From the NCBI RefSeq assembly GCF_029714365.1, contig NZ_CP121660.1, positions 1,736,001 to 1,800,000 on the forward strand: a stretch of 64,000 nt of DNA, in the 5' to 3' direction. The DNA comes from Sinorhizobium terangae (GTDB lineage Bacteria; Pseudomonadota; Alphaproteobacteria; Rhizobiales; Rhizobiaceae). Position numbers and translations under genes: made by a program. The notes under the pieces are model-generated. The model saw only the letters and a program-made list of their open reading frames with translations, was not told the origin of the DNA and searched no databases. Position 1 is the stretch's first letter. Every line of letters starts with the position of its first letter. Shown here in pieces: positions 1 through 64,000 of the stretch.

Positions 1-821
1 TTCTGCGCAACGGCATGTCCGATTACGCCAAGACGCTCAATGGCGTCGAACTGCAGATCGAAGACGCGCAGAACGACGTCGCGAAGCAGCAGAGCCAGAT
101 CCAGAACTTCATCGCCGCCGGCGTCGACGCCATCATCGTCAACCCGGTCGATACCGACGCGACCGCCGCCATGTCGAAGATCGCGGCCGATGCCGGTGTT
201 CCGCTAGTCTATGTCAACCGCGAGCCCGTCAACGTCGACACCCTGCCGGAAAAGCAGGCCTTCGTTGCCTCGAACGAACAGGAATCCGGCACGCTGGAAA
301 CCCAGGAGATCTGCAAGTTGCTCGGCGGCAAGGGCAAGGCTGTCGTCATGATGGGCGAGCTTTCCAACCAGGCCGCCCGCATGCGCACGAAGGACGTGCA
401 TGACGTGCTTGCGACCGAACAGTGCAAGGGCATCGAGATCGTTGAAGAGCAGACGGCCAACTGGTCGCGCACCCAGGGCGCCGACCTCGTCACCAACTGG
501 CTCTCCGCCGGCCTCGAGTTCGATGCAGTCATTTCGAACAACGACGAAATGGCGATCGGCGCCATCCAGGCACTGAAGGCTGCCGGCCGTTCGATGGACT
601 CGGTCGTCATCGGCGGCGTCGATGCCACCCAGGATGCGCTCGCCGCCATGGCGGCCGGCGACCTCGACGTGACGGTATTCCAGAACGCCGCTGGCCAGGG
701 CCAGGGCTCTGTCGACGCCGCGCTGAAACTCGCCAAGGGCGAGCCGGTCGAAAAGAAGGTCTACATCCCCTTCGAACTCGTGACGAAGGAAAACCTGGAC
801 AAGTACCAGGCGAAGAACTGA
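1..821 (+). CDS. ibpA: Inositol-type sugar ABC transporter, periplasmic binding protein (5' truncated by window)
   Basis: Open frame enters from the left edge (frame of base 3) and gives about 272 residues without signal peptide or N-terminal strand, so the true start lies outside. It belongs to the periplasmic binding protein type 1 (ribose/galactose) family: AAGVDAIIVNPVDTDA, the hinge-side segment AISNNDEMAIGAIQALKAAG and IGGVDATQDALAAM are the classic hinge and ligand-pocket regions. Such a protein captures the sugar in the periplasm and delivers it to the CUT2 importer encoded directly downstream (145-bp gap). The inositol assignment rests on resemblance of the downstream ATPase to rhizobial IatA as I remember it; ribose-like specificity cannot be excluded. 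Family certain, substrate inferred. Confidence 0.7.
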   Translation, partial: LRNGMSDYAKTLNGVELQIEDAQNDVAKQQSQIQNFIAAGVDAIIVNPVDTDATAAMSKIAADAGVPLVYVNREPVNVDTLPEKQAFVASNEQESGTLETQEICKLLGGKGKAVVMMGELSNQAARMRTKDVHDVLATEQCKGIEIVEEQTANWSRTQGADLVTNWLSAGLEFDAVISNNDEMAIGAIQALKAAGRSMDSVVIGGVDATQDALAAMAAGDLDVTVFQNAAGQGQGSVDAALKLAKGEPVEKKVYIPFELVTKENLDKYQAKN

Positions 822-966
822 CCGTTCGCTTGGGGGCGCGGCGAACACCGCGCTCCCTCCTGAAATCAGTGCCCGCACGAAGCCCTGACGATAGGGTTCA
901 ACAAGAAGGCGTATACGCCCGCCGCGGGACTTTCGGCCAGAGCCGGACACTGGGGAGGCTACGAGA

Positions 967-2508
967 ATGACGCTCAGTCCCACAACCATGGCAGCCGTGC
1001 GTGCGAGTGGCGCCATACCGAATGCGGAATATCTTCTTTCCGCGGAAGGCGTGCGCAAGGAATTCCCGGGCGTCGTGGCGCTCGACGACGTCGAGTTCAA
1101 GCTGAAGCGCGGTACTGTCCATGCGCTCATGGGCGAGAACGGTGCCGGCAAATCCACCCTGATGAAGATTCTCGCCGGCATCTATCAGCCGGACAAGGGC
1201 GAGGTGAAGCTCAAGGGCGTCGACATCCGTCTGCAGTCGCCCCTCGACGCGCTCGAAAACGGCATCGCCATGATCCATCAGGAGCTGAACCTGATGCCCT
1301 TCATGACCGTCGCGGAAAACATCTGGATCCGACGCGAACCAAAGAACCGGTTCGGCTTCGTCGATCACGGCGAAATGCGCCGCATGACCGCCAAGCTATT
1401 CGAGCGGCTGAAGATCAACCTCGACCCGGAGATCGAAGTCCGTCACCTCTCCGTCGCCAACCGTCAGATGGTTGAAATCGCCAAGGCGGTTTCCTACGAA
1501 TCCGACGTCTTGATCATGGACGAGCCGACATCGGCGCTGACCGAGCGCGAGGTTGCGCACCTCTTCGAGATCATCCGCGATCTCAGATCGCAAGGCATCG
1601 GCATCGTTTACATCACCCACAAGATGAACGAGCTCTTCGAGATTGCCGACGAATTCTCGGTGTTCCGCGACGGCAAATATATCGGCACGCACGCGTCGAG
1701 CAACGTCACCCGCGACGACATCATCCGCATGATGGTCGGTCGTGAGATCACCCAGATGTTCCCGAAGGAGGAGGTGCCGATCGGCGACGTCGTGCTGTCG
1801 GTCAAGAACCTCACACTTAATGGCGTGTTCCGCGACGTTTCCTTCGATGTGCGCGCCGGTGAAATCCTCGGCGTCGCCGGACTCGTCGGCTCCGGCCGCT
1901 CGAACGTCGCCGAGACGCTCTTCGGCGTCACACCGGCAAGTTCGGGTACGATCGCGATCGACGGCAAAGAGGTGGTGATCGACAACCCCAACACGGCGAT
2001 CCGCCACCGCATGGCGTTCCTGACGGAGGATCGCAAGGACACCGGCTGCCTGCTCATCCTCGACATACTCGAGAACATGCAGATCGCCGTGCTGCAGGAC
2101 AAGTTCGTCAAGCGCGGCTTCGTCAGCGAGAAGGCGATCACCGCCGCCTGCGAGGAGATGAGCCGCAAGCTGCGCGTCAAGACGCCGAACCTTGAGGAGC
2201 GCATCGAAAACCTGTCGGGCGGCAACCAGCAGAAGGTGCTGATCGGCCGCTGGCTGCTCACCAATCCACGCATTCTCATCCTGGACGAGCCGACACGCGG
2301 CATCGATGTCGGCGCCAAGGCGGAAATCCACCGTCTTGTCACCGAACTCGCCCGCAACGGCGTCGCCGTCATCATGATCTCGTCGGAAATGCCCGAGGTG
2401 CTCGGCATGAGCGACCGGATCATGGTGATGCACGAGGGCCGCGTCACCGGCTTCCTCGACCGAGCCGAAGCGACCCAGATCAAGGTCATGGAACTTGCCG
2501 CGCGTTGA
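967..2508 (+). CDS. iatA: Inositol-type sugar ABC transporter, ATP-binding protein (CUT2, duplicated ATPase)
   Basis: The 513-residue protein has two fused nucleotide-binding domains as in RbsA/AraG/MglA. The first has Walker A GENGAGKS (about residues 56-63), signature LSVANRQ and Walker [12 protein letters not shown]. The second has the usual degenerate Walker A (GLVGSGRSN), signature LSGGNQQK and Walker [15 protein letters not shown]. It powers uptake of a cyclic polyol or sugar through the permease that follows. ATG at 967 is preceded by GGGGAGG at good spacing. The roughly 20-residue N-terminal extension before the first ABC domain and the overall sequence resemble S. meliloti IatA, from memory. 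Gene order is binding protein, ATPase, permease. The family is certain and myo-inositol specificity is likely but unproven. Confidence 0.8.
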
Positions 2509-2540
2509 GCGCGCGATGCCGACCGCAGGGAGGACAGAAA

Positions 2541-3566
2541 ATGGATACCAATGTCGCCGCACATGGCACGAGCACGACCCTTGTGGGGTCAAGGCGGCGC
2601 GTGCCGCCCGAATTCAACATCTTCCTGGTGTTGCTTGGGATCGCCCTCGTCTACGAAATTCTAGGCTGGATGTTTGTCGGCCAGAGCTTCCTGATGAACT
2701 CCCAGCGACTGACGATCATGATCCTGCAGGTCTCGGTGATCGGCATCATCGCCGTCGGCGTAACGCAGGTGATCATTACAGGCGGCATTGACCTCTCATC
2801 GGGATCGGTCGTCGGCATGACCGCGATGATCTCGGCGAGCGTCGCGCAGGCATCTACCTGGCCACGGGCACTTTATCCATCGCTCACCGACCTTCCGGCA
2901 ATCGTGCCGATCGGCCTCGGTGTCGGCATCGGCCTTGTGGCCGGCTATATCAACGGGCAGCTCATCGCCAAGACCAAGATCCCGCCCTTTATCGCCACGC
3001 TCGGCATGATGGTCTCGGCGCGCGGCGTCTCCAAGTGGTACACCAAGGGCCAGCCGGTCTCCGGTCTCACCGACCAGTTCAACTTCATTGGCACGGGCAT
3101 TTGGCCGGTCATCGTCTTCCTCGTCGTCGCGCTGATCTTCCACATCGCGCTGCGCTACACCCGCTACGGCAAGTTCACCTATGCGATCGGCGCAAACGTA
3201 CAGGCCGCGCGCGTTTCCGGCATCAATGTCGAGGCGCATCTGATCAAGGTCTACGCCATCGCCGGCATGCTGGCGGGCCTTGCAGGCGTCGTCACCGCGG
3301 CGCGCGCCCAGACGGCACAGGCCGGCATGGGCGTGATGTATGAACTCGACGCCATTGCCGCGACCGTCATTGGCGGCACGTCGTTGACCGGCGGTGTCGG
3401 TCGCATCACCGGGACCGTCATCGGCACCGTGATTCTCGGCGTCATGACGTCCGGTTTCACCTTCCTCAGGGTCGACGCCTACTACCAGGAGATCGTCAAG
3501 GGCGTGATCATCGTCGCCGCCGTCGTCGTCGACGTCTATCGCCAGAAGGGCAGAAAGAAAACCTGA
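2541..3566 (+). CDS. iatP: Inositol-type sugar ABC transporter, permease (CUT2)
   Basis: A 341-residue RbsC-type inner-membrane permease with about ten hydrophobic segments. It carries the family marks [16 protein letters not shown] near the N-terminal third, [12 protein letters not shown] in the middle, and [22 protein letters not shown] plus [16 protein letters not shown] at the end. ATG at 2541 is chosen over the more upstream in-frame start at 2505, because GGGAGG sits just before 2541 while 2505 overlaps the ATPase gene end. It follows the ATPase by 32 bp and is the last gene of the unit, which ends in a strong terminator. It forms the membrane channel for the substrate bound by the upstream periplasmic protein. 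Confidence 0.85.
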
Positions 3567-3606
3567 GCTTCAAAAAAGAAGACTTGTCCTCCCAGTGAAG
3601 TGACTG

Positions 3607-3638
3607 GCCGGAATGGTGAAAGCCGTTCCGGCTTTTTT
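3607..3638 (+). terminator. Rho-independent terminator of the inositol-type ABC operon
   Basis: Stem GCCGGAA / TTCCGGC is followed directly by a run of six T, 40 bases after the permease stop codon. It marks the end of the operon. Confidence 0.85.
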
Positions 3639-3782
3639 CTTTGGCTTATACTGCCAAAGCGGAGCGATTTGTTCATCCACCGACATATGCTTGCACTGCA
3701 AGGCAGCCCTTTAGATTCCGGTCTGGCAAAAGCGGCGCCGATACACTATACCGCCAGGGTCCAAAATCATCGGAGATTTATC

Positions 3783-3905
3783 ATGTTGTCGCAGCGCAAG
3801 CTTGCGAGCCAGGTCCAGCCGCGTTTCTTCCTTCAGCTTTGGAACGCGATGCTTCGGGTTCAGACCCGCGAAACAGCTTCCCTCTTCGGCCCCCGCGGCC
3901 GCTAA
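3783..3905 (+). CDS. Small basic hypothetical protein (40 aa)
   Basis: An ATG at 3783 with GGAG eight bases upstream opens a 40-codon frame ending at TAA 3905. The product starts MLSQRKLASQ and ends SLFGPRGR. It is rich in Arg, Gln and Leu and has no membrane segment. I do not recognise a family. The unit is free-standing, between the terminator of the ABC operon and the chemoreceptor. The support is the ribosome-binding site, compact length and alphaproteobacterial third-position GC; the alternative is chance reading of a leader region. Confidence 0.35.
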   Translation: MLSQRKLASQVQPRFFLQLWNAMLRVQTRETASLFGPRGR

Positions 3906-4246
3906 CGCATAGCGCCTGATTCCGTCCTTCGAACTGCCCCGCCTATGCGAGTCTTCTTAGCATGGGCGGCAGCGGCACCACGCTGCGGCGCGCTGGTGGC
4001 CCTGAAGAACAGCGCCACGCGAGCGCTTAATTACGCAGTAACAATTATCATATAATTCTGCTCGTTATACGAGAACGTTTCCAAGTCTATCCCCTCAAGT
4101 GGAAGACTTGATGCATGATGCGGACGTTCTGCGCCGGTCTGTCCGGAATTTTTCATGACTTATTACTCGCTTGCGGCCTCTGCAGGAGGTTCCGTGAAGT
4201 CCATGACGCGTCCCAGCGTAGCAAGGTTTTCCGTGGGAGAGATTGC
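3906..4246 (+). other. Intergenic region upstream of the chemoreceptor gene
   Basis: About 340 bases without a convincing gene. The first half is GC-rich. Bases about 4028-4075 are strikingly AT-rich and hold the 13-base palindrome CTCGTTATACGAG (4061-4073), a plausible promoter/operator zone for the downstream mcp gene. No clear -35/-10 pair was assigned. Confidence 0.4.
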
Positions 4247-6052
4247 ATGAAACTATCTATTGCGCGCGGTTTGGCGATCTTCGGGGCGATCGTCACCGCC
4301 GGTTTGATAATTTCCATTGGCATCAAGACATACGCCTTCGACAAGCTGAGAGTAAACGGTCCGGTCTATACGCAGGTGGTCTACGGAAAGGATCTGATCG
4401 CCGACATCCTGCCGCCGCCGCTGTACACGGTAGAGTCCTACATGCTGGCGATGGAGGCCGTATCCAATCCCGAACTCGCCAAAGGCAACCTCGAGAAGAT
4501 CGGAACCCTGAAACAGGCCTTTGACGACCGGCGCGCCTACTGGAAAGCGTCGGCTGCTCCCGAAACGCTCAAGGCAAAGCTGGAGAACGATGTTATCGGC
4601 AGAGCCGATTCCTATTGGGCAGCGATGGAAGAAAAGTTCCTCGCTCCGTACCGGAATAGCGATCCGGCTTCCGCGGCGCAGGCGATGGACGAGCTAAAGG
4701 CAAGCTTTCACCACCATGAAGTCGCGGTCAATGAATTGGTCGCGATGGCAGATAAGTTCCTGAAGCAGCAGGAAGCAGGTGCCGCTTCGGACACGGCGAG
4801 CCTTTCCTGGGCCGCCACCCTGAGTTCGGCGATGTCCGTCCTTCTGCTGCTCACCGGCCTTTGGTTCTTCCGCGATCGCGCGGTGAAGCCTCTGGCCACC
4901 ATGTCTGCCTATATGCAGACGCTCGCCGCCGGCGACTACGATCGCGAAGTTCCCTATGCCGAGCGTCCAGATGAGATCGGCATGGTCGCAAGGTCTGTCG
5001 CCGTGTTCCGGCAGGCGGCAATCGAGCGCCGCCACGCGCGCGAGCGGACGGACGAGGAGCGCCGCCTGCGGGACGAACAAGAGGCAGCCCACGCGCGAAG
5101 GAAAGCCATCGAGGAAAAGGACCGGCTGCAAGTCATTGAACATTTGACCCGCGGACTGGCACGCCTATCTGCCGGCGATCTTTCCGTCCGCATCGTAGAT
5201 AACTTCTCCGACGCGTACGAGGCGTTGAGAGCTGAGTTCAACACGGGCGTGGAACGGCTCGCTGAAACGATCTCCGGTGTCCTCAGTGCGACCGACAAGC
5301 TCAGCACGAGCTCGTCGGAAATTGCCGGGGCGACCGATGATCTGGCCAAACGGACCGAGCAGCAGGCGGCCTCGCTCGAACAGACTGCCTCCGCCTTCAA
5401 CGAGATCACGGCGACGGCACACAATTCCTCGGAGCGTGCGCGAGAGGCAAGCCTGGTGATGGTCGCGGCGAAAGACAGCGCCGAGAAATCCGCGATGGTC
5501 GTGCGCGACGCAGTGGCCGCTATGGAGCGCATCGCGCGATCTTCCGGGCAGATCCAACAGATCATCAACGTCATCGACCAGATTGCCTTCCAGACCAATC
5601 TCCTGGCGCTCAATGCGGGCGTAGAGGCTGCGCGTGCCGGCGAAGCGGGTAAAGGCTTTGCCGTCGTTGCCCAGGAGGTGCGGGAACTGGCCGGTCGCTC
5701 CGCCAGTGCCGCCAAGGAGATCAAAATGCTGATCGAGGCGTCGACACGGGAAGTCGCCGGTGGCGTGGAGCTTGTCAACCAGACCGGTGAGGCGTTGATC
5801 GGGATCGAGGGGCATGTGCAGCAGGTGACCGACCTGATCGGCGTGATCGTGACTGCCGCCACCGAGCAGTCCACTGCATTGTCCGAGATCGATGCCGCAC
5901 TCCATAAAATGGATGAAGTGACGCAACGGAATGCGGCGATGGTCGAAGAAACCAATGCGGCCTGCCGTGAGCTGAGCAACGAGGTGGACGACCTCAATCG
6001 CATGGCGGGCCGCTTTCAGGTGCTCGGCCGCGTAAGCAGGCTGGCGGCTTGA
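4247..6052 (+). CDS. Methyl-accepting chemotaxis protein
   Basis: A 601-residue transmembrane chemoreceptor. A first membrane segment lies at about residues 7-28, then a periplasmic helical sensing domain of roughly 150 residues, then a second membrane segment ([17 protein letters not shown]). HAMP domains follow ([19 protein letters not shown] and a second [14 protein letters not shown]), then a signalling hairpin with the highly conserved tip [20 protein letters not shown]. It transmits ligand occupancy to CheA/CheW and so biases the flagellar motor. No C-terminal CheR-tethering pentapeptide is seen; it ends [11 protein letters not shown] 4247 is preferred over in-frame 4115 because GGGAGAG precedes it and the signal-anchor begins there. 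The ligand cannot be told; the surrounding sugar and organic acid transporters make a nutrient plausible. Confidence 0.93.
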
Positions 6053-6073
6053 CGTCAAGAAGAGGCGCTGAGA

Positions 6074-6099
6074 AGGCCCCTCCCAGTAGGCGGGGGCCT
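6074..6099 (+). terminator. Hairpin after the chemoreceptor gene
   Basis: Arms AGGCCCC / GGGGCCT lie 21 bases after the mcp stop. There is no T-run, so termination is only suggested. The rest of 6053-6328 shows no gene; about 6265-6300 resembles a decayed RIME-like half (CCCCTTGTGGGA). Confidence 0.4.
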
Positions 6100-6328
6100 A
6101 ACGTCCCGCGCCTGCCGCGTTCAGCCTAGGCGCTTCCGTCCCCGGGCGCCACCGCAACGCCTTAAGCCTCTCCTTGTGGCATGTGTGGGGTTTGGTTCTG
6201 CTGCAGGCGCCTGCTTATCTGATCGTCGCAGATCGGTTAAGAATGAAGTGAGCGCGCACGGCATCGCGGCCCCTCCCCCTTGTGGGAACGGCTTCGGGGC
6301 GAAGTGGCCATCAAGATGTATCGAATCC

Positions 6329-7360
6329 CTATTTACCTATCCACCGCCGCGACGGTGCGGTCACCGAATTGCGGACCACCAGATCCGGCCTCAGCAGGAT
6401 TTCCGTCTCGGCGGGGCGCCTGTCGGAGAGAAGGTCAAGCAGGAGTGCCATGGCCTGTTTTCCGATCAGCGTGCGCGGCTGGCGGATCGTGGTCAACGCC
6501 GGCGTCATGAACGTCGCCTGCGGCACATCATCAAAGCCGGTCACTGAAAAATCATTCGGAATGTCATAGCCGCGCGCCTTCAGCCCGATCATCACTCCGA
6601 GCGCGGTCTGGTCGTTGACGCACATGAAAGCGGTGGGCAGCGTGTCGCGCACGAAGAGCCGTTCGACGGCGGCCCTTCCACTCTCGAGCGTGCCGTCGCC
6701 CTCCTGGACGAGCCGAAGCTCCGCCGGCACGCCCGCCGCGTCGAGCCCCGCGTCGTAGCCGGCCCGTCGCCTCTTGTAGGCAAGCCGCGTGCGGGAATCG
6801 CCGATAAAGGCGATCTTGCGATGGCCTTCGGCGATCAGGAGATCGACCACCTTGCGGGCACCCTCGATGTCATCGATGCCGACATAGGGGATGCCGCCGT
6901 TGAAGACGGGCTCGAAGATGCCGACGCTTGGCGGCAATCGCGCCGTCATCGTCTCGTGACCGAAAGGCAGAATGCCGGTGAAGAGGATGAGGCCAGCCGC
7001 CTGATTGGAATTGAGAAACTTCAGATATTCGAGCGCGCGCTGGGCATCGTTCTGCGTATGGCCGATTAGCACGCCATAGCCATGCGACCGCGCCTCGTTT
7101 TCCAGGCCTACGAGAATGCTGGAAAAGTTGGGATCGCCGATATCCGGGGCAACGACCAGAATCATGTTCGACCGGCCGAGCCTCAGGCTGCGCGCCATGG
7201 CATTGGTCGTATAACCGGTAATGGCAATCGCCTGGTTGACCTTCAGTCGCGTGGACGTTGCGACCTTCTCCGGGGTGTGGATTGCCCGCGATACCGTCGC
7301 GATCGAAACCTCGGCGATCCTGGCGACGTCTTCGATGGTTGCGGGCGTGGAATCCGACAC
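6329..7360 (-). CDS. LacI-family transcriptional regulator of the adjacent CUT2 operon
   Basis: A 343-residue LacI/GalR repressor. The N-terminal helix-turn-helix is ATIEDVARIAEVSIATVSRA (about residues 7-26), followed by the hinge helix region. The effector domain is of the ribose-binding-protein fold (AFMCVNDQTALGVMIGLKARG, VTGFDDVPQATFMTPALTTI). No ATG exists at the proper N-terminus, and GTG at 7360 is the best start. It is divergent from the ABC operon at 7619. The intergenic region contains two TGTAAA-NN-TTTACA palindromes, the form expected for a LacI-family operator, so autoregulation and control of the operon by the imported sugar are inferred. The inducer is unknown. Confidence 0.9.
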   Translation of the reverse strand: MSDSTPATIEDVARIAEVSIATVSRAIHTPEKVATSTRLKVNQAIAITGYTTNAMARSLRLGRSNMILVVAPDIGDPNFSSILVGLENEARSHGYGVLIGHTQNDAQRALEYLKFLNSNQAAGLILFTGILPFGHETMTARLPPSVGIFEPVFNGGIPYVGIDDIEGARKVVDLLIAEGHRKIAFIGDSRTRLAYKRRRAGYDAGLDAAGVPAELRLVQEGDGTLESGRAAVERLFVRDTLPTAFMCVNDQTALGVMIGLKARGYDIPNDFSVTGFDDVPQATFMTPALTTIRQPRTLIGKQAMALLLDLLSDRRPAETEILLRPDLVVRNSVTAPSRRWIGK

Positions 7361-7404
7361 TCTCGCTCTGCCTTGCGTCTTCGTTAAAACCTAGCCGATT
7401 CGAG

Positions 7405-7472
7405 GATAAAACATGCAGCGATCCAAAGTGCTACAGCGGCCTTTTGCACGTCTGATCAGGACACGCGGCGTA
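7405..7472 (+). repeat. Dispersed rhizobial palindromic repeat, copy 1 (partial)
   Basis: The segment contains AAAACATGCAGC and AGTGCTACAGCGGCC followed by a GCACGTCTGAT hairpin half. These match the core of the double-hairpin repeat found again at 13756, 38460, 38582, 40035, 44852 and 55581. The left hairpin is missing most of its first arm. It lies just upstream of the lacI-type gene start. Confidence 0.7.
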
Positions 7473-7544
7473 GTAGGTGGCGGGACACTACATACACTTC
7501 CGGCCACGTCAAAGGTCATCTCGGAAATTCCTGTGCATGCCACG

Positions 7545-7581
7545 ATGTAAACCTTTACATGATCTGTGTAAAGGTTTACAT
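7545..7581. promoter_or_regulatory. Nested palindromic LacI-family operator pair
   Basis: ATGTAAACCTTTACAT (7545-7560) and TGTAAAGGTTTACA (7567-7580) are each palindromic. Their cores are exact reverse complements of each other, so the whole 37-bp block is also one inverted repeat. The two centres are 21 bp apart, about two helical turns. The block lies 38 bp upstream of the ATPase start and between the divergent genes. Confidence 0.7.
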
Positions 7582-7618
7582 AACCCCATAAGCGGATGGG
7601 AGCCGCAAGGGGGAATCG

Positions 7619-9145
7619 ATGAATCCGGAAACGGTCGAAACCGGGAGCGTCGTGCTGGAGGCACGTCGCATCAGCAAGTCGTTCAGCGGCGTGCAGGTGC
7701 TCTTCAGCGTCAATTTCGAGCTTCGCGCCGGCGAGATCCATGCCCTGATGGGCGAGAACGGCGCCGGCAAGTCCACGCTGGTAAAAATCCTTTCCGGATT
7801 CGAGCAGCCATCCTCGGGCGAGATACTGCTCGACGGCAATCCGGTGACGCTTCCGCCGAACGGCGCCGCCGAAGCGCTCGGCATCGTCATCATCCACCAG
7901 GAATTCAATCTTGCCGAACATCTGACCGTTGCGGAAAGCCTGTTTCTCGGCCGCGAGGTCACGCGCTTCGGCGTGCTCGACCGGAAATACATGCGCGCGG
8001 AAACGCGCCGTGTTCTCGATCTCCTCGGCTGTCGCGTCGACGCGAATGCGCTGATCGGCAGCCTGTCGATCGCCGAAAAGCAGATGGTGGAGATTGCCAA
8101 GGCGATCAGCCGCGACGCGCGGGTCGTCTTCATGGACGAGCCGACGGCGGTCCTCTCCCGCGAAGAGACCAATTTCCTCTTCCGCCAGGTGCGCAAGCTC
8201 AGGGACCAGGGCACGAGCTTCGTCTTCGTCTCGCACAAGCTCGACGAGGTTATCGAACTGACCGATCGGGTGACGGTGCTGCGCGATGGCCAGTGGGTGA
8301 AAACGGCCCCGACCGCGATTCTCGACGGAGAATCGATCGCCCAGCTCATGGTCGGCCGCGAGATGTCGAGCCTCTATCCCGCCAAGTCCGAGCCGGATGT
8401 CGACGAAGAGATCGTGCTGCGAGTGGACTCACTCTCCACCGACTATGTCAAGGATGCCAGCTTCGAGGTGCGCAAGGGCGAGATCCTGGGCTTTTCGGGC
8501 ATGATCGGCTCGGGACGGACGGAACTGATGGAGGCGGTCGCCGGCCTCAGGTCGCGGCTCTCGGGAGAGGTGACGATCCGTGGTGAGGCCGTGCCCTCGG
8601 GCGACGTGCACGCCGCCAACCGACGTGGCCTTGCCTACATGACCAAGGACCGCAAGGCGAAGGGCCTGCTCCTGAATTCCGGCATGACGGCGAACCTGAC
8701 CTTGCAGTCGCTCGGCCAGCATACCCGCCTTGGCTATCTCGATCCCACGAGCGAGGCCGCCGCGCTCGAAAAGGCCCGCCGCCGCTTCGACATCCGCGTG
8801 CGCGACCGCGACTTGGTGGCAAGGCGCATGTCTGGCGGCAACCAGCAGAAGCTGCTGCTCGCCAAGGTGATGGAGACGGAGCCCGAGATCATCATCATCG
8901 ACGAGCCGACGCGCGGCATCGACGTCGGCACCAAGCAGCAGATCTATCACTTCATTTCGGCGCTGGCGCGCGACGGCCGTTCGATCATCGTCGTCTCGTC
9001 CGAGATGCCGGAAGTGATCGGGCTTTGCACGCGCGTCGCCGTGATGCGCGAGGGACGGATCGTCGGCATGCTCGAAGGCGACGAGATCTCCGAGCAGGAG
9101 ATCATGCGCTATGCAGCGGGACTGAAGAGGATGGCTGCCGCCTGA
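7619..9145 (+). CDS. Sugar ABC transporter, ATP-binding protein (CUT2, duplicated ATPase)
   Basis: A 508-residue RbsA-type protein with two ABC domains. Domain 1 has Walker A GENGAGKS (about 45-52), LSIAEKQ signature and VVFMDEPTAVLS. Domain 2 has degenerate Walker A GMIGSGRTE, MSGGNQQK signature and [13 protein letters not shown]. It couples ATP hydrolysis to sugar uptake by the permease 9223-10233 and the binding protein 10299-11249. Start ATG 7619 has an AAGGGGG ribosome site. It is the first gene of the operon under the LacI-type operator. The order ATPase-permease-binding protein differs from the inositol-type operon just upstream, so this is a separate system and not a tandem duplicate. 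Substrate not determinable; a pentose or hexose is expected. Confidence 0.9.
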   Translation: MNPETVETGSVVLEARRISKSFSGVQVLFSVNFELRAGEIHALMGENGAGKSTLVKILSGFEQPSSGEILLDGNPVTLPPNGAAEALGIVIIHQEFNLAEHLTVAESLFLGREVTRFGVLDRKYMRAETRRVLDLLGCRVDANALIGSLSIAEKQMVEIAKAISRDARVVFMDEPTAVLSREETNFLFRQVRKLRDQGTSFVFVSHKLDEVIELTDRVTVLRDGQWVKTAPTAILDGESIAQLMVGREMSSLYPAKSEPDVDEEIVLRVDSLSTDYVKDASFEVRKGEILGFSGMIGSGRTELMEAVAGLRSRLSGEVTIRGEAVPSGDVHAANRRGLAYMTKDRKAKGLLLNSGMTANLTLQSLGQHTRLGYLDPTSEAAALEKARRRFDIRVRDRDLVARRMSGGNQQKLLLAKVMETEPEIIIIDEPTRGIDVGTKQQIYHFISALARDGRSIIVVSSEMPEVIGLCTRVAVMREGRIVGMLEGDEISEQEIMRYAAGLKRMAAA

Positions 9146-9222
9146 CGGTGCATTCCACCGGCCACAGGCTGTCACAGCAATATGGAATTCCCCGGGCTCC
9201 GGGGCGGGAGGTTGGTCTGAAC

Positions 9223-10233
9223 ATGAGCGTTAACGAGGAAAGCATCCAAAGCACAAGTCATCGCCGCACCTGGCGCGACGTCGATCTGAGGGCGGTGGCG
9301 CCGTTTGCCGCACTTGCGCTGCTTTTGATCGTCGGTGCGATCGTCAACCCCAACTTCATCGGCCTCAACAATCTCGCCAATGTCGCCACCCGCTGCGCCT
9401 TTATCGCCATCATTGCAGTCGGCGCGACTTTCGTCATCTCGGCAGGAGACCTCGATCTCTCTGTCGGCTCGATGGTCGCTTTCGTGGCAAGCTTGATGAT
9501 CCTGTTCATGAATTCCGGCGTCATCGCCGATCCGACGTTGATGCTGACGGCGGCGGTCGTTTTCGCGGTAGCTGCAGGAGCGGCCTGCGGCCTCGCCAAC
9601 GGGCTGATCACCACCGTCGGCAGGATCGAGCCTTTCATCGCTACGCTCGGCACGATGGGCATCTATCGCGGCCTCACCACCTGGCTTTCGCAGGGCGGCG
9701 CGATCACGCTTCGCGAGCCGGAGATACAGGAGCTCTACCGCCCGGCCTATTTCGGCAGCATTCTCGGCGTGCCGGTGCCGATCGCGATCATCCTCGCGGT
9801 TACCGCCGTCGCCGCCTTCATCCTCTATCGCACGCGTTACGGCAGGCACGTGGTCGCCGTCGGCTCCAATAGCGACGTTGCCCGCTATTCCGGCATCGCC
9901 GTCAACCGCGTGCGCACCATCGCATTCGTGATCCAGGGCCTCTGCGTGGCGATTGCCGTGCTGCTCTACGTGCCACGCCTCGGCTCTACCTCGGCGACGA
10001 CTGGCATCCTCTGGGAACTGCAGGCCATCACCGCCGTCGTCGTCGGCGGCACCGCGCTCAAGGGCGGCGCCGGCCGCGTCTGGGGCACGATCTGCGGCGC
10101 CTTCATTCTCGAATTGGTCGGTAACATCATGCTCCTGTCGAACTTCATCAGCGAATACCTGATCGGCGCGATGCAGGGTGCGATCATCATCATCGCGATG
10201 CTCGTCCAGCGCTCGCTGGTACGCAAATCGTGA
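9223..10233 (+). CDS. Sugar ABC transporter, permease (CUT2)
   Basis: A 336-residue RbsC-family integral membrane protein. It shows the marker AGDLDLSVGSMVAF, the central GRIEPFIATLGTMGIYRGL, and AITAVVVGGTALKGGAGRVWGT near the C-terminus, followed by a last membrane segment (GAMQGAIIIIAMLVQRS). The in-frame opening extends to 9025 inside the ATPase gene. ATG 9223 is chosen because GGGCGGGAGG precedes it and the hydrophobic topology begins soon after. It lies 77 bp after the ATPase gene. It forms the transmembrane pore of the LacI-controlled importer. Confidence 0.88.
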   Translation: MSVNEESIQSTSHRRTWRDVDLRAVAPFAALALLLIVGAIVNPNFIGLNNLANVATRCAFIAIIAVGATFVISAGDLDLSVGSMVAFVASLMILFMNSGVIADPTLMLTAAVVFAVAAGAACGLANGLITTVGRIEPFIATLGTMGIYRGLTTWLSQGGAITLREPEIQELYRPAYFGSILGVPVPIAIILAVTAVAAFILYRTRYGRHVVAVGSNSDVARYSGIAVNRVRTIAFVIQGLCVAIAVLLYVPRLGSTSATTGILWELQAITAVVVGGTALKGGAGRVWGTICGAFILELVGNIMLLSNFISEYLIGAMQGAIIIIAMLVQRSLVRKS

Positions 10234-10298
10234 CAATGCCGGATCTTATGGTCCGGCCACATCAGCGAAGACCCTGACACATTGGGAGGAAAGAAAAC

Positions 10299-11249
10299 AT
10301 GCGAAAGGGATTAATGGGCATTGCTGCCGTCGCGATGATGGCACTGACGGGCGTGGCCCACGCGGAGGAGAAGAAGGTCACGATCGGCGTCTCGATCCCT
10401 GCGGCCGACCACGGCTGGACCGCCGGTGTTGTGTTCCACGCGGAACGCGTCGCGAAAACGCTCATGGAACAGCATCCGGGCCTCAACGTCATCGTCAAGA
10501 CCTCGCCGGATCCGGCAAGCCAGGCCAATGCCGTGCAGGACCTCGAAACTCAGGGCATCGACGCGCTGGTGATCCTGCCGACCGATCCCGATCCGCTTGT
10601 CAACGCCATCAAGGAGGTCAAGGGCAAGGGCACGTTCGTGGCGCTCGTCGACCGCGCGCCGTCCGTCAACGACAACAGCGTGCGTGATCTCTATGTCGCC
10701 GGCAACAACCCCGCACTCGGCCAGGTCGCCGGCGAATACATCAAGGCTACGACGCCGGAGGCCAAGGTCGTCGTCATTCGCGGCCTGCCGATTCCGATCG
10801 ACCAGCAGCGTCAGGACGGCTTCGACCAGGGCATCGCCGGCTCGAAGGTCGAAATCCTCGACCGCCAGTACGGCAACTGGAACCGCGACGATGCCTTCAA
10901 AGTCATGCAGGACTATCTGACCAAGTACCCGCAGATCGACGTCGTCTGGTGCCAGGACGACGACATGGCCGTCGGCGTGCTGCAGGCGATCGAGCAAGCC
11001 AAGCGCACCGACATCCAGTATGTCGTCGCCGGCGCCGGTTCGAAGGAAATGATCAAGAAGGTCATGGACGGCGACAAGATGATCCCGGTCGACGTGCTCT
11101 ACCCGCCGGCAATGGTCGGCACCGCGCTGGAAATGACGGCGGCCAACTTCTACGGCCAGGTTCCGGTTCGCGGCACCTACACGATCGACGCGACGCTGGT
11201 CACCAAGGACAATGCGCAGGACTTCTACTTCCCCGATTCCCCGTTCTGA
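10299..11249 (+). CDS. Sugar ABC transporter, periplasmic binding protein (CUT2)
   Basis: A 316-residue ribose-type binding protein with a cleavable signal peptide (GIAAVAMMALTGVAHAEEKK; cleavage near residue 23). Type 1 periplasmic binding fold segments are visible: IGVSIPAADHGWTAGVVFHA, GIDALVILPTDPDPL and VVWCQDDDMAVGVLQAIEQA. It delivers sugar to the permease/ATPase encoded upstream. ATG 10299 has TTGGGAGGAAAG just before it. It is placed last in the operon and followed by a strong terminator. Ligand unknown; tryptophans in the N-terminal pocket (HGWTAG) are typical of sugar-stacking residues in this family. Confidence 0.9.
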   Translation: MRKGLMGIAAVAMMALTGVAHAEEKKVTIGVSIPAADHGWTAGVVFHAERVAKTLMEQHPGLNVIVKTSPDPASQANAVQDLETQGIDALVILPTDPDPLVNAIKEVKGKGTFVALVDRAPSVNDNSVRDLYVAGNNPALGQVAGEYIKATTPEAKVVVIRGLPIPIDQQRQDGFDQGIAGSKVEILDRQYGNWNRDDAFKVMQDYLTKYPQIDVVWCQDDDMAVGVLQAIEQAKRTDIQYVVAGAGSKEMIKKVMDGDKMIPVDVLYPPAMVGTALEMTAANFYGQVPVRGTYTIDATLVTKDNAQDFYFPDSPF

Positions 11250-11277
11250 TCGGACGCATCGACGGTAGCCTTGCCTC

Positions 11278-11310
11278 GACCTGCCTGCGGAGTTCGCGGG
11301 CAGGTCTTTT
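11278..11310 (+). terminator. Rho-independent terminator of the LacI-controlled ABC operon
   Basis: Arms GACCTGCC / GGGCAGGTC are followed by TTTT, 28 bases after the stop of the binding-protein gene. Confidence 0.75.
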
Positions 11311-11379
11311 GCTTTCTGGGACCGTGATCCCAGCGCATTCCGATCGGATTGCAGCAGCGGGCGCAGGCGGATGGTGGTC

Positions 11380-11571
11380 CCCCCGCCCTGCCGGGCATCT
11401 CCCCCACAAAGGGGGAAGATCGGCAAGCGGCGACGTATCACTTAACCAATGACGCTGCGCGCGTGTCGAGAATTCGGTGACAACGGCGCGCGCCGGCTCG
11501 CTGTCGGGCAGAGCTTCGCTTCTGGCCAATCTCTCCCCTTGTGGGGGAGATACCGGGCAGGGCAGAGGGGG
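11380..11571. repeat. RIME-type rhizobial intergenic mosaic element
   Basis: The left end carries CCCTGCCGGGCATCTCCCCC and the right end its inverted counterpart (CTCCCCTTGTGGGGGAGATA then CCGGGCAGGGCAGAGGGGG). The ends are mirror copies about 190 bp apart, each with internal dyad symmetry, as in the RIME elements I know from Rhizobium and Sinorhizobium. The element supplies the last 45 or so codons and the stop of the overlapping histidine kinase gene. Confidence 0.7.
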
Positions 11572-13024
11572 TGCGGCCCCCGGCAGTTCGCCCTCTCACG
11601 CGCCCTTGAGCAACAACCGGATCAGGTGCCCCTGGCCTTCCTCCCCTCACCCCCGGAAACCCCACCACGACCTTCAATCCGCGCCCGCCCTCGCCGTCCT
11701 CCAGGCGCGTCGTCCCGCCGTAGAGCGTGGCGATTTCCTCTACGATCGGCAGGCCAAGCCCAGTGCCGGGCGCCTCGTCGCCGCCGCGCCGGAAACGCTT
11801 GAGCACCGCCTCGCGCAACTCCGGCCGGATTCCCGGGCCGTTGTCCTCGACCTCAAGCACGACGGCCTCGTCGCGCCCTTCGACGCGCACCGTGACCTCG
11901 GCGCCCCGTCCGGCATAGAAAAGCGCGTTGCCGATCAGGTTCTTTAAAAGCTCGCCGACGAGCAGCGGCTCGGCGCGGATCCAGTGTTCACCTTCGCCGG
12001 CAAAGCCGAGGTCGATGCCGGCGTCGCCGGCCGCCGGCACATGATCGGCGGTGATCTCGCGCGCGAGCGCGGCAAGTTCGATGCGCTCCGAACCGCGCGC
12101 CTCGTCCCTGCCCGCCGCGTCGATTTTCGCCATCAGCAGCAGTTGCGCGAGAATGCGCTCTGCATTCGCCACCGCTTCGTCCGCCTTGCGCGCAGCCGCC
12201 CGCGTTTCCTCAATCGTTCCAGCTCTTTGCGCGAGCGCCAACTGCGTGCGGATGATCGCCAATGGAGTCCGCAACTGATGACTGGCATTTCCGGTGAAAT
12301 GGCGCAGCGCGTCGAGCGCCGATTGCAGTCGCACCATGAACGAGTTGACGGTGTCGACCAGCCCCTGAACCTCGCTCGGCACCCGCTCGCCGATCGGATG
12401 CAGGTCGTCGGGGCTGCGTTCGGCAATGGCGTCGCCAAGCCGATAGAGTGGTCTCAGCGAAAAGGTGACGGCGATCCAGACGATCATGGCCGCGCCGGCA
12501 ATCATCAGGCTGAGGCGCAGGGCCGAGCGCAGAAGGATCGTCTGCGTTAGCTGCCGCCTCGCGATCGTCGTTTCGGCAACAGTGACGACGAAGGGAACGG
12601 AACTGACACCGGTCGAGGCGGAACGCCGGAGTGCCGCAATGCGAATGCGTTCCCCGCGGAAGACGGCGTCGCCGAACGTCGTCGACTGATCCTGACCTTC
12701 GGTGAGCGACGGCAGCGTCTGATAACCGGTGATGAACTCGCCGGGCGGCCCGTCCACCCGGTAGAAGACCCTGTCCTGCGCCGCGGACGTCAGCATCTCC
12801 AGCGCGACATAGGGAATGTCGACCTGAAGCGAGCCGCCCTCGGCGACGACAACGCGCTCGGCGATCGCGAGCGCCGAACCGGCAAGAACGCGGTCCGAGA
12901 CGACGTTCGCCGTCTTGACCGCCTCCCGGTAGGTGTCGGTCAGCGCCACCACGCCGATCACGGCGGTGGAGATCAGGAGCCAGCCGAGCAGCCTGCGCCG
13001 CAACGAATAGACGACGGTCCTCAT
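11438..13024 (-). CDS. tctE: Tricarboxylate-type sensor histidine kinase TctE, C-terminus extended by a repeat element
   Basis: A 528-residue membrane histidine kinase. It has membrane segments at about 12-30 and 168-188, a periplasmic TctE-type sensor domain between, then HAMP. The H-box FTGNASHQLRTPLA carries the phospho-acceptor His near residue 249, the N-box is LLKNLIGNALFYA, and G-boxes are VEDNGPGIRPEL and GTGLGLPIVEEI. It phosphorylates the response regulator encoded just upstream (its ATG overlaps the tctD stop as ATGA). The kinase fold ends near LKVVVGFPG. The remaining tail of about 55 residues is Arg/Gly/Ser-rich, and its last 45 residues or so read through the RIME element, so the native stop has probably been lost. 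It should sense a tricarboxylate or related anion. Function of the core is well supported. Confidence 0.88.
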   Translation of the reverse strand: MRTVVYSLRRRLLGWLLISTAVIGVVALTDTYREAVKTANVVSDRVLAGSALAIAERVVVAEGGSLQVDIPYVALEMLTSAAQDRVFYRVDGPPGEFITGYQTLPSLTEGQDQSTTFGDAVFRGERIRIAALRRSASTGVSSVPFVVTVAETTIARRQLTQTILLRSALRLSLMIAGAAMIVWIAVTFSLRPLYRLGDAIAERSPDDLHPIGERVPSEVQGLVDTVNSFMVRLQSALDALRHFTGNASHQLRTPLAIIRTQLALAQRAGTIEETRAAARKADEAVANAERILAQLLLMAKIDAAGRDEARGSERIELAALAREITADHVPAAGDAGIDLGFAGEGEHWIRAEPLLVGELLKNLIGNALFYAGRGAEVTVRVEGRDEAVVLEVEDNGPGIRPELREAVLKRFRRGGDEAPGTGLGLPIVEEIATLYGGTTRLEDGEGGRGLKVVVGFPGVRGGRPGAPDPVVAQGRVRGRTAGGRTPSALPGISPTRGEIGQKRSSARQRAGARRCHRILDTRAASLVK

Positions 13025-13698
13025 TCGGGGCTGGCCGTCTTGTCGAGGTAATAGCCGATGCCGCGCGCGGTGCGCACCGTCAGGCCATAGGGCGCCAGGC
13101 GCTTGCGAAGCCGGCTTACATATTGCTCGATCGCATTGGGGCTGAGATCGTCATCGAGACCAGTGAGCGACTGGACGATCGCCTCCTTGGCGACGACCTT
13201 GCCGGCGCGCATGAACAGAAGTTCGAGCAGCCCGAGCTCCCGGGCGGGAATTTCGATCGGTACACCACCGGCAGAAAAGCTGCGCGCCGTGAGGTCCAGC
13301 GTGACATTGCCATAGCTGACGACAGAAGTCCGCAATCCTGCCTGGCGGCGCAGCAGCACCCGCACCCGCGCCTCGAACTCGCCGATGTCGAAGGGCTTGA
13401 TCATGTAGTCGTCGGCGCCGAGATCGAGGCCCTTCACCCGCTCTTCCGGGGTGCCGCGCGCAGTCAGGATCAGGACCGCCGCCCGGTTCTGCCGCGCCCG
13501 CATGGCGCGCAGCACGTCGAGGCCATCCATTTCCGGCAGGTTGAGATCGAGGATCACCAGATCGAAGCTTTCCGCAGCGGCAACGGCATGGGCCGAGGCA
13601 CCGTCGCTGACGACGTCGACCGCATAACCGCTTCCGCGCAGGATCGCGGATAGGCCCTCCGCCAGGGCCTGATTGTCTTCAACAAGCAAGATTCGCAA
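13021..13698 (-). CDS. tctD: OmpR-family response regulator TctD
   Basis: A 225-residue two-domain response regulator. The receiver has the acidic pocket near VEDN, the phospho-acceptor Asp at about residue 51 (VILDLNLPEMDG), the conserved Thr in ILTARGTPEERV and the Lys in GADDYMIKPFD. The C-terminal OmpR/PhoB winged helix ends in IEQYVSRLRKRLAPYGLTVR. There is no ATG at the N-terminus, and TTG 13698, preceded by GGGGAGAG, is the best start. It is translationally coupled to tctE. It probably activates tctCBA through the direct-repeat box at 14985-15006. Confidence 0.9.
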   Translation of the reverse strand: MRILLVEDNQALAEGLSAILRGSGYAVDVVSDGASAHAVAAAESFDLVILDLNLPEMDGLDVLRAMRARQNRAAVLILTARGTPEERVKGLDLGADDYMIKPFDIGEFEARVRVLLRRQAGLRTSVVSYGNVTLDLTARSFSAGGVPIEIPARELGLLELLFMRAGKVVAKEAIVQSLTGLDDDLSPNAIEQYVSRLRKRLAPYGLTVRTARGIGYYLDKTASPE

Positions 13699-13755
13699 CG
13701 TCGCTCTCCCCCGATCACTTTATCGGCCGCAAGCTTGCTTGTGAACGGCTGGCGG

Positions 13756-13862
13756 CTACTGCATAATTCCTTAAACCGGAATTGATTTAGGGAGAAAAAC
13801 ATGCAGCACTTCAAGCTGTTACGGCGGCCTTTGCGTGTCTGAACAGGCGCGCGGCGCTGTAA
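13756..13862 (+). repeat. Dispersed rhizobial palindromic repeat, copy 2
   Basis: Full double-hairpin copy. The left hairpin is CTGCATAATTCC to ACATGCAG; the right hairpin runs from TTACGGCGGCCTTTGCGTGTC to GCGCGCGGCGCTGTAA. It fills almost the whole space between tctD and the divergent binding-protein gene and ends 14 bases before that gene's ATG, so it must be transcribed as part of its 5' region. Confidence 0.8.
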
Positions 13863-13876
13863 GGCATTGTGGAATT

Positions 13877-14944
13877 ATGCGATACCTGATCTCCCTGCTT
13901 TTCTGTCTCATCCTTCCAGGGCTGGCGCATTCGGCGCCCGTGTTCTTCCCGGCCCTTTCCGGGAACGACGCGGCCCCGGTTCTCGTCGTCTATTCCTCGC
14001 TCGACGAACCGCTCGCACGGCCGATGATCCTCGGCTTTCAGAAGGCCAATCCGGACGTAGCGGTTCGCTACGAGGATATGCTGACGGGCGAGATCTACGA
14101 CCGGATCGTCAAGGAGACGGATGCTGGCCAGAAGACGGCTGACTTCGCCTTCTCCTCGGCCATGGACCTGCAGGTCAAGCTCAGCAACGACGGCTATGCG
14201 CAACGCAGCGACCTGCCGATGAGCGGCCGCTGGCCGGTCTGGGCGAACTGGCGCAACACCGCCTATGCACTGACCTTCGAACCGGCCGTCTTCGTCTACC
14301 ATAAGCCAAGCTTCAAGACCGAGCCGCCGCCTGCAACACGCGCGGAATTCGTCGACTATCTGAAGCGGAAGGGCAGCGCCGTCTTCGGCCGGATCGGCAC
14401 CTATGATATCGAGCGCTCGGGCGTCGGTTTCCTCTTCATGTCGCGCGACCAGGAGCAGTTCGGCGACATCTGGAGCGTCATCCAGGCGATGGGGTCCGCG
14501 GGCGTAAAACTCTATTCGACCAGCCAAGCGATCGTCGAACGGGTCGCCGACGGCCGCTTCGTGCTCGGCTACAATATCCTCGGATCCTATGCCGCCGACT
14601 GGGCCTCGCGCCATCCCGATGTCGGGATCGTGCTTCCAAAGGACTATACGGTGGTGATGTCGCGCATCGGGCTGGTGCCGCAGGCGGCCGCCTCTCCTGA
14701 CCTCGGCCGCCGGTATCTCGAATTCTTCATGTCGAAGGAAGGCCAGACCATCATGGCGCGCGAGCTGCAGATCCCCGCAGTCAGCCCGGATGTCGCAGGC
14801 GAGAACACTGCCAACACCATGCAGGAGATGCTCGGCGGGCAATTGCGACCCGTTCCGGTCAGCCCGGGATTGATGGTCTATCTCGACCAGGTCAAGCGCG
14901 CCCGCCTGATCGCGCGCTGGAACGAGGTGCTGAGGCTCCACTGA
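13877..14944 (+). CDS. Extracellular solute-binding protein (Fbp/AfuA-like) linked to the Tct two-component system
   Basis: A 355-residue secreted protein with a signal peptide (MRYLISLLFCLILPGLAHSA, cleavage near 20). The body resembles type 2 ABC binding proteins of the ferric/phosphoglycerate class (VLVVYSSLDEPLARPMILGF; ADFAFSSAMDLQVKLSNDGY; RRYLEFFMSKEGQTIMAREL). No ABC permease or ATPase gene accompanies it. Instead it lies between tctDE (divergent) and tctCBA (same strand). In the Salmonella pgt system a periplasmic protein of this kind works with a sensor kinase, so a ligand-sensing accessory role is inferred. ATG 13877 is chosen because the signal peptide starts there. The alternative is an orphan binding subunit using a remote importer. 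Confidence 0.75.
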   Translation: MRYLISLLFCLILPGLAHSAPVFFPALSGNDAAPVLVVYSSLDEPLARPMILGFQKANPDVAVRYEDMLTGEIYDRIVKETDAGQKTADFAFSSAMDLQVKLSNDGYAQRSDLPMSGRWPVWANWRNTAYALTFEPAVFVYHKPSFKTEPPPATRAEFVDYLKRKGSAVFGRIGTYDIERSGVGFLFMSRDQEQFGDIWSVIQAMGSAGVKLYSTSQAIVERVADGRFVLGYNILGSYAADWASRHPDVGIVLPKDYTVVMSRIGLVPQAAASPDLGRRYLEFFMSKEGQTIMARELQIPAVSPDVAGENTANTMQEMLGGQLRPVPVSPGLMVYLDQVKRARLIARWNEVLRLH

Positions 14945-14984
14945 AATTTCGGCAGGCAGAACAAACCATTTACGCAATGCCGAC

Positions 14985-15006
14985 TTGATGTCAGGTTAAT
15001 GTCAGC
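14985..15006 (+). promoter_or_regulatory. Tandem response-regulator box upstream of tctC (probable TctD site)
   Basis: Two direct repeats TTGATGTCAGG and TTAATGTCAGC are spaced exactly 11 bp, the layout bound by OmpR/PhoB-type dimers. A possible -10 (TATGGT) begins at 15011. The site is about 180 bp upstream of the tctC start. The rest of 14945-15184 shows no gene. Confidence 0.65.
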
Positions 15007-15184
15007 TTTCTATGGTGGCTTAGGGATCGCTGATGATCCGTGGAGGCGGGCCGTCAGCAGCGCTTCGGGAGGAAATCACCACCACGGTCAGCGGCTGGCG
15101 CGCAAAAAACCAGCCACGCGCTTCTCCCGTACGCGACGATAATCAACGCACGCGCGATTGAACGCGCCCTACGGAGGACCGACC

Positions 15185-16129
15185 TTGAAACACTTCTTCC
15201 TGGCATCCATTCTCGCTGGCGCCCTGGCGCTTCCGGCATATGCCGCCGACTATACGATCATCGCGCCGGCCAACCCCGGCGGCGGCTGGGACCAGACGGC
15301 CCGTTCGCTGCAGACCGTCATGCAGCAGGAAGGCATTTCCGGCAATGTCCAGGTGCAAAACGTTCCCGGCGCCGGCGGTACCATCGGGCTTGCACAGTTC
15401 GCCAGCCAGCAGAAGGGCAACCCGAACGCCCTCCTCGTCGGCGGCTACGTCATGGTGGGCGCCATCCTCACCAACAATTCGCCCGTGACCCTCAAGGACG
15501 TGACGCCGATCGCCCGTCTTACCGGCGAGTACGAAGCGATCGTCGTCCCGGCCGCTTCCGAGATCAAGACTATGGGCGACCTCGTCGAGGCGCTGAAGAA
15601 GGATCCGGGCGCCGTTTCCTGGGCTGGCGGCTCCGCTGGCGGCACCGACCACATCGCCGTCGGCCTGATTGCCAAGGCGGCCGGCGTCGATCCGACGAAG
15701 ATCAACTACATCGCCTATTCCGGCGGTGGTGAAGCGCTCGCCGCCATCCTGGGCAGCCAGGTGACCGCAGGCATTTCCGGCTATGGCGAATTCGAATCGC
15801 AGGTGAAGGCTGGGACGCTCCGCCTTCTTGCGGTCTCAAGCGCCGAACGCCTCCCAGGCATCGATGCACCGACGCTGAAGGAATCCGGTGTCGACGTCGT
15901 GGTTGAAAACTGGCGCATGGTCGCAGCCGCTCCCGGCCTCACCGATGAGCAGAAGGCAGCCGTTTCCGCCGACATCGAAAAGCTCGCCAAGTCCGCAGGC
16001 TGGCAGGAAGTCCTGAAGACGAAGGGCTGGCAGGACACCTACCTCGCCGGCGACGCCTTCAACGAGCAGCTCGCGAAGGACGTTTCCGCAACCGAAACTG
16101 TCCTCAAGGACATCGGACTGGTCAAATGA
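15185..16129 (+). CDS. tctC: Tripartite tricarboxylate transporter, periplasmic binding protein TctC
   Basis: A 314-residue TctC/Bug-family protein with signal peptide ([20 protein letters not shown]). The ligand-binding hallmarks are [32 protein letters not shown] and the [18 protein letters not shown] segment. It captures a carboxylate (citrate-like) in the periplasm for TctAB. TTG at 15185 is taken as start: ACGGAGG precedes it by about eight bases and it opens the signal peptide. Its stop overlaps tctB (ATGA). It is probably induced by TctD through the upstream tandem box. The exact carboxylate is unknown. Confidence 0.9.
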
Positions 16130-16620
16130 ACAGGGGAAATCACCCTTCCGTCGAAACGCGCCGCCCTGACAGGGCGGCGCTCATCATCGCCGTCGTTCTG
16201 GCGCTCATCGCCGGCCTGATCTTCTGGGACGTTTCGCGCCTGGCCGGGCTCGCCGGCTATTCACAGATCGGCCCGACGACGGTTCCCTATGTGATCGCCT
16301 GCTGTCTCATCGGCCTCGCAATCTGGACCGCCGTCGAAGCAGTGAGGGGCGACTTCGGTCACGAGCGAGAGCACCAGGAGTTCGGCCCCGTATTCTGGAT
16401 CGTCGGTGGGCTGGCCGCCCAGATGCTGCTCTTGAACACGCTCGGCTTTTCGATCGCCACCGGCATTCTCTTCGGTCTGACTGCACGCGGCTTCGGCAAA
16501 CGCAAGCTGTGGCTCACAATTCCGGTTGGAATTGCCTTCAGCTTCATCGTCTGGCTGATCTTCGCCAAGCTCCTGCAACTGTCGCTGCCCGCAGGGCCGC
16601 TTGAACGCCTGTTCTTCTGA
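16126..16620 (+). CDS. tctB: Tripartite tricarboxylate transporter, small membrane subunit TctB
   Basis: A 164-residue protein with four hydrophobic segments ([79 protein letters not shown]), the standard TctB topology and length. It is the small integral partner of the TctA permease. Its ATG overlaps the tctC stop and it is followed 14 bp later by tctA, so the three are translated from one message. Sequence conservation in this family is low; topology and position make the call. Confidence 0.88.
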
Positions 16621-16634
16621 GGGGGCCGACGACC

Positions 16635-18152
16635 ATGGCTACTTTCGACTTCCTGCTCCAGGGGCTGCTCGTCGCCGCCCAGCCGATGAACCTGCTCTAC
16701 GCGCTCATCGGCGTGACGCTCGGTACCGCCGTCGGTGTACTGCCCGGGATCGGACCGGCGCTCACGGTCGCGCTCCTCTTGCCCGTCACCTACAGGCTCG
16801 ATCCGGGCGGCTCGCTCATCATGTTCGCCGGCATCTATTATGGCGGCATGTATGGCGGCTCGACCACCTCGATCCTGCTCAACACGCCGGGCGAAAGCTC
16901 GTCGATCGTCACCGCACTCGAGGGCAACAAGATGGCGCGCGCCGGACGCGGCGGCCCGGCATTGGCGACCGCTGCGATCGGTTCCTTCGTCGCCGGTCTC
17001 ATCGCGACCCTCGCGCTCGCCTTCATCGCCCCCTATATCGTCAAGCTCGCGCTCGTCTTCGGTCCGCGCGAATATTTCGCGCTGATGGTGCTGGCCTTCG
17101 TCACGGTTTCGTCCGCCTTTGGAGACTCGACGCTTCGCGGCCTGACCTCGCTTTTCGTTGGCCTCACCCTCGCCTGCATCGGCATCGACCAGTTGACCGG
17201 CCAGACGCGCCTTTCCTTCGGCGTGCCAGATCTGCTCGACGGCATCGAGGTGACGACGCTTGCGGTTGCCATGTTCGCGATCGGAGAAACCCTTTACATC
17301 GCTGCCCAGGGCGATCGCGGCCCGGACAAGGTCGAAGCCGTCAAGGGCTCGGTCTGGATGAGCGCGATGGACTGGGCACGCTCTTGGAAGCCCTGGCTTC
17401 GCGGCACTGTCATCGGCTTCCCGATCGGGGCGATGCCAGCAGGCGGCGCCGAAATCGGCACCTTCCTCTCCTATGCGGCTGAGAAGCGCCTGACCAAACA
17501 TCCGGAAGAGTTCGGCAATGGCGCGATCGAAGGCGTGGCCGGACCGGAAGCGGCCAACAACGCCTCGGCCGCCGGCACGCTGGTGCCGCTGCTCACCCTC
17601 GGCCTGCCGACGACGGCGACGGCGGCAATCATGCTGGCCGGCTTCCAGCAATATGGCCTCCAGCCCGGACCGCTGCTGTTTGCCACCAACCCGCAGCTCG
17701 TCTGGGGTCTGATCGCGAGCCTTCTGATCGCCAACTTCATGCTGCTGGTCCTGAACCTGCCGCTGATTGGTCTCTGGGTGAAGCTCCTGACCATCCCGAA
17801 GCCTTGGCTTTATGCGGGCATTCTTCTGTTCGCGACGCTCGGCACCATCGGCGCCAACCCGTCGGTATTCGAGCTCGGCATGCTGCTCGCCTTCGGACTG
17901 CTAGGTTACGTCATGCGCGTCTTCGGCTACCCGATCGCCCCGGTCGTGGTCGGCCTGATCCTCGGGCCTCTCGCCGAACAACAACTGCGCCGGGCGCTTT
18001 CGATCAGCCAGGGTGACTTCACCGTGCTCTTCACCTCGCCGATCGCGGCCGTGCTTCTGGTGATCGCGGCCCTCGCCCTTATCGTGCCGCTCATCCTGAG
18101 AGCGCGTGGGCGCGGCCAGGTGCTTGCGCAACTCGCCGCCAGCGAGGACTGA
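16635..18152 (+). CDS. tctA: Tripartite tricarboxylate transporter, large permease TctA
   Basis: A 505-residue polytopic protein of usual TctA length with about a dozen membrane segments. The two conserved family repeats are visible: [17 protein letters not shown] with [20 protein letters not shown] in the N-terminal half, and [20 protein letters not shown] with [17 protein letters not shown] in the second half. It carries the carboxylate across the inner membrane, driven by ion gradients, after delivery by TctC. ATG 16635 follows the TctB stop by 14 bp with GAGGGGG before it. It is the last gene of the operon and is followed by a hairpin terminator. Confidence 0.93.
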
Positions 18153-18178
18153 CCCTTTCGCCTCCCAAGGCGGTTCAC

Positions 18179-18216
18179 GGAGCGGGAAGAGGGAGGGGCA
18201 GCCCTCTTTCCGCTCC
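18179..18216 (+). terminator. Terminator of tctCBA
   Basis: Long perfect stem GGAGCGGGAAGAGGG / CCCTCTTTCCGCTCC with an 8-base loop, followed by ACTTTTCTTCTT, 26 bases after the tctA stop. Confidence 0.75.
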
Positions 18217-18365
18217 ACTTTTCTTCTTCCCCAACCTTTAAAAGCGCTCCCCTCATCGCGGTCTTGCTTGCGCTGCATGGCTGGGGTGAGCTTTTGTGCA
18301 TTGCAAAGATACCCGCTCGGACCCATCTTTTGCTCATCGGATAGAAAACGAAAGCGAGCAAAGAG

Positions 18366-18536
18366 ATGATTGCCACCAGCAAAAACCGCATGGGTTTCAT
18401 TGGCCGCGCCTTCGCCGTTCTGGGTGCTGCGAACGCTGCCGCCGCCGCCGTCGAAGGCCACCGCCGCCCGAACGCGCGCGACCTGCGCACCCTCGGCATC
18501 GACCCGGCGAACTTCCCGGATATGCGGCGCGGCTAA
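18366..18536 (+). CDS. Small hypothetical protein (56 aa), DUF1127-like tail
   Basis: ATG 18366 opens a 56-codon frame ending TAA 18536. The product starts MIATSKNRMGFIGRAFAVLG, runs through an Ala-rich stretch and ends in ARDLRTLGIDPANFPDM. The last part recalls the R-L-R-x-L-G-I-D/E ending of DUF1127 proteins, such as the bona fide one at 55775-55921. CAAAGAGATG provides only a weak ribosome site. It is free-standing between the tct terminator and the convergent FecR-domain gene. DUF1127 proteins in alphaproteobacteria affect RNA and phosphate or stress responses, but membership here is uncertain. Confidence 0.55.
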   Translation: MIATSKNRMGFIGRAFAVLGAANAAAAAVEGHRRPNARDLRTLGIDPANFPDMRRG

Positions 18537-18700
18537 CGCGCGCGGTACAAGATCTTGGCTATCCAGGCGACTACTGGGTAGCTCGCTGCCGTAAGGTGCC
18601 CGCCGCTTACGGCGCCGCCTCCCTCGCCAATCCGCCCCAATGGTGATCAAGGCGGGGTTGCTTAAACGCTTCGGTATTCTGAAGCGCGTCGAAGAGCTTC

Positions 18701-21700
18701 CTAGAACCGAGCCGTCGCGCGAGCGCGAACGGTGCGCCCTGGGGCAGGCAGCCCGTCCGCCATATCAATCTCGGCATCGAAAATATTCAACAGTTGCAGC
18801 CCAAGCTCCAGATGCCCGCTCTCCGATTTCCAGGTGATAGCGGCGTCTGTTGTCCTATAAGGCCCTAGCTCAGGGGCAACAGGATCCCAGTTGTCATCGT
18901 AATATTGTGAGCCTACACGGTCACCGACGAAGGACTGCGCAATCGTCGCCGACACCCGCGATGGATGCACATATGTCAGGCCGACCTGGGCGACATAGTC
19001 CGGCACGAGGGGCACACGGTAGTCAGAATTCCAAAACAGGCTGGTGTCTTTGCTTTCGTTCCAAGTGAATGACGCAAAAGCACCGAGACCTCCACCGATC
19101 CAGTAGTTGGCACTGAGATGCACTCGGTCAATCTCGCCGTCACTCGTCAGGAACGTGGTCAGAAGGTCTTCCGGCGCCAGCGTCAGCCCGTTGAAGCGTT
19201 GATGCTGGTACTCGATCGCAGTGAAAAGGCGCTCGTTCCACTCCGCGTCCCACCGCATTGCCGCAGTTTGCGTTTGCCCGCTCGAATAGAGCGGCAGTTC
19301 AAGCGGAGCAAGACCGACGGTGGTGATTGGCGATAAGGTGTGGTTTGTGGCGAACTGCGTGTCCTGCCGGTAATAGGCCCGCAACCAGTGACCTTCGATC
19401 GGCGACCATGCCACACCGATACGCGGATCAACGGGTCCCCATAACCCGGTGTCACCGTCGAACCTAGTGACGTATGCTCCACCCTGAAACTGGAGGTCTT
19501 GGGAGACGTCCAGCGTAGCATCGATATACGTGCGCGTAGCGGAGCCATCCCCGGAAAACTCGCCGAGGTCATCAATGATGTCTGTGCCCAGGTCGGTGGC
19601 AGTCTGCGAGATCCCGTATTCGGTTCGAGCAGCCTCTGCTCCATAGCGGACTGTCAGAGGTCCGATGCCGAAGAGATGGCTCACACCAAACGTGACCGAG
19701 TCATCTCTCGACGTCTCGTCGATGCGATAAACTATCGGCGGATCAACGCTGGAATCCGTGGCGCGAAATTGCCGTCGGGTGTCGATGTCGCTCGACACAG
19801 CAAAGGCCTGGATGACATTGCGGTCGGAGATCGTATGGCTCCAGGCGACGCCGAGTGTATTGTCGCTTGCTTCGACAGCGTTAAATGGCGCCGGATTCCA
19901 GACTTGTCCGGGGTAGCCGATGTCCTGCTGCGATGTATTACCGAACAGCAAGACACTGTCGGCGAGGCTCGGCCGCAAGCCGAGTTGGAAACGCGCGCCT
20001 TCGAAATCGTTCGCATCGTTGTCCCGCCGACTCTCCGGCCGCGATATTTCACCTTGGATGTAGTAGCTGAGAGGAATTCCGGCGTAGCTGGTTCCCTGTA
20101 GGAGTATGTCGCTCGTCCAGCCGGCTCTCGCGCCTTCATCCAACAATCCTGACCCGACCGCCGCCTCGAAAAAGCTGCGTCGTTCCAATGAATTGCGTTT
20201 GGCTTCCGATGCCACGGCTAAGGGATCGAAGAGAAGGCCTTGCATCTCCAAGGAAGGCGACGAGCTACCGAAGGGGAAGCGATCGAGGCCGGAGAGCGGC
20301 TCTCCCACGAAGGGAGTGAAACGCCCGCTTGCGGCTTGGTCAATATAGCTAGTCGACTTAAACGGATCGTAGGAGCGATCCGCATAGTATTGACCCCACT
20401 CGTTCAATCCGAGGTTCTCGAGAGTGACCCCGAGGAAGGAGGAAGCCTGTCGGTTCGCGTCGTAGCCGGAATAAAACCCGCCTCGCGCCTGCCGGCGCCG
20501 CAGCGCCTCCCGCGCTTCCAGGATCGCGTCATCGGCCCGGAATTCATCCAGCGCGATGCCGGAGCGGATCAGGGGAATGGAGGCGTTGTCCGGATCGAAT
20601 CTGTCGGCGTTGTCTAGCGCCTGAGCCGCCTCCTCGTCAGCACCCAGTTGATAGCTGCCAATCGCCAGACCTATGAGGCTGTCCCCGTAAGTCGGGTTGA
20701 CGGCGGAAGCTTCGAGCAGCGCCTTCTCGCCTTCCTCGGTCCTGCCGATCCGCAAGAGATAACGCCCCTTGGCTGCGAGAACAGCGTAGGAACGGGGGTC
20801 TAGTGCCTCGGCTCTGTCGAGCGCGGCCTTGGCCGCCGCGATCTGGTCGTTGTCCATCAGGAAGCGCGCGTAGTTTGCATGGAGCACCGCATTTTCCGGG
20901 TTCAGCTCGATCGAGCGGCGATGGGCAGCATCCGCCTCTCTGATCGCGCTGCGATCGCTTTGAACGATGCCCAGCTCGTTCCAGGCGGCATCGTCTCCGG
21001 GCGCGATCTTGGTCGCACGCTTCAGATCCGCGAGCGCGCCGTCGAGATCGCTGGATACGGTCGCGCGGAAGCGCGCGTTTGCGAGGAGATAGGCTGGCTC
21101 CTCCGGATCGATTGCTTTGGCGCGGGCAAGAGCCTCCCTCACCTCGTCTCGACGATCGAGCTGGAAAGCGAGATCGGCGCGCATCGCCGGCAGTCGCGCA
21201 TCGTTCGGGAAACGCTCTTCGGCCGTCTTCAGGATCTTGATCGCTTCCGCCTGTCCAAGGATGTGGGCGGCGGCGGTGGCGCGTGCCATCACAGCCACCG
21301 GGTCGTCGGCATAGGCGCTGGTCGCCGGCGGTGGCGTCTCTCGATCCGGATGTTCCAGGGCGCTCGCAAACCATCGGCCGAAGGCTGCGGCCGCCCGGCG
21401 GTTGCGCGGCAGGTGCGGCATGGCGGCAGCAAACAAGCGGCTTGCCTCGGCGTAGCGCAGCTCCTGTCCCGCAATCATCGCTTCGACGAGTTTCGCCCGC
21501 GCCTCCAGCCCGGCCGGCAAAGGGCGGCGGAGATGCGCAAGCGCATCCTTTGCGGCCGCGCGCCCATCGCTCGAAAGCATTGCTTCGGCGAGCGCAATCC
21601 AGTCCTCGCTGCTTCGCTGCGCGGGCGCGATGGCCAAAATGGCATCACGCCTGGCACGCGTCTCGCGACCGCCCACACCACTCAGCGGCAGAGTGGCAAA

Positions 21701-22321
21701 AGCGCCGCGCAGTTCCGTGTACAGCAGGATCTGCTCGCGCTCCTCCAGATTGACGAGGATGTATTTGCGCGGTGCCTGTCCAATTGCTGCAAACGCGCCC
21801 TCGCCCTGATTGACGGTCACCGATCCTTGGGCGTTCTTGAGCTCCACTCTGCCCTCGAGCACGGAGAGCGTCGTATCGCCGTTACCGGTAACCCGAAGCG
21901 TCCAATCCGTGCCGCGAATGGCCGCGGTTGCCGCCGGCGTGTCGATGGTCAGTCCGCTGCCGCCACGCTTGGCACGCGCCCAGACGACGCCGGATTGAAG
22001 GCTGAGTTCGCCGTCGGAGTTTTCACCTATCTTCTTGACGAGCAGTGTCGTGTTGCGCCCCATGCGCATCTGCGTGTCGTCGGCAAACAAAAGCGCCAAG
22101 CTGCCGGTTGCATTGGTGCGGAGCACATCGCCGGCAAGAAGGTCCTGGTTGATCTCTACCGTGCGCCAGTCATCCACCTCAATGAAGCGAATTTCCTCGC
22201 CGGACTTGCGCGCAATGACCGAGCCCTCTGGAGACGACGCGCGCGAAAACACCTCGGCTGCCGACGGCAACACGCTTCCCAGCACCGCGAACGCGGCAAC
22301 CGCGAATTTCAGTTTGCGCAT
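18701..22321 (-). CDS. FecR-domain / TPR / outer-membrane beta-barrel fusion protein
   Basis: A 1206-residue protein, three modules in one chain. Residues 1-24 are a signal peptide (FAVAAFAVLGSVLPSAAEVF). About 30-170 is a FecR-type domain (AGDVLRTNATGSLALLFADD; LTIDTPAATAAIRGTDWTLR; LSVLEGRVEL). About 330-620 holds a run of TPR-like helices with repeating 34-residue spacing (DAAWNELGIVQSDRSAIREA; ENAVLHANYARFLMDNDQIA). From about 700 to the end the sequence is alternating, aromatic-rich beta strands like a TonB-dependent receptor barrel, ending in aromatic ARF. The start at 22321 follows the GGGATCAGCAA leader and opens the signal peptide. An outer-membrane export or receptor protein is inferred. 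The C-terminal half is less GC-rich than its neighbours. No neighbouring partner genes give the substrate. Confidence 0.75.
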   Translation of the reverse strand: MRKLKFAVAAFAVLGSVLPSAAEVFSRASSPEGSVIARKSGEEIRFIEVDDWRTVEINQDLLAGDVLRTNATGSLALLFADDTQMRMGRNTTLLVKKIGENSDGELSLQSGVVWARAKRGGSGLTIDTPAATAAIRGTDWTLRVTGNGDTTLSVLEGRVELKNAQGSVTVNQGEGAFAAIGQAPRKYILVNLEEREQILLYTELRGAFATLPLSGVGGRETRARRDAILAIAPAQRSSEDWIALAEAMLSSDGRAAAKDALAHLRRPLPAGLEARAKLVEAMIAGQELRYAEASRLFAAAMPHLPRNRRAAAAFGRWFASALEHPDRETPPPATSAYADDPVAVMARATAAAHILGQAEAIKILKTAEERFPNDARLPAMRADLAFQLDRRDEVREALARAKAIDPEEPAYLLANARFRATVSSDLDGALADLKRATKIAPGDDAAWNELGIVQSDRSAIREADAAHRRSIELNPENAVLHANYARFLMDNDQIAAAKAALDRAEALDPRSYAVLAAKGRYLLRIGRTEEGEKALLEASAVNPTYGDSLIGLAIGSYQLGADEEAAQALDNADRFDPDNASIPLIRSGIALDEFRADDAILEAREALRRRQARGGFYSGYDANRQASSFLGVTLENLGLNEWGQYYADRSYDPFKSTSYIDQAASGRFTPFVGEPLSGLDRFPFGSSSPSLEMQGLLFDPLAVASEAKRNSLERRSFFEAAVGSGLLDEGARAGWTSDILLQGTSYAGIPLSYYIQGEISRPESRRDNDANDFEGARFQLGLRPSLADSVLLFGNTSQQDIGYPGQVWNPAPFNAVEASDNTLGVAWSHTISDRNVIQAFAVSSDIDTRRQFRATDSSVDPPIVYRIDETSRDDSVTFGVSHLFGIGPLTVRYGAEAARTEYGISQTATDLGTDIIDDLGEFSGDGSATRTYIDATLDVSQDLQFQGGAYVTRFDGDTGLWGPVDPRIGVAWSPIEGHWLRAYYRQDTQFATNHTLSPITTVGLAPLELPLYSSGQTQTAAMRWDAEWNERLFTAIEYQHQRFNGLTLAPEDLLTTFLTSDGEIDRVHLSANYWIGGGLGAFASFTWNESKDTSLFWNSDYRVPLVPDYVAQVGLTYVHPSRVSATIAQSFVGDRVGSQYYDDNWDPVAPELGPYRTTDAAITWKSESGHLELGLQLLNIFDAEIDMADGLPAPGRTVRARATARF

Positions 22322-22535
22322 GGTGACTTGCTGATCCCCTGATCCCCACCGCACTATGCGTGCGACATGGAACCGAAGTCAATTTCTGGTGGCTCGAAAT
22401 GCCACAAGAAAATGCGCGCGGAAACGCGCGGATAGTGGCAAGATCGCCGCTTTACGACAGTGAGCCCCAACGCACCGTCGGGAGCCACACAGCTTGCGAA
22501 CTTGACCCCGCGCGCCTCCGTGTCATCCTGCGACG

Positions 22536-23309
22536 ATGATCAGCGGTGTGCTTCTGGATCTCGCTGGCGTCATCTATGACGGCGACGTGGCTGTGCCTGG
22601 CGCGACGGAGGCGGTTCTGCGCCTGCGCGACGCCGGTCTTCCCATCCGCTTCGTCAGCAACACCACCCGCTCGACGAAGTCAGCCGTTCTTGACCGGCTT
22701 GCCCGGCTGGGCCTTTCCGTGACAGCAGACGAAGTCTTCACGCCGGCTGAGGCAGCGCGCCAATGGCTTGCCGAACATGGCCGATCGCCGCATCTGCTTG
22801 TCCATCCCAATCTCGTGCAGGAATTCGACGATCTGAGAAGCGGTCTGCCGAAGGCCGTCGTTGTCGGTGACGCGGGCGAGGCTTTCGATTACCGGACGCT
22901 CAACACGGCGTTTCGTGAATTGATTGCCGGCGCGGAATTGCTGGCGCTCGCCCCAAACCGGACTTTCAAGGATGCCGATGGAAAACTCAGCCTCGACGCC
23001 GGAGCCTTCGTAATCGGACTGGAATTCGCCAGTCAGAAGAGCGCGATCGTGCTCGGCAAGCCGTCGCAGGCCTTCTTTCGGTCTGCGCTCGCGACGATGA
23101 GTTGTGCGGACGCTCAAGCCGTCATGGTGGGTGACGACGCCGAAACAGATGTGGCGGGCGCGCTGGCGGCAGGCTTGGCGCACGCCCTGCTGGTGCGCAC
23201 TGGCAAGTACCGCGAAGGCGACGAGAAGCGTTTCGAGCCCGCACCGACGGCGACGGTTCGCGATATTTCCGAAGCGGTCGACTGGGTCATCGACGCAAGC
23301 AAACGGTGA
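22536..23309 (+). CDS. HAD-IIA phosphatase, LHPP-like subfamily
   Basis: A 257-residue HAD-superfamily class IIA hydrolase. Motif I is LLDLAGVIYDG, where the second catalytic Asp of the usual DxD is Ala. Mammalian LHPP also has a non-Asp residue there (Ser), so this points to the LHPP-type subgroup and not to a decayed gene. Motif II is RFVSNTTRS, motif III includes VLGKPSQAFF and motif IV VMVGDDAETDVAGALAAGL. LHPP proteins split phosphohistidine, phospholysine or imidodiphosphate; the bacterial substrate is unknown. ATG 22536 has a weak ribosome site. It is convergent with glnII downstream and divergent from the FecR-type gene. Confidence 0.8.
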   Translation: MISGVLLDLAGVIYDGDVAVPGATEAVLRLRDAGLPIRFVSNTTRSTKSAVLDRLARLGLSVTADEVFTPAEAARQWLAEHGRSPHLLVHPNLVQEFDDLRSGLPKAVVVGDAGEAFDYRTLNTAFRELIAGAELLALAPNRTFKDADGKLSLDAGAFVIGLEFASQKSAIVLGKPSQAFFRSALATMSCADAQAVMVGDDAETDVAGALAAGLAHALLVRTGKYREGDEKRFEPAPTATVRDISEAVDWVIDASKR

Positions 23310-23396
23310 AGGCGGGAATGGGAGCCGCTGACGGTGGCAACAGCCATCGGCGTCCGCGAATTCCCGGGAGGATCGTACAGACCAGGAAAAGGGACA

Positions 23397-23422
23397 CGGC
23401 GCCGACATTCGCGTCGGCGCCG
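23397..23422. terminator. Hairpin between the convergent HAD and glnII genes
   Basis: Perfect arms CGGCGCCGAC / GTCGGCGCCG with a 6-base loop. On the minus strand it lies 11 bases after the glnII stop and is followed by TGTCCCTTTTCC, so it best serves glnII; it may act in both directions. Confidence 0.7.
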
Positions 23423-23432
23423 CGGGGAGTGT

Positions 23433-24473
23433 TTATGCGACTTTCGCGACGCTGCCTTCGGTCGGAACGGTCGAGATGGTCTTCAGCACCTGCGAAGCGA
23501 TCTGGTAGGGGCAGCCTTGGGAGTTCGGGCGCCGATCTTCGAGATAGCCGCGATAGCCGTTGTTGACGAAGCTGTGCGGAACGCGGATCGATGCACCGCG
23601 GTCGGCAACGCCGTAGCTGAACTTGTTCCACGGTGCCGTCTCATGCTTGCCGGTCAGGCGCATGTGGTTGTCGGGGCCGTAGACGGCGATGTGCTCGTGC
23701 AGGTTCTTCTCGAAGGCAGCCATCAGCGCTTCGAAATACTCCTTGCCGCCGACTTCGCGCATGTAGGCGGTCGAGAAGTTGCAGTGCATTCCCGAACCGT
23801 TCCAGTCGGTGTCGCCGAGCGGCTTGCAGTGCCACTCGATGTCGATGCCGTACTTTTCCGTCAGGCGCTGCAGCAGGTAGCGAGCCAGCCAGACTTCGTC
23901 GGCGGCCTTCTTGGAGCCCTTGCCGAAGATCTGGAATTCCCACTGGCCCTTGGCGACTTCGGCATTGATACCTTCATGGTTGATGCCGGCAGCCAGGCAG
24001 ATGTCGAGATGCTCTTCGACGATCTGGCGTGCGATGTCGCCGACGTTCTTGTAACCGACGCCGGTGTAGTAGGGGCCCTGCGGTGCCGGATAGCCCTGCT
24101 CCGGGAAGCCGAGCGGGCGGCCGTTCTTATAGAAGAAGTATTCCTGCTCGAAACCGAACCAGGCGCCCTCGTCGTCGAGGATCGTCGCGCGGCTGTTCGA
24201 CGGGTGCGGGGTCTTGCCGTCCGGCATCATGACTTCGCACATGACCAGTACGCCGTTGGTGCGAACCGGGTCCGGATAGACCGCGACCGGCTTCAGCACG
24301 CAGTCGGAGCTGCGGCCTTCGGCCTGCATCGTCGAGCTGCCATCGAATCCCCAGAGCGGGAGCTGCTCGAGCGTCGGGAATGCATCGAATTCCTTGATCT
24401 GCGTCTTTCCGCGCAGGTTCGGGACCGGGGTGTAGCCGTCGAGCCAGATATACTCGAGCTTATACTTTGTCAT
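23433..24473 (-). CDS. glnII: Glutamine synthetase II (eukaryote-type)
   Basis: A 346-residue GSII. It makes glutamine from glutamate, ammonia and ATP in the cytoplasm. It is much shorter than the roughly 470-residue GSI and shows GSII motifs: LPLWGFDGSSTMQAEGRSSD near the N-terminus, the FGFEQEYFFY metal and glutamate site, WEFQIF, and the late HETAPWNKFSYGVADRGASI with its catalytic Arg. The start is ATG 24473 with GAGAG upstream. GSII is typical of rhizobia, where it is controlled by NtrC and RpoN under nitrogen limitation; in S. meliloti it sits on pSymB (recall). Divergent from a DUF2735-like gene. No GSI-type adenylylation site is expected or seen. Confidence 0.95.
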   Translation of the reverse strand: MTKYKLEYIWLDGYTPVPNLRGKTQIKEFDAFPTLEQLPLWGFDGSSTMQAEGRSSDCVLKPVAVYPDPVRTNGVLVMCEVMMPDGKTPHPSNSRATILDDEGAWFGFEQEYFFYKNGRPLGFPEQGYPAPQGPYYTGVGYKNVGDIARQIVEEHLDICLAAGINHEGINAEVAKGQWEFQIFGKGSKKAADEVWLARYLLQRLTEKYGIDIEWHCKPLGDTDWNGSGMHCNFSTAYMREVGGKEYFEALMAAFEKNLHEHIAVYGPDNHMRLTGKHETAPWNKFSYGVADRGASIRVPHSFVNNGYRGYLEDRRPNSQGCPYQIASQVLKTISTVPTEGSVAKVA

Positions 24474-24984
24474 TGCGAATCTCTCATAACGTGGTTGCGA
24501 GGCTTTGAGCAATCCTGACGGACCGACACGCTTCAAGCGCCGACCGCCAAGGGATCCGGAACTGCTCAAGCATTTTGCGTGCCAGTTCGGCCATTACGGC
24601 CCGCCGATAGCGGAATAATTGACTGGCTGCCGGTTCCTCGTCCGTGCGCGCAAACCATCCACCCGCCGCTGGTGCCGCTCGAACGTTGCAATAGAGTCAA
24701 CCGGTTAGTTGATTGCGGTACAGGCTCCGCCCCGCAACAGGCAACTCACCCGCCGCGCCAAACGATGCCGTCAAAAACGCGTACACCGGGACCCCGGGAT
24801 CAACATGGGATTGGAGTGCATGGCCGTAAAATTGCGACGACGCCGTCTAAATTTTCATCGCGCGAAAGCGCGTGCCCACAAATACGGCACGCAATTGATT
24901 GCGTTTTCATCATTTCGCGCAAACCATGTGCAAACCGGATGCGATGCGCTATGCTCCCTGACAGAACTCAAGGGAGACCAGACG
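24474..24984. other. glnII / DUF2735 divergent promoter region
   Basis: About 510 bases without a gene. The frames that run through it are short or start far upstream of a ribosome site. It should hold the nitrogen-regulated glnII promoter. On the minus strand a weak RpoN-like match (GGCGGGTGAGTTGC, GG-N10-GC) lies at about 24738-24752. Other GG-N10-GC matches are weaker. Confidence 0.4.
24821..24836 (+). promoter_or_regulatory. Candidate RpoN (sigma-54) promoter for the DUF2735-like gene
   Basis: TGGCCGTAAAATTGCG keeps the TGGC and TTGC blocks with the required GG-N10-GC spacing. It is 149 bp upstream of the small gene at 24985. The CACG part of the consensus is not kept. Confidence 0.35.
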
Positions 24985-25191
24985 ATGGCCGAGAGTTTAT
25001 ACCGCAGGTCGGCGACGATTTATCCTTTCCCCGTGAAACCCTTCAAAAGGGTGGAGAATCGCCGGGAAGAGAAGCCGGGACCCGGTGCGCAGGAGGTTTG
25101 CGCGGCCGCAATAGACGGTTGCTGGTACCACGAAGAGGCCGTTCGCGCCGAAGCCGAAGAGCATCCGGGCATTCCGGGCAAAATGAATTAG
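24985..25191 (+). CDS. Small DUF2735-like protein next to glnII (68 aa)
   Basis: A 68-residue soluble protein starting at ATG 24985 with AAGGGAGACC ribosome site. The N-terminal motif SATIYPFPVKPF matches the short conserved ATIYxFP block that I associate with DUF2735, a rhizobial family found next to glnII. The middle is Arg/Glu-rich (RVENRREEK) and the rest contains DGCWYHEEAV. A shared promoter region with glnII and a possible RpoN site suggest a role in nitrogen status, but the function is not known. The family call is from memory of a short motif. Confidence 0.6.
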   Translation: MAESLYRRSATIYPFPVKPFKRVENRREEKPGPGAQEVCAAAIDGCWYHEEAVRAEAEEHPGIPGKMN

Positions 25192-25261
25192 CGCGAACGC
25201 AACGCCTATTTTTTGATCATCTGCATGAATTGCGGGCGATGCCCGCTTGTCGCCGACACGA

Positions 25262-26140
25262 CTACCCTTTGACGGCACCCGACGTCAGGCCAGCGACGAT
25301 CTTGCGCTGGAAAATCAGTACCAGCACCAACAGCGGCAACGTGACGGTCACCGACGCGGCCATGATCTGGCCGAACGGATATTCGTAGCGGCTGCTGCCG
25401 GTAAGCAGGCCGATCGCAACCGGCACGGTCCGGTTCTCGTCGGTCAGGATAAAGGTGAGCGCGAAGAGGAATTCGTTCCACGCCAGAATGAACGAGAGCA
25501 GCCCGGTGCTGGCAATCGCGGGCCCCATCAGCGGCAGCAGCACATGCGTCAGGACCCTCAGCCGCGAACAACCGTCGATGAGCGCCGCCTCCTCCAGCTC
25601 CGTCGGCAGATCGCGGATGAAGCTCGTCAGGATCCAGGTGGTGAACGGCAGCGTAAGGATAAGATAGGAAACGATGAGTGCCGACGGGCGGTTATAGAGC
25701 CCAAGCCAGCCGATCACCTCGAACATTCCCGAGAGCACGACCACCTGCGGGAAAATCGAGATCATCAGGACGGCGATCAAAATAATCCGGCCTGGCGAAA
25801 AATGCAGCCGCCCGAGCGCATAGGCCGCGAGAATGCCGATCACCAGCGAGATCATCGTGCTCGCGAAAGCGACGAGGCCAGAGTTGACGAGCGCGCCCAT
25901 GAACACGGGGTTGTGGAACAGCTGCCAATAGTTGCTGAAGTCCGGCGATGGCAGGAGACTGAACTGATAGAGCGCCTGGCCGGATTTCGTGGACGATACG
26001 ATCGCCCAGTAATAGGGGAATAGCATGTAGACGAGTACGGCCGCCACGCCGACATAGAGACCGAAAGTCCTCACACGCCGGATCGTGCGATAGGTGCTGT
26101 TGGAATAGCGTCTTGCAGGGGCAGTCGTCGTCATTGCCAT
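25262..26140 (-). CDS. Sugar ABC transporter, permease 2 (CUT1, MalG-like)
   Basis: A 292-residue six-helix permease of the binding-protein-dependent type. A first membrane segment (FGLYVGVAAVLVYMLFPYYW) is followed by the cytoplasmic EAA loop (ELEEAALIDGCSRLRVLTHVLLP) with the conserved EAA---G pattern, then IASTGLLSFILAWNEFLFAL. It is a partner of the MalF-like protein encoded 5 bp upstream. The start ATG 26140 (MAMTTTAPARR) was chosen; the open frame continues far upstream only as antisense-like sequence. It is the last gene of the GH4-PfkB-ABC operon. It transports an oligosaccharide or glycoside together with 26146-27039, 27036-28145 and 28447-29712. Confidence 0.9.
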   Translation of the reverse strand: MAMTTTAPARRYSNSTYRTIRRVRTFGLYVGVAAVLVYMLFPYYWAIVSSTKSGQALYQFSLLPSPDFSNYWQLFHNPVFMGALVNSGLVAFASTMISLVIGILAAYALGRLHFSPGRIILIAVLMISIFPQVVVLSGMFEVIGWLGLYNRPSALIVSYLILTLPFTTWILTSFIRDLPTELEEAALIDGCSRLRVLTHVLLPLMGPAIASTGLLSFILAWNEFLFALTFILTDENRTVPVAIGLLTGSSRYEYPFGQIMAASVTVTLPLLVLVLIFQRKIVAGLTSGAVKG

Positions 26141-26145
26141 TATCG

Positions 26146-27039
26146 TCACCCTGTCGTCCGATCGAGGCGCAGGGCGCCAACAATGACGATCGCGATCAGC
26201 CCGATGATCATGAACACCCAGGTCGAGGCCGCCGAGCCGAGGCCGAGGTCCTGGAAGCTGATCAGCTGGTCGCGTGCATAGATCGACATCGTCATGGTGT
26301 TTTCGTTGTTGGCGGCAAGCACATAGCTGAGGTCGAACATCCTGAGCGCATCGAGCGTGCGAAACAGCATCGCAACGCCGATCGCGGGTGTCGCGAGCGG
26401 CAGCGTTATCGACCAGAAGCGCTTCCAGTGCGGCACGCCGGAAACTTCCGCGGCCTCGTAAATCTCCTCCGGAATCAACTGGAGCCCGGCGAGGATAAGC
26501 AGCACCATGAACGGCGTCGTCACCCAGACATCGATGAAGATCACGGTATAGAGGATGAGCGAGGGTTCGGCCGTCCAGGCGATGCCCTTCTCGACGAGGC
26601 CCAGCGTCACGAGCAGCTCGTTGACGAGGCCGAACTGGTCGTTGAGCATCCACTCCCATATCCGTGTCGAGACGACCATGGGCATCGCCCAGGGAACGAG
26701 AATGGCAGCCCTGACGATGCCCCGGCCGACGAAAGCCCGGTGGAGCAAAAGCGCGATCGCCAGCCCCAGAAGCGTCTCCAGGCCGACGGATATGACGGTG
26801 AAAAACAGCGTGTTCTTGACCGCGCGCCAGAATACCGGATCTTCGGCGACGGCTATGAAATTGTCGATCCCGACAAAGCCGTAGTTCGCCGGCGCATCGA
26901 GAAAGGCGTCCGTGAAGGAAAAGAAGATGCTGCGCGCGAGCGGCCAGATGGCGACACCAAAGAGCGCGATTATCAGTGGCAGCAGAAACAGCCACGCGGT
27001 TCGGTTCTGCTGCCGTTGCATCCTCTCGGCCGCACTCAC
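26146..27039 (-). CDS. Sugar ABC transporter, permease 1 (CUT1, MalF-like)
   Basis: A 297-residue integral membrane permease. It has an N-terminal helix (AWLFLLPLIIALFGVAIWPL), then the FTDAFLDAPANYGFVGIDNF periplasmic stretch and the EAA loop ELIPEE-type segment IPEEIYEAAEVSGVPHWKRF, ending RTTG. It pairs with the MalG-like protein to form the channel. Its ATG overlaps the stop of the upstream ATPase gene by 4 bp (ATGA) and it is followed by the next permease after 5 bp, so the three are translationally coupled. Substrate specificity is not visible from the sequence; the operon's glycosidase suggests a glycoside. Confidence 0.9.
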   Translation of the reverse strand: MSAAERMQRQQNRTAWLFLLPLIIALFGVAIWPLARSIFFSFTDAFLDAPANYGFVGIDNFIAVAEDPVFWRAVKNTLFFTVISVGLETLLGLAIALLLHRAFVGRGIVRAAILVPWAMPMVVSTRIWEWMLNDQFGLVNELLVTLGLVEKGIAWTAEPSLILYTVIFIDVWVTTPFMVLLILAGLQLIPEEIYEAAEVSGVPHWKRFWSITLPLATPAIGVAMLFRTLDALRMFDLSYVLAANNENTMTMSIYARDQLISFQDLGLGSAASTWVFMIIGLIAIVIVGALRLDRTTG

Positions 27040-28145
27040 AGCGAAGCTCCCGATGCCAGTTGTACGGCGCCGTCGTGCTCGATCCGTCTCCCGTCTTCGC
27101 CGAAGAGATAGAGATTTTCGGGCTGCCAGCCGAGGCCGACCACCTCGCCCTCTGCGAATGCAGGCGGGCTTCCGGTCGAGCGTACCGTCCAGACCAGCGT
27201 CTCGCTGAGCCGCACATAGCAGACATATTCGTAGCCGAGGTCTTCCATGCGCTCGAACGTTCCGCGGATCGTGCCCTTGGTCTCGGCGCTGACCAGCTTG
27301 AGGGCTTCGGGCCTGAGTCCGATCTCGACGGGGATGTCGGCGCCGGCAAACTCAGTGGCATGATAAAAACCGCCGACGCCCCGGAGCACGCCGCCCGACG
27401 AGGCGGCGCGGTCGAGCGGCGCGAAGTTCATGCGCGGACTACCGAGAAAACCGGCAACGAACCTGTTTGCTGGCCGGTCGTAAAGCTCCCTCGGCCGGCC
27501 GACCTGTTCTATCCGCCCCCAATTGAGGATGACGATCCGATCGGCGAGCGTCATCGCCTCGGTCTGGTCATGCGTCACATAGATCATCGTCGTCTTCACG
27601 TCGGCATGCAGCTTTGCGATCTCGAAGCGCATTTCCATGCGCAGATCGGCGTCGAGATTGGACAGCGGTTCGTCGAAAAGGAAAACCTCGGGCTGGCCGA
27701 CAAGCGCGCGGCCGATCGCCACGCGCTGCCGCTGGCCGCCGGAAAGCTGACGCGGACGCCGATCGAGCAGATGGCTGATTTTCAGCATCTCCGCGACCTT
27801 GGTCACGCGGCGGCGGATTTCGTCCTTGCCTAGGCGCGCGGTTTCGAGCGCGAAGCTGATATTGCGCGACACGTTCATATGCGGGTAGAGCGCATATGAC
27901 TGGAAGACGAAGGCAAGCCCGCGCTTCGACGCCGGCACGTCGGTCACCTGCTCGCCACCGATGAACACGTCGCCTTCGGAAACCGGGACAAGCCCGGCGA
28001 TCAGGCGCAAAAGCGTCGACTTCCCACAACCCGACGGGCCGACGAACACCATGAACTCGCCGTCCTCAATTTCCAGATCGATCGACCGGATGACATCGTA
28101 GGCGCCGAAGCTCTTGCTGACGTTTTTCAAGGTGACTGAAGCCAT
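27036..28145 (-). CDS. Sugar ABC transporter, ATP-binding protein (MalK/UgpC-like)
   Basis: A 369-residue single-domain ATPase. Walker A is GPSGCGKST (residues 36-44), the Q-loop is VFQSYALYPHMNV, the signature is LSGGQRQRVAIGRAL, Walker B is VFLFDEPLSNLDA and the switch is YVTHDQTEAM. The C-terminal third is the MalK-type regulatory TOBE domain (GLRPEALKLV). It energises the MalFG-like permeases encoded next. ATG 28145 starts MASVTLKNVS. A terminator-like hairpin separates it from the binding-protein gene upstream, so its expression may be lower than that of the binding protein. Such ATPases can be shared by several CUT1 importers in rhizobia. Confidence 0.93.
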   Translation of the reverse strand: MASVTLKNVSKSFGAYDVIRSIDLEIEDGEFMVFVGPSGCGKSTLLRLIAGLVPVSEGDVFIGGEQVTDVPASKRGLAFVFQSYALYPHMNVSRNISFALETARLGKDEIRRRVTKVAEMLKISHLLDRRPRQLSGGQRQRVAIGRALVGQPEVFLFDEPLSNLDADLRMEMRFEIAKLHADVKTTMIYVTHDQTEAMTLADRIVILNWGRIEQVGRPRELYDRPANRFVAGFLGSPRMNFAPLDRAASSGGVLRGVGGFYHATEFAGADIPVEIGLRPEALKLVSAETKGTIRGTFERMEDLGYEYVCYVRLSETLVWTVRSTGSPPAFAEGEVVGLGWQPENLYLFGEDGRRIEHDGAVQLASGASL

Positions 28146-28403
28146 TACGCTGTCCTTCAAAGGCCCGCCGCGGCGCGGTCGGCCAGGATGTCTCTGTCGC
28201 TGCATTCGAGCACGATGGCCGCGGACCAGTCGGCGTCAAAGTTGCCAGCCGTCACTCTGCGCCTCAGCGCTTCCTGCTGCCGCCCCTCAAATGTAGCCTG
28301 CACTTGCGCGCCTCGCTGATCGTCCTGAGCCCGACACTATCCCTTGCGCCGGCACCTCGTCGCTTCACCATCGGAAACGCGTCGCGTCGAACCGCAAATT
28401 TGC

Positions 28404-28439
28404 AAAAAGGCACCTCCGCGGGATCCCCTCGGAGGTGCC
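28404..28439 (-). terminator. Intra-operon terminator/attenuator after the CUT1 binding-protein gene
   Basis: On the minus strand GGCACCTCC...GGAGGTGCC is followed by TTTTTG, just after the binding-protein stop (28447) and about 260 bases before the ATPase start. It probably gives partial termination and protects the 3' end, so that the binding protein outnumbers the membrane parts. The remaining 28146-28403 shows no gene. Confidence 0.75.
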
Positions 28440-28446
28440 GCTTTGA

Positions 28447-29712
28447 TCATTCGCCGGCTCTCACGTCGCGCTGCAGGCGTCGTTCCAGATCGGCAAGTTC
28501 CTTGGCCACATCGTCCTTGCCGGAGATGATGTCATGAACGGCCCGGTAGAACGTGCGGGAAATGCGATTGTAGTTCTTGCCGGTGGCAGCGGAGGGACGG
28601 GCAACCGACTCCTCGAAGGCCGTCTTTGCCATGCCGAGGAAGGGGATTTTCGCCAGCACGTCGGCATCCTCGTAAAGCGCCGCGACGGTCGGATTGTAGC
28701 CGCCTTCGATGGCACGCATCTTCTGGTCCTCGAAGCCGACCATGTAGCGCAGCAGGTCCGCCGCAAGCTCCTGCTTCTCGGAATATTTGGAGACCCCGAG
28801 ATAGGCCGTGCCGAGCGTTCCGCTCGACTTCTGCCCTTCCGCACCGAGCGGCAGAGCGGAAACGCCGACCTTGCCGACGAGCTTGCCGCCTTCCGCCTGC
28901 GACGTGCCCCAGACATAGGGCCAGTTGCGGTGAAACACGGCATTGCCGCTTTCAAAAAGGGCTCGTGAATTTTCCTCGTCGTAGTTGAGCACGCCCTCGG
29001 GCGAAATCGTGCCGATCCAGCCGCGCGCACGGGTCAGCGCCGCTTCCGTCACGGGGCTGTTGATGGTGACCTCGCCGTTGTCGGAAATGATCGTGCCGCC
29101 GCCGGCCGAGGCGATCCATTCCAGCGCGTCGCAGGTCAGGCCCTCATAGCTGCGGCCCTGCCAGGCATAGCCCCACATGTCCGGGTTTCCGGCCTTGCGC
29201 TCCGCGTCCTGGATCTCCTTCGCGGTCGCCGTCATTTCATCCCAGGTCTTCGGCGGCTCTTTGCCGTATTTTTCGAGCAGGTCCTTGCGATAGAACATCA
29301 GCCCGGTGTCGATATAGAAGGGCATCGCCAGAAGCTTGCCGTCGAGGCGCGCGGCGTCTGTCGCGGACGCAAAATGCGCCTTCACCTCGTCCTCCGGGAT
29401 CATCGATGTGACGTCGAGCAGATGATCCTTGAACATGCCGAGCCAGATGACGTCGATATAGAGCACGTCGATGTCCGACGATTGGGCGGCAAAGAGCTGC
29501 TGGTAGATCGGGATCGCATCGTCGAGGTTCTGCGGCATCCGGTTGAGCTTCACCTCGTTGCCGGTCTTCTCCGACCACTTGGCGACTGCCTTTTCACACA
29601 ATTCGTAGTCGGTCGCGGAGCAGAACATCGAGACCGTTTCGGCTTTTGCCGGGAGCGCCGATGCGAAGGCCACCACGGCCATGCCGGCCAGCATTTTCAG
29701 TTTATGTTTCAT
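28447..29712 (-). CDS. Sugar ABC transporter, extracellular binding protein (CUT1, MalE/ThuE-like)
   Basis: A 421-residue secreted binding protein with signal peptide (MLAGMAVVAFASALPAKAET; cleavage about 25). Family 1 solute-binding features are present: VDVLYIDVIWLGMFKDHLLD-like early segment, DGKLLAMPFYIDTGLMFYRK, and YNPTVAALYEDADVLAKIPF late. It binds an oligosaccharide or glycoside and docks on the CUT1 permeases encoded downstream on the same strand. It lies 33 bp after the PfkB-type kinase gene. The ATG has a GAGGGAACG ribosome site. It is similar in type to trehalose/maltose-binding proteins, but the pocket cannot be read for substrate. Confidence 0.9.
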   Translation of the reverse strand: MKHKLKMLAGMAVVAFASALPAKAETVSMFCSATDYELCEKAVAKWSEKTGNEVKLNRMPQNLDDAIPIYQQLFAAQSSDIDVLYIDVIWLGMFKDHLLDVTSMIPEDEVKAHFASATDAARLDGKLLAMPFYIDTGLMFYRKDLLEKYGKEPPKTWDEMTATAKEIQDAERKAGNPDMWGYAWQGRSYEGLTCDALEWIASAGGGTIISDNGEVTINSPVTEAALTRARGWIGTISPEGVLNYDEENSRALFESGNAVFHRNWPYVWGTSQAEGGKLVGKVGVSALPLGAEGQKSSGTLGTAYLGVSKYSEKQELAADLLRYMVGFEDQKMRAIEGGYNPTVAALYEDADVLAKIPFLGMAKTAFEESVARPSAATGKNYNRISRTFYRAVHDIISGKDDVAKELADLERRLQRDVRAGE

Positions 29713-29745
29713 GTCGTTCCCTCATTCGTTCTCTTGTGAACGTCG

Positions 29746-30672
29746 CTATATCGCGGCCTCCCGCCGCCGATATTTCGTAAGATCTTTTTGAAAAGGCAGA
29801 TTGCGGCCGCCATAGCCCGTGACCGCGAGCGATCCACAGATGACGGCGATTTCGATCGCGCCGCGCAATTCCGGCTCGGTGAGCAGCCCGTGGACGAAGC
29901 CCGCGTTGAAGCAATCGCCGGCACCGGTCGTGTCGAACACGTCGACGGCGAGCGCCGGCACGCGGCAGATCTCTCCCTTCGACGTGGCGATGGCGCCGTC
30001 GGTGCCGCATTTGACGACGACGGTCGGGCAGAAGCGGGCGATCGAGACGAGCGCGCGCTCGACGTCATTCTCGCCCGTCAATGCCTTCGCTTCGGAGGAA
30101 TTCGGCAGGAAGACGTCAATCAAACTCAGCATCTCTTCGATGCCGGGCGTCGAAAGCGTGTAGTCCACGTGCTGCAAGTCGGAGCAGACCATGATGCCGA
30201 GATCACGCGCCGCCTGGATGAGCGCGCGCCGCTCCTCGTCGAGCGAGAACCCCTGAAGCAGAAGAATGCGCGGCCTGAGGCGCTCGAGATCCTCCGGCTT
30301 CGGCAGCGGGTCCGGCTGCTCGGCATAACTGATGAAGCCGCGGTCATGCGCGAACGAAAATGCCGCGCTCACCCGGCGCAACGGTTTGTCGAGATGAATG
30401 AAGAGGCCGTCGTCGATATTCTCCCGCCGCGCCTCGTCGATGATCATGTGACTGAAGATGTCGTTGCCGAAGGTGCACCACCACCCCGCTCTGGTGCCAA
30501 GCCGGGCAAGTGCCAGCGCGGTCGAATAGGCAGCGCCCGGCACCCACTCGAACTCTTCGGCCCAGAGGTCGGCACTGACCTTCGGCACATCCGGGAGACC
30601 GCGAAAGATCAGGTCGAAGTAGTACTCTCCGACCACCATCACGTCGTAGCGGGAGCCGGGCGCCTCACTCAC
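29746..30672 (-). CDS. PfkB-family carbohydrate kinase
   Basis: A 308-residue ribokinase-fold kinase. The first PfkB signature region is WVPGAAYSTALALARLGTRA and the second, with the catalytic Asp, is VFDTTGAGDCFNAGFVHGLL. It should phosphorylate a sugar released inside the cell. The start is GTG 30672, whose GTGA overlaps the stop of the preceding glycosidase gene, so the two are coupled. No ATG is available nearby. In this operon it lies between the GH4 glycosidase and the ABC importer, which suggests phosphorylation of the imported sugar or of a hydrolysis product. Substrate is inferred only from context. Confidence 0.88.
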   Translation of the reverse strand: MSEAPGSRYDVMVVGEYYFDLIFRGLPDVPKVSADLWAEEFEWVPGAAYSTALALARLGTRAGWWCTFGNDIFSHMIIDEARRENIDDGLFIHLDKPLRRVSAAFSFAHDRGFISYAEQPDPLPKPEDLERLRPRILLLQGFSLDEERRALIQAARDLGIMVCSDLQHVDYTLSTPGIEEMLSLIDVFLPNSSEAKALTGENDVERALVSIARFCPTVVVKCGTDGAIATSKGEICRVPALAVDVFDTTGAGDCFNAGFVHGLLTEPELRGAIEIAVICGSLAVTGYGGRNLPFQKDLTKYRRREAAI

Positions 30673-32054
30673 GACCAGTCACCTGCATATTGTGCGTGCG
30701 CCGCCAGATATTCGTCGACCAACGGCACGGCACGCGAGTAGGAGAGCACAAGCGGATGCGCCATCAGCGCCTCGACGGCGAGCTCGCGGCTCCGCTCCTT
30801 GATCGCGCGGACGGCCAGCCGCTCGTAGCGCTTGACGTTCTGGACGAGCTGCGCCTGGGCCTCTGGCATGGCGCCCATCTTGAGCGGCCTGATGCCGCTC
30901 TTGTCGACCACACAGCTCACCTCCACGACATCGTCGGCACGCAGCCCGTCGATCGCGCCCTCATTGCGGACGTTGAGACCCGTGTAGCAAGGCTTTCCGG
31001 TCTGCAGCGCATCGACGAGGTTGAGCGCGACCCCGGCATAGCCTTCCCCTTCTTCCCCGGTCTCGCCGGCCGCGACGCTTTCGACAAACTTGTCCGCCTC
31101 TTCCATGCTTGGCGCATCCGCCAGCGCGTAATGCATGTAGGTCGCGTTGCGCCGCCGCTCATAAGCATAGTAGGCCGCCAATGCTCCCTCGGCATCGGCA
31201 TCGAGATCGATCGTGGCGAGCTTGGCGATCAAGGCGGCGTTCAGGTCCTTCACCTCTTCGCCGCGGGTGCGCTCGTCAGACTTGAGCGCTTCGACGGCCC
31301 TTTCCGCATAGTAGTAGTAATAGAGATATTCATTGATCCAGTTGCGCTGGTGGCGGATCAGCTTGCTGTCGAACATGCGCTGCGACGTCGCGCGGATGAA
31401 GGCGTCGTCGTCAAGCAGCGGCTGAAGCACTTCCTTGCCGTCGATCTTTGCACTCCTGGTAAAGGAGAGGTGGTTGAGGCCATAGACCTCGGCATGCACA
31501 TCATTCTGCGGCACCTTGTACCAGCGCGCCAAGGCTTCCTGCGCGCCGTTCGCGCCATCGCAGATGCCGACTGTGCGGTGATAGCCTTCGTTCTGCAGCG
31601 CTTGCGCAACCAGGCCGGCCGGGTTGGTGAAGTTGAACAGCCAGGCGTCGGGGCTGACCTTCTTCAGGATTTCCGCGTATTTGAGGATGACGGGAATGCT
31701 GCGAAGCGCCATCGCAAAGCCGCCCGGACCGGTGGTCTCCTGACCCAGCACGCCATGGGCGAGCGCGATGCGTTCGTCCTTGATCCGCCCTTCTTCGTTG
31801 CCGGGCCGGACCGTGGTCACGACGTAGCTTGCCCCTTCCAGCGCCCGCTCGGCATCGACTGACATCGTGATCCTGACCGGGGACTGCATGCGCCGCGCCA
31901 GTTCCTGGCTGATGCGCCCGAAAAGATCGAGCTTCTGCTCATTGATGTCCTGCAGGCAGATCTCGCTCAGACCGCTTCTTTCCGCGCGCCGCAGGGCAGA
32001 TCCGACAAACAGGGGTGCCCGGACACCGCCGCCGCCAATCAAGGTCAGTTTCAT
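30669..32054 (-). CDS. Glycoside hydrolase family 4 (6-phospho-beta-glucosidase / alpha-glycosidase type)
   Basis: A 461-residue NAD- and metal-dependent GH4 enzyme. The NAD loop is LIGGGGVRAPLF at the very N-terminus, then TTVRPGNEEGR, LFNFTNPAGLVAQAL, and the metal-binding Cys and His in GICDGANGAQ and GLNHLSF. GH4 enzymes cleave glycosides by transient oxidation at C3. Classical bacterial members act on 6-phospho-glycosides made by PTS, but this operon has an ABC importer and a PfkB kinase and no PTS part. It is the first gene of the operon. It lies downstream of a GntR-type operator at 32088. Specificity (phospho-sugar or free glycoside) is unresolved. Confidence 0.88.
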   Translation of the reverse strand: MKLTLIGGGGVRAPLFVGSALRRAERSGLSEICLQDINEQKLDLFGRISQELARRMQSPVRITMSVDAERALEGASYVVTTVRPGNEEGRIKDERIALAHGVLGQETTGPGGFAMALRSIPVILKYAEILKKVSPDAWLFNFTNPAGLVAQALQNEGYHRTVGICDGANGAQEALARWYKVPQNDVHAEVYGLNHLSFTRSAKIDGKEVLQPLLDDDAFIRATSQRMFDSKLIRHQRNWINEYLYYYYYAERAVEALKSDERTRGEEVKDLNAALIAKLATIDLDADAEGALAAYYAYERRRNATYMHYALADAPSMEEADKFVESVAAGETGEEGEGYAGVALNLVDALQTGKPCYTGLNVRNEGAIDGLRADDVVEVSCVVDKSGIRPLKMGAMPEAQAQLVQNVKRYERLAVRAIKERSRELAVEALMAHPLVLSYSRAVPLVDEYLAAHAQYAGDWS

Positions 32055-32087
32055 TCTTTACTCCGCCGTTCCGATTGTGATATCGCT

Positions 32088-32103
32088 ACTGGATATAACC
32101 AGT
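32088..32103. promoter_or_regulatory. Probable GntR-family operator of the GH4 operon
   Basis: ACTGGATATAACCAGT is an inverted repeat with 5-base arms (ACTGG/CCAGT) around a TATA core, typical of HutC-type GntR operators. It lies 34 bp upstream of the GH4 start codon and in the region shared with the divergent regulator gene. Confidence 0.5.
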
Positions 32104-32241
32104 TATGTCAATTCGATCTGGAGACGCTTTTCTCACGGTCCACAAGGCGGAGCGAAACCGATGTGCGGGGGGCCGAGCCAAGTGTATGTCCCCAGAAAGT
32201 GCACACCGGTTTCGGGCGACGACATGCATGAAACCAAAGAC

Positions 32242-32285
32242 CTAAAGCGCGTCGCATCGCTCCGATTGAATGCGACGCGCTTTAG
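32242..32285. repeat. Perfect long inverted repeat between GH4 and gntR-type genes
   Basis: Arms CTAAAGCGCGTCGCA (32242-32256) and TGCGACGCGCTTTAG (32271-32285) are perfect 15-mers around a 14-base loop. It resembles short palindromic intergenic repeats of Sinorhizobium, different from the double-hairpin family seen elsewhere in the window. It lies about 80 bp upstream of the regulator gene. Otherwise 32055-32366 holds no gene. Confidence 0.65.
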
Positions 32286-32366
32286 CTGGAGCGGGCTCTT
32301 GTCTTCAATCTTGCCAGGTGCAATGCAGAAGGGCATCCGGCAACTGGCCGCTGAAACGAACGACTG

Positions 32367-33140
32367 ATGGCACGACACGCAAATCTTCCGGACGAGAATT
32401 CCATCGACCGCAACCACCCGGATGCGCTCTACGTGCAGCTGCGAAACCTGCTCAAAGGCATGATCGAAAGACGGGAACTTGCGGTCAATGACAAGCTTCC
32501 GTCAGAGCGGGAGCTTGTCGCGGCTTATGGCGTCAGCCGCATTACGGTGCGCCAGGCCGTGAAGGATCTCGAGAACATCGGCTATCTGCAGACGCGGCCC
32601 GGCAAGGGCATCTATGTCACCGAACCGAAGCCGATCTATGAACTCGAGGTCGTGCGAAGCTTCACCCAGACGGCCTACGCCAACAATCGCAAGCCCGGCA
32701 TGCGCCTTCTCGCCGGCAAGATCATCCGCGCCGACGCCGAAGTCGCGCGGCCGCTATCCCTGCCGACCGGCGCGGACGTCGTTTTCCTTGAAAGATTGCG
32801 CCTCCTCGATGACGTACCGGTGGTCATCCAGCGGGACTGGTTCTCCGCCTCGCTCGCGCCGGGCATTCTCGACATCGACTGGACGGTCGAGAACCGATCG
32901 CTCTATGCGGAGTTCGAGAACCGCTACGGCATCATTCCGTCGCGCGGCCAATCGACCGTGAGTGCCAGGCTCGCCACCGATACGGAGGCGTCGTTCCTCC
33001 AGCTCGATGTTCCTGCTGCGGTCCTGACGCTGGACCAGATCGCCTATGACACGCACAACCGCACGGTCAATGTGAGCGCCGCTGCCTACCATCCAGCCCG
33101 CTATCCGCTGTCGTTGACCCAGTCCCACAGACGGCTGTGA
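32367..33140 (+). CDS. GntR-family (HutC subfamily) transcriptional regulator
   Basis: A 257-residue regulator. The N-terminal winged helix is ALYVQLRNLLKGMIERRELA ... KLPSERELVAAYGVSRITVR (about residues 15-60), followed by the C-terminal UTRA ligand domain (VFLERLRLLDDVPVVIQRDW; VLTLDQIAYDTHNRTVNVSA). UTRA domains bind sugar or sugar-phosphate effectors. It is divergent from the GH4-kinase-ABC operon. An ACTGG/CCAGT palindrome lies before the GH4 start. Repression of the operon, relieved by a phosphorylated product, is inferred. The ATG at 32367 is the only reasonable start; its ribosome site is weak. Confidence 0.9.
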   Translation: MARHANLPDENSIDRNHPDALYVQLRNLLKGMIERRELAVNDKLPSERELVAAYGVSRITVRQAVKDLENIGYLQTRPGKGIYVTEPKPIYELEVVRSFTQTAYANNRKPGMRLLAGKIIRADAEVARPLSLPTGADVVFLERLRLLDDVPVVIQRDWFSASLAPGILDIDWTVENRSLYAEFENRYGIIPSRGQSTVSARLATDTEASFLQLDVPAAVLTLDQIAYDTHNRTVNVSAAAYHPARYPLSLTQSHRRL

Positions 33141-33503
33141 TTCGTCCTCATCCGGGCGCCTTTCCCTGCAACCATAGATCTGTTTATCGATCCGGGAATC
33201 TACCCGTTTGGTCTGTTCCCGCGGAAACACAAAACGCTCTCGGACTCGTCAATATATGGCAGCGAGAACGGCAGGGAACGTTCTTCAGGTCACGCAATAC
33301 CGCGTGACTTGCGAGGGGTTCGACTGGGGAGACACTCCATGAAACGGCGCCGCATTTAGTCTATTCGACGCCGTGTCGCTCGCGACGATGAGCGACCGCC
33401 CGCCATGGGCGCTCTTCCAAAAAAACCATCCATCACCACGCCGAGGCAGCCGCCTCTGCGAACAGCGACGCATGTCCCGATGCACAAAAACAAGGAAACA
33501 CAT
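33141..33503 (+). other. Leader region upstream of the RTX gene
   Basis: About 360 bases with no supported gene. It holds a clear hairpin GTCACGC / GCGTGAC (33289-33308), a short untranslated stretch with a few scattered ATGs (for example 33342, stops after 6 codons), and a GATCTGTTTATCGATCC dyad near 33177. Probably a promoter and a long 5' leader of the RTX gene. Confidence 0.4.
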
Positions 33504-36500
33504 ATGGCGAATATTTTCGGAACTGTCGGCAAGGACATTTTGACCGGCAGCGATCTTGAAGGCGATTTCATCATGGCGCTTGCCGGCGACGACATCGTCG
33601 ATGGCGGCATGGGCAGTGATACGGTGAACGCCGACGAGGGCAACGACACTGTCAGCGGCTCGTTCCAGAATGACAGCCTCATGGGCGGCGACGGCAATGA
33701 CACGCTGAACGGCAACAGCGGAAGCGACATGCTGAGCGGCGGAGCCGGACAGGACAAGCTCAACGGCGGCAGTGGTCGGGATATGATCACCGCCTTTGAG
33801 CTCAGCGAAGTCTCCGGCGATGTGGTCGACGGCGGCTCCGGCACCGACATGGTCATGCTTGATTACTCGGATCATGGGGCAAAGCTCAATATCGCGATCA
33901 AGGATTGGATCGCACCGCAAACACTGACCGGAGGCATCCAGACGACAAATGTCGAGTCGTTCAGCATCACCGGAACGGCCTTCGATGACGTCGTTACCGG
34001 CGGCAACTATTCCGACATGTTGACGGGGGGATTGGGCCATGACCGACTTTCGGGCGGGCGCGGCCATGACATACTCCAGGGCGGAGACGGTAACGATACG
34101 CTCATCGGCGGCTACGGCCTTGACTTCGTGAACGGCGACGCCGGCAATGACACCCTGTACGGTGACGCCGGCAGCGACTATCTGAGTGGCGGTGACGGCG
34201 ACGACAAGGTCTACGGTGGCGACGACGCGGATTCCCTCGCGGGGGATGCCGGCAACGACCAGCTTTCCGGCGGCAACGACAGCGATGTCATTTCCGGTGG
34301 TGCGGGTATCGATAGCCTGGCAGGCGACGCCGGCAATGACTCGCTCGATGGCGGCATCGGTGACGACAGGCTTGAGGGCGGCACTGGCGACGACACTCTC
34401 AACTACACCTACGGCCAAGGCAAAGACACGATCACCGACGTGAGCGGCAGCGATCGACTGATCGTCCGCAACTTCTCCGGAAACTTCACCGCGAAGGCAG
34501 CCACCGAAGTCAATACGCTTGCCGGCGGCACGACGTTCAAGGGCATCGAGCACTACTCGATCTACGCAACCGGTTCGACGGTCAACAAGGTCGTGACCGG
34601 CAGCGGCAATGATTATGTCGACGCCGCCGGCGGCGATGACTTCGTCGATGGTGGTGCCGGTAACGACACGCTTCTCGCCGGAATTGGCCGGGACACCGTC
34701 AATGGCGGCATCGGCAACGACGCCGTGACCCTGGGCGACGGTGGCGCAGACAAGGGCGACGGCGGCACCGGCACCGACTCCGTTGCGGTCGACCGGCGCT
34801 CGCTGACAACCGCACAGACCTTTTCCGCGACCGGGGCCAACGCAACGCTATCGGACGGAACAAGCCTCAACAACTTCGAGCGTTATCGCGTCGAATTCGG
34901 CTCCGGCAATGACGTGGTGAAGTCTGTCGGTTCCGCACTGAGCGTTGCCTTCTACGGTTACGGCGGCAACGACACGCTGATCGGCACCAATGGCGGCGAC
35001 ACGCTCGATGGCGGAGAGGGAAGCGACACGCTCAACTCGGGCGCCGGCAACGACGTCATCCGTGACTTTGGCGGCAAAAACTCGATCAATGCCGGCGACG
35101 GCAACGACGTGGTTAGTGTCGGCGATAGCGCCACGGGTGCTGCCAGCTACAACACGGTCAACCTCGGAACCGGCGACGACAGCTTCACGCGCACCGCCTC
35201 GACCGGCACGCTGGTCGTTGACGGCGGCACGGGCACCGATTTCGCCTCCATCAACTTCAGCAAGTACACCCAGGGCATCACCTTCAAGCTTGCTGCCTCG
35301 GTGACGGCCACGAACGCGCCCGTCACGGTGAAAAACGTCGAACGCGTTGCGCTCGTCGGCGGAACGGGCAACGACATCTTCGCCGGTGGAAGCCTCAATG
35401 ACGATCTGCGCGGCGGCGCCGGTCACGACAGTCTCAGCGCCGGGGCGGGCAACGATCTCCTGTCCGGCGATGCGGGCAACGATACGATCCGTGCCGGAAC
35501 GGGCAACGACACCATCTATGGTGATACTGCGACCACCACCGGCGGCAGGGATGTGATCTACGCCGAGGATGGCAATGACAAGGTCTATGCCGGCATCGGC
35601 GACCGTTCCGACGGTGGCACGGGCACGGACGTGATCAGGCTGAACGTCTCCGAGCAGACGAAGGATATCGCCTTCAACTTCTCGACCGGCACGGTCAATG
35701 CCGATACGGCGACATCCTTCAACGCCTTCGAAGTGCTCGACTATGTCGGCAGCAAGGGCAAGGACACGGTTACGGGCGGTACCCTCAACGACATCCTCGA
35801 CGGCATGTCCGGCAACGATGTTCTGAGGGGCGGCAACGGCAACGACACGCTGCGCGATGGCGCCGGTGACGACCAGCTCTTCGGCGACGCCGGGAATGAC
35901 GTTCTCACCCGCACCGTTCATTCCGGCAAGGACCTCTTCGATGGCGGCGTCGGTATCGATACGCTGAGCTTCGCGGAGGGGGCGACGTCGGTCGTGCTCG
36001 ACCTGACGACCCAGGCCAAGAACAAGGGGCTGGCGCTCGGCCTCACCGTCAAGAATTTCGAAACCATTATCGGCAGCGCAGCCGATGACGATATTCGCGG
36101 TGATGCGACCGCCAACACGTTCTATGGTAAGGGCGCCGACGATACCCTTGATGGCCGTGACGGCAACGACACCCTGATCGGCGGCGCAGGAGACGATTGG
36201 TTGACGGGCGGTACCGGCAACGACCGGTTCGTCTTCGACCGCGAGGGACGTGACGGTGAAGGCGATGTCATCACCGACTTTGTCCGAGGCCAGGACAAGC
36301 TCGTCATCGATCGCGCCGCCTTCGGCATCGCCGCCAGCGACGCGACAGTGACGCTGGTCACAGGCACGGACCCGGTCGCGACAAGCAGCAAGGGCACGTT
36401 CCTGTTCGAGACCGACAACGGCCGCCTCTGGTACGATGCCGACGGCAATGCCGCGACGGCGGATCTGGAACTGGTCGCTATCCTGCAGAACGTCAAGGCT

Positions 36501-36530
36501 CTCTCGACGAGCGACTTCTCCTTCCTCTAA
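33504..36530 (+). CDS. RTX-type calcium-binding repeat protein (secreted)
   Basis: A 1008-residue protein almost entirely made of RTX nonapeptides (GGxGxDxhx), e.g. LNGGSGRDMI, LSGGDGDDKVYGGDDADSL, LIGGAGDDWLTGGTGNDRFV. The repeats come in at least six blocks separated by about 100-residue non-repeat stretches that look alike (VDRRSLTTAQTFSATG; NVSEQTKDIAFNFSTG). No signal peptide. The C-terminus is the usual end of type I substrates (GRLWYDADGNAATADLELVA and final aliphatic/Phe DFSFL). It folds outside the cell on binding calcium. ATG 33504 is preferred for its AAGGAA site. No catalytic domain is seen, so a surface, matrix or exopolysaccharide-associated role is inferred. Secretion by the pair at 40205-43287 is plausible. 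Confidence 0.9.
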   Translation: MANIFGTVGKDILTGSDLEGDFIMALAGDDIVDGGMGSDTVNADEGNDTVSGSFQNDSLMGGDGNDTLNGNSGSDMLSGGAGQDKLNGGSGRDMITAFELSEVSGDVVDGGSGTDMVMLDYSDHGAKLNIAIKDWIAPQTLTGGIQTTNVESFSITGTAFDDVVTGGNYSDMLTGGLGHDRLSGGRGHDILQGGDGNDTLIGGYGLDFVNGDAGNDTLYGDAGSDYLSGGDGDDKVYGGDDADSLAGDAGNDQLSGGNDSDVISGGAGIDSLAGDAGNDSLDGGIGDDRLEGGTGDDTLNYTYGQGKDTITDVSGSDRLIVRNFSGNFTAKAATEVNTLAGGTTFKGIEHYSIYATGSTVNKVVTGSGNDYVDAAGGDDFVDGGAGNDTLLAGIGRDTVNGGIGNDAVTLGDGGADKGDGGTGTDSVAVDRRSLTTAQTFSATGANATLSDGTSLNNFERYRVEFGSGNDVVKSVGSALSVAFYGYGGNDTLIGTNGGDTLDGGEGSDTLNSGAGNDVIRDFGGKNSINAGDGNDVVSVGDSATGAASYNTVNLGTGDDSFTRTASTGTLVVDGGTGTDFASINFSKYTQGITFKLAASVTATNAPVTVKNVERVALVGGTGNDIFAGGSLNDDLRGGAGHDSLSAGAGNDLLSGDAGNDTIRAGTGNDTIYGDTATTTGGRDVIYAEDGNDKVYAGIGDRSDGGTGTDVIRLNVSEQTKDIAFNFSTGTVNADTATSFNAFEVLDYVGSKGKDTVTGGTLNDILDGMSGNDVLRGGNGNDTLRDGAGDDQLFGDAGNDVLTRTVHSGKDLFDGGVGIDTLSFAEGATSVVLDLTTQAKNKGLALGLTVKNFETIIGSAADDDIRGDATANTFYGKGADDTLDGRDGNDTLIGGAGDDWLTGGTGNDRFVFDREGRDGEGDVITDFVRGQDKLVIDRAAFGIAASDATVTLVTGTDPVATSSKGTFLFETDNGRLWYDADGNAATADLELVAILQNVKALSTSDFSFL

Positions 36531-36550
36531 GGTAGGGTGTCGCCAGGATG

Positions 36551-36582
36551 CGCCCGTCCCGCGAAAGCGGGGCGGGCGTTTT
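36551..36582 (+). terminator. Terminator of the RTX gene
   Basis: Arms CGCCCGTCCCGC / GCGGGGCGGGCG around GAAA, then TTTT. It touches the 3' end of the convergent LysR gene (stop at 36581). Confidence 0.85.
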
Positions 36583-37558
36583 ACTGCGTCCGAGCTAGAC
36601 TATTTGCGCCGTGTCGATGCTGGTTTTCCGGTTTGGCACCCGGTTTTTCGATCCCCGGGATGAGGCCGATTTGCTCGCTGAGAAAGTCGACCAGCAGCCG
36701 CACCCGCGCAACGCCCGCCCTTTCCGGAACGATCAGCATGCTCAGCGGAACAGCCGAAAGCGAGTAGTCGGGCAAGATCGCGGTCAGCCTTCCTGTCGCT
36801 AGGAGATCGTCGACCAACCATTGATGCGCGGGCGCAATGCCGCGTCCGGCGACAAGAGCTTCGCGGGTTGCAAGCCCGTGATCGACCCGAAACCGTCCCC
36901 CAAAGGGCACGGAATAGGGCTCTCCGCTCTGCCCCTGCAAGGTGAGGATTTCGCTTCCTGCCACATTCGACATCCGGATACCCTCATGGCCTGAGAGATC
37001 CTGCGGGACAGCCGGTATACCCCGCACCGCCAGATAGCCCGGCGCTGCCACCAGCAGTCGCCGGGACTGGCCGAGCGCTCTGAGTTTGATGGAGCTGTCG
37101 GCGAGCGGACCCAGGCGAAGCGCTATATCGACCCCCTCGCGCACGAGGTCGACCCGCTCGTCGGTGAGGCTGAGGTCGACCCCGACATCGGGATAACGAT
37201 CCTGGAAAGCGAAAATCAGCCGGCTGACATGCATCACGCCGAAGGCCGCCGTGCAGGATAGGCGGACCGTGCCGGCTGGCGCGCCACGCGTGCCGCGCGC
37301 CTCGTCGACGGCCTGTTCAACGAGGCGAAGCACGTGAACGCTGCTCGCGTAATAGCGGCTGCCCTCATCGGTCATGGTGACGCGCCGCGTCGTCCTGCTG
37401 AGCAAAGGCACGCCGACGGCCTCCTCGAGTTCTCTGAGATGCCGCGTAACCGTCGACTGGCCCACTCCGAACTCTCGCGCAACAGCCGACAGGCTCCCGC
37501 GTTCGGCCACCCGCACGAACGTGCGCATGCGTTCCAGCGTGACGTCCGACTTATCCAT
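36581..37558 (-). CDS. LysR-family transcriptional regulator
   Basis: A 325-residue LysR-type regulator. The N-terminal winged helix reads MRTFVRVAERGSLSAVAREF GVGQSTVTRHLRELEE (split for reading), followed by the linker and the effector domain (VRLSCTAAFGVMHVSRLIFA; VGVDLSLTDERVDLVREGVD; LVAGRGIAPAHQWLVDDLLA). It belongs to the branch that often controls a divergent quinone reductase. The C-terminal tail after LIPGIEKPG is variable and ends inside the RTX terminator. ATG 37558. The divergent gene at 37651 is the likely target; the 92-bp gap contains no clear T-N11-A box that I can commit to. Confidence 0.9.
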   Translation of the reverse strand: MDKSDVTLERMRTFVRVAERGSLSAVAREFGVGQSTVTRHLRELEEAVGVPLLSRTTRRVTMTDEGSRYYASSVHVLRLVEQAVDEARGTRGAPAGTVRLSCTAAFGVMHVSRLIFAFQDRYPDVGVDLSLTDERVDLVREGVDIALRLGPLADSSIKLRALGQSRRLLVAAPGYLAVRGIPAVPQDLSGHEGIRMSNVAGSEILTLQGQSGEPYSVPFGGRFRVDHGLATREALVAGRGIAPAHQWLVDDLLATGRLTAILPDYSLSAVPLSMLIVPERAGVARVRLLVDFLSEQIGLIPGIEKPGAKPENQHRHGANSLARTQ

Positions 37559-37650
37559 AATTCGGCAAAATCATATCCATTATCTACATCTACCGGATCA
37601 TCGGCGCGTTGGCTACCTGAGCATCGATTTTGCTATTGGAGGCTGACCTC

Positions 37651-38448
37651 ATGAAAGTTCTGCTCGTCTTCGCCCATCCCGAACCGCGTTCGCTGAACGG
37701 CGCGCTCCGCGATATCGCCATCAAGGAACTGGAGGCCCAAGGCCACGAGGTGCGGATGTCGGACCTTTATGCCGACCGCTGGAAATCCGAGGTCGATCAT
37801 GCCGACTTTCGGTCGCTCGCCCCGGACGCACGATTGAAGGTTGCCAAGGCCTCGGGGGAAGCTTTCGCCACCAACGCTCTGACCGAAGACGTAAAAGCCG
37901 AGCACGAAAAACTCTTGTGGGCCGACGTCCTGATCCTGCAGTTTCCGCTGTGGTGGTACAGTATGCCGGCGATCCTCAAAGGCTGGGTGGATCGCGTTTA
38001 CGCCTACGGCTTCGCCTATGGTGTCGGCGAGCACAGCGACAAATATTGGGGCAACCGCTTCGGCGAAGGAACTCTTGCGGGCAAACGCGCGATGTTGCTC
38101 GTGACCACCGGCGGCTGGGAGGAGCATTACTCCGCCCGCGGGATCAACGGGCCGATCGACGACCTCCTGTTCCCGATCAATCACGGGATCCTGTTTTATC
38201 CGGGCTACGACGTGCTCCCGCCGTTCGTCGCCTATCGGGTCGATCGTCTCGACGAGGTCGGCTTCCGTGCCGTCGCCGAGCGCCTGCGCGAGAGGATGCG
38301 CACACTCGGCTCCACGCCGCCCATCCCCTATCGGCGGCAGAATGGCGGAGACTATATGATCCCGAGCCTTCAGCTTCGACCCGGTCTCGGCGATCCAGCT
38401 GCGAACGGCTTTGCTCTTCACTTGAACGGCACGGACATCGCCGACTAA
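37651..38448 (+). CDS. NAD(P)H dehydrogenase (quinone), flavodoxin-fold (YwrO/NQO-like)
   Basis: A 265-residue flavoprotein. The N-terminus MKVLLVFAHPEPRSLNGALR contains the flavin-phosphate binding loop of the NQO1/MdaB-type family. LILQFPLWWYSMPAILKGWV is the second flavin-site signature, and MLLVTTGGWEEHYSARG comes next. It reduces quinones by two electrons in the cytoplasm, a detoxification step. ATG 37651 has TTGGAGG in front. It is divergent from a LysR regulator, a common pair for electrophile or quinone response. A palindromic repeat copy begins 11 bp after its stop. The tail of about 60 residues beyond the core fold is not assigned. Confidence 0.88.
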   Translation: MKVLLVFAHPEPRSLNGALRDIAIKELEAQGHEVRMSDLYADRWKSEVDHADFRSLAPDARLKVAKASGEAFATNALTEDVKAEHEKLLWADVLILQFPLWWYSMPAILKGWVDRVYAYGFAYGVGEHSDKYWGNRFGEGTLAGKRAMLLVTTGGWEEHYSARGINGPIDDLLFPINHGILFYPGYDVLPPFVAYRVDRLDEVGFRAVAERLRERMRTLGSTPPIPYRRQNGGDYMIPSLQLRPGLGDPAANGFALHLNGTDIAD

Positions 38449-38459
38449 AGCGCAAACAA

Positions 38460-38511
38460 GAAAGTGCTACAGCGACCTTTGCGTGTCCGATTGGACGCGC
38501 GGCGCTGTAAG
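38460..38511 (+). repeat. Dispersed rhizobial palindromic repeat, copy 3 (right half only)
   Basis: Contains AAAGTGCTACAGCGACCTTTG and the GCGTGTCCGATTGGACGCGC hairpin ending GCGCTGTAA. Only the right hairpin is present, directly after the quinone reductase stop. Confidence 0.75.
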
Positions 38512-38581
38512 GGCCATTTGCTGCCGTGACCAACTCGTACGACACCGCAAGACCGGCGATGTCGTACGAGACAGCGATCGA

Positions 38582-38686
38582 CTACTGCATGTTTCCTTAG
38601 ATCGTGCCCGACTTAAGGACAAAACACGCAGCAACTCAAAGTGCTGCAAATCCTTTGCGCGTCTGATGAGACGCGCGGCACTGTAG
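38582..38686 (+). repeat. Dispersed rhizobial palindromic repeat, copy 4
   Basis: Full copy. Left hairpin CTACTGCATGTTTCCTTAG to GACAAAACACGCAGC; right hairpin GTGCTGCAAATCCTTTGCGC to GACGCGCGGCACTGTAG. It faces copy 5 (40035-40138) in inverted orientation, with the metallo-hydrolase gene between. Confidence 0.8.
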
Positions 38687-38734
38687 TTTTCAAACGCCTG
38701 CGGTCGTCACGTTCGGCCCTAACCCAACAAGCGG

Positions 38735-39649
38735 TCAGTAGTCCCACCAGGCCGGCACCCAACGAAAGAGATTGCCGGCGGCCGCCACATGCCCGACGGA
38801 GGGGAACGGTATGTGCGTGGACACCAGTGACGAGCCGGTCTCCGCCAGCTCCCGCATAAGACGGAGCCGAACACGGGTCGCCTCCTCCGGGTCGTGTTCG
38901 AAGCCGTTGTGCCACTCGGGGTGGTCGAAAGAAACCGGAAACAGGGCGTCGCCGGCGAACATCAGCCGGTTGCCGCCAGACTTCATGCGGACAACGCTGT
39001 GCCCAGGCGTGTGGCCACCGGTGCGAGTGACGACCACGCCCGGTGCCACCTCGGACTCCTCCGCGAACGTCCGCAGATGGTTGCGGTACTCGTCGAGGAA
39101 TTGCAGGGACGCTCGTCGGGCCAAATCCGCAAGCGCCGGCGGCATGGCGGTGCGGGAGAAATCAGGCGACTCCCAGAACTTGGTCTCTGCGGCGGACACG
39201 TGGACCCGCAGGTCCGGGCGCAGCCGTTCCTTCACGCCGTCGACGAGCAGCCCGCCAACGTGGTCAAAGTGCATGTGGGTCAGCACCACGTCGGTCACGG
39301 ACGCGAGATCGACGCCGGCGGCCTCCAGTCGATGGACAAACTGCCCGGCCCGCGGGAAGTCCGGGTACTCCTCCCCTAGACCACTGTCGATGAGTATCGT
39401 CTGGCCGCCGCTGCGCACCACGACCGCGTTCAGTGCCCAATCGAAAGCGTCCTGCGACAGGAACATGTCGTCCAGCCAGGCCGCGCGGATGGCCGGGTCG
39501 GCGTTGGTGGCCATTGACTCGGCTGGCGGCGTTAGCACTCCATCGCTGATCACCAGGACGTCAATCTCGCCGACCGGCACCGCATAGCGCGACGGAACCA
39601 ACTCGTCTAGCGCCGGTCTACCTGAGTGTGAGGTATTGTCCAAGCTCAT
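38735..39649 (-). CDS. MBL-fold metallo-hydrolase
   Basis: A 304-residue metallo-beta-lactamase-fold hydrolase. The zinc motif is LTHMHFDHVGGL (HxHxDH), with further ligands in GGHTPGHSVV and FAGDALFP and the late STHIPFPSVGHV. Family members include lactonases and related esterases such as AHL lactonase relatives; substrate not determinable. ATG 39649 has AGGAGAC upstream, and in-frame sequence further upstream starts at no good site. Its codon use seems somewhat different from neighbours (many GTG/GTC-rich, actinobacterial-looking stretches), and the gene sits between inverted repeat copies 4 and 5 with no operon partner. This could be a transferred unit. No regulator was found. Confidence 0.85.
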   Translation of the reverse strand: MSLDNTSHSGRPALDELVPSRYAVPVGEIDVLVISDGVLTPPAESMATNADPAIRAAWLDDMFLSQDAFDWALNAVVVRSGGQTILIDSGLGEEYPDFPRAGQFVHRLEAAGVDLASVTDVVLTHMHFDHVGGLLVDGVKERLRPDLRVHVSAAETKFWESPDFSRTAMPPALADLARRASLQFLDEYRNHLRTFAEESEVAPGVVVTRTGGHTPGHSVVRMKSGGNRLMFAGDALFPVSFDHPEWHNGFEHDPEEATRVRLRLMRELAETGSSLVSTHIPFPSVGHVAAAGNLFRWVPAWWDY

Positions 39650-40034
39650 GTTTGTCTCCTGCTCACCAATCCTAGGGGATTTGCTTCTGCCTGCGACATG
39701 ATGCGCTCGCGTTCTGCGTGATCCGGACGTGTCGGTCACGAGCCACGTCGCGGACTGTATGATGAAGCAGGTTGGCGATCGAGCTACACCTAAGGATGGG
39801 TAGCCTGTGGACCGCAGCGAAGATTTGCCCTTGAAGAGGCTGGTATGAGAGCAGGCGCTCTCGCCCGCCGAACGGTGCGCACCGCGCTCGGCGTTGACTC
39901 GAAGCCGCTCGGCGGTCTCGATATCCACGACACCCTCGAGGCGCTCTTTCGAGCGGGGACGGACTGCCATTCAACGACGTCGACCGCCTACCGCGGCCGG
40001 GGCTCGTGGTCGGCACGCCCCGCCGAACTCGGAA
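39650..40034 (-). other. Intergenic stretch upstream of the metallo-hydrolase gene
   Basis: About 385 bases. Open frames on both strands are present, but none has a ribosome site with a recognisable protein. The sequence may be the decayed remains of a gene (Arg/Ala-rich in all frames). The proximal part should hold the promoter of the metallo-hydrolase gene. Confidence 0.35.
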
Positions 40035-40138
40035 CTACAGCGCCGCGCGTCTTATCAGACGCGCAAAGGACGCTGTAGCATTTTGAATTGCTGCATGTCT
40101 GTCCTTAGTCGAGTACGATTTAAGGAAACATGCAGTAG
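40035..40138 (-). repeat. Dispersed rhizobial palindromic repeat, copy 5 (inverted)
   Basis: Full copy in reverse orientation: CTACAGCGCCGCGCGTCTTA to GACGCTGTAG, then TTGCTGCATGTCTGTCC to GGAAACATGCAGTAG. It lies between the metallo-hydrolase block and the type I secretion genes. Confidence 0.8.
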
Positions 40139-40204
40139 CTTGCGCCGTGCGCAACCAATTCCGGATGGAAAATCGTTGCGCACTTTCCCTTGAATCGCGC
40201 CGGA

Positions 40205-41521
40205 CTAATCCTCCCGGAATGCATGCCGCATCTGGTCGGTCAGCGGCTTCGTCAGGTAGGAGATCACCGTGCGGTCGGCGATCTTGATGAACACCTCGGC
40301 CGGCATGCCGGGATAGAGCGAGAGCCCCTTGAGCTTGGCGAGGCTCTCTTTCTTCGGCCGGATCCGCAACGGGTAATAGCTGGCGCCGGTGCGCTCGTCG
40401 GTCACGAGGTCCGGCGCGATGGTCGCCACCTCCGCCTCGACCTCGGGCGTCGTGCGCTGATTGAAGGCGCTGAAGCGGATTTCGACCGGCTGGCCGACGT
40501 GGATCTGGTCGATGTCGTGGGTCGCAACGCGAGCCTCCACCGTCAAGTCGTCGGCCTGGGGCACGACGAGCATAAGCGTCTCGCCGGGATTGACCACGCC
40601 GTTTACCGTGTGCACGGCGAGCTGATAGACGCGGCCCGAAAGCGGCGCGGTAATGTCGAGCCGACGCAATTGGTCGGATGCGGCGGTCCGCCGCTCCTCG
40701 TATTCGGCGATCTTCGCCTCGACATCCGTCAGATCCTTGGAGATTTCCGTCCGCCGATCCTCGTCGAGCTGGAGGATCTGCAGGTCGATCTCGCTCGACT
40801 TGCCGCGTGCTTGGGCGCGGGCGGCGATACGCTGTCCGCGGTCGCCCTCCAGTTCCGCACGCTGGCGCTTCAGCGTCGTCACGCGCTGCATCGGCACCAG
40901 GCCCTGCCCGTAGAGCGAGTCGACGCCGGTCAGTTCCTCCGCGATCAGCTTGAGCGCGTCCTCGATCGCCTGCAATTGGACGGTGAGCCCCTCGATCTCG
41001 TCGCCCAACTGCGCCTTCCGGGAGGCAAGCTGGTCCTTCATGCCGATGAGGGCCGACCGCCGGCTGGCAAAGAGCCTCTCCTCGCCATCGACGAGCTTCG
41101 TCGCCGCGGCACTGGAGATGAATGTGTCGAGATCCTTGTCGACCTCGAAAGAGTCGGCGCCGATGCGTTCGGCCTGAAGCCGGGCGCGGCGGGCATAGAG
41201 CTGCGCCAGCGTGCTTTCGACAATCGCCAGGTTGGCGCGAACGGTGGTGCCGTCGAGACGGATCAGCACCTGCCCGGCATGGACCCGGTCTCCCTCGCGC
41301 ACCAGCAGTTCGCCGACGATCCCCCCGGTGAGGTGCTGGACCTTCTTGACATTGTCGTCGACCACGACGACGCCGCCGGCAACGATCGCGCTCGACAGCT
41401 CGGTCGTTGCCGCCCAGCCGCCCACGCCGACGACAAGCGCGATAGCCAGCGTGGAGACCGCAATCATATGGCGCCCAAGCGAGCGGCGGGCGCTCAACAT
41501 CTGCTTCTTCGCCTCGCTCAC
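40205..41521 (-). CDS. HlyD-family membrane fusion protein of a type I secretion system
   Basis: A 438-residue adaptor of the PrtE/PrsE type. A short N-terminal cytoplasmic part is followed by one membrane segment (HMIAVSTLAIALVVGVGGWA). Then come a lipoyl half (GELLVREGDRVHAGQVLIRL), a long helical coiled-coil hairpin (RVTTLKRQRAELEGDRGQRI), the second lipoyl half and beta-barrel domains (ITAPLSGRVYQLAVHTVNGV; LYPGMPAEVFIKIADRTVIS). It spans the periplasm between the ABC protein and an outer-membrane TolC-like channel. GTG 41521 overlaps the stop of the ABC gene (GTGA). No TolC gene is in the window. It probably exports RTX-type proteins, perhaps 33504-36530. Confidence 0.92.
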   Translation of the reverse strand: MSEAKKQMLSARRSLGRHMIAVSTLAIALVVGVGGWAATTELSSAIVAGGVVVVDDNVKKVQHLTGGIVGELLVREGDRVHAGQVLIRLDGTTVRANLAIVESTLAQLYARRARLQAERIGADSFEVDKDLDTFISSAAATKLVDGEERLFASRRSALIGMKDQLASRKAQLGDEIEGLTVQLQAIEDALKLIAEELTGVDSLYGQGLVPMQRVTTLKRQRAELEGDRGQRIAARAQARGKSSEIDLQILQLDEDRRTEISKDLTDVEAKIAEYEERRTAASDQLRRLDITAPLSGRVYQLAVHTVNGVVNPGETLMLVVPQADDLTVEARVATHDIDQIHVGQPVEIRFSAFNQRTTPEVEAEVATIAPDLVTDERTGASYYPLRIRPKKESLAKLKGLSLYPGMPAEVFIKIADRTVISYLTKPLTDQMRHAFRED

Positions 41522-43287
41522 TTCGCCACCTCCTGGCCGTCACCGACGATCTTGAGCGGCGCCGGCCGCTCCGCCTGCTGCACGCGTTCCCTGCGCAATA
41601 CTTTGCCGAGCACCTCATCCTTCGGACCGAAGGCCTGCATGCGCCCGTCCTGCATCATCAGGACGAGGTCGGTGCTCGCAAGCGCACTCGGCCGATGTGC
41701 GATAACGATGACGACGCCGCCGCGCGCGCGAACACCCATGATCGCTTCGCTGAGCGCATGCTCGCCTTCGGCATCGAGATTGGAATTGGGCTCGTCGAGC
41801 ACGACGAGGAAGGGATCTCCATAAAGCGCCCTGGCGAGCGCTATGCGCTGGCGCTGTCCGGCCGAAAGCGCTGTGCCCCCCTCGCCGATCTCGGTTTCAT
41901 AGCCGTTCGGAAGGCGAAGGATCAGGTCGTTGACGCGCGCCGCCGCGGCAGCCGCGACGATCGCCTCGGGCGTCGCATCGTCGGCGAAGCGGCTGATATT
42001 CTGCGCAACCGTTCCCGCGAATAGCTCCACGTCCTGCGGCAGGTAGCCGATGTGCTTGCCGAGAGCATCGCTGTCCCACTGGTCGAGAGCCGCGCCGTCA
42101 AGGCGCACGGAACCGCGATAGGCCGGCCAAACGCCAAGGATGGCACGGGCGAGCGACGACTTGCCCGAAGCGCTCGGACCGATGACCCCGAGCGCGCTGC
42201 CGGCACGAACGGTGAAACTGATATCGGTGAAGATCAACCGCTGGGCCGCCGGCGGTCCGCTCGCCAGCCCCTCGACGCTCAGGCGGTCGCGCGGGGCCGG
42301 CAGTGCCAGCGGTGCCACGGCCTCCGGCAGCGCCTTGAGCAGTTCCCTCAGCCGTTGCCAGCTCTGCCTCGCGGCGACGAGACCACGCCAGTTGCCGATG
42401 GCGAGTTCCACGGGCGCAAGAGCGCGGGCGGTCAGGATGGAGCCGGCGATGATGATGCCGGGCGAGGCCTGGCCCTTGATCACGAGAACTGCGCCCGCCG
42501 CCAGCACACCCGACTGCAACGCCATGCGGAAGACCTTGGAAACCGCGCCGTAACCGTTGCCGATATCGGAGGTGCGACGGTTCTCCAGGCGGAACTCCTC
42601 GTTGCGCCGCTCCCAGAGGTCGGTGAGCCGCCCGGCCATGCCCATGGCCTGAACGACCTCGGCATTGCGCTGCGACGCCTGGGCGAAGGCATTGCGCAGG
42701 CCTCCTGCCTCCGCCGCTTTCTTGGCCGGCGCCTGGGTGCCGCTATTGGTGAGATAGGTCAGAAGCGTGAGGATCAGCCCTCCGCCGATCGCTATGAAGC
42801 CGATGACGGGATGAAAGAGAAAGCAGATGGCGATATAGAAGGGCAGCCACGGCAGGTCGAAAAGGGCGGCCGGACCGGCGCCCGAGAGGTAGGACCGAAC
42901 CTGGTCGAAATCACGCAATGCCTGCAGACCATCGCCTTGGATCTTCAGCTTCAACGGTGCCTTGACCAGCGCCCGATAGATCCGCCCGCTCATGTTTTCG
43001 TCGAGGGCGCCGGCGATGCGCACAAGCATGCGGCCGCGGATCAGCTCGAACGCGCCCTGGAAGCCGTAGAGCAGCAACGCCAGGAACGAGAGTGCGATCA
43101 GCGAGGGAATGCTTCTGCTCGGAAGAACCCGGTCGTAGACTTCAAGCATGAAGAACGACCCGGTGAGATAGAGGACGTTGACGAGCGCACTGGCGATACC
43201 AACGCCGATGAAGGCCGCGCGACAGTCGCGCAACGCTTCCGCGGGATCGATGCTCGTTCGATTTGATGATGCTTTTGAATTAGGCAC
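41518..43287 (-). CDS. Type I secretion ABC transporter (PrtD/PrsD-type permease-ATPase)
   Basis: A 589-residue half-transporter: an N-terminal six-helix membrane domain (ALVNVLYLTGSFFMLEVYDR; FFMLEVYDRVLPSRSIPSL) and a C-terminal ATPase. Walker A is GPSASGKSS, the signature is LSAGQRQR (Ala for the usual second Gly) and Walker B is FLVVLDEPNSNLD. No C39 peptidase domain, so it exports unprocessed substrates with C-terminal signals. GTG 43287 is the best start (no ATG nearby). It is upstream of and coupled to the HlyD-type gene. It is the inner-membrane engine of the type I system and likely serves RTX proteins. Confidence 0.92.
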   Translation of the reverse strand: MPNSKASSNRTSIDPAEALRDCRAAFIGVGIASALVNVLYLTGSFFMLEVYDRVLPSRSIPSLIALSFLALLLYGFQGAFELIRGRMLVRIAGALDENMSGRIYRALVKAPLKLKIQGDGLQALRDFDQVRSYLSGAGPAALFDLPWLPFYIAICFLFHPVIGFIAIGGGLILTLLTYLTNSGTQAPAKKAAEAGGLRNAFAQASQRNAEVVQAMGMAGRLTDLWERRNEEFRLENRRTSDIGNGYGAVSKVFRMALQSGVLAAGAVLVIKGQASPGIIIAGSILTARALAPVELAIGNWRGLVAARQSWQRLRELLKALPEAVAPLALPAPRDRLSVEGLASGPPAAQRLIFTDISFTVRAGSALGVIGPSASGKSSLARAILGVWPAYRGSVRLDGAALDQWDSDALGKHIGYLPQDVELFAGTVAQNISRFADDATPEAIVAAAAAARVNDLILRLPNGYETEIGEGGTALSAGQRQRIALARALYGDPFLVVLDEPNSNLDAEGEHALSEAIMGVRARGGVVIVIAHRPSALASTDLVLMMQDGRMQAFGPKDEVLGKVLRRERVQQAERPAPLKIVGDGQEVAK

Positions 43288-43701
43288 TGACTGAAATCTC
43301 CGCGCCGGCCCATCGGGGCCGCTTAAATTTTGCTGCCCGATCTATCCAGAGCCAGCAATGTAAAGTTGTTCCCCGGGAAACAATAATCCCTTCGAAAGCT
43401 TAAATATTGACTGCTGTCGAGCCGGGCGTGTTTGTCCGCGCCGCTCCACCGCAATCACGCGCACCCAGCCACCAGAAGGCCGTTCCCTGGCCCTGACAGA
43501 TACAACCTGGCATCGCCGACAAAACGCCCCTTCCTTTTTTCCGCACGCAGTGCACTCCTCGGCATGTCCCCGTTGCGCATGCACGCTGATAACATCATAC
43601 CAAATGCGAGGTTGGACGGACAGCGGCACCGATCCTGTGCTATCGGATGAATCGCACGTCCCATCTGCCAATCCGACACTTTTCGGAACCATCGACCGAA
43701 C
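43288..43701. other. Intergenic region between type I secretion and YoaK genes
   Basis: About 410 bases; none of the frames codes for anything recognisable. It is a divergent promoter region. A low-GC block (43330-43405, including TTGTTCCCCGGGAAACAATAA, arms TTGTT/AACAA around CCCCGGGA) is the most promoter-like part. No operator assigned. Confidence 0.35.
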
Positions 43702-44445
43702 ATGAAATACTATCTCCGCAACCTGACCGCAAAGGAACGCAACGAGGCGACCGACCACCATCTCGCTTTTTATCTGACATTCGTCGCCGGGGCTGCCAAT
43801 GCCGGTGGCTTCATGGCTGTACATCAATATACGTCGCATATGTCGGGCATCGTCTCGGCGATCGCGGACAACATCGTCCTCGGTAATATTGCATTGGTTG
43901 TAGTCGGCCTTTCCGCGCTCTTTTCGTTCGTTGCCGGCGCCGCCACCTCCGCCATCCTCATCAACTGGGGCCGGCGGCTGGATCTGCAGGCGGAATATGC
44001 GCTTCCGCTGCTGTTCGAGGCAGTTCTGCTTATCTGCTTCGCAATAACCGGGGACCACCTCAGCGAACGTGTCGCCGTTTCGGCGACGATCATGCTTCTC
44101 TGCTTCATCATGGGGCTGCAGAACGCCATCATCACGAAGCTCTCCGGCGCAAGAATCCGCACGACCCATGTGACCGGCCTAGTGACCGACACGGGCATCG
44201 AGATCGGCAAGCTGATCTACTGGAACCGCGACAGCGCCAAGAACTCCAGGCTGCATGTCCGCGCCGATCGCCGGAAGTTGCGCCTTCTCACGTCCTTGAT
44301 CGGCCTTTTTCTGGTTGGCGGCGTTTGCGGCGCCCTTCTCTTCAACAAACTGGGCATTTCTGCGGCGCTTTTTCTCGCCGCTCCCTTGATGCTCATCGCC
44401 GCGCTCCCCGTGATCGAGGACGTCCGGTCTGCCTTGAACCGATGA
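43702..44445 (+). CDS. YoaK-family (DUF1275) membrane protein
   Basis: A 247-residue protein with about six hydrophobic segments. The DUF1275 signature is seen early (FVAGAANAGGFMAVHQYTSH MSGIVSAIADNIV, split for reading) and in the middle (MLLCFIMGLQNAIITKLSGA and RTTHVTGLVTDTGIEIGKLI). Family members are small integral inner-membrane proteins with no firmly known function. ATG 43702. It is monocistronic, convergent with the next small minus-strand gene. It may be a transporter-like protein, but nothing in the context tells its substrate. Confidence 0.85.
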   Translation: MKYYLRNLTAKERNEATDHHLAFYLTFVAGAANAGGFMAVHQYTSHMSGIVSAIADNIVLGNIALVVVGLSALFSFVAGAATSAILINWGRRLDLQAEYALPLLFEAVLLICFAITGDHLSERVAVSATIMLLCFIMGLQNAIITKLSGARIRTTHVTGLVTDTGIEIGKLIYWNRDSAKNSRLHVRADRRKLRLLTSLIGLFLVGGVCGALLFNKLGISAALFLAAPLMLIAALPVIEDVRSALNR

Positions 44446-44487
44446 GGTGATCGCCCCGCTGCGCCGCGCATCGTGCAAAGGGGCACT

Positions 44488-44841
44488 TCAATCCAAGGAC
44501 AATTGGAAATCCGGAAATGGGACGACCTTGGCCGTAGCCGCTTCCAACGCAAGCTGCTGGCTTTCGATGTTGCCGCCCCTGCCCCAGGTCGCGGCAAGGC
44601 TCATCAATTCATCCATCTCCTTCCTCAGCTTGTGCCACGCCAGAATGTCCTCGGCGTGGGTCGCATTCGTGCGCGGGTCGTAGAACCGGCTGATGTCCTC
44701 AGCAACGTCCTTGCGCGCGGCCTCCAGACGGGCCTTCAGGGCATTGACTTCGTCTTTCACCAGGAAATAGCGCCGCATCACTGCAAGAAGCGCAAGATCA
44801 TTTGGATTGACGCTCAAGGACATCCCTCCCCGCCGTGTCAT
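44488..44841 (-). CDS. Conserved-looking hypothetical protein (about 110 aa)
   Basis: A protein of up to 117 residues, mostly helical and soluble, with an early helix NDLALLAVMRRYFLVKDEV, a central charged stretch KARLEAARKDVAEDISRFYD and HAEDILAWHKLRKEMDELMS. It looks like a coiled-coil helical bundle. The exact start is unclear: ATG 44841 (MTRRGG), ATG 44823 (adjacent to GGGGAGGG) or a TTG two codons later, which would have ideal spacing. I do not recognise a family. It is transcribed toward the YoaK gene; a repeat copy lies just upstream. Confidence 0.6.
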   Translation of the reverse strand: MTRRGGMSLSVNPNDLALLAVMRRYFLVKDEVNALKARLEAARKDVAEDISRFYDPRTNATHAEDILAWHKLRKEMDELMSLAATWGRGGNIESQQLALEAATAKVVPFPDFQLSLD

Positions 44842-44851
44842 GACTGCCGAC

Positions 44852-44938
44852 CTACAGCGCCGCGCGTCTTGTCAGATGCGCAAAGGACGCCGTAGCACTT
44901 TGAGTTGCTGCATGTTTTTATCCTTAAACATGCAGCAG
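44852..44938 (-). repeat. Dispersed rhizobial palindromic repeat, copy 6 (inverted)
   Basis: CTACAGCGCCGCGCGTCTTG to GACGCCGTAG followed by TTGAGTTGCTGCATG and AAACATGCAGCAGG. The left hairpin is shortened relative to copies 2 and 5. Confidence 0.75.
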
Positions 44939-45021
44939 GTCGGACGGATCGGTACCCCCGCAGCCGTCCTCCGGGCCCGCACTCCATCACGCGAAACTTT
45001 GACGCTTTTCCGGCAGCGGAC

Positions 45022-45051
45022 AAAAAAATCCCGGCGTGGTGACACGCCGGG
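45022..45051 (-). terminator. Terminator of the universal stress protein gene
   Basis: On the minus strand CCCGGCGTG / CACGCCGGG with a 4-base loop is followed by ATTTTTTTG, 54 bases after the gene's stop. Confidence 0.85.
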
Positions 45052-45105
45052 CCGAAAACCTGCTGGAAAGCTGGAGAAAATCGTGTCGCCTTGACCGCTC
45101 GCTCG

Positions 45106-45549
45106 CTACTTTTTCCTGTAGATGAGCACGGGGATCGTCGAATGGGTCAGCACCTTCGCGGCGACGCTGCCGAGCACCAGGGCGCCGACGCCGCCACGGC
45201 CGTGCGACGCCATGATGATGAGATCGGCGCCGATATCGTCCGCTTTCTTGATGATCGCACGATAGACCTCGTGGCTGCGGGCGTGATCCGTTTCGCACGG
45301 CACGCCGGCACGCTCAGATTTCACCACGGCGGCAGCAAGTATTTCCCCGGCGTGCTGACGGGCCAGCGCTTCATAATCTTCCCTCGTGCTGGCGAGTTGT
45401 TCCGTGTCGGTCGAAAAGAGGTGGAACGGCTCCGTCACGGTCAACACCGCGATCTTCGCTCCGGCCTCCTTTGCAAAGGCGATACCGGCGTCCAAGGCGA
45501 GTGTGGCAAGCGGCGAACCATCGGTGGGAATGAGAATGTTGCGGAACAT
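45106..45549 (-). CDS. Universal stress protein (UspA family)
   Basis: A 147-residue single Usp domain. The first strand is MFRNILIPTDGSPLATLALD with the ATP-binding Asp, and the late nucleotide loop is MASHGRGGVGALVLGSVAAK (G-2x-G-9x-G-S). It therefore belongs to the ATP-binding Usp class. ATG 45549 has GGGAGG in front. The region upstream has a textbook FNR/FixK-type site (TTGAC-N4-ATCAA) at 45604-45617, which suggests induction by low oxygen, as for many rhizobial Usps in nodules. Ends at a strong terminator; monocistronic. Confidence 0.93.
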   Translation of the reverse strand: MFRNILIPTDGSPLATLALDAGIAFAKEAGAKIAVLTVTEPFHLFSTDTEQLASTREDYEALARQHAGEILAAAVVKSERAGVPCETDHARSHEVYRAIIKKADDIGADLIIMASHGRGGVGALVLGSVAAKVLTHSTIPVLIYRKK

Positions 45550-45603
45550 GAAAACCTCCCGTTGACTTCGCAATTCAAGCTAACCGCACCTCCGCCAGTC
45601 ACA

Positions 45604-45617
45604 TTGACCCAGATCAA
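45604..45617. promoter_or_regulatory. FNR/FixK-type box upstream of the universal stress protein
   Basis: TTGACCCAGATCAA matches the TTGAY-N4-RTCAA dyad. Its centre is about 62 bp from the start codon of the minus-strand usp gene. That spacing would suit an activator at about -40 if the 5' leader is short. Confidence 0.65.
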
Positions 45618-45660
45618 TGGTGTAAGCATCGCTCGTTCAAATAGCATCAGGCCACAGCAA

Positions 45661-45691
45661 GACGGCCCGGCGGAAATCCCGCCGGGCCGTC
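45661..45691 (-). terminator. Hairpin downstream of the DUF475 gene
   Basis: GACGGCCCGGCGG / CCGCCGGGCCGTC around AAATC, 25 bases after the DUF475 stop. On the minus strand it is followed by TTGCTG, so it is a stable hairpin with only a short T-run. Confidence 0.6.
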
Positions 45692-45716
45692 TCTGTTCTA
45701 ACGCTTGGCCTCGCTC

Positions 45717-46814
45717 TCAGGCCTCGACGCGAAACCGCGCGTCGGGCTCATCCTCACCGGCCTCCGCCTTGCGCCGGTTGTGACGGATCGACGACCAGAG
45801 CGACAGGCCGATGAGGCCGGCGCCGCCGAGACCGGTAATGACCTCGGGAATGTGGAACAGCGTCTGGAAATACATCACCACCGACAGGATCAGGATCGCA
45901 TAGAAGGCGCCGTGCTCCAGATAGCGATATTCGTTGAGCGTGCCCTTCTCGACGAGCATGATGGTCATCGAGCGGACATACATGGCGCCAATGCCGAGAC
46001 CAATCGCGATGATGAACAGGTTCTGCGTCAAGGCGAAGGCACCGATGACGCCGTCGAACGAGAAGCTGGCATCGAGCACTTCCAGGTAGAGGAATGCACC
46101 GAAACCGCCCTTCGCCGCCGCGCTCATCGTCTGCTGCGAAGCATCGAGCAGACCACCGACGACCTCGACGATGAGGAAGGTGAGCAGGCCATAGATGCTG
46201 GCATAGACGAAGGTGTGCACGTGCTCGGTTTCGAGCAAGGTCGAGAACGCCAGGATGACGCTCAGGACGAGAGCAATTTCGATTCCCTTGATCGTCGCGA
46301 AGCGCGCCATCTTGCGCTCCAGCCAGGCGATCCAGTGCACATCCTTCTCCTGGTCGAAGAAGTAGGTGAGACCGACCATCATCAGGAACGTGCCGCCAAA
46401 GGCGGCGATCGGCAGATGCGCGTCGTTCATGATGCGGGCGTATTCTTCGGGGCGGATTGCCGCAAGGATGACCGCGTCGATCGGCCCGATATTGGCGGCG
46501 ATCACGACGATCAGCAGCGGAAAGACGATACGCATGCCGAACACGGCAATGATGATGCCCCAGGTCAGAAACCGATGCTGCCAGACCGGCGTCATGTCCT
46601 TGAGCTTGTTGGCGTTGACGATGGCGTTGTCGAAGGAGAGCGAAATTTCGAGCACAGCGAGCACCGCACAGATGAAGAAGACGGTCATCGTGCCGCTGAA
46701 TGTACCGGTCGACTGCCATCCGAGCCAGACGCCAAGCAGCAGACCGAGGGCCGTCACGATGAAGGCCCACCTGAAATAACCGAGTGCGGTCGTGTGCGAA
46801 CGGGGCTGGATCAT
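45717..46814 (-). CDS. DUF475 integral membrane protein (TerC-related)
   Basis: A 365-residue polytopic protein with about nine hydrophobic segments. Paired acidic motifs inside membrane helices, LEISLSFDNAIVNANKLKDM near residue 55 and VLDASFSFDGVIGAFALTQN in the second half, are the repeated signature of the DUF475/TerC group, thought to act as metal-ion exporters. An acidic tail (AEAGEDEPDARF) follows the last helix. ATG 46814; a hairpin follows the stop. Metal export at the inner membrane is inferred from the family and not shown here. It is monocistronic, with the universal stress gene downstream on the same strand. Confidence 0.88.
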   Translation of the reverse strand: MIQPRSHTTALGYFRWAFIVTALGLLLGVWLGWQSTGTFSGTMTVFFICAVLAVLEISLSFDNAIVNANKLKDMTPVWQHRFLTWGIIIAVFGMRIVFPLLIVVIAANIGPIDAVILAAIRPEEYARIMNDAHLPIAAFGGTFLMMVGLTYFFDQEKDVHWIAWLERKMARFATIKGIEIALVLSVILAFSTLLETEHVHTFVYASIYGLLTFLIVEVVGGLLDASQQTMSAAAKGGFGAFLYLEVLDASFSFDGVIGAFALTQNLFIIAIGLGIGAMYVRSMTIMLVEKGTLNEYRYLEHGAFYAILILSVVMYFQTLFHIPEVITGLGGAGLIGLSLWSSIRHNRRKAEAGEDEPDARFRVEA

Positions 46815-47245
46815 GGGCGATCCTCCCCGGCACGATGTGCCTCGGCGACTACGAACGAGAGATCCTCAGTAAGGAAAAAGCGCACAGCCGAAGAGGCACA
46901 TGCGTTGGGCATGAGTTGGGTTTTCATGGTAGCTAATCCGCCGGCTCATTTGCTGGCGGTACCGACATCACGAGAGCGCCGTAAAACTCTCGCCAGAGGG
47001 GCCCGGCACCAAAGTTCATCCCGCGGTTCGATGTCTAAAAGGCGGGACGCCTTTTTACTTAGCGATGCGAAACGTCTCGTCAAGGGTGGACGCACAGCCG
47101 GCGCGCGCTGTGCCGCCCCGTAACAAGGCGTGCACGCAGTTCTTGAGTACGCGACAATATTCGCGCCGTTCCGAAGTCTGAATGGAACCAAAGGCGGCTC
47201 GAACGGGTTTGAATTCCAGCAATAACAATCCTGTGAGGCAATGCC
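46815..47245. other. Intergenic region before the first DUF982 gene
   Basis: About 430 bases without a supported gene. It contains GGCACGATGTGCC near 46829 (dyad), which may regulate the DUF475 gene, and a strong hairpin at 47037-47056. The sequence between 46880 and 47000 shows no coding signal. Confidence 0.4.
47037..47056. terminator. Bidirectional U-rich hairpin, possible end of a small RNA
   Basis: AAAAGGCG GGA CGCCTTTTT: perfect stem with 3-base loop whose arms contain the A- and T-runs, so it can terminate both strands. No gene ends here, which leaves a short untranslated transcript on either strand possible. Confidence 0.4.
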
Positions 47246-47497
47246 ATGCACAGCTTCTGGTGGGACAAGAGCGTCCAGTTGGAACTCGGCAACGCAGGCA
47301 AATATCGCGACGTGAAGAGCACGCGCGAGGCCGTCGAGTGTCTGATGCTGCGGTGGCCCCATCAGGACGGGCGCGCCCTTGCCGCCGCAAAACGCGTCTG
47401 CCTGCAGGCGCTTGAGGGCAAGGTCAAGACCGAGAAAGCCCGAAGAGCATTTATCAAGGCAGCCGAAGAGGCGCACCTGTCCATCCGGAGCCAATAG
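47246..47497 (+). CDS. DUF982 protein (83 aa), first of two
   Basis: An 83-residue protein with the DUF982 pattern: early aromatic MHSFWWDKSV, then TREAVECLMLRWP and QDGRALAAAKRVCLQALEGK, ending ARRAFIKAAEEAHLSI. DUF982 proteins are small, rhizobial-enriched and often in several copies; their role is unknown. ATG 47246 is preceded by a weak purine-rich site (GTGAGGCAATGCC). It is a near neighbour of a second, diverged member on the same strand, 247 bp later, so a local duplication is likely. Confidence 0.75.
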   Translation: MHSFWWDKSVQLELGNAGKYRDVKSTREAVECLMLRWPHQDGRALAAAKRVCLQALEGKVKTEKARRAFIKAAEEAHLSIRSQ

Positions 47498-47744
47498 GCC
47501 TTCGCCACCCGGAAGCCTGTGGCTCCGTCACACAAGAGCGTCAGCCCGAAAGTCGGATTCGACCCCTCGGAAAACATGATGCCACAAGTTATTAAAAGTC
47601 GTTCGGCGTAGTCCGGCAGCAGCCGGTCCAAAGGCATTCGGCCCCGACGGGCCAAACCATTTCCAGCACGCGGGATGCGCGGAAACCCATACGCTCGTTC
47701 CTCACCCCGCGCCTATGCCCCGCTCGGGGCAGGAAAGGAAAGCG

Positions 47745-48035
47745 ATGTACGAAATTCCGTGGAAGGCGCCGGTCAGTATCAGCATGCTGGACGGGAAATG
47801 TCGCACGGTCATCGGTCCGCTCGACGCAATGAAGTGTCTGCAGAGCGAGTGGCCCGTTCGAGGCGGCGCCTATTACAGCTATGCGGTGCGCACCTGCGAG
47901 GCGGCACTTAAACGCCAGAAAAGCCCAAGCGAAGCACGCGCGGCCTTCATTTGCGCCTCGCGGGAGGCCTTTCTGACGATCCTCGCAGGTCAGGCGCCGG
48001 AGGACGGAAGCAGTGAATACCGGCCCTTGGAATGA
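47745..48035 (+). CDS. DUF982 protein (96 aa), second of two
   Basis: A 96-residue DUF982 relative: MYEIPWKAPVSISML, GPLDAMKCLQSEWPVRGGAY and AVRTCEAALKRQKSPSEARA AFICASREAFLTIL (split for reading). It aligns by eye with the 83-aa protein just upstream in the aromatic start, the EW/RWP-GG turn, the CxxAL helix and the ARxAFI helix, but most other positions differ. ATG 47745 with AGGAAAGG ribosome site. Unknown function. A convergent dehydrogenase gene follows about 100 bp later. Confidence 0.75.
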   Translation: MYEIPWKAPVSISMLDGKCRTVIGPLDAMKCLQSEWPVRGGAYYSYAVRTCEAALKRQKSPSEARAAFICASREAFLTILAGQAPEDGSSEYRPLE

Positions 48036-48137
48036 ATGCGCTCCCATCGGCTCGCCCAATGAGACGGTGCAAATCCCCTGAACTGGGCCGCCTGGATCGT
48101 GAGCGGCTTACCCTGCTGCAACGCGAGGGGGGACCAA

Positions 48138-48917
48138 TCAGGCCGGGTGATGCAGGACGCTGAGGCCGCCATCCACCGTCAGGCAGGTGGCATTCATGAA
48201 GGTGCACTCGTCGGAAATCATGAACAGGGCGGCGCGGGCAATTTCTTCGGCCGTGGCGATGCGGCCGCCCGGATGCAGCTTCATCGTTTCCGCTTCGGCC
48301 GCTGCCGGATCGGGGAAGCTGTTCCAGTAGTCGATCACCTTCCGGGTCCGCACGTAGCCCGGAGCCAGAGCGTTCACGCGGATTCCCTTCGATGCATATT
48401 CGATCCCAAGCGACTTCGTCATGCCGATCAGTGCGTGCTTGGCAACGGGATAGGGGAAGGTTTGCGGGATGATGGTGAAGGCATGCGTCGAGGCGATGTT
48501 GAGGATGACCCCACCGCCCGCCTCGATCATGCCCGGGAGCGCGGCCTTGCAGCAATTCCAGGCGCCTTTCAAGTTTACGTCGAAGCAGCGCTGCCAGTCC
48601 TCCTCGCCCGTCGCCAGCGGTTCCGCGAACACGTTGACGCCGGCATTGTTGACCAGCGCGTTGGGGCGACCGATGGTTTTCTCCGCCCTGGCAAACGCGG
48701 CGGCGATCGCATCGGCATCGGTAATATCGGCGACCGCCGATGAGACCGTGCCGCCCTCGGCCTGGAGCCTTGTTGCCTCCCTTTCCAGGAGCGGCCCATC
48801 ACGATCGATCAGGAACAGGCTGGCACCCTCGCCCTGGAAGACCTCGGCCATGGCAAGGCCAATACCCTGGGCGGCGCCCGTTATGACGATGCGTTTGCCA
48901 GCGAGCCGGTTGCCCAT
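48138..48917 (-). CDS. Short-chain dehydrogenase/reductase, probably sugar 1-dehydrogenase
   Basis: A 259-residue classical SDR. The NAD(P) loop is ITGAAQGIGLAMAE near residue 12, NNAGVN is conserved, the catalytic Ser is in ILNIASTHAF, and the Tyr-Lys pair reads YPVAKHALIG (about residues 150-154). C-terminal VDGGLSVLHHPA is typical. The gene is downstream of and 38 bp from a galactonate dehydratase gene, in the same operon. Oxidation of galactose or arabinose to the lactone as the first step of a non-phosphorylating route is the most economical reading. Start ATG 48917 with GGAAGGAGG upstream. Confidence 0.85.
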   Translation of the reverse strand: MGNRLAGKRIVITGAAQGIGLAMAEVFQGEGASLFLIDRDGPLLEREATRLQAEGGTVSSAVADITDADAIAAAFARAEKTIGRPNALVNNAGVNVFAEPLATGEEDWQRCFDVNLKGAWNCCKAALPGMIEAGGGVILNIASTHAFTIIPQTFPYPVAKHALIGMTKSLGIEYASKGIRVNALAPGYVRTRKVIDYWNSFPDPAAAEAETMKLHPGGRIATAEEIARAALFMISDECTFMNATCLTVDGGLSVLHHPA

Positions 48918-48955
48918 GATCGTTCCTCCTTCCTGTCGATCTGGCCGTTGTCGCG

Positions 48956-50104
48956 TCACCATTCGGCGACGCTGCCATCCTCGTGGCGCCAGACCGGATT
49001 GCGCCAGCGATGGCCTTCACGCGCACGCTCGATGACATAGGCCTCGTCGACCTCGACACCGAGGCCGGGCCCCTGCGGGATCGACACGAAGCCATCCTGG
49101 TAGCGGAACACCTCCTTGTTGGAGATGTAATCGAGGATGTCGTTGCCAGCATTGTAATGGATGCCGAGGCTCTGCTCCTGGATGAAGGCGTTGTAGCTGA
49201 CGGCATCGACCTGAAGGCAGGCAGCAAGCGCGATCGGCCCCAGCGGGCAATGCGGCGCGAGCGCCACGTCATAGGCTTCCGCCATCGCCGCGATCTTGCG
49301 GCACTCGGTGATGCCGCCCGCATGCGAAAGATCCGGCTGGATGATGTCGACATAGCCATCGGCCAGGACAGACTTGAAGTCCCAGCGGGAATAGAGGCGC
49401 TCGCCCAGCGCAATCGGTGTCGACGAATGATTGGCGATCTCCTTCAGCGCTTCCCGGTTTTCCGACAGCACCGGCTCCTCGATGAACATCAGCTTGAACT
49501 GCTCGAGTTCCTTGGCTAGCACCTTGGCCATCGGCCGATGCACGCGACCATGGAAGTCGACGCCGATGCCGACATGCGGGCCGATCGCGTCGCGGATGGT
49601 GCCGATGGTCGAAACGGCCTTGTCGATCTTCTCGTTGCTGTCGACGATCTGCAGTTCTTCGCAGCCGTTGAGCTTGATCGCCTTGAAGCCGCGGGCGACG
49701 ACGTCCCTGGCATTGCGCGCAACGTCGCTCGGCCGATCGCCGCCGATCCAGGAATAGACCTTGATCCTGTCGCGGCATTGGCCGCCGAGCAACTGGTGGA
49801 TCGGCTGGCCGAGAGCCTTGCCCTTGATGTCCCATAGCGCCTGATCGATGCCGGCAAGAGCGCTCATGTGCAACGCGCCGCCGCGATAGAAGCCACCGCG
49901 ATACATCACGTTCCAGTGGTCCTCGATCAGGAACGGATCCTTGCCGACAAGATAGTCGGCGAGTTCGTGCACCGCCGCCTCGACGGTCAGCGCGCGGCCT
50001 TCAACCACCGGCTCGCCCCAGCCGACAATGCCCTCGTCGGTTTCGATCTTGAGGAACAGCCAGCGCGGCGGAACAATATGGGTGGTGAGCTTGGTAATCT
50101 TCAT
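48956..50104 (-). CDS. dgoD: D-galactonate dehydratase (enolase superfamily)
   Basis: A 382-residue mandelate-racemase-family enzyme, the length of E. coli DgoD, and very like it: the metal and base motif [12 protein letters not shown] with Asp about 183 and His about 185, the second metal ligand FIEEPVLSE, and [20 protein letters not shown] with the late catalytic His. It removes water from D-galactonate to give 2-keto-3-deoxygalactonate in the De Ley-Doudoroff route. ATG 50104. It is cotranscribed with the SDR gene downstream and lies next to a FadR-type regulator and an AraFGH-like importer. Genes for the later kinase and aldolase (dgoK/dgoA) are not in this window. Confidence 0.9.
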
Positions 50105-50161
50105 GACGTGATGTCCATTGGAGGAAAGGCAAACGGGCGGGCTGCCCGTTTCAGGGGTTGT

Positions 50162-50929
50162 TCAGGGGGCGGCGCCTGAGGATCGGTGCCGTTTGACGGC
50201 CGCGGCGAGATCGCGCGCCGCAAGATCCAGCATGCGCATCGAGCAGTCGCGCGCGCCCACCTTGTCGCGCATGCGCAACGCCTCCACGAGTTCGCCATGT
50301 ATGTCGATCGCCTCGTCCCGGCGTTCGGCGGCCTCGTTCGAAGCGTGCAGCGCGAACTTGAGCGCCGTCTGGATGATGCCGACGAGTTGCAGGAAGACCT
50401 GGTTGTGGCTCGCCTTCAGAAGGCAGGTGTGAAACGCGACGTCGGCCTCGGTGAAGCCCGCGACGTCGCGCTCGCCGTCACGCATGCCCCGCCAGGCGCG
50501 TTCGAGATCGGCGATTTCCTGTACCGTCGCGCGCTCGGCGGCGAATTCGGCCGCCGCTGGCTCGATCGCCCGGCGCGCCTCCAGGATGCAGTTCAGCAGA
50601 TCGAATTCGAAGATGCGCTCGCCGATCCATTCAAGAACTTGCGAATCGAGAATGTTCCACTCTTCCTTGTTGCAGACGACCGTGCCGACGCGGGAGCGGC
50701 CGCGCACCATGCCTTTCGATTCGAGGATCTTCAGCGATTCGCGGATCACGGTGCGGCTGACGCCATAGCGCTCGCACAGATCGTTTTCGCGAGGCAGGAA
50801 CGTGCCGACAGGAAAGATCTCGGCGCAGATGTCGGAGGCAATGGCGCGCGTGATGTTCTTCTGGACGCGCGGACGGCGTTGCAGCCGTTCTGCCACAATA
50901 CCCTGGTGCTCCTGCCCTTCCGCTGCCAT
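50162..50929 (-). CDS. FadR-subfamily GntR regulator (DgoR-like)
   Basis: A 255-residue regulator. The N-terminal winged helix ends in YGVSRTVIRESLKILESKG and LPRENDLCERYGVSRTV, and the all-helical FCD ligand domain follows (LLNCILEARRAIEPAAAEFA with metal/ligand Asp and His; ADVAFHTCLLKASHNQVFLQ). ATG 50929 has GTGAGG at best spacing. It lies first in the minus-strand unit and divergent from the importer. The region between carries FadR-like dyads (51031-51076). It probably represses both units until galactonate or a related sugar acid binds. Function by position and family; the ligand is inferred. Confidence 0.88.
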   Translation of the reverse strand: MAAEGQEHQGIVAERLQRRPRVQKNITRAIASDICAEIFPVGTFLPRENDLCERYGVSRTVIRESLKILESKGMVRGRSRVGTVVCNKEEWNILDSQVLEWIGERIFEFDLLNCILEARRAIEPAAAEFAAERATVQEIADLERAWRGMRDGERDVAGFTEADVAFHTCLLKASHNQVFLQLVGIIQTALKFALHASNEAAERRDEAIDIHGELVEALRMRDKVGARDCSMRMLDLAARDLAAAVKRHRSSGAAP

Positions 50930-51030
50930 CGCCATCCTCACGCTGATCAAATCGATGCTCCATAGCGCAGATCGCCGCAGCCGGCGACAGCGCGCCGAAG
51001 CACGCGTTTATAGTCATACATCACTATCTC

Positions 51031-51076
51031 ATTCATCATACAAAGGCAATTGACGAATATGATGATTCATCATACA
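51031..51076. promoter_or_regulatory. Candidate FadR-type operators of the arabinose/galactose divergon
   Basis: A near-palindrome ATGATGATTCATCAT lies at 51059-51073. ATTCATCATACA occurs twice as a direct repeat (51031 and 51065, 34 bp apart). Both lie between the regulator and the araF-like gene, close upstream of the latter. Confidence 0.5.
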
Positions 51077-51118
51077 CAAATGCCAACTGCAGGAGGCAGT
51101 TCACCAGGGAGACACATC

Positions 51119-52102
51119 ATGCGCTTCATCAAGGCAGCCATTCTGGCTGGTACCGTCGCCGTATTCGCCGCCACTTCGGCATTGGCCGCCGACGTCAAGA
51201 TCGGCTTCATCGTCAAACAGCCCGAGGAGCCGTGGTTCCAGGACGAATGGAAATTCGCGGACGCCGCCGCCAAGGAAAAAGGCTTCACGCTGGTCAAGAT
51301 TGGTGCAGAAGACGGCGAGAAGGTTCAGTCGGCCATCGACAATCTCGGGGCCCAGGGCGCACAGGGCTTCATCGTCTGCACGCCTGACGTCAAGCTCGGC
51401 CCGGGCATCGTCGCGAAGGCTGCCGCCAACGATCTCAAGCTGATGACTGTCGACGACCGCCTGGTCAACGCCGACGGCACCCCGATCGAAGACGTTCCGC
51501 ACATGGGGATTTCGGCCACCAAGATCGGCGAGGCCGTCGGCCAGGCGATCGTGGACGAGATCAAGAAGCGCGGCTGGGACATGAAGGAGGTTGGCGCGAT
51601 CCGTGTCTCCTACGACCAGTTGCCGACCGCGGTCGACCGCGTCGAAGGCGCCCTTTCCGTTCTCAAGGCCAACGGCTTCCCTGAAGCCAACATCTTCGAC
51701 GCGCCGCAGGCAAAGACCGATACCGAAGCCGCCCTCAACGCCTCGACGATCGTGCTCAACAAGAACGCCGGCATCAAGAAATGGGTCGCTGTCGGTCTCA
51801 ATGACGAAGCGGTACTCGGCGCCGTGCGCGCAACCGAAAGCGTGGGTATTGCCGCCGACAGCGTGATCGGCGTCGGTATCGGCGGCGCGGAGTCGGCGAT
51901 CAACGAATTCAAGAAGCCGGCTGCGACCGGCTTCTTCGGCACCGTCATCATCTCGCCGAAGCGGCACGGCTACGAAACCGCGCTCAACATGTACGACTGG
52001 ATTGCCAACGACAAAGAGCCGGAGAAGCTGATCCTGACCGCCGGCCAGCTGGCGCTCCGCGACAACTACGAAGCCGTCCGCAAGGAACTCGGTATCGAGT
52101 AA
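51119..52102 (+). CDS. araF: Arabinose/galactose-type ABC transporter, periplasmic binding protein (AraF-like)
   Basis: A 327-residue secreted binding protein with signal peptide (AAILAGTVAVFAATSALAAD). It follows E. coli AraF in IGFIVKQPEEPWFQDEWKFA, GFIVCTPDVKLGPGIVAKAA, the hinge segment and WVAVGLNDEAVLGAVRATE. It binds L-arabinose or D-galactose. ATG 51119 (MRFIKAA) follows GGGAGACAC. In S. meliloti equivalent genes are named araABC (recall). A stable hairpin separates it from the ATPase gene, which suggests higher expression of the binding protein. Paired with galactonate dehydratase, galactose is at least as likely a substrate as arabinose. Confidence 0.88.
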   Translation: MRFIKAAILAGTVAVFAATSALAADVKIGFIVKQPEEPWFQDEWKFADAAAKEKGFTLVKIGAEDGEKVQSAIDNLGAQGAQGFIVCTPDVKLGPGIVAKAAANDLKLMTVDDRLVNADGTPIEDVPHMGISATKIGEAVGQAIVDEIKKRGWDMKEVGAIRVSYDQLPTAVDRVEGALSVLKANGFPEANIFDAPQAKTDTEAALNASTIVLNKNAGIKKWVAVGLNDEAVLGAVRATESVGIAADSVIGVGIGGAESAINEFKKPAATGFFGTVIISPKRHGYETALNMYDWIANDKEPEKLILTAGQLALRDNYEAVRKELGIE

Positions 52103-52124
52103 TCGTCTCTGACGACGACATCGA

Positions 52125-52149
52125 GCCCGGCGGCCTTCATCCGCCGGGC
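52125..52149 (+). terminator. Intra-operon hairpin between binding protein and ATPase
   Basis: Perfect arms GCCCGGCGG / CCGCCGGGC with a 7-base loop and no long T-run. Probably a 3' stabiliser of the binding-protein mRNA and not a full terminator. Confidence 0.6.
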
Positions 52150-52169
52150 AATTCTCTTCGGAGCAGCGC

Positions 52170-53696
52170 ATGCAAGATTTCCTCGAATTCCGGTCGATTT
52201 CGAAAGGCTACCCCGGCGTCCAGGCGCTATCGAATGTCTCCTTTGCTGTCCGCAAGGGCGCCGTTCACGGGCTCATGGGCGAGAACGGCGCCGGCAAGTC
52301 GACGCTGATCCGCGTTCTGTCCGGCGATCAATCGGCCGATGAGGGCGAGATCCGCATCGATGGCGAGGTTCAGCAGTATCGCTCCGTGCGCGACGCCTTC
52401 CATGCCGGCGTCATCGTCATTCACCAGGAACTGCAGCTCGTGCCGGAGCTGACGGTTGCCGAAAACCTTTGGCTCGGCCATTTCCCCGGCAAAGGCGGTG
52501 TGATCGACCGCCGCAAACTCGTCGGCGTCGTCTCTGAAAAGCTGGCCGAGATCGGCATCGATGTCGACCCAGCCGCCAAGGTTGCGTCGCTTTCGATCGG
52601 CGAGCGCCAGATGGTCGAGATCGCCAAGGCGGTGATGCTTGACGCGCGCGTGATCGCTCTCGACGAGCCGACCTCCTCGCTGTCCTCGCGCGAGAGCGAA
52701 ATCCTCTTTGCTCTCATCGATCGCCTGCGCGCGAACGGCACCGTCATTCTCTACGTCTCGCATCGCCTCGACGAGATCTTCCGGCTTTGCGACAGCCTCA
52801 CGGTGCTGCGCGACGGCAAGCTCGCCGCCCATCATCAGGAGATTTCCAGGGTTACGCGCGACCAGATCATTTCCGAGATGGTCGGGCGCGAGATCGCAAA
52901 TATCTGGGGCTGGCGGGGGCGCAGCTTCGGCGCCGAACGGCTGCGGGTCGAAAGTATTGCAGGGCCAAAACTGAAGATCCCGTTGAGCTTCTCCGTCAGG
53001 CGCGGCGAGATCGTCGGCTTCTTCGGCCTGATTGGTGCCGGCCGCAGCGAGATGGCGCGGCTCATCTATGGAGCCGATGCGCGCAGCCAGGGCGACGTGT
53101 CGGTCGACGGCGCAATCGTGCCGGCAGACAGCCCGCCGAAGTCGATCCGGGCCGGCATCGTCCTCTGCCCGGAGGACCGCAAGTTCGATGGCATCGTTCA
53201 GGGCCGGTCGATCGAAGAGAACATGACGATCTCCTCGCGCCGCCACTTTTCTCGCCTCGGCATCATCAATCCGAAGAAGGAAAGCGAACTCGCCGACAAA
53301 TTCATCGCCAGGCTTCGCGTGCGAACACCGTCCCGCCGTCAGGACATCGTCAACCTCTCGGGCGGCAACCAGCAGAAGGTCATCCTCGGGCGCTGGCTGT
53401 CGGAGGAAGGCATCAAGGTTCTCATCGTCGACGAGCCGACGCGCGGCATCGACGTCGGCGCGAAATCCGAGATCTACGAAATCCTTTACGGGCTTGCCGA
53501 GCAGGGCATGGCGATCGTCGTCATCTCCAGCGAGCTACCGGAGGTGATGGGCATCGCGGACCGTATCATCGTGATGTGCGAGGGTCGGCTGGCGGCCGAC
53601 ATGCCGCGTGTGGAATTCGATGAGCGGCGGATCCTCGCGGCAGCCCTTCCCGACATCAAGAACAGCAAAGAGCTTCCCCTCACGCAGGTATGGTGA
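52170..53696 (+). CDS. araG: Arabinose/galactose-type ABC transporter, ATP-binding protein (AraG-like)
   Basis: A 508-residue duplicated ATPase close to AraG: Walker A GENGAGKS (about 37-44), [36 protein letters not shown], the AraG-like IANIWGWRGRSFG linker, second half [34 protein letters not shown]. It drives uptake through the AraH-like permease. ATG 52170. Its end overlaps the permease start by 7 bp, so translation is coupled. The AraG resemblance is stronger than to the other two CUT2 ATPases in this window, which supports the arabinose/galactose call. Confidence 0.9.
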   Translation: MQDFLEFRSISKGYPGVQALSNVSFAVRKGAVHGLMGENGAGKSTLIRVLSGDQSADEGEIRIDGEVQQYRSVRDAFHAGVIVIHQELQLVPELTVAENLWLGHFPGKGGVIDRRKLVGVVSEKLAEIGIDVDPAAKVASLSIGERQMVEIAKAVMLDARVIALDEPTSSLSSRESEILFALIDRLRANGTVILYVSHRLDEIFRLCDSLTVLRDGKLAAHHQEISRVTRDQIISEMVGREIANIWGWRGRSFGAERLRVESIAGPKLKIPLSFSVRRGEIVGFFGLIGAGRSEMARLIYGADARSQGDVSVDGAIVPADSPPKSIRAGIVLCPEDRKFDGIVQGRSIEENMTISSRRHFSRLGIINPKKESELADKFIARLRVRTPSRRQDIVNLSGGNQQKVILGRWLSEEGIKVLIVDEPTRGIDVGAKSEIYEILYGLAEQGMAIVVISSELPEVMGIADRIIVMCEGRLAADMPRVEFDERRILAAALPDIKNSKELPLTQVW

Positions 53697-54649
53697 CGAT
53701 GACCCATCTGAAAAAAATTCTTCTCGGCGAACAGGGCCTCGTCGTCATCTTCGCAGTCGCCTTCGTCATCGTGTCGATGACGGTTCCGAATTTCTTGAGC
53801 GAGCGCAATATGCTCGGCCTGCTGCAGTCGGTCGTCACGATCGGCATTATCGCCTGCACGATGATGTTCTGCCTCGCCTCGCGCGATTTCGACCTTTCAG
53901 TCGGCTCGACGGTGGCATTTTCCGGCATGGTGGCGGTCATGGCCTCGAACGCCTCGGGCTCGATCCTGCTCGGGCTGCTGGCTGCCGTCATTTGCGGCGC
54001 GGTCGTCGGCACCATCAACGGCGTCGTCATCGCTCGTTTCCGCATCAATGCGCTGATCACAACGCTTGCGACCATGCAGATCGTCCGCGGTTTCGCGCTG
54101 ATCGCCTCGGATGGTCGCGCCGTCGGCATCAACGATCCCGGCTTTTATCAGCTCGCGTTGTCGCGCTTTCTCGGCGTCCCGACACCGATCTGGGTGATGG
54201 GCCTGTTCTTCATCGTCTTCGGCTTTGTGTTGAACCGAACCGTCTTCGGCAAGAACACGCTGGCGATCGGCGGCAATCCGGAGGCTTCGCGTCTTGCGGG
54301 CGTCGACGTCGCCCGCATGCGCGTCTGGATCTTCGCGCTGCAAGGCATCGTCTGCGCCGTCGCAGGCGTGCTGCTTGCCTCGCGCATCACCTCCGGTCAG
54401 CCCAATGCCGCGACGGGACTCGAGCTTTCGGTCATCTCGGCCTGCGTGCTCGGCGGCGTATCGCTTGCCGGCGGCCGCGCGGCGATGACTGGCGTCATCG
54501 TCGGCGTTTTGATCATGGGCATCGCCGAGAATGTCATGAACCTGCTCAACATCCAGGCCTTTTATCAGTACGTGGTGCGCGGCCTGATCCTGTTGCTGGC
54601 GGTGCTGCTCGACAATCTGCGCTCGGTCGCGGGCCGACAGCGCGTCTGA
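53690..54649 (+). CDS. araH: Arabinose/galactose-type ABC transporter, permease (AraH-like)
   Basis: A 319-residue CUT2 permease: ASRDFDLSVGSTVAFSGMVA, FRINALITTLATMQIVRGFA and VISACVLGGVSLAGGRAAMT near the C-terminus, followed by a last helix. About ten membrane segments. Start ATG 53690 overlaps the ATPase stop by 7 bp; ATG 53699 (MTHLKK) is an alternative. Followed after 6 bp by an aldose epimerase gene in the same operon. Forms the membrane channel for arabinose or galactose. Confidence 0.9.
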   Translation: MVTMTHLKKILLGEQGLVVIFAVAFVIVSMTVPNFLSERNMLGLLQSVVTIGIIACTMMFCLASRDFDLSVGSTVAFSGMVAVMASNASGSILLGLLAAVICGAVVGTINGVVIARFRINALITTLATMQIVRGFALIASDGRAVGINDPGFYQLALSRFLGVPTPIWVMGLFFIVFGFVLNRTVFGKNTLAIGGNPEASRLAGVDVARMRVWIFALQGIVCAVAGVLLASRITSGQPNAATGLELSVISACVLGGVSLAGGRAAMTGVIVGVLIMGIAENVMNLLNIQAFYQYVVRGLILLLAVLLDNLRSVAGRQRV

Positions 54650-54655
54650 CCGGCA

Positions 54656-55549
54656 ATGTCAAACGATGTCCTGCACCTTAAGAACAACGAGCTCTCGGTC
54701 GAACTGAGCCGTTTCGGCGGCTCGCTCCTCGCTGCCACCTGGCGCGGCATCCCGTTCCTGAAGCCGACTGCGACCGCCGGGATCGCGACGCAGCGCTTCG
54801 GCGCCGAAGCGAGCTTCCCGCTCGTCCCCTTCGGCAACAGGATCGAAGGCAACAGCTTCACCTTCGAGGGGGAGCGCTTCACCCTCGAGCCGAATACATC
54901 GGGCGATCCATTCTGCCTGCATGGGGATGGATGGCTCAGCGAGTGGGAGCTGAAGTCGCACAGCGGGGAACGGGCGACCCTTTCCTATGTGCACGCCGAG
55001 CGGGCGGGAAGCCCCTATGCCTACGAGGCCGTGCAGGATGTGCGGCTGGAAGGCAGCACGCTGCTTCTCTCCCTGGCCGTCACGAACACGTCGACTCGTC
55101 TGTTACCCTTTGGATTGGGGCATCATCCCTACTTTCCACGCACGGCCGGGACCCGGCTCAGAGCGAGGGCGAAACGCATCTGGGGTGAGAGGGCTGGACA
55201 TCTGCCCGACGCTCCCGGCGCGATTCTCCGAATGGTCGATTTCGCCGAGGGCAACAGGCTCCCCGCTCGCTGGATGAACAATGCCTATGACGGCTGGGAC
55301 GGAGAGGCTGCAATCGAATGGCCCGAACGTCAGCTTGCCTTAAGGCTTGAGGCCGAGGGTTCGTTCGAGTGCTTCATGATCTACTCACCGGGTGCGGATG
55401 CGGACTTCTTCTGTTTCGAGCCGATGACGCATCTGCCCAATGCTCACAACATGCCGAACGAAGCCGGCGGCCTCGTTGCGTTGAAGCCCGGTAAGAGCCT
55501 TGCAGGCACGATCAGGTTCCGTCTGGCGCCATTGAGCCCAGGCTTTTAA
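54656..55549 (+). CDS. Aldose 1-epimerase (GalM-like)
   Basis: A 297-residue galactose-mutarotase-superfamily protein. ASFPLVPFGNRIEGNSFTFE is the beta-sandwich N-terminal region with the conserved FGNR, FCLHGDGWLSEWEL includes the first catalytic His, GLGHHPYFPRTAGT the second, and CFEPMTHLPNAHNMP the catalytic Glu. It interconverts alpha- and beta-anomers of the imported aldose for the pyranose dehydrogenase. It is the last gene of the AraFGH-like operon, 6 bp from the permease. The enzyme fits a galactose/arabinose pathway that oxidises free sugar. Confidence 0.9.
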   Translation: MSNDVLHLKNNELSVELSRFGGSLLAATWRGIPFLKPTATAGIATQRFGAEASFPLVPFGNRIEGNSFTFEGERFTLEPNTSGDPFCLHGDGWLSEWELKSHSGERATLSYVHAERAGSPYAYEAVQDVRLEGSTLLLSLAVTNTSTRLLPFGLGHHPYFPRTAGTRLRARAKRIWGERAGHLPDAPGAILRMVDFAEGNRLPARWMNNAYDGWDGEAAIEWPERQLALRLEAEGSFECFMIYSPGADADFFCFEPMTHLPNAHNMPNEAGGLVALKPGKSLAGTIRFRLAPLSPGF

Positions 55550-55580
55550 TAAGTCAGGAGCGAACGGCCGGTTCTCGACG

Positions 55581-55687
55581 CTTACTGCATGATTCCTTAA
55601 ATCGGAATCGATTAAGGACAAAATCATGCAGCAATTCAAAGTGCTACAGCGACGTTTGCGCGTCCGATTGGACGCGCGGCGCTGTAG
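55581..55687 (+). repeat. Dispersed rhizobial palindromic repeat, copy 7
   Basis: Full copy: left hairpin CTTACTGCATGATTCCTTAA to CAAAATCATGCAG; right hairpin GTGCTACAGCGACGTTTGCG to GACGCGCGGCGCTGTAG. It sits between the aldose epimerase gene and the convergent DUF1127 gene. Confidence 0.8.
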
Positions 55688-55691
55688 GCGC

Positions 55692-55726
55692 AAAGAAAAA
55701 GCGCCCGCTGGGAGGTGCAGGCGCTT
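55692..55726 (-). terminator. Terminator of the DUF1127 gene
   Basis: On the minus strand AGCGCCTGCA...GCGGGCGCT is followed by TTTTCTTT, 48 bases after the DUF1127 stop. Confidence 0.7.
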
Positions 55727-55774
55727 GAACAGACCTACGTCAGTTCTGACGTGGCGTACTCGTCGATCGAGCCT

Positions 55775-55921
55775 TTAGCGGCCGACAGCGGCGCGGGCGA
55801 CGCGATGGATGTCGGCACGGGCGATGCCGAGATCATCGAGTTCACGGGTCGACATACGGCCCAGTTCGGTGACCGTCTGACGGTACTTGCGCCAGTTGTT
55901 AAAAGAGCGTGCTACGTTCAT
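55775..55921 (-). CDS. DUF1127 small basic protein (48 aa)
   Basis: A 48-residue DUF1127 (YjiS-like) protein beginning MNVARSFNNWRKYRQTVTEL and carrying the family core LGRMSTRELDDLGIARADI before VARAAVGR. Members are Arg-rich and in alphaproteobacteria have been linked to RNA turnover, phosphate and stress adaptation. ATG 55921 has AGGGGGATC upstream; in-frame sequence before it has no support. Monocistronic with its own terminator. Function in this organism unknown. Confidence 0.88.
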   Translation of the reverse strand: MNVARSFNNWRKYRQTVTELGRMSTRELDDLGIARADIHRVARAAVGR

Positions 55922-56141
55922 TTTGATCCCCCTTTCATGGGCTTTCGAAGCCTGGCTGCCAGTCCGTGGCGCCTCGTTGCTTCGATGCGCAACATATAGT
56001 GCCGAACTTCGGGGGATTGCAGCGCTCATATGTCAGCGCACCCATGCGTCAAATGCATGGATGCGGGCGGTCATGGTAAGCCCTCCGGCGCGTGGAGGGC
56101 GGGAATTCAGACTAGCCTTGCGGCTATGAGGGGCCGACCAC

Positions 56142-57449
56142 TCACCGCCGACCGGCAGAGGCGGAGATTTGCGCCGCCGACCGGGGAACGGAGCCGATCT
56201 CGTCCTCGAAAAGCTCGGGCATCAGATCGGCAAGCCGGACCAGCTTGCCCGTGCGCGAGCTCTGGAGTGCCGCGATGCCGCAGAGGACCGACATCGCCCC
56301 GGCGCGCGCGCCTGCCCGCTGCCCCAACGGGTCCGTCGCGCCCGGCTTGAAAAGCATGTTCCGCAGGCGGTCGTCGCCACCGTAGTGGCCACCGGAAGAA
56401 TGGGGCACGGCGATGCGCTCGACTCCCGGGCGCCCTTTCGGGAAATTGCGGACAAGCAGAATGACGTCTTCCTCCGGCATCTCCCATGGCTGGTCCTCGT
56501 GCTGTCGAAGTTCGATTCTGCCCTTCGTTCCATTGAAGGCGACGTGGTGCCCCTCGATCGGCTGGAAGGTGTTCAGCGAATAGGAGACGTGGACATTGTT
56601 GCGGTAGCGTATGTTCGCGACCATCGTGTCGGGAATATCGATGTCCTCGCGGAAGACGCAGCCGTCGCGGAAATAGCCGTCGATCTCGGAGGGGTCCTCG
56701 TAGAGCGCGTCGAGGAACGGATCGGCTTCCAGATCCAGGTAGAAGTCGCATTCATTCTTATGGGGACAGAGCTTGCAGCGCGGCGCGCGGAAGGGACCCT
56801 TGCGCCCGTACATCTGCAGGTCGGCGAAGGCCGTGACGGCATCCGGATCACTGTCGAGATACCAGTTCAACAGATCGAAATGATGGGTCGCCTTGTGCAC
56901 GAATAGGCTGCCGGACTTTTCCGTATAAGCGTGCCAGCGGCGAAAATAGTCGGCGCCGTGTCTGGTATCGAGGTACCAATGAAAGTCGACGGAAGTCACC
57001 CGGCCGATTTCGCCCGAATTCAACAGTTCCTTGATGCGCGCCGCAGTCGGCGCAAAGCGGTAGTTGAAGGAGACGTCCACCCGCCGACCGGTGCGCTTCT
57101 CGGCGTCCAGAATGCGGCGGATCTTTTCGACGGTGGTTGACATCGGCTTTTCGGTGATGACATCGGCGCCGGCCTCAAGCGCGCGGACGACGATATCGTC
57201 ATGGGTGCTATCCGGTGTGCAGACGATCACGAGATCGGGCCGCGCTTCGGCAAGCATCATGTCGACATTGCCGTAGATGGGCGCATTGGTGGCAATCATC
57301 GTGCGGGCGCGTTCGGCTCTGAGCGCATTCGTGTCGGCTATGGCGATGAGATCCACCTGGCCGCGCCAACCGGCGAGCAGATCCTTGCCCCACATCGTGG
57401 TGCCGCGGTTGCCGGTTCCGACCAGCGCAAAACGACGTTTGTTATCCAT
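56142..57449 (-). CDS. Gfo/Idh/MocA-family oxidoreductase with cysteine cluster
   Basis: A 435-residue NAD(P)-dependent dehydrogenase. The N-terminal Rossmann fold is FALVGTGNRGTTMW, the catalytic Lys is in VITEKPMSTT (about residue 101), and HKATHHFDLLNWYL (about 186-199) is the substrate-binding motif. A metal-like cluster CKLCPHKNEC (C225-x2-C-x5-C234), with a further Cys in DGCVF, follows. This cluster occurs in some Gfo/Idh/MocA subfamilies and could bind zinc. The family oxidises sugars or cyclitols. ATG 57449 (MDNKRRFALV) is preferred over upstream TTG. It is the last gene in the five-gene minus-strand unit; the 166-bp gap before it holds a palindrome. Substrate unknown. Confidence 0.85.
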   Translation of the reverse strand: MDNKRRFALVGTGNRGTTMWGKDLLAGWRGQVDLIAIADTNALRAERARTMIATNAPIYGNVDMMLAEARPDLVIVCTPDSTHDDIVVRALEAGADVITEKPMSTTVEKIRRILDAEKRTGRRVDVSFNYRFAPTAARIKELLNSGEIGRVTSVDFHWYLDTRHGADYFRRWHAYTEKSGSLFVHKATHHFDLLNWYLDSDPDAVTAFADLQMYGRKGPFRAPRCKLCPHKNECDFYLDLEADPFLDALYEDPSEIDGYFRDGCVFREDIDIPDTMVANIRYRNNVHVSYSLNTFQPIEGHHVAFNGTKGRIELRQHEDQPWEMPEEDVILLVRNFPKGRPGVERIAVPHSSGGHYGGDDRLRNMLFKPGATDPLGQRAGARAGAMSVLCGIAALQSSRTGKLVRLADLMPELFEDEIGSVPRSAAQISASAGRR

Positions 57450-57509
57450 CTTCCTCACGCAATCCTGTCTGGAGTGAAGCCGCGCGACCGGCGGCAATGA
57501 CTATTACAA

Positions 57510-57530
57510 CATGTAAACTCACCATACATG
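57510..57530. promoter_or_regulatory. Inverted repeat upstream of the second Gfo/Idh/MocA gene
   Basis: CATGTA-N9-TACATG, perfect 6-base arms, in the gap between the TIM-barrel gene and the Gfo/Idh/MocA gene, 61 bp before the latter's start. It suggests separate control of the last gene. Confidence 0.4.
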
Positions 57531-57615
57531 CTAGTGGCTGAAATCCGCGAGCGTCAAGGTATTTCCCACCCGCTCTTGTCAACCACTTGTAAGAACCATG
57601 ATCGAGCAACCCATC

Positions 57616-58440
57616 TCAACAGCAGCTTCGATAGCGCTCCACGCAAATTGCGATCACCTCCTCGGCCGGCCGCTTCCACCAGTTCTCGGCCGAGAAGATT
57701 TCGACCTCCTGCGCCCCATAGAAGCCCGCTGCCTCGATCCGGCGCCGGATTCCCTTCAAATCGATGACGCCATCGCCCATCATGCCGCGATCCGTCAGCA
57801 TGTCCTTGGTCGGGACCAGCCAATCGCAGATGTGATGGGCGAGGATCGCCTTCATTTCACCCGCCCGCGCGATCTGGTTGGCGAGATCAGGGTCCCACCA
57901 GACATGATAGACGTCGATCGCGACGCCGACGCCGGGGCCGAGCGCCTCGCACATGTCGAGCGCCTGGCCGAGCGTGTTCACGCAGGCCCGGTCGGCGGCA
58001 TACATCGGATGCAGGGGCTCGATCGCAAGCGGCACGCTGGCAGCGCGCGCATGCCGCAGCACCGTGGCAATGCCGTCCTCGACCATCCGGCGGGCGGCAT
58101 CGATATTCTTCGAGCCTCCCGGCAGACCGCCGACGACCAGAACCAGGCAATCGGCACCGAGCGCCGCCGCCTCGTCGATCGCGCGCCTGTTGTCGTCGAT
58201 GGCCTTCTCGCGGCCCGCTGCGTCTGCCGCCGGGAAGAAACCGCCACGGCAGAGGCCGGTGAGCTTCAGCCCGTTGGACTTGACGATGCGGACCGCCTCA
58301 TCGAGCCCGACCGCCGCCACCTGATCCCGCCAGGGAGCGATCGCCGTGATGCCGTGTTTCAGGCAGAGGTCCACGGCCTCCGCAAAGCCGCATTGCTCGC
58401 GGATCGTCGCGAGATTGATGGAAAGCCCCTCGACCTGCAT
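57616..58440 (-). CDS. Sugar phosphate isomerase/epimerase-like TIM-barrel protein
   Basis: A 274-residue xylose-isomerase-like TIM-barrel protein (AP endonuclease family 2 fold). Conserved metal ligands are seen in LAIEPLHPMYAADRACVNTL, VGVAIDVYHVWWDPDL and the final YGAQEVEIFSAENWW. Family members isomerise or epimerise sugars, or dehydrate cyclitols (IolE/IolI). The start ATG 58440 has GGAGGAGG in front. It is 44 bp after the enolase-like gene in the operon. The reaction cannot be told from sequence alone; a keto-sugar epimerase, isomerase or dehydratase is inferred. Confidence 0.82.
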   Translation of the reverse strand: MQVEGLSINLATIREQCGFAEAVDLCLKHGITAIAPWRDQVAAVGLDEAVRIVKSNGLKLTGLCRGGFFPAADAAGREKAIDDNRRAIDEAAALGADCLVLVVGGLPGGSKNIDAARRMVEDGIATVLRHARAASVPLAIEPLHPMYAADRACVNTLGQALDMCEALGPGVGVAIDVYHVWWDPDLANQIARAGEMKAILAHHICDWLVPTKDMLTDRGMMGDGVIDLKGIRRRIEAAGFYGAQEVEIFSAENWWKRPAEEVIAICVERYRSCC

Positions 58441-58484
58441 GTTGTCCTCCTCCCACATTCGTTTTGTGCATTGGGCGAGATGCA

Positions 58485-59903
58485 CTAGCTCGCCGTCATC
58501 GACGTCCAGTCCGGCTCGACTGATGAGCCAAGGCCGATCGCTCTCAAGGCAGTTTCAAAAGTGAGCTCGCCCCCCTTGATGGCGAGCCGCGCCCGCCCGG
58601 ATGCCCCGTCGTAAAGATCGCCATGCGCGGCCAGATAGGACGCCTGCTCGCCCGCCGGGGCCTGCGCCATGCCGTCAACATAGTGGTGGCCGTTGCGTTC
58701 GACATGGCCGGCGCCGACAAGCGCCGCCAGAACGAGGTCCTGCTGGAGCGCCAGGCCCGATTGTGTCGTCAGGTCCTCGGCGGACATGAAATAGTGGGAA
58801 GCACCCGTCTCGCGGTTCCATTTCTCGACGCGCGCGCGGTTGATCAGAGCCCGGTAGAAACCCTTGCAGGATTTCGAGGAGATGCCGGCATAGCCGAGTT
58901 CGCGGGCGCGCGGAAAGGCGCCGACATCGCCGTCGGACTCGTCGATTTCGAGCGCCATGCGCTGCGCGAGACTCGCGACCGATTTCGACAGCGCCTCAGC
59001 ACGCGCGATCGGCTGTTCGAAGAAGAGAATGGACCGGCGCAGCCGCGCGAGGCGCGGCTCCTTCTGCAGGCGATCGAGAAGGTCGGCCGCCGCATCGGCG
59101 CTTTCGAACTGTTCGTTGCCATCGAGCGTCGCGCGATAGCCGTCAGTCATGCCATCGAGCACTGCGGCGATGGCTATCAGGCGCTCGAGGTCTTCGGTGG
59201 GGCGTCCGGAAACCTTGATCTTGAAATAACGGTGACCGTAGGCGGCAATCACCTCTTCAAGCGTCTGCGGCAGGCCGTCCTCGAGCCGCTGGTCCGGCGC
59301 GAGCTCGGCGGCCGTCAGCGCATCGGCGAGCCCGATCGTATGGCGTACGGCAAGCCGCGGCGAAGGCTCCAGCCTCGCGAAAAAGCCAGCGAAATCGAAG
59401 CCCGCAAGATCCGGTGCGGTGGCATCGGCGATGCCGAGCAGACCGTGCCGGACGGCGTCGGCGGCGCTCACGCCTTTCATTCGGCACAGCGCATCGATGA
59501 TGGCACGATCGATGAGCGCCAGCCCGTAAGACGCCACGAGCGGCGGGAGGCCTCGGCCCGCAGCCGCCCGGTGATGATCGGCCTCAGCGCGGGCATGCAG
59601 CCCGAAGGGCGTCGCCGCCCCCGTCGCCCGCAAGCCTTCGATCGCCAGATGCAGCGACGCGCGAAGTTGCGCAATGTTGTCATCCGGCGAAAGGGCGGGA
59701 TTCTTGTCGAACCATTTCGGCATCATCATCTCGGCCGACCAGCCGGTCGCCTCCTGGCCGCCTTCGTCCGCGATCTTCACCCGGACGAAGGCCTGCGGCG
59801 CGCTCTCGACGCGCGCCGCCCCGAACCGGAAGGGAAAGCGGAAGCCAACTTGCCGCTCGAAGATGTCCGCCTCTATGAGCCTGACGATGGGAGCCTCGGT
59901 CAT
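58485..59903 (-). CDS. Enolase-superfamily (mandelate racemase/muconate lactonising) enzyme
   Basis: A 472-residue enolase-superfamily protein, longer than the usual 360-400 residues. Metal ligands are Asp in TLDGNEQF (about 261), Glu in LFFEQPI (about 296) and Glu/Asp in LEIDESDGD (about 321), and acid/base Lys in YFKIKVSG (KxK, about 228-230) and SSKSCKGF. Such enzymes abstract a proton next to a carboxylate, most often as acid-sugar dehydratases. The start ATG 59903 (MTEAPIVRL) follows the DUF993 stop by 7 bp. A carboxylate substrate fits an upstream oxidation step in the same operon. Exact substrate unknown; it does not closely match DgoD in the same window. Confidence 0.85.
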   Translation of the reverse strand: MTEAPIVRLIEADIFERQVGFRFPFRFGAARVESAPQAFVRVKIADEGGQEATGWSAEMMMPKWFDKNPALSPDDNIAQLRASLHLAIEGLRATGAATPFGLHARAEADHHRAAAGRGLPPLVASYGLALIDRAIIDALCRMKGVSAADAVRHGLLGIADATAPDLAGFDFAGFFARLEPSPRLAVRHTIGLADALTAAELAPDQRLEDGLPQTLEEVIAAYGHRYFKIKVSGRPTEDLERLIAIAAVLDGMTDGYRATLDGNEQFESADAAADLLDRLQKEPRLARLRRSILFFEQPIARAEALSKSVASLAQRMALEIDESDGDVGAFPRARELGYAGISSKSCKGFYRALINRARVEKWNRETGASHYFMSAEDLTTQSGLALQQDLVLAALVGAGHVERNGHHYVDGMAQAPAGEQASYLAAHGDLYDGASGRARLAIKGGELTFETALRAIGLGSSVEPDWTSMTAS

Positions 59904-59910
59904 GGCGGCC

Positions 59911-61074
59911 TCAGTCGATGCCGTGGACGGCAAGAGCACGCCGCATGCGCGAGACCGCCAGTTCCGGATCGGCAAGGGCGCCGGCCCTGTCCGCCAGACG
60001 GAAGAGTTCGGCGATATGGGCAAGCGAGCGCGCGCTCTGTTGTCCGCCGATCATCACGAAATGATCCTGCAGGCCGTTCAGATAGGCGAGAAAGACGACG
60101 CCGGTCTTGTAGAAGCGCGTCGGTGCCTTGAAGATATGGCGCGACAGCGGCACAGTCGGCTCGAGCAGCTCAAAGAACTCCCCGTTCCGCCCCTCGCCGA
60201 GCGCCTCAAGGGCCGCCGACGCCACCGGCGCGATCGCATCGAAGATGCCGAGCAGCGCGTCGGAGTATCCTCTTTCATCGCCGGCGATGAGTTCGGCATA
60301 GTTGAAGTCGTCGCCGGTATACATGCGCACGCCTTTCGGAATCCGGCGCCGCATTGCGATTTCTTTTTCCTTAGAGAGGAGCGATATCTTGATCCCGTCG
60401 ACCTTCTCGGCATGCGCCTCGATGACCGCAAGTGAGGTCTTCATCGCCTCCATGTGGTCGCCGTTGCCCCAATAGCCTTCGAGTGCCGGGTCGAACATCT
60501 CGCCGAGCCAATGGATGATCACCGGGTCCTTCACCTGCGAAAGGATGCGATCGTAGACGCGGATATAGTCTTCCGGCCCTTTCGCCGCTGCCGCGAGCGC
60601 CCGGCTCGCCATCAGGATGATCCGCCCACCTTCCGCTTCGATCGCTTCGATCTGGCTCTCATAGGCCTTGAGAATATCGTCGATCGAGACATCGGGGCCT
60701 GGCGCCAGGTGATCTGTGCCGGCACCGCAGGCGATCAGCGCGCCGGAGCGCCCGCGCGCCTCGGCAAGCGCACGGCGGATGAGCTCGCGCGCTTCCGGCC
60801 AACCGAGGCCCATGCCGCGCTGCGCCGTGTCCATCGCTTCGGCGACGCCAAGGCCCAGATCCCAGAGCCGGTGGCGGAAGGCGAGCGTGCGCTCCCAATC
60901 GATCGCCGGCGTCAGCCACGGATCATTGTCCGCGAGCGGGTCGGCGACGACGTGCGCCGCCGCAAAGGCAACTCTGGAAAACGCTGCCGCCTCGCGCTGC
61001 TTGAGCGGGACCGGCCGGCCCGTCAGTTCGTAACGGGCGAGCCGGCCTTCCCGGGGGAGATCGATGCTGACCAT
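59911..61074 (-). CDS. DUF993 (dihydrodipicolinate synthase-like) protein, probable aldolase
   Basis: A 387-residue DUF993-type protein of the DHDPS/NAL class I aldolase group. GALIACGAGTDHL replaces the usual pyruvate-carboxylate GTGE loop, and a Lys near residue 229 in VDGIKISLLSKEKE is the likely Schiff-base residue. The following MYTGDDFNYAEL and PTRFYKTGVVF regions are family-specific. It should cleave or add a keto acid through an enamine. ATG 61074 follows the Gfo/Idh/MocA gene by 3 bp, so it is translationally coupled. The substrate is inferred only from context. Confidence 0.82.
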   Translation of the reverse strand: MVSIDLPREGRLARYELTGRPVPLKQREAAAFSRVAFAAAHVVADPLADNDPWLTPAIDWERTLAFRHRLWDLGLGVAEAMDTAQRGMGLGWPEARELIRRALAEARGRSGALIACGAGTDHLAPGPDVSIDDILKAYESQIEAIEAEGGRIILMASRALAAAAKGPEDYIRVYDRILSQVKDPVIIHWLGEMFDPALEGYWGNGDHMEAMKTSLAVIEAHAEKVDGIKISLLSKEKEIAMRRRIPKGVRMYTGDDFNYAELIAGDERGYSDALLGIFDAIAPVASAALEALGEGRNGEFFELLEPTVPLSRHIFKAPTRFYKTGVVFLAYLNGLQDHFVMIGGQQSARSLAHIAELFRLADRAGALADPELAVSRMRRALAVHGID

Positions 61075-61077
61075 GGC

Positions 61078-62226
61078 TCAGAACTCCAATGCCGGGACAT
61101 CGAGCCAGCGGCGCTCGGCCCAGGATTTCAGCCCCAGCTCGGCAAGCTGCACGCCCTTGGCGCCGGCCTCCAGTCCGTAGGGCCAGGGGCTGTCGTCGGC
61201 AACATGGCGCAGGAACATTTCCCACTGCGCCTTGAAGCCGTTGTCGAAGACCTGCGTGTCCGGCACCTCGTCCCAGGTCTTGTAGAAATCGATGGTCTGC
61301 GGCTGATCCGGGTTCCAGACCGGCTTTGGTGTGTTGACGCGGTGTTGGGTCCAGCATTTCGTCAGCCCGGCAACGGCCGAGCCGTGCGTGCCGTCGACCT
61401 GGAAGGTCACGAGATCGTCGCGGCGCACCCGCACGGTCCAGGAGGAATTGATCTGCGCAATGATGCCGCCGTCGAGCTCGAAGGTCGCATAGGCCGCATC
61501 GTCCGTATCGCAGTCATAGGCCCGACCCTGCTCGTCGACGCGGCTTGGAATGTGGGTGGCGCCGAGGCAGGAGACGGCGCGCACTTCGCCGAAGAGGTTG
61601 TCCAGCACGTAGCGCCAGTGGCAGAGCATATCGAGAATGATGCCGCCGCCGTCGCCCTTGCGGTAATTCCATGAGGGACGCTGGGCAGGCACACCCCAAT
61701 CGCCTTCAAAGACCCAGTAACCGAATTCGCCACGCACCGAGAGGATCTTTCCGAAGAAGCCGGAGTCCCTAAGGAGAGCCAGCTTGCGAAGCCCGGGCAG
61801 GAACAGCTTGTCCTGGACGACACCGTGCTTGAGGCCGGAAGCGCGCGCCTTTCGCGCCAGCTTCACTGCCGTCCTGAGATCGTCGGAAATCGGCTTCTCA
61901 CAATAGACATGCTTGCCGGCGTCGAGCGCCCTGCCTATGAGCTCGGCGCGCATCAGCGTCGTACCGGCATCGAAAAAGATCTGGTCGTTCGGATCGGCAA
62001 GCGCGGCATCGAGATCGGTCGACCAGCGAGCGATGTTATGACGTTTCGCCAGTTGCTCCATCTTATCGCGGTTGCGGCCGACGATGATCGGGTCGATCTC
62101 CAGCCGTTCGCCGGACCTGAGCGTGATCCCGCCCTGATCGCGAATGGCCAGTATCGAGCGCACCAGGTGCTGGTTGTAGCCCATCCGGCCCGTGACGCCG
62201 TGCAATATGATCCCCAAACGTGGCAT
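61078..62226 (-). CDS. Gfo/Idh/MocA-family oxidoreductase (first gene of the operon)
   Basis: A 382-residue NAD(P)-dependent oxidoreductase. The Rossmann loop is LGIILHGVTGRMGYNQHLVR, the catalytic Lys is in YCEKPISDDLR, and DMLCHWRYVLDNLF holds the conserved substrate-facing His. It probably oxidises the imported sugar or cyclitol as the first step. ATG 62226; ribosome site GGAGGAGACC just upstream. It is directly downstream of a GTAAC-N6-GTTAC operator (62279) and divergent from the TetR-controlled importer, so it is the promoter-proximal gene of the five-gene unit. Confidence 0.88.
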   Translation of the reverse strand: MPRLGIILHGVTGRMGYNQHLVRSILAIRDQGGITLRSGERLEIDPIIVGRNRDKMEQLAKRHNIARWSTDLDAALADPNDQIFFDAGTTLMRAELIGRALDAGKHVYCEKPISDDLRTAVKLARKARASGLKHGVVQDKLFLPGLRKLALLRDSGFFGKILSVRGEFGYWVFEGDWGVPAQRPSWNYRKGDGGGIILDMLCHWRYVLDNLFGEVRAVSCLGATHIPSRVDEQGRAYDCDTDDAAYATFELDGGIIAQINSSWTVRVRRDDLVTFQVDGTHGSAVAGLTKCWTQHRVNTPKPVWNPDQPQTIDFYKTWDEVPDTQVFDNGFKAQWEMFLRHVADDSPWPYGLEAGAKGVQLAELGLKSWAERRWLDVPALEF

Positions 62227-62278
62227 GCGGTCTCCTCCCTGCCGGGCCTCGTGGGAGCGGACCAGCCCTCCCAAGCCA

Positions 62279-62294
62279 GTAACTAAACAGTTAC
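62279..62294. promoter_or_regulatory. TetR-type operator of the catabolic operon
   Basis: GTAACTAAACAGTTAC, with flanking AG/CT giving 6-base perfect arms AGTAAC/GTTACT. On the minus strand a TTGACA (62319-62324) lies just upstream, so the operator falls in or just after the -10 zone. The same site recurs at 63149. Confidence 0.7.
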
Positions 62295-62348
62295 TTTGTG
62301 GCAGACAAAAAGCGTACCTGTCAACAAAAAAAACGACATGTCGAAGAT

Positions 62349-63026
62349 TCAGCGCCTGATCGAAGCCAAAGTCACATGAACGATGTGGCGCTCCCAGCCC
62401 TCGAGATTGTCTCTTTCCGCGAGATCACGGCCGAAGATCGTTGAGAGCGTGTACTGGTTCGAGAGGTAGAAATAGCCGAGTGCGGCCATCGTCAGATAGA
62501 GGTGCAACGGGTCGACATCCTCCCGGAAGAGGCCCTTTGCCCTGCCTCGCTCGAGCAGGTCGGAAAGCTTGCCCATGAGTTGCGAATGCAGCTCCTTGAG
62601 CCGGGTCGATTGACGCAGCCAGCGGGCGCGATGAAGGTTCTCGGTGCCAAGCAAGCTCAGGAACTCCGGATGCTCAAGGAAGTATCTCCATGTGAACATC
62701 GCCAGCTCTGCGATGCCCTGCTCCGGCTCCAAGTAACTGAGATTGATCGATTTTTCCGCCGTTCTTATGCCGATATAGGCCTCTTCCAGGACCGCGAGAT
62801 AGAGCTGCTCCTTGTCGCCGAAATAATGATAGAGCATGCGCTTGTTGATGCCGGCGCGTTCGGCGATGGCATCGACGCGCGCGCCGCCCATGCCGTTCTC
62901 CGCGAACTCCTTGGTGGCGGCCGCGAGGATGGAGGCACGTGTCCGCTCGGGATCGCGCTGCGCGGAGCGCTCGGCACGCTCGCCGCTTCCATTCCTTCCT
63001 CTCGCGCCCGCCTGCCCCTTCTCCAT
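62349..63026 (-). CDS. TetR-family transcriptional regulator
   Basis: A 225-residue TetR repressor. The N-terminal helix-turn-helix reads SILAAATKEFAENGMGGARV DAIAERAGINKRMLYHYFGD (about residues 30-70, split for reading), the YHYFGDKEQLY stretch being the family signature. The C-terminal ligand and dimer domain is helical (FREDVDPLHLYLTMAALGYF). ATG 63026 is chosen because GGAGGTGA lies before it; ATG 63062 is the alternative. It sits between the catabolic operon and the importer gene and probably binds the two near-identical operators at 62279 and 63149. The ligand is unknown, presumably the sugar or its first product. Confidence 0.9.
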   Translation of the reverse strand: MEKGQAGARGRNGSGERAERSAQRDPERTRASILAAATKEFAENGMGGARVDAIAERAGINKRMLYHYFGDKEQLYLAVLEEAYIGIRTAEKSINLSYLEPEQGIAELAMFTWRYFLEHPEFLSLLGTENLHRARWLRQSTRLKELHSQLMGKLSDLLERGRAKGLFREDVDPLHLYLTMAALGYFYLSNQYTLSTIFGRDLAERDNLEGWERHIVHVTLASIRR

Positions 63027-63119
63027 CACATCACCTCCGGCACCTCTTGCCTTCGGCGGCATTCGATGCGAAATCGTAAAGATAATTTACAAGACAATGA
63101 CAGCATTTCACACAACTGC

Positions 63120-63164
63120 TTGACACGATCTTTGCTTGCCCCTAGTTTGTAACCAATTAGTTAT
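63120..63164 (+). promoter_or_regulatory. Promoter and TetR-type operator of the importer gene
   Basis: TTGACA (63120-63125), 17-bp spacer, TAGTTT (63143-63148), then at once GTAACCAATTAGTTAT (63149-63164), which matches the operator at 62279 in both half-sites. The repressor would cover the transcription start. The leader to the ATG at 63239 is about 80 bases. Confidence 0.7.
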
Positions 63165-63238
63165 TTAATGCAAGAGGACTCAACAAGACGACGATGACAC
63201 GGAGCGTTGTGGAGGCGCTCCCGAGGGAGGAGGAACAA

Positions 63239-64000
63239 ATGACGCATCGCATCAGCAGACGCAGTGTGCTTGCAGGAGGAGCAGCACTTCTTTCATATGC
63301 GGCCTTCGCGCCGCGCGCCTTTTCCGAGGAGGCGCGGCTGCGCTTGCTATGGTGGGGATCGCAGACCCGAGCCGACCGCACCAACAAGGTCAGCGAGCTT
63401 TTCAAGGCAGCCAATCCGGGGGTTTCCATCAACGGCGAATTCCTCGGCTGGAGCGACTACTGGCCGCGCCTTGCGACCCAGGTCGCAGGGGGCAACGCGC
63501 CCGACGTCATCCAGATGGATTACCGCTACATCGTCGAATATGCCCGACGCGGCGCGCTTGCGCCGCTCGACAGCTATCTCGGCTCGGTGCTCAAGGTCGA
63601 GGATTTCGACCAGGTGCAGATCAAGGGCGGCAGCGTCGACGGCAAGCTCTACGGCATCAGTCTCGGCGCCAATTCGACGGCGATGATGGTCAACACGGTC
63701 GCCTTCGAGGAAGCCGGCGTCGACCTGCCGACGCCAGCCACCACCTGGGACGAGCTCGCTCGCATGGGTATCGAGATCACCAAGGCCGGCAAGCGCAAGG
63801 GCTATTACGGCCTTTCGGACGGCAGCGGCGTGGAGCCGCTCCTCGAAAACTGGCTGCGCCAGCGCGGCAAGGCCCTCTTCACCGCGGACGGCAAGATCGC
63901 CTATGACGCGAATGACGGGGCCGAATGGTTTGCCATGTGGCAGAAGATGCGCGACGACAAGGCCTGCGTGCCGGCGGATATACAGGCGCTCGACCAGTTC
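63239..64000 (+). CDS. Extracellular sugar-binding protein, CUT1-type (3' truncated by window)
   Basis: The frame starts at ATG 63239, with a GGGAGGAGG ribosome site, and runs open to the window's right edge, 254 codons so far. The N-terminus RISRRSVLAGGAALLSYAAF is a twin-arginine-type signal peptide. The mature part starts EEARLRLLWWGSQTRADRTN, and PDVIQMDYRYIVEYARRGAL and DGKLYGISLGANSTAMMVNT are typical of family 1 binding proteins. The importer's permease genes should follow outside the window. It is probably repressed by the TetR regulator through the operator at 63149. Confidence 0.88.
   Translation, partial: MTHRISRRSVLAGGAALLSYAAFAPRAFSEEARLRLLWWGSQTRADRTNKVSELFKAANPGVSINGEFLGWSDYWPRLATQVAGGNAPDVIQMDYRYIVEYARRGALAPLDSYLGSVLKVEDFDQVQIKGGSVDGKLYGISLGANSTAMMVNTVAFEEAGVDLPTPATTWDELARMGIEITKAGKRKGYYGLSDGSGVEPLLENWLRQRGKALFTADGKIAYDANDGAEWFAMWQKMRDDKACVPADIQALDQF

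Follow-up and report, generated by a model that had tools for sequence, protein, structure and literature searches.

The last part of a 64,000-nucleotide stretch of Sinorhizobium terangae DNA (hereafter the window) contains seven genes that the original prediction read as a sugar or cyclitol catabolic regulon under TetR control, in which five minus-strand enzyme genes would form a single pathway. We wanted to know which of these genes belong together, how they may be controlled, and what type of compound they may serve. The order, strands and spacing of all seven window genes were re-read from the sequence together with Pfam matches, and the gene calls agree with the tightly spaced arrangement described before. 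With ATG starts, the intergenic gaps are 3 bp between GfoB and DUF993, 7 bp between DUF993 and the enolase-like gene (ENOL), and 44 bp between ENOL and TIM; the gap between TIM and GfoA is 166 bp (Table 1). The cluster extends past the window end. Its minus strand carries the TetR gene and the five enzyme genes, and its plus strand a complete CUT1 transporter and two further dehydrogenases; located 3' of the binding protein gene, outside the window, are two permeases, GfoC and GfoD (both Gfo/Idh/MocA) and a MalK-type ATPase. The identical twelve genes are present in identical order in Sinorhizobium meliloti Ak57. By tag order, SMc04132, SMc04133, SMc04135, SMc04138 and SMc04139 are the S. meliloti orthologues; PMC12542648 lists these five as found in TY medium but not under low phosphate. 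Tags in the range SMc04128 to SMc04140 occur in three open-licence PMC papers, one of which, on a P-type ATPase (PMC4932525), contains SMc04128. Elsewhere in the window, at 48956-50104, lies a true galactonate dehydratase gene (724 bits, NCBIfam).

Table 1. Genes and candidate control elements of the DUF993 cluster, in window coordinates.
Feature	Position	Strand	Description	Basis
GfoA	56142..57449	-	Gfo/Idh/MocA dehydrogenase, accessory	Pfam PF01408/PF02894
TIM	57616..58440	-	AP_endonuc_2 (xylose-isomerase-like) isomerase/epimerase/dehydratase, core gene	PF01261, 141 bits
ENOL	58485..59903	-	Enolase-superfamily enzyme, optional	PF13378 (MR_MLE_C)
DUF993	59911..61074	-	Core gene; putative aldolase-like TIM barrel of the class I (Schiff-base) kind	PF06187
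GfoB	61078..62226	-	Gfo/Idh/MocA dehydrogenase, core, first enzyme gene	Pfam
Proposed TetR operator 1, TAACTAAACAGTTA	62280..62293		In front of the enzyme genes; minus-strand TTGACA 25 bp upstream	
TetR-family repressor	62349..63062	-	Alternative ATG start at 63026	TetR_N + TetR_C_29
TTGACA -35-like element	63120..63125	+	Transporter operon	Sequence and spacing statistics
Proposed TetR operator 2, TAACCAATTAGTTA	63150..63163		At the transporter promoter	
CUT1 solute-binding protein	63239..64000	+	Gene cut by the window end; runs to contig position 1800525	SBP_bac_1

We then compared 158 DUF993 loci, of which 106 are of the GfoB type (A; carrying a GfoB relative with >50% identity), 30 of a LacI/CoA-transferase type (B), 12 of a GMC type (C) and 6 of type D. 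Gene presence was scored by tblastn with reference proteins (E-value limit 1e-8, matches covering 40% or more of the query), and an identity limit was applied for GfoB alone. The loci include the best 80 of 579, among which the GfoB type is over-represented, 60 further loci hand-picked from matches in genome samples of the family and the phylum (21 of these 60 are GfoB-type), and 16 plasmid records picked among 60 matches listed of 146; Actinomycetota were sampled via plasmid records only. DUF993 was found in 48/151 sampled genomes of the family of S. terangae and in 24/299 of its phylum, with its own genome included in both counts.

In all 106 GfoB-type loci, GfoB is the nearest mapped same-strand gene upstream of DUF993, with match-to-match gaps of at most 371 bp, and TIM was found by tblastn in 103 of them. 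The conserved unit is a set of three genes, GfoB-DUF993-TIM, rather than five. It spans alphaproteobacterial families and is also present on the Actinomycetota plasmids of Embleya, Glaciihabitans and Arthrobacter (in Arthrobacter without TIM). This gene arrangement is far from chance, because GfoB is the nearest mapped gene before DUF993 in every GfoB-type locus and the cluster is collinear with that of Ak57 over twelve genes. The five genes had been expected to be co-conserved. This expectation did not hold: the enolase-like gene is present in 49/106 GfoB-type loci and was not found in 57/106, and GfoA is present in 31/106 (one at just 28% identity), counts in which some loci end at contig ends. 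A fixed five-gene pathway is rejected, since these two genes are optional. The pairing of DUF993 with an enolase-superfamily partner, for which a neighbourhood comparison had been suggested, thus exists in the 49 loci and was not found in the other 57, and because the enolase-like gene is optional, the core reaction probably does not depend on the enolase-like step.

The palindrome TAACYRNNYRGTTA precedes both operons, 24-25 bp behind TTGACA. In the S. terangae genome (6.63 Mb) it is present at two places only, both in the cluster; the reversed control is present at three, and the weight therefore rests on the position and conservation of the palindrome. When one mismatch is allowed, the window contains two matches versus 0.01 expected. 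The 158 DUF993 loci contain 135 palindrome sites versus 3 reversed-control sites, and a TTGACA-like element is located 22-27 bp upstream of 95 of the 135 sites, versus 99 of 3160 random positions. Both palindromes are present in 36 of 40 CUT1 loci, and at least one site in 73/106 GfoB-type loci, while 29 of the 30 LacI/CoA-transferase loci and all 12 GMC loci have no site. A TetR relative is encoded in 89/106 GfoB-type loci. The strict palindrome is absent from 33/106, including the Bradyrhizobium type, which has a TetR relative; in these loci, operator and repressor may have diverged, or the pairing may be different. At the transporter operon, a general search for promoters detected no complete one. 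Local TetR control of the cluster, as predicted from these sequences, is strongly supported, because the palindrome is present at both promoters, nowhere else in the genome, and is conserved across loci; the case for such control is firmer than could be known when it was first proposed. TetR itself would be the protein that binds the palindrome. Its domain architecture is common to RutR/TetR_C_29 repressors, and RutR is its best NCBIfam model (57.7 bits), but it misses the RutR cut-off of 368 and has its own palindrome and its own regulon.

The DUF993 protein matches PF06187 with 622.1 bits (cut-off 24, residues 5-386) and PDB entry 4dnh with 787 bits. Residues K229, H188, D255 and D256 are invariant in 78 sequences, and also in 14 that include a second subfamily. 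As about a hundred residues are invariant in the alignment, K229 is not singled out. The Pfam search gave no PF00701 (DHDPS) match. An hhalign comparison of DUF993 with DapA, using four DHDPS-family rows only, is collinear over 197 columns but not significant (probability 0.8%, E 0.067), and this non-significant alignment places K229 on the lysine of the DapA motif GVKDATG. We propose that DUF993 may resemble a Schiff-base (class I) aldolase with Lys229. DHDPS2, which is located near DUF993 in 11/106 loci, was considered as a divergent DUF993 and rejected, as profile comparison gave nothing.

Catalytic-type residues are invariant within each core enzyme (GfoB, DUF993 and TIM). GfoB matches PDB 3oqb with 600 bits, and its residues E113-K114-P115, D202 and H206 are invariant in 75 sequences (numbering of the translated stretch); the EKP motif of GfoA is conserved in 20 sequences. 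TIM matches 3ju2 (“uncharacterized protein SMc04130”) with 571 bits and 7vpf with 265 bits, and E142, D177, H180, H204 and E246 are invariant in 75 sequences (numbering of the translated stretch; the ATG-started protein is one residue shorter). The entries 3oqb, 4dnh and 3ju2/3qc0 correspond to three core proteins or close relatives, and their titles give no specific function; in the open-licence PMC literature, their codes led to a single, unrelated paper, and 7vpf is not mentioned. Two other assignments of TIM were discarded. For a hydroxypyruvate isomerase, NCBIfam reported IolO alone, and weakly. A C-glycoside deglycosidase alpha subunit needs a DUF6379 partner, which was not noticed, and this assignment was set aside.

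We give an even chance to the reading that the cluster is a dedicated two-operon regulon. TetR bound to the palindrome at both promoters would repress transcription as long as an inducer is lacking; the substrate or an early metabolite would probably serve as this inducer. As for the enzymatic steps, the C3 exit and the substrate class, we infer the following: the ABC transporter would bring in a sugar-like compound, GfoB would oxidize it to a keto compound, TIM would isomerize, epimerize or dehydrate the latter, and DUF993 would cleave it in a retro-aldol reaction of the class I (Schiff-base) kind, after which glycerate and glycerate kinase would provide the exit for at least one C3 product. 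The other dehydrogenases (GfoA, GfoC and GfoD) and the enolase-like enzyme would be side modules fitting particular substrates to the core. Of the original prediction, a conserved catabolic regulon under TetR control is supported, and the enolase-like step as an essential part is unlikely. Glycerate kinases recur near DUF993, which suggests C3 products: one is present in the same locus in 16/158 cases (6/106 A, 1/30 B, 5/12 C and 4/6 D), and the cluster around the second DUF993 copy, beyond the stretch read first, has one as well. A succinate-semialdehyde-type dehydrogenase gene in 4/106 GfoB-type loci also speaks for the proposed pathway. Counting against it, no more than six GfoB-type loci have a glycerate kinase within reach.

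A rather unlikely alternative is that the cluster encodes a route resembling the non-phosphorylative Entner-Doudoroff pathway, in which oxidation of a sugar would give an aldonate, ENOL would dehydrate the aldonate to a 2-keto-3-deoxy acid, DUF993 would cleave this into pyruvate and an aldehyde, and an aldehyde dehydrogenase and glycerate kinase would finish. Besides the 49 loci with an enolase-like gene and the six with glycerate kinase, this would fit a succinate-semialdehyde-type dehydrogenase (SSADH) in 4/106 loci and an SMP-30/gluconolactonase family gene in 9/106 (two reference proteins combined). As outlined in passages of PMC2063504, the T. tenax route with its class II glycerate kinase has the same enzyme roles, with an unphosphorylated keto acid, aldolase cleavage and a glycerate kinase exit as proposed here; the same passages give ttuD3 as an Agrobacterium plasmid gene. 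The dehydratase candidate, however, is the enolase-like gene that was not found in 57/106 loci. Moreover, the aldolase of the non-phosphorylative Entner-Doudoroff pathway is a DHDPS-family enzyme, whereas DUF993 is a separate Pfam family. ENOL belongs to the enolase superfamily (PF13378, 32.6 bits, above the cut-off of 29.4), and K230, K232, D263, E298, D323, E324, K346 and K349, which we take to be metal ligands and lysine bases, are invariant in 34 sequences (numbering of the translated stretch; the ATG-started protein is two residues shorter). These residues form the pattern KxK...D...E...DE...K, of which the KxK...K part is closer to the MLE subgroup (racemases, cycloisomerases) than to acid-sugar dehydratases, and this argues against the Entner-Doudoroff-like route. 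So does the NCBIfam search at E 0.001, in which ENOL matched 0 families and hence no dehydratase model. A galactonate dehydratase function of ENOL is rejected for want of such a match.

Less probable is a levoglucosan-type route, in which one Gfo protein would oxidize an anhydrosugar or glycoside at C3, elimination and hydration by TIM proteins would follow, another Gfo protein would carry out the reduction, and DUF993 would be a lyase or hydratase, not an aldolase. The levoglucosan genes lgdA, lgdB1, lgdB2 and lgdC are assigned to dehydrogenase and isomerase-like TIM-barrel enzyme families. The several Gfo proteins of the cluster and the second TIM protein of 15/106 GfoB-type loci are reminiscent of this set, in which, as here, a single operon for a sugar combines a dehydrogenase with the enzymes acting after it (abstract of PMC7676230). 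The levoglucosan pathway, however, ends in glucose, and a DUF993-type protein is not among the four enzymes that the abstract names. GfoB does weakly match the levoglucosan dehydrogenase model (60.4 bits), as does GfoA (67 bits), but both miss by far the LgdA cut-off of 650 bits. Moreover, it is the single GfoB and the single TIM next to DUF993 that are retained, and additional Gfo and TIM genes are optional.

Transporters are swapped among three unrelated families in DUF993 loci, and therefore the question of a cyclitol, sugar or sugar acid has no single answer. A CUT1 binding protein is encoded in 41/106 GfoB-type loci, a tripartite tricarboxylate permease in 19/106, and an NMT1-type binding protein in 24/106 (four of these with less than 31% identity). 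The latter two would fit the catabolism of a small organic acid or heterocycle instead of a sugar; the rhizobial form would then have gained its CUT1 transporter late. We consider this, too, improbable, given the CUT1 binding proteins of the 41 loci and the SMP-30 and glycerate kinase genes near DUF993 in some loci. The nearest PDB relatives of the cluster binding protein are the YesO-type CUT1 binding proteins 5z6b and 4r6k (~203 bits each), which belong to the same sequence family, but at such a distance their ligand is not transferable; pectin enzymes are absent from the cluster's Pfam matches.

Finally, a cyclitol route parallel to that of inositol, with an IolG-like GfoB, an IolE/IolI/IolO-like TIM and a DUF993 that would cleave the opened ring, is very doubtful: myo-inositol catabolism (iolG, iolE/I/O, iolJ) combines a dehydrogenase, a TIM-barrel isomerase/dehydratase and an aldolase as proposed here and yields the best model matches (IolG for GfoB, 63.7 bits, and GfoA, 95.5 bits; the IolO 5-keto-L-gluconate epimerase as sole NCBIfam model for TIM, 28.5 bits; and IolI, 1i60, a PDB entry remotely related to TIM, 32 bits), yet these matches are weak, far under the cut-offs of 355 bits (IolG inositol 2-dehydrogenase equivalog) and 300 (IolO), the aldolase family and regulator differ from those of the DUF993 cluster, and the product names in the annotated records examined include no inositol enzyme near DUF993.

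Beyond the two-operon regulon that we prefer for S. terangae, we tentatively suggest, at somewhat less than an even chance, that DUF993 is a new Schiff-base aldolase family defining a route for the cleavage of unphosphorylated sugars. This route would work with at least three dehydrogenase sets and with TetR or LacI regulators, and glycerate would be the common exit; in its TetR form, the GfoB-DUF993-TIM core would be fed by the three unrelated transporter families. The statement in the original prediction that no characterised pathway is known to combine DUF993 with such a gene set agrees with our search of the open-licence PMC literature, which found no paper naming DUF993 (PF06187, pfam06187, IPR009334), although subscription work could exist. 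In the part of PMC10434189 that holds its Bacteroides table, the queried terms occur in separate rows, without a joint locus of all three. DUF993 is thus a protein that is widespread and of solved structure, yet is not named in the open-licence papers found. The cluster offers a defined core, palindrome and regulon with two promoters, and its host genus is genetically tractable; the question of the substrate is therefore directly testable.

The original prediction described five minus-strand enzyme genes, a TetR gene and the start of a CUT1 binding-protein gene, and this gene content was confirmed, as were gaps of 3, 7 and 44 bp once the ATG starts had been checked. The enzymes are two Gfo/Idh/MocA dehydrogenases (GfoA and GfoB), an AP_endonuc_2 TIM-barrel protein (TIM), an enolase-like protein and a PF06187 protein (DUF993). 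Past the end of the window (G000:C2:1736001-1800000), the divergent operon goes on to encode the remainder of the binding protein, two permeases, GfoC and GfoD (again Gfo/Idh/MocA proteins) and a MalK-type ATPase. S. meliloti Ak57 contains the identical twelve genes in identical order, and the closest organism-named DUF993 proteins are those of Sinorhizobium/Ensifer. PDB entry 3ju2, entitled "uncharacterized protein SMc04130", is the TIM orthologue (571 bits), 4dnh, which we take to be SMc04132, matched DUF993 (787 bits), and 3oqb matched GfoB (600 bits). A separate, more ordinary sugar-acid locus adjoins the cluster (Table). Downstream of the ABC operon, an SMP-30/gluconolactonase gene and a divergent DHDPS-like gene lie side by side; a pattern search of the whole genome detected no copy there of the palindrome described below.

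Table. Locations of features in the window, in the source genome and in the compared loci (L numbers)
Feature	Location	Remark
Candidate operator 1, palindrome	62280-62293	between TetR and GfoB
Candidate operator 2, palindrome	63150-63163	before binding protein
Galactonate dehydratase	within 48956-55549	NCBIfam PRK14017, 724 bits
Apparent GntR-type regulator and ribose-type ABC transporter	between galactonate dehydratase and aldose 1-epimerase	judged by eye
Aldose 1-epimerase	within 48956-55549	Pfam
SMP-30/gluconolactonase and divergent DHDPS-like pair	L210, about G000:C2:1809950-1810910; L003:18906-19799	
Second DUF993 cluster	L004 / L245, about G000:C1:3478600-3497600	large, LacI-type
Palindromes in D loci	L131 3131, 8041; L137 7027; L139 8032; L144 2217, 6945, 7050; L146 2133, 7041	
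Bradyrhizobium-type loci without strict palindrome	L097, L098, L100-L103, L105-L107, L109, L187-L191	
Loci with weak-PF00701 family	L071, L073, L077, L080, L083, L090, L092, L110, L111, L147, L192	palindrome in L071, L073, L077, L080, L083, L110
Loci with DUF2264 relatives	L037-L039, L041, L043, L044, L047, L063, L166, L206	reference: L138, actinobacterial plasmid locus

We compared 158 DUF993 loci: two from the source genome, 80 genome contigs (the best 80 of at least 579 relatives, nearest to DUF993), 16 plasmid records hand-chosen among 60 listed of 146, and 60 further genome stretches hand-picked from DUF993 matches. Gene identities come from tblastn matches to reference proteins. A GfoB relative with >50% identity is present in 106 loci (type A), and in all 106 it is the closest mapped same-strand gene upstream of DUF993, the two matches being no more than 371 bp apart. 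Of these loci, 103 carry TIM, 89 a TetR relative, 49 the enolase-like gene and 31 GfoA (once at 28% identity), absences being upper bounds because contig ends cut some loci. The core is therefore three genes, and the five-gene set originally proposed as a unit is one of its forms. Transporters are swapped among these loci: a CUT1 binding protein occurs in 41, TctA in 19 and an NMT1-type binding protein in 24 (four matches <31% identity). Ten Rhizobium/Agrobacterium-type loci encode, close to DUF993, a protein distantly related (27-30% identity) to a DUF2264 protein, in most cases together with a 2-hydroxyacid dehydrogenase. The clusters in a record titled Frankia sp. RB7 and in an Acidobacteriales MAG (L105, L065) resemble Bradyrhizobium and Alphaproteobacteria ones, and these contigs are probably mislabelled or mis-binned.

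The remaining loci are of types B (n=30; LacI and CoA-transferase), C (n=12; GMC), D (n=6; acyl-CoA dehydrogenase and TIM) and other (n=4). The source genome itself has a second DUF993 (60% identity), which adjoins LacI, Gfo, CoA-transferase, enoyl-CoA-hydratase and aldehyde-dehydrogenase genes; further on are a CUT1 transporter, a GMC oxidoreductase, an SDR, a glycerate kinase and, judged by eye, probably one more FAD oxidoreductase. A tree was built from 95 non-redundant members of a set of 156 DUF993 proteins, B and C sharing one label; in it, context tracks clade (7 label changes versus 32.4 when shuffled), and none of the context labels is monophyletic. Four rows on long branches, two of which meet, leave the deep actinobacterial branching order uncertain.

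Regulation by TetR, as originally predicted, gained support from a candidate operator. Reading the TetR/binding-protein intergenic stretches revealed a palindrome, TAACYRNNYRGTTA, as a block common to 30/30. A window search with a related pattern, one mismatch allowed, matched solely the two candidate operators (0.01 expected). The whole 6.63 Mb genome (three contigs) contains the palindrome at exactly these two places; the backwards-read pattern has three sites, so that the position of the palindrome is unusual and its number is not. Across the 158 loci, the palindrome has 135 sites versus 3 for the reversed control; both palindromes are present in 36/40 loci with a CUT1 binding protein, and 73/106 type A loci have at least one. 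A TTGACA-like hexamer stands 22-27 bp ahead of 95/135 sites (peak 24-25), versus 99/3160 random positions; at the two window sites the spacing is 25 and 24 bp. A generic sigma-70 scan gave no promoter at the window sites, and on the transporter side the second hexamer, TAGTTT, is poor.

The palindrome is absent from 12/12 C and 29/30 B loci, the exception (L183) carrying TIM and grouping with D in the tree. Among the six D loci, five have it (all but L132), in front of CoA-transferase or acyl-CoA dehydrogenase genes, and S. meliloti 1021 pSymA is one of these cases; this operator type may thus also serve another DUF993 cluster. Against a TetR-palindrome pairing stand the Bradyrhizobium-type loci (NMT1-type transporter, enolase-like gene, GfoB, DUF993 and TIM), which lack a strict site although most of them, contig ends permitting, encode a TetR relative. 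Either the repressor or the sequence it binds must be different in these loci. Another family, which matches PF00701 (DHDPS) weakly, lies near the GfoB-DUF993 core in 11 loci, six with a palindrome shortly upstream of its gene.

Residues with an expected catalytic role are invariant: EKP and His in GfoB and a Glu-Asp-His-His-Glu set in TIM (75 sequences each), K229, H188, D255 and D256 in DUF993 (78 sequences), and a KxK-D-E-DE-K set in the enolase-like protein (34 sequences). NCBI names the DUF993 family "dihydrodipicolinate synthase family protein", and none of the NCBIfam models matched DUF993. It aligns with the DapA family in register over 197 columns, without significance, placing K229 on the GVKDATG lysine and TGDD on SGED. 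As the least certain step, DUF993 would release a C3 unit, hydroxypyruvate or glyceraldehyde, ending as glycerate. This is suggested because glycerate kinase recurs in 16/158 DUF993 loci across A, B, C and D, although the loci are mutually non-independent and two of the 16 kinases served as reference proteins. The source genome has two glycerate kinases in its 6.63 Mb, one inside the second DUF993 cluster; by our own arithmetic, about 1 in every 165 stretches of 20 kb would contain one by chance.

In S. meliloti, SMc04132, SMc04133, SMc04135, SMc04138 and SMc04139 proteins were found in TY medium and undetected in low phosphate, with the levels of all five lower in phbC phaR than in phbC (PMC12542648). 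Tag order, the 3ju2 name and the Ak57 gene order identify these tags as orthologues of the window cluster. Expression in rich medium therefore seems likely for the S. meliloti cluster, whose proteins change together. In the part of PMC11387232 available, SMc04134 is named in a computed network only.

Inositol breakdown offers one comparison for the logic of the cluster, and the window proteins stayed below its model cut-offs. Levoglucosan breakdown (PMC7676230) and the non-phosphorylative Entner-Doudoroff route (PMC2063504) are also among the nearest described. In the open-licence PMC literature, no paper names DUF993, PF06187 or IPR009334, in line with the prediction that no DUF993 pathway with this set had been characterised, and combined gene-family searches there returned nothing, or levoglucosan papers plus, by title, other matters. 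We class the window cluster as a local catabolic regulon of sugar type whose core enzyme is uncharacterised.
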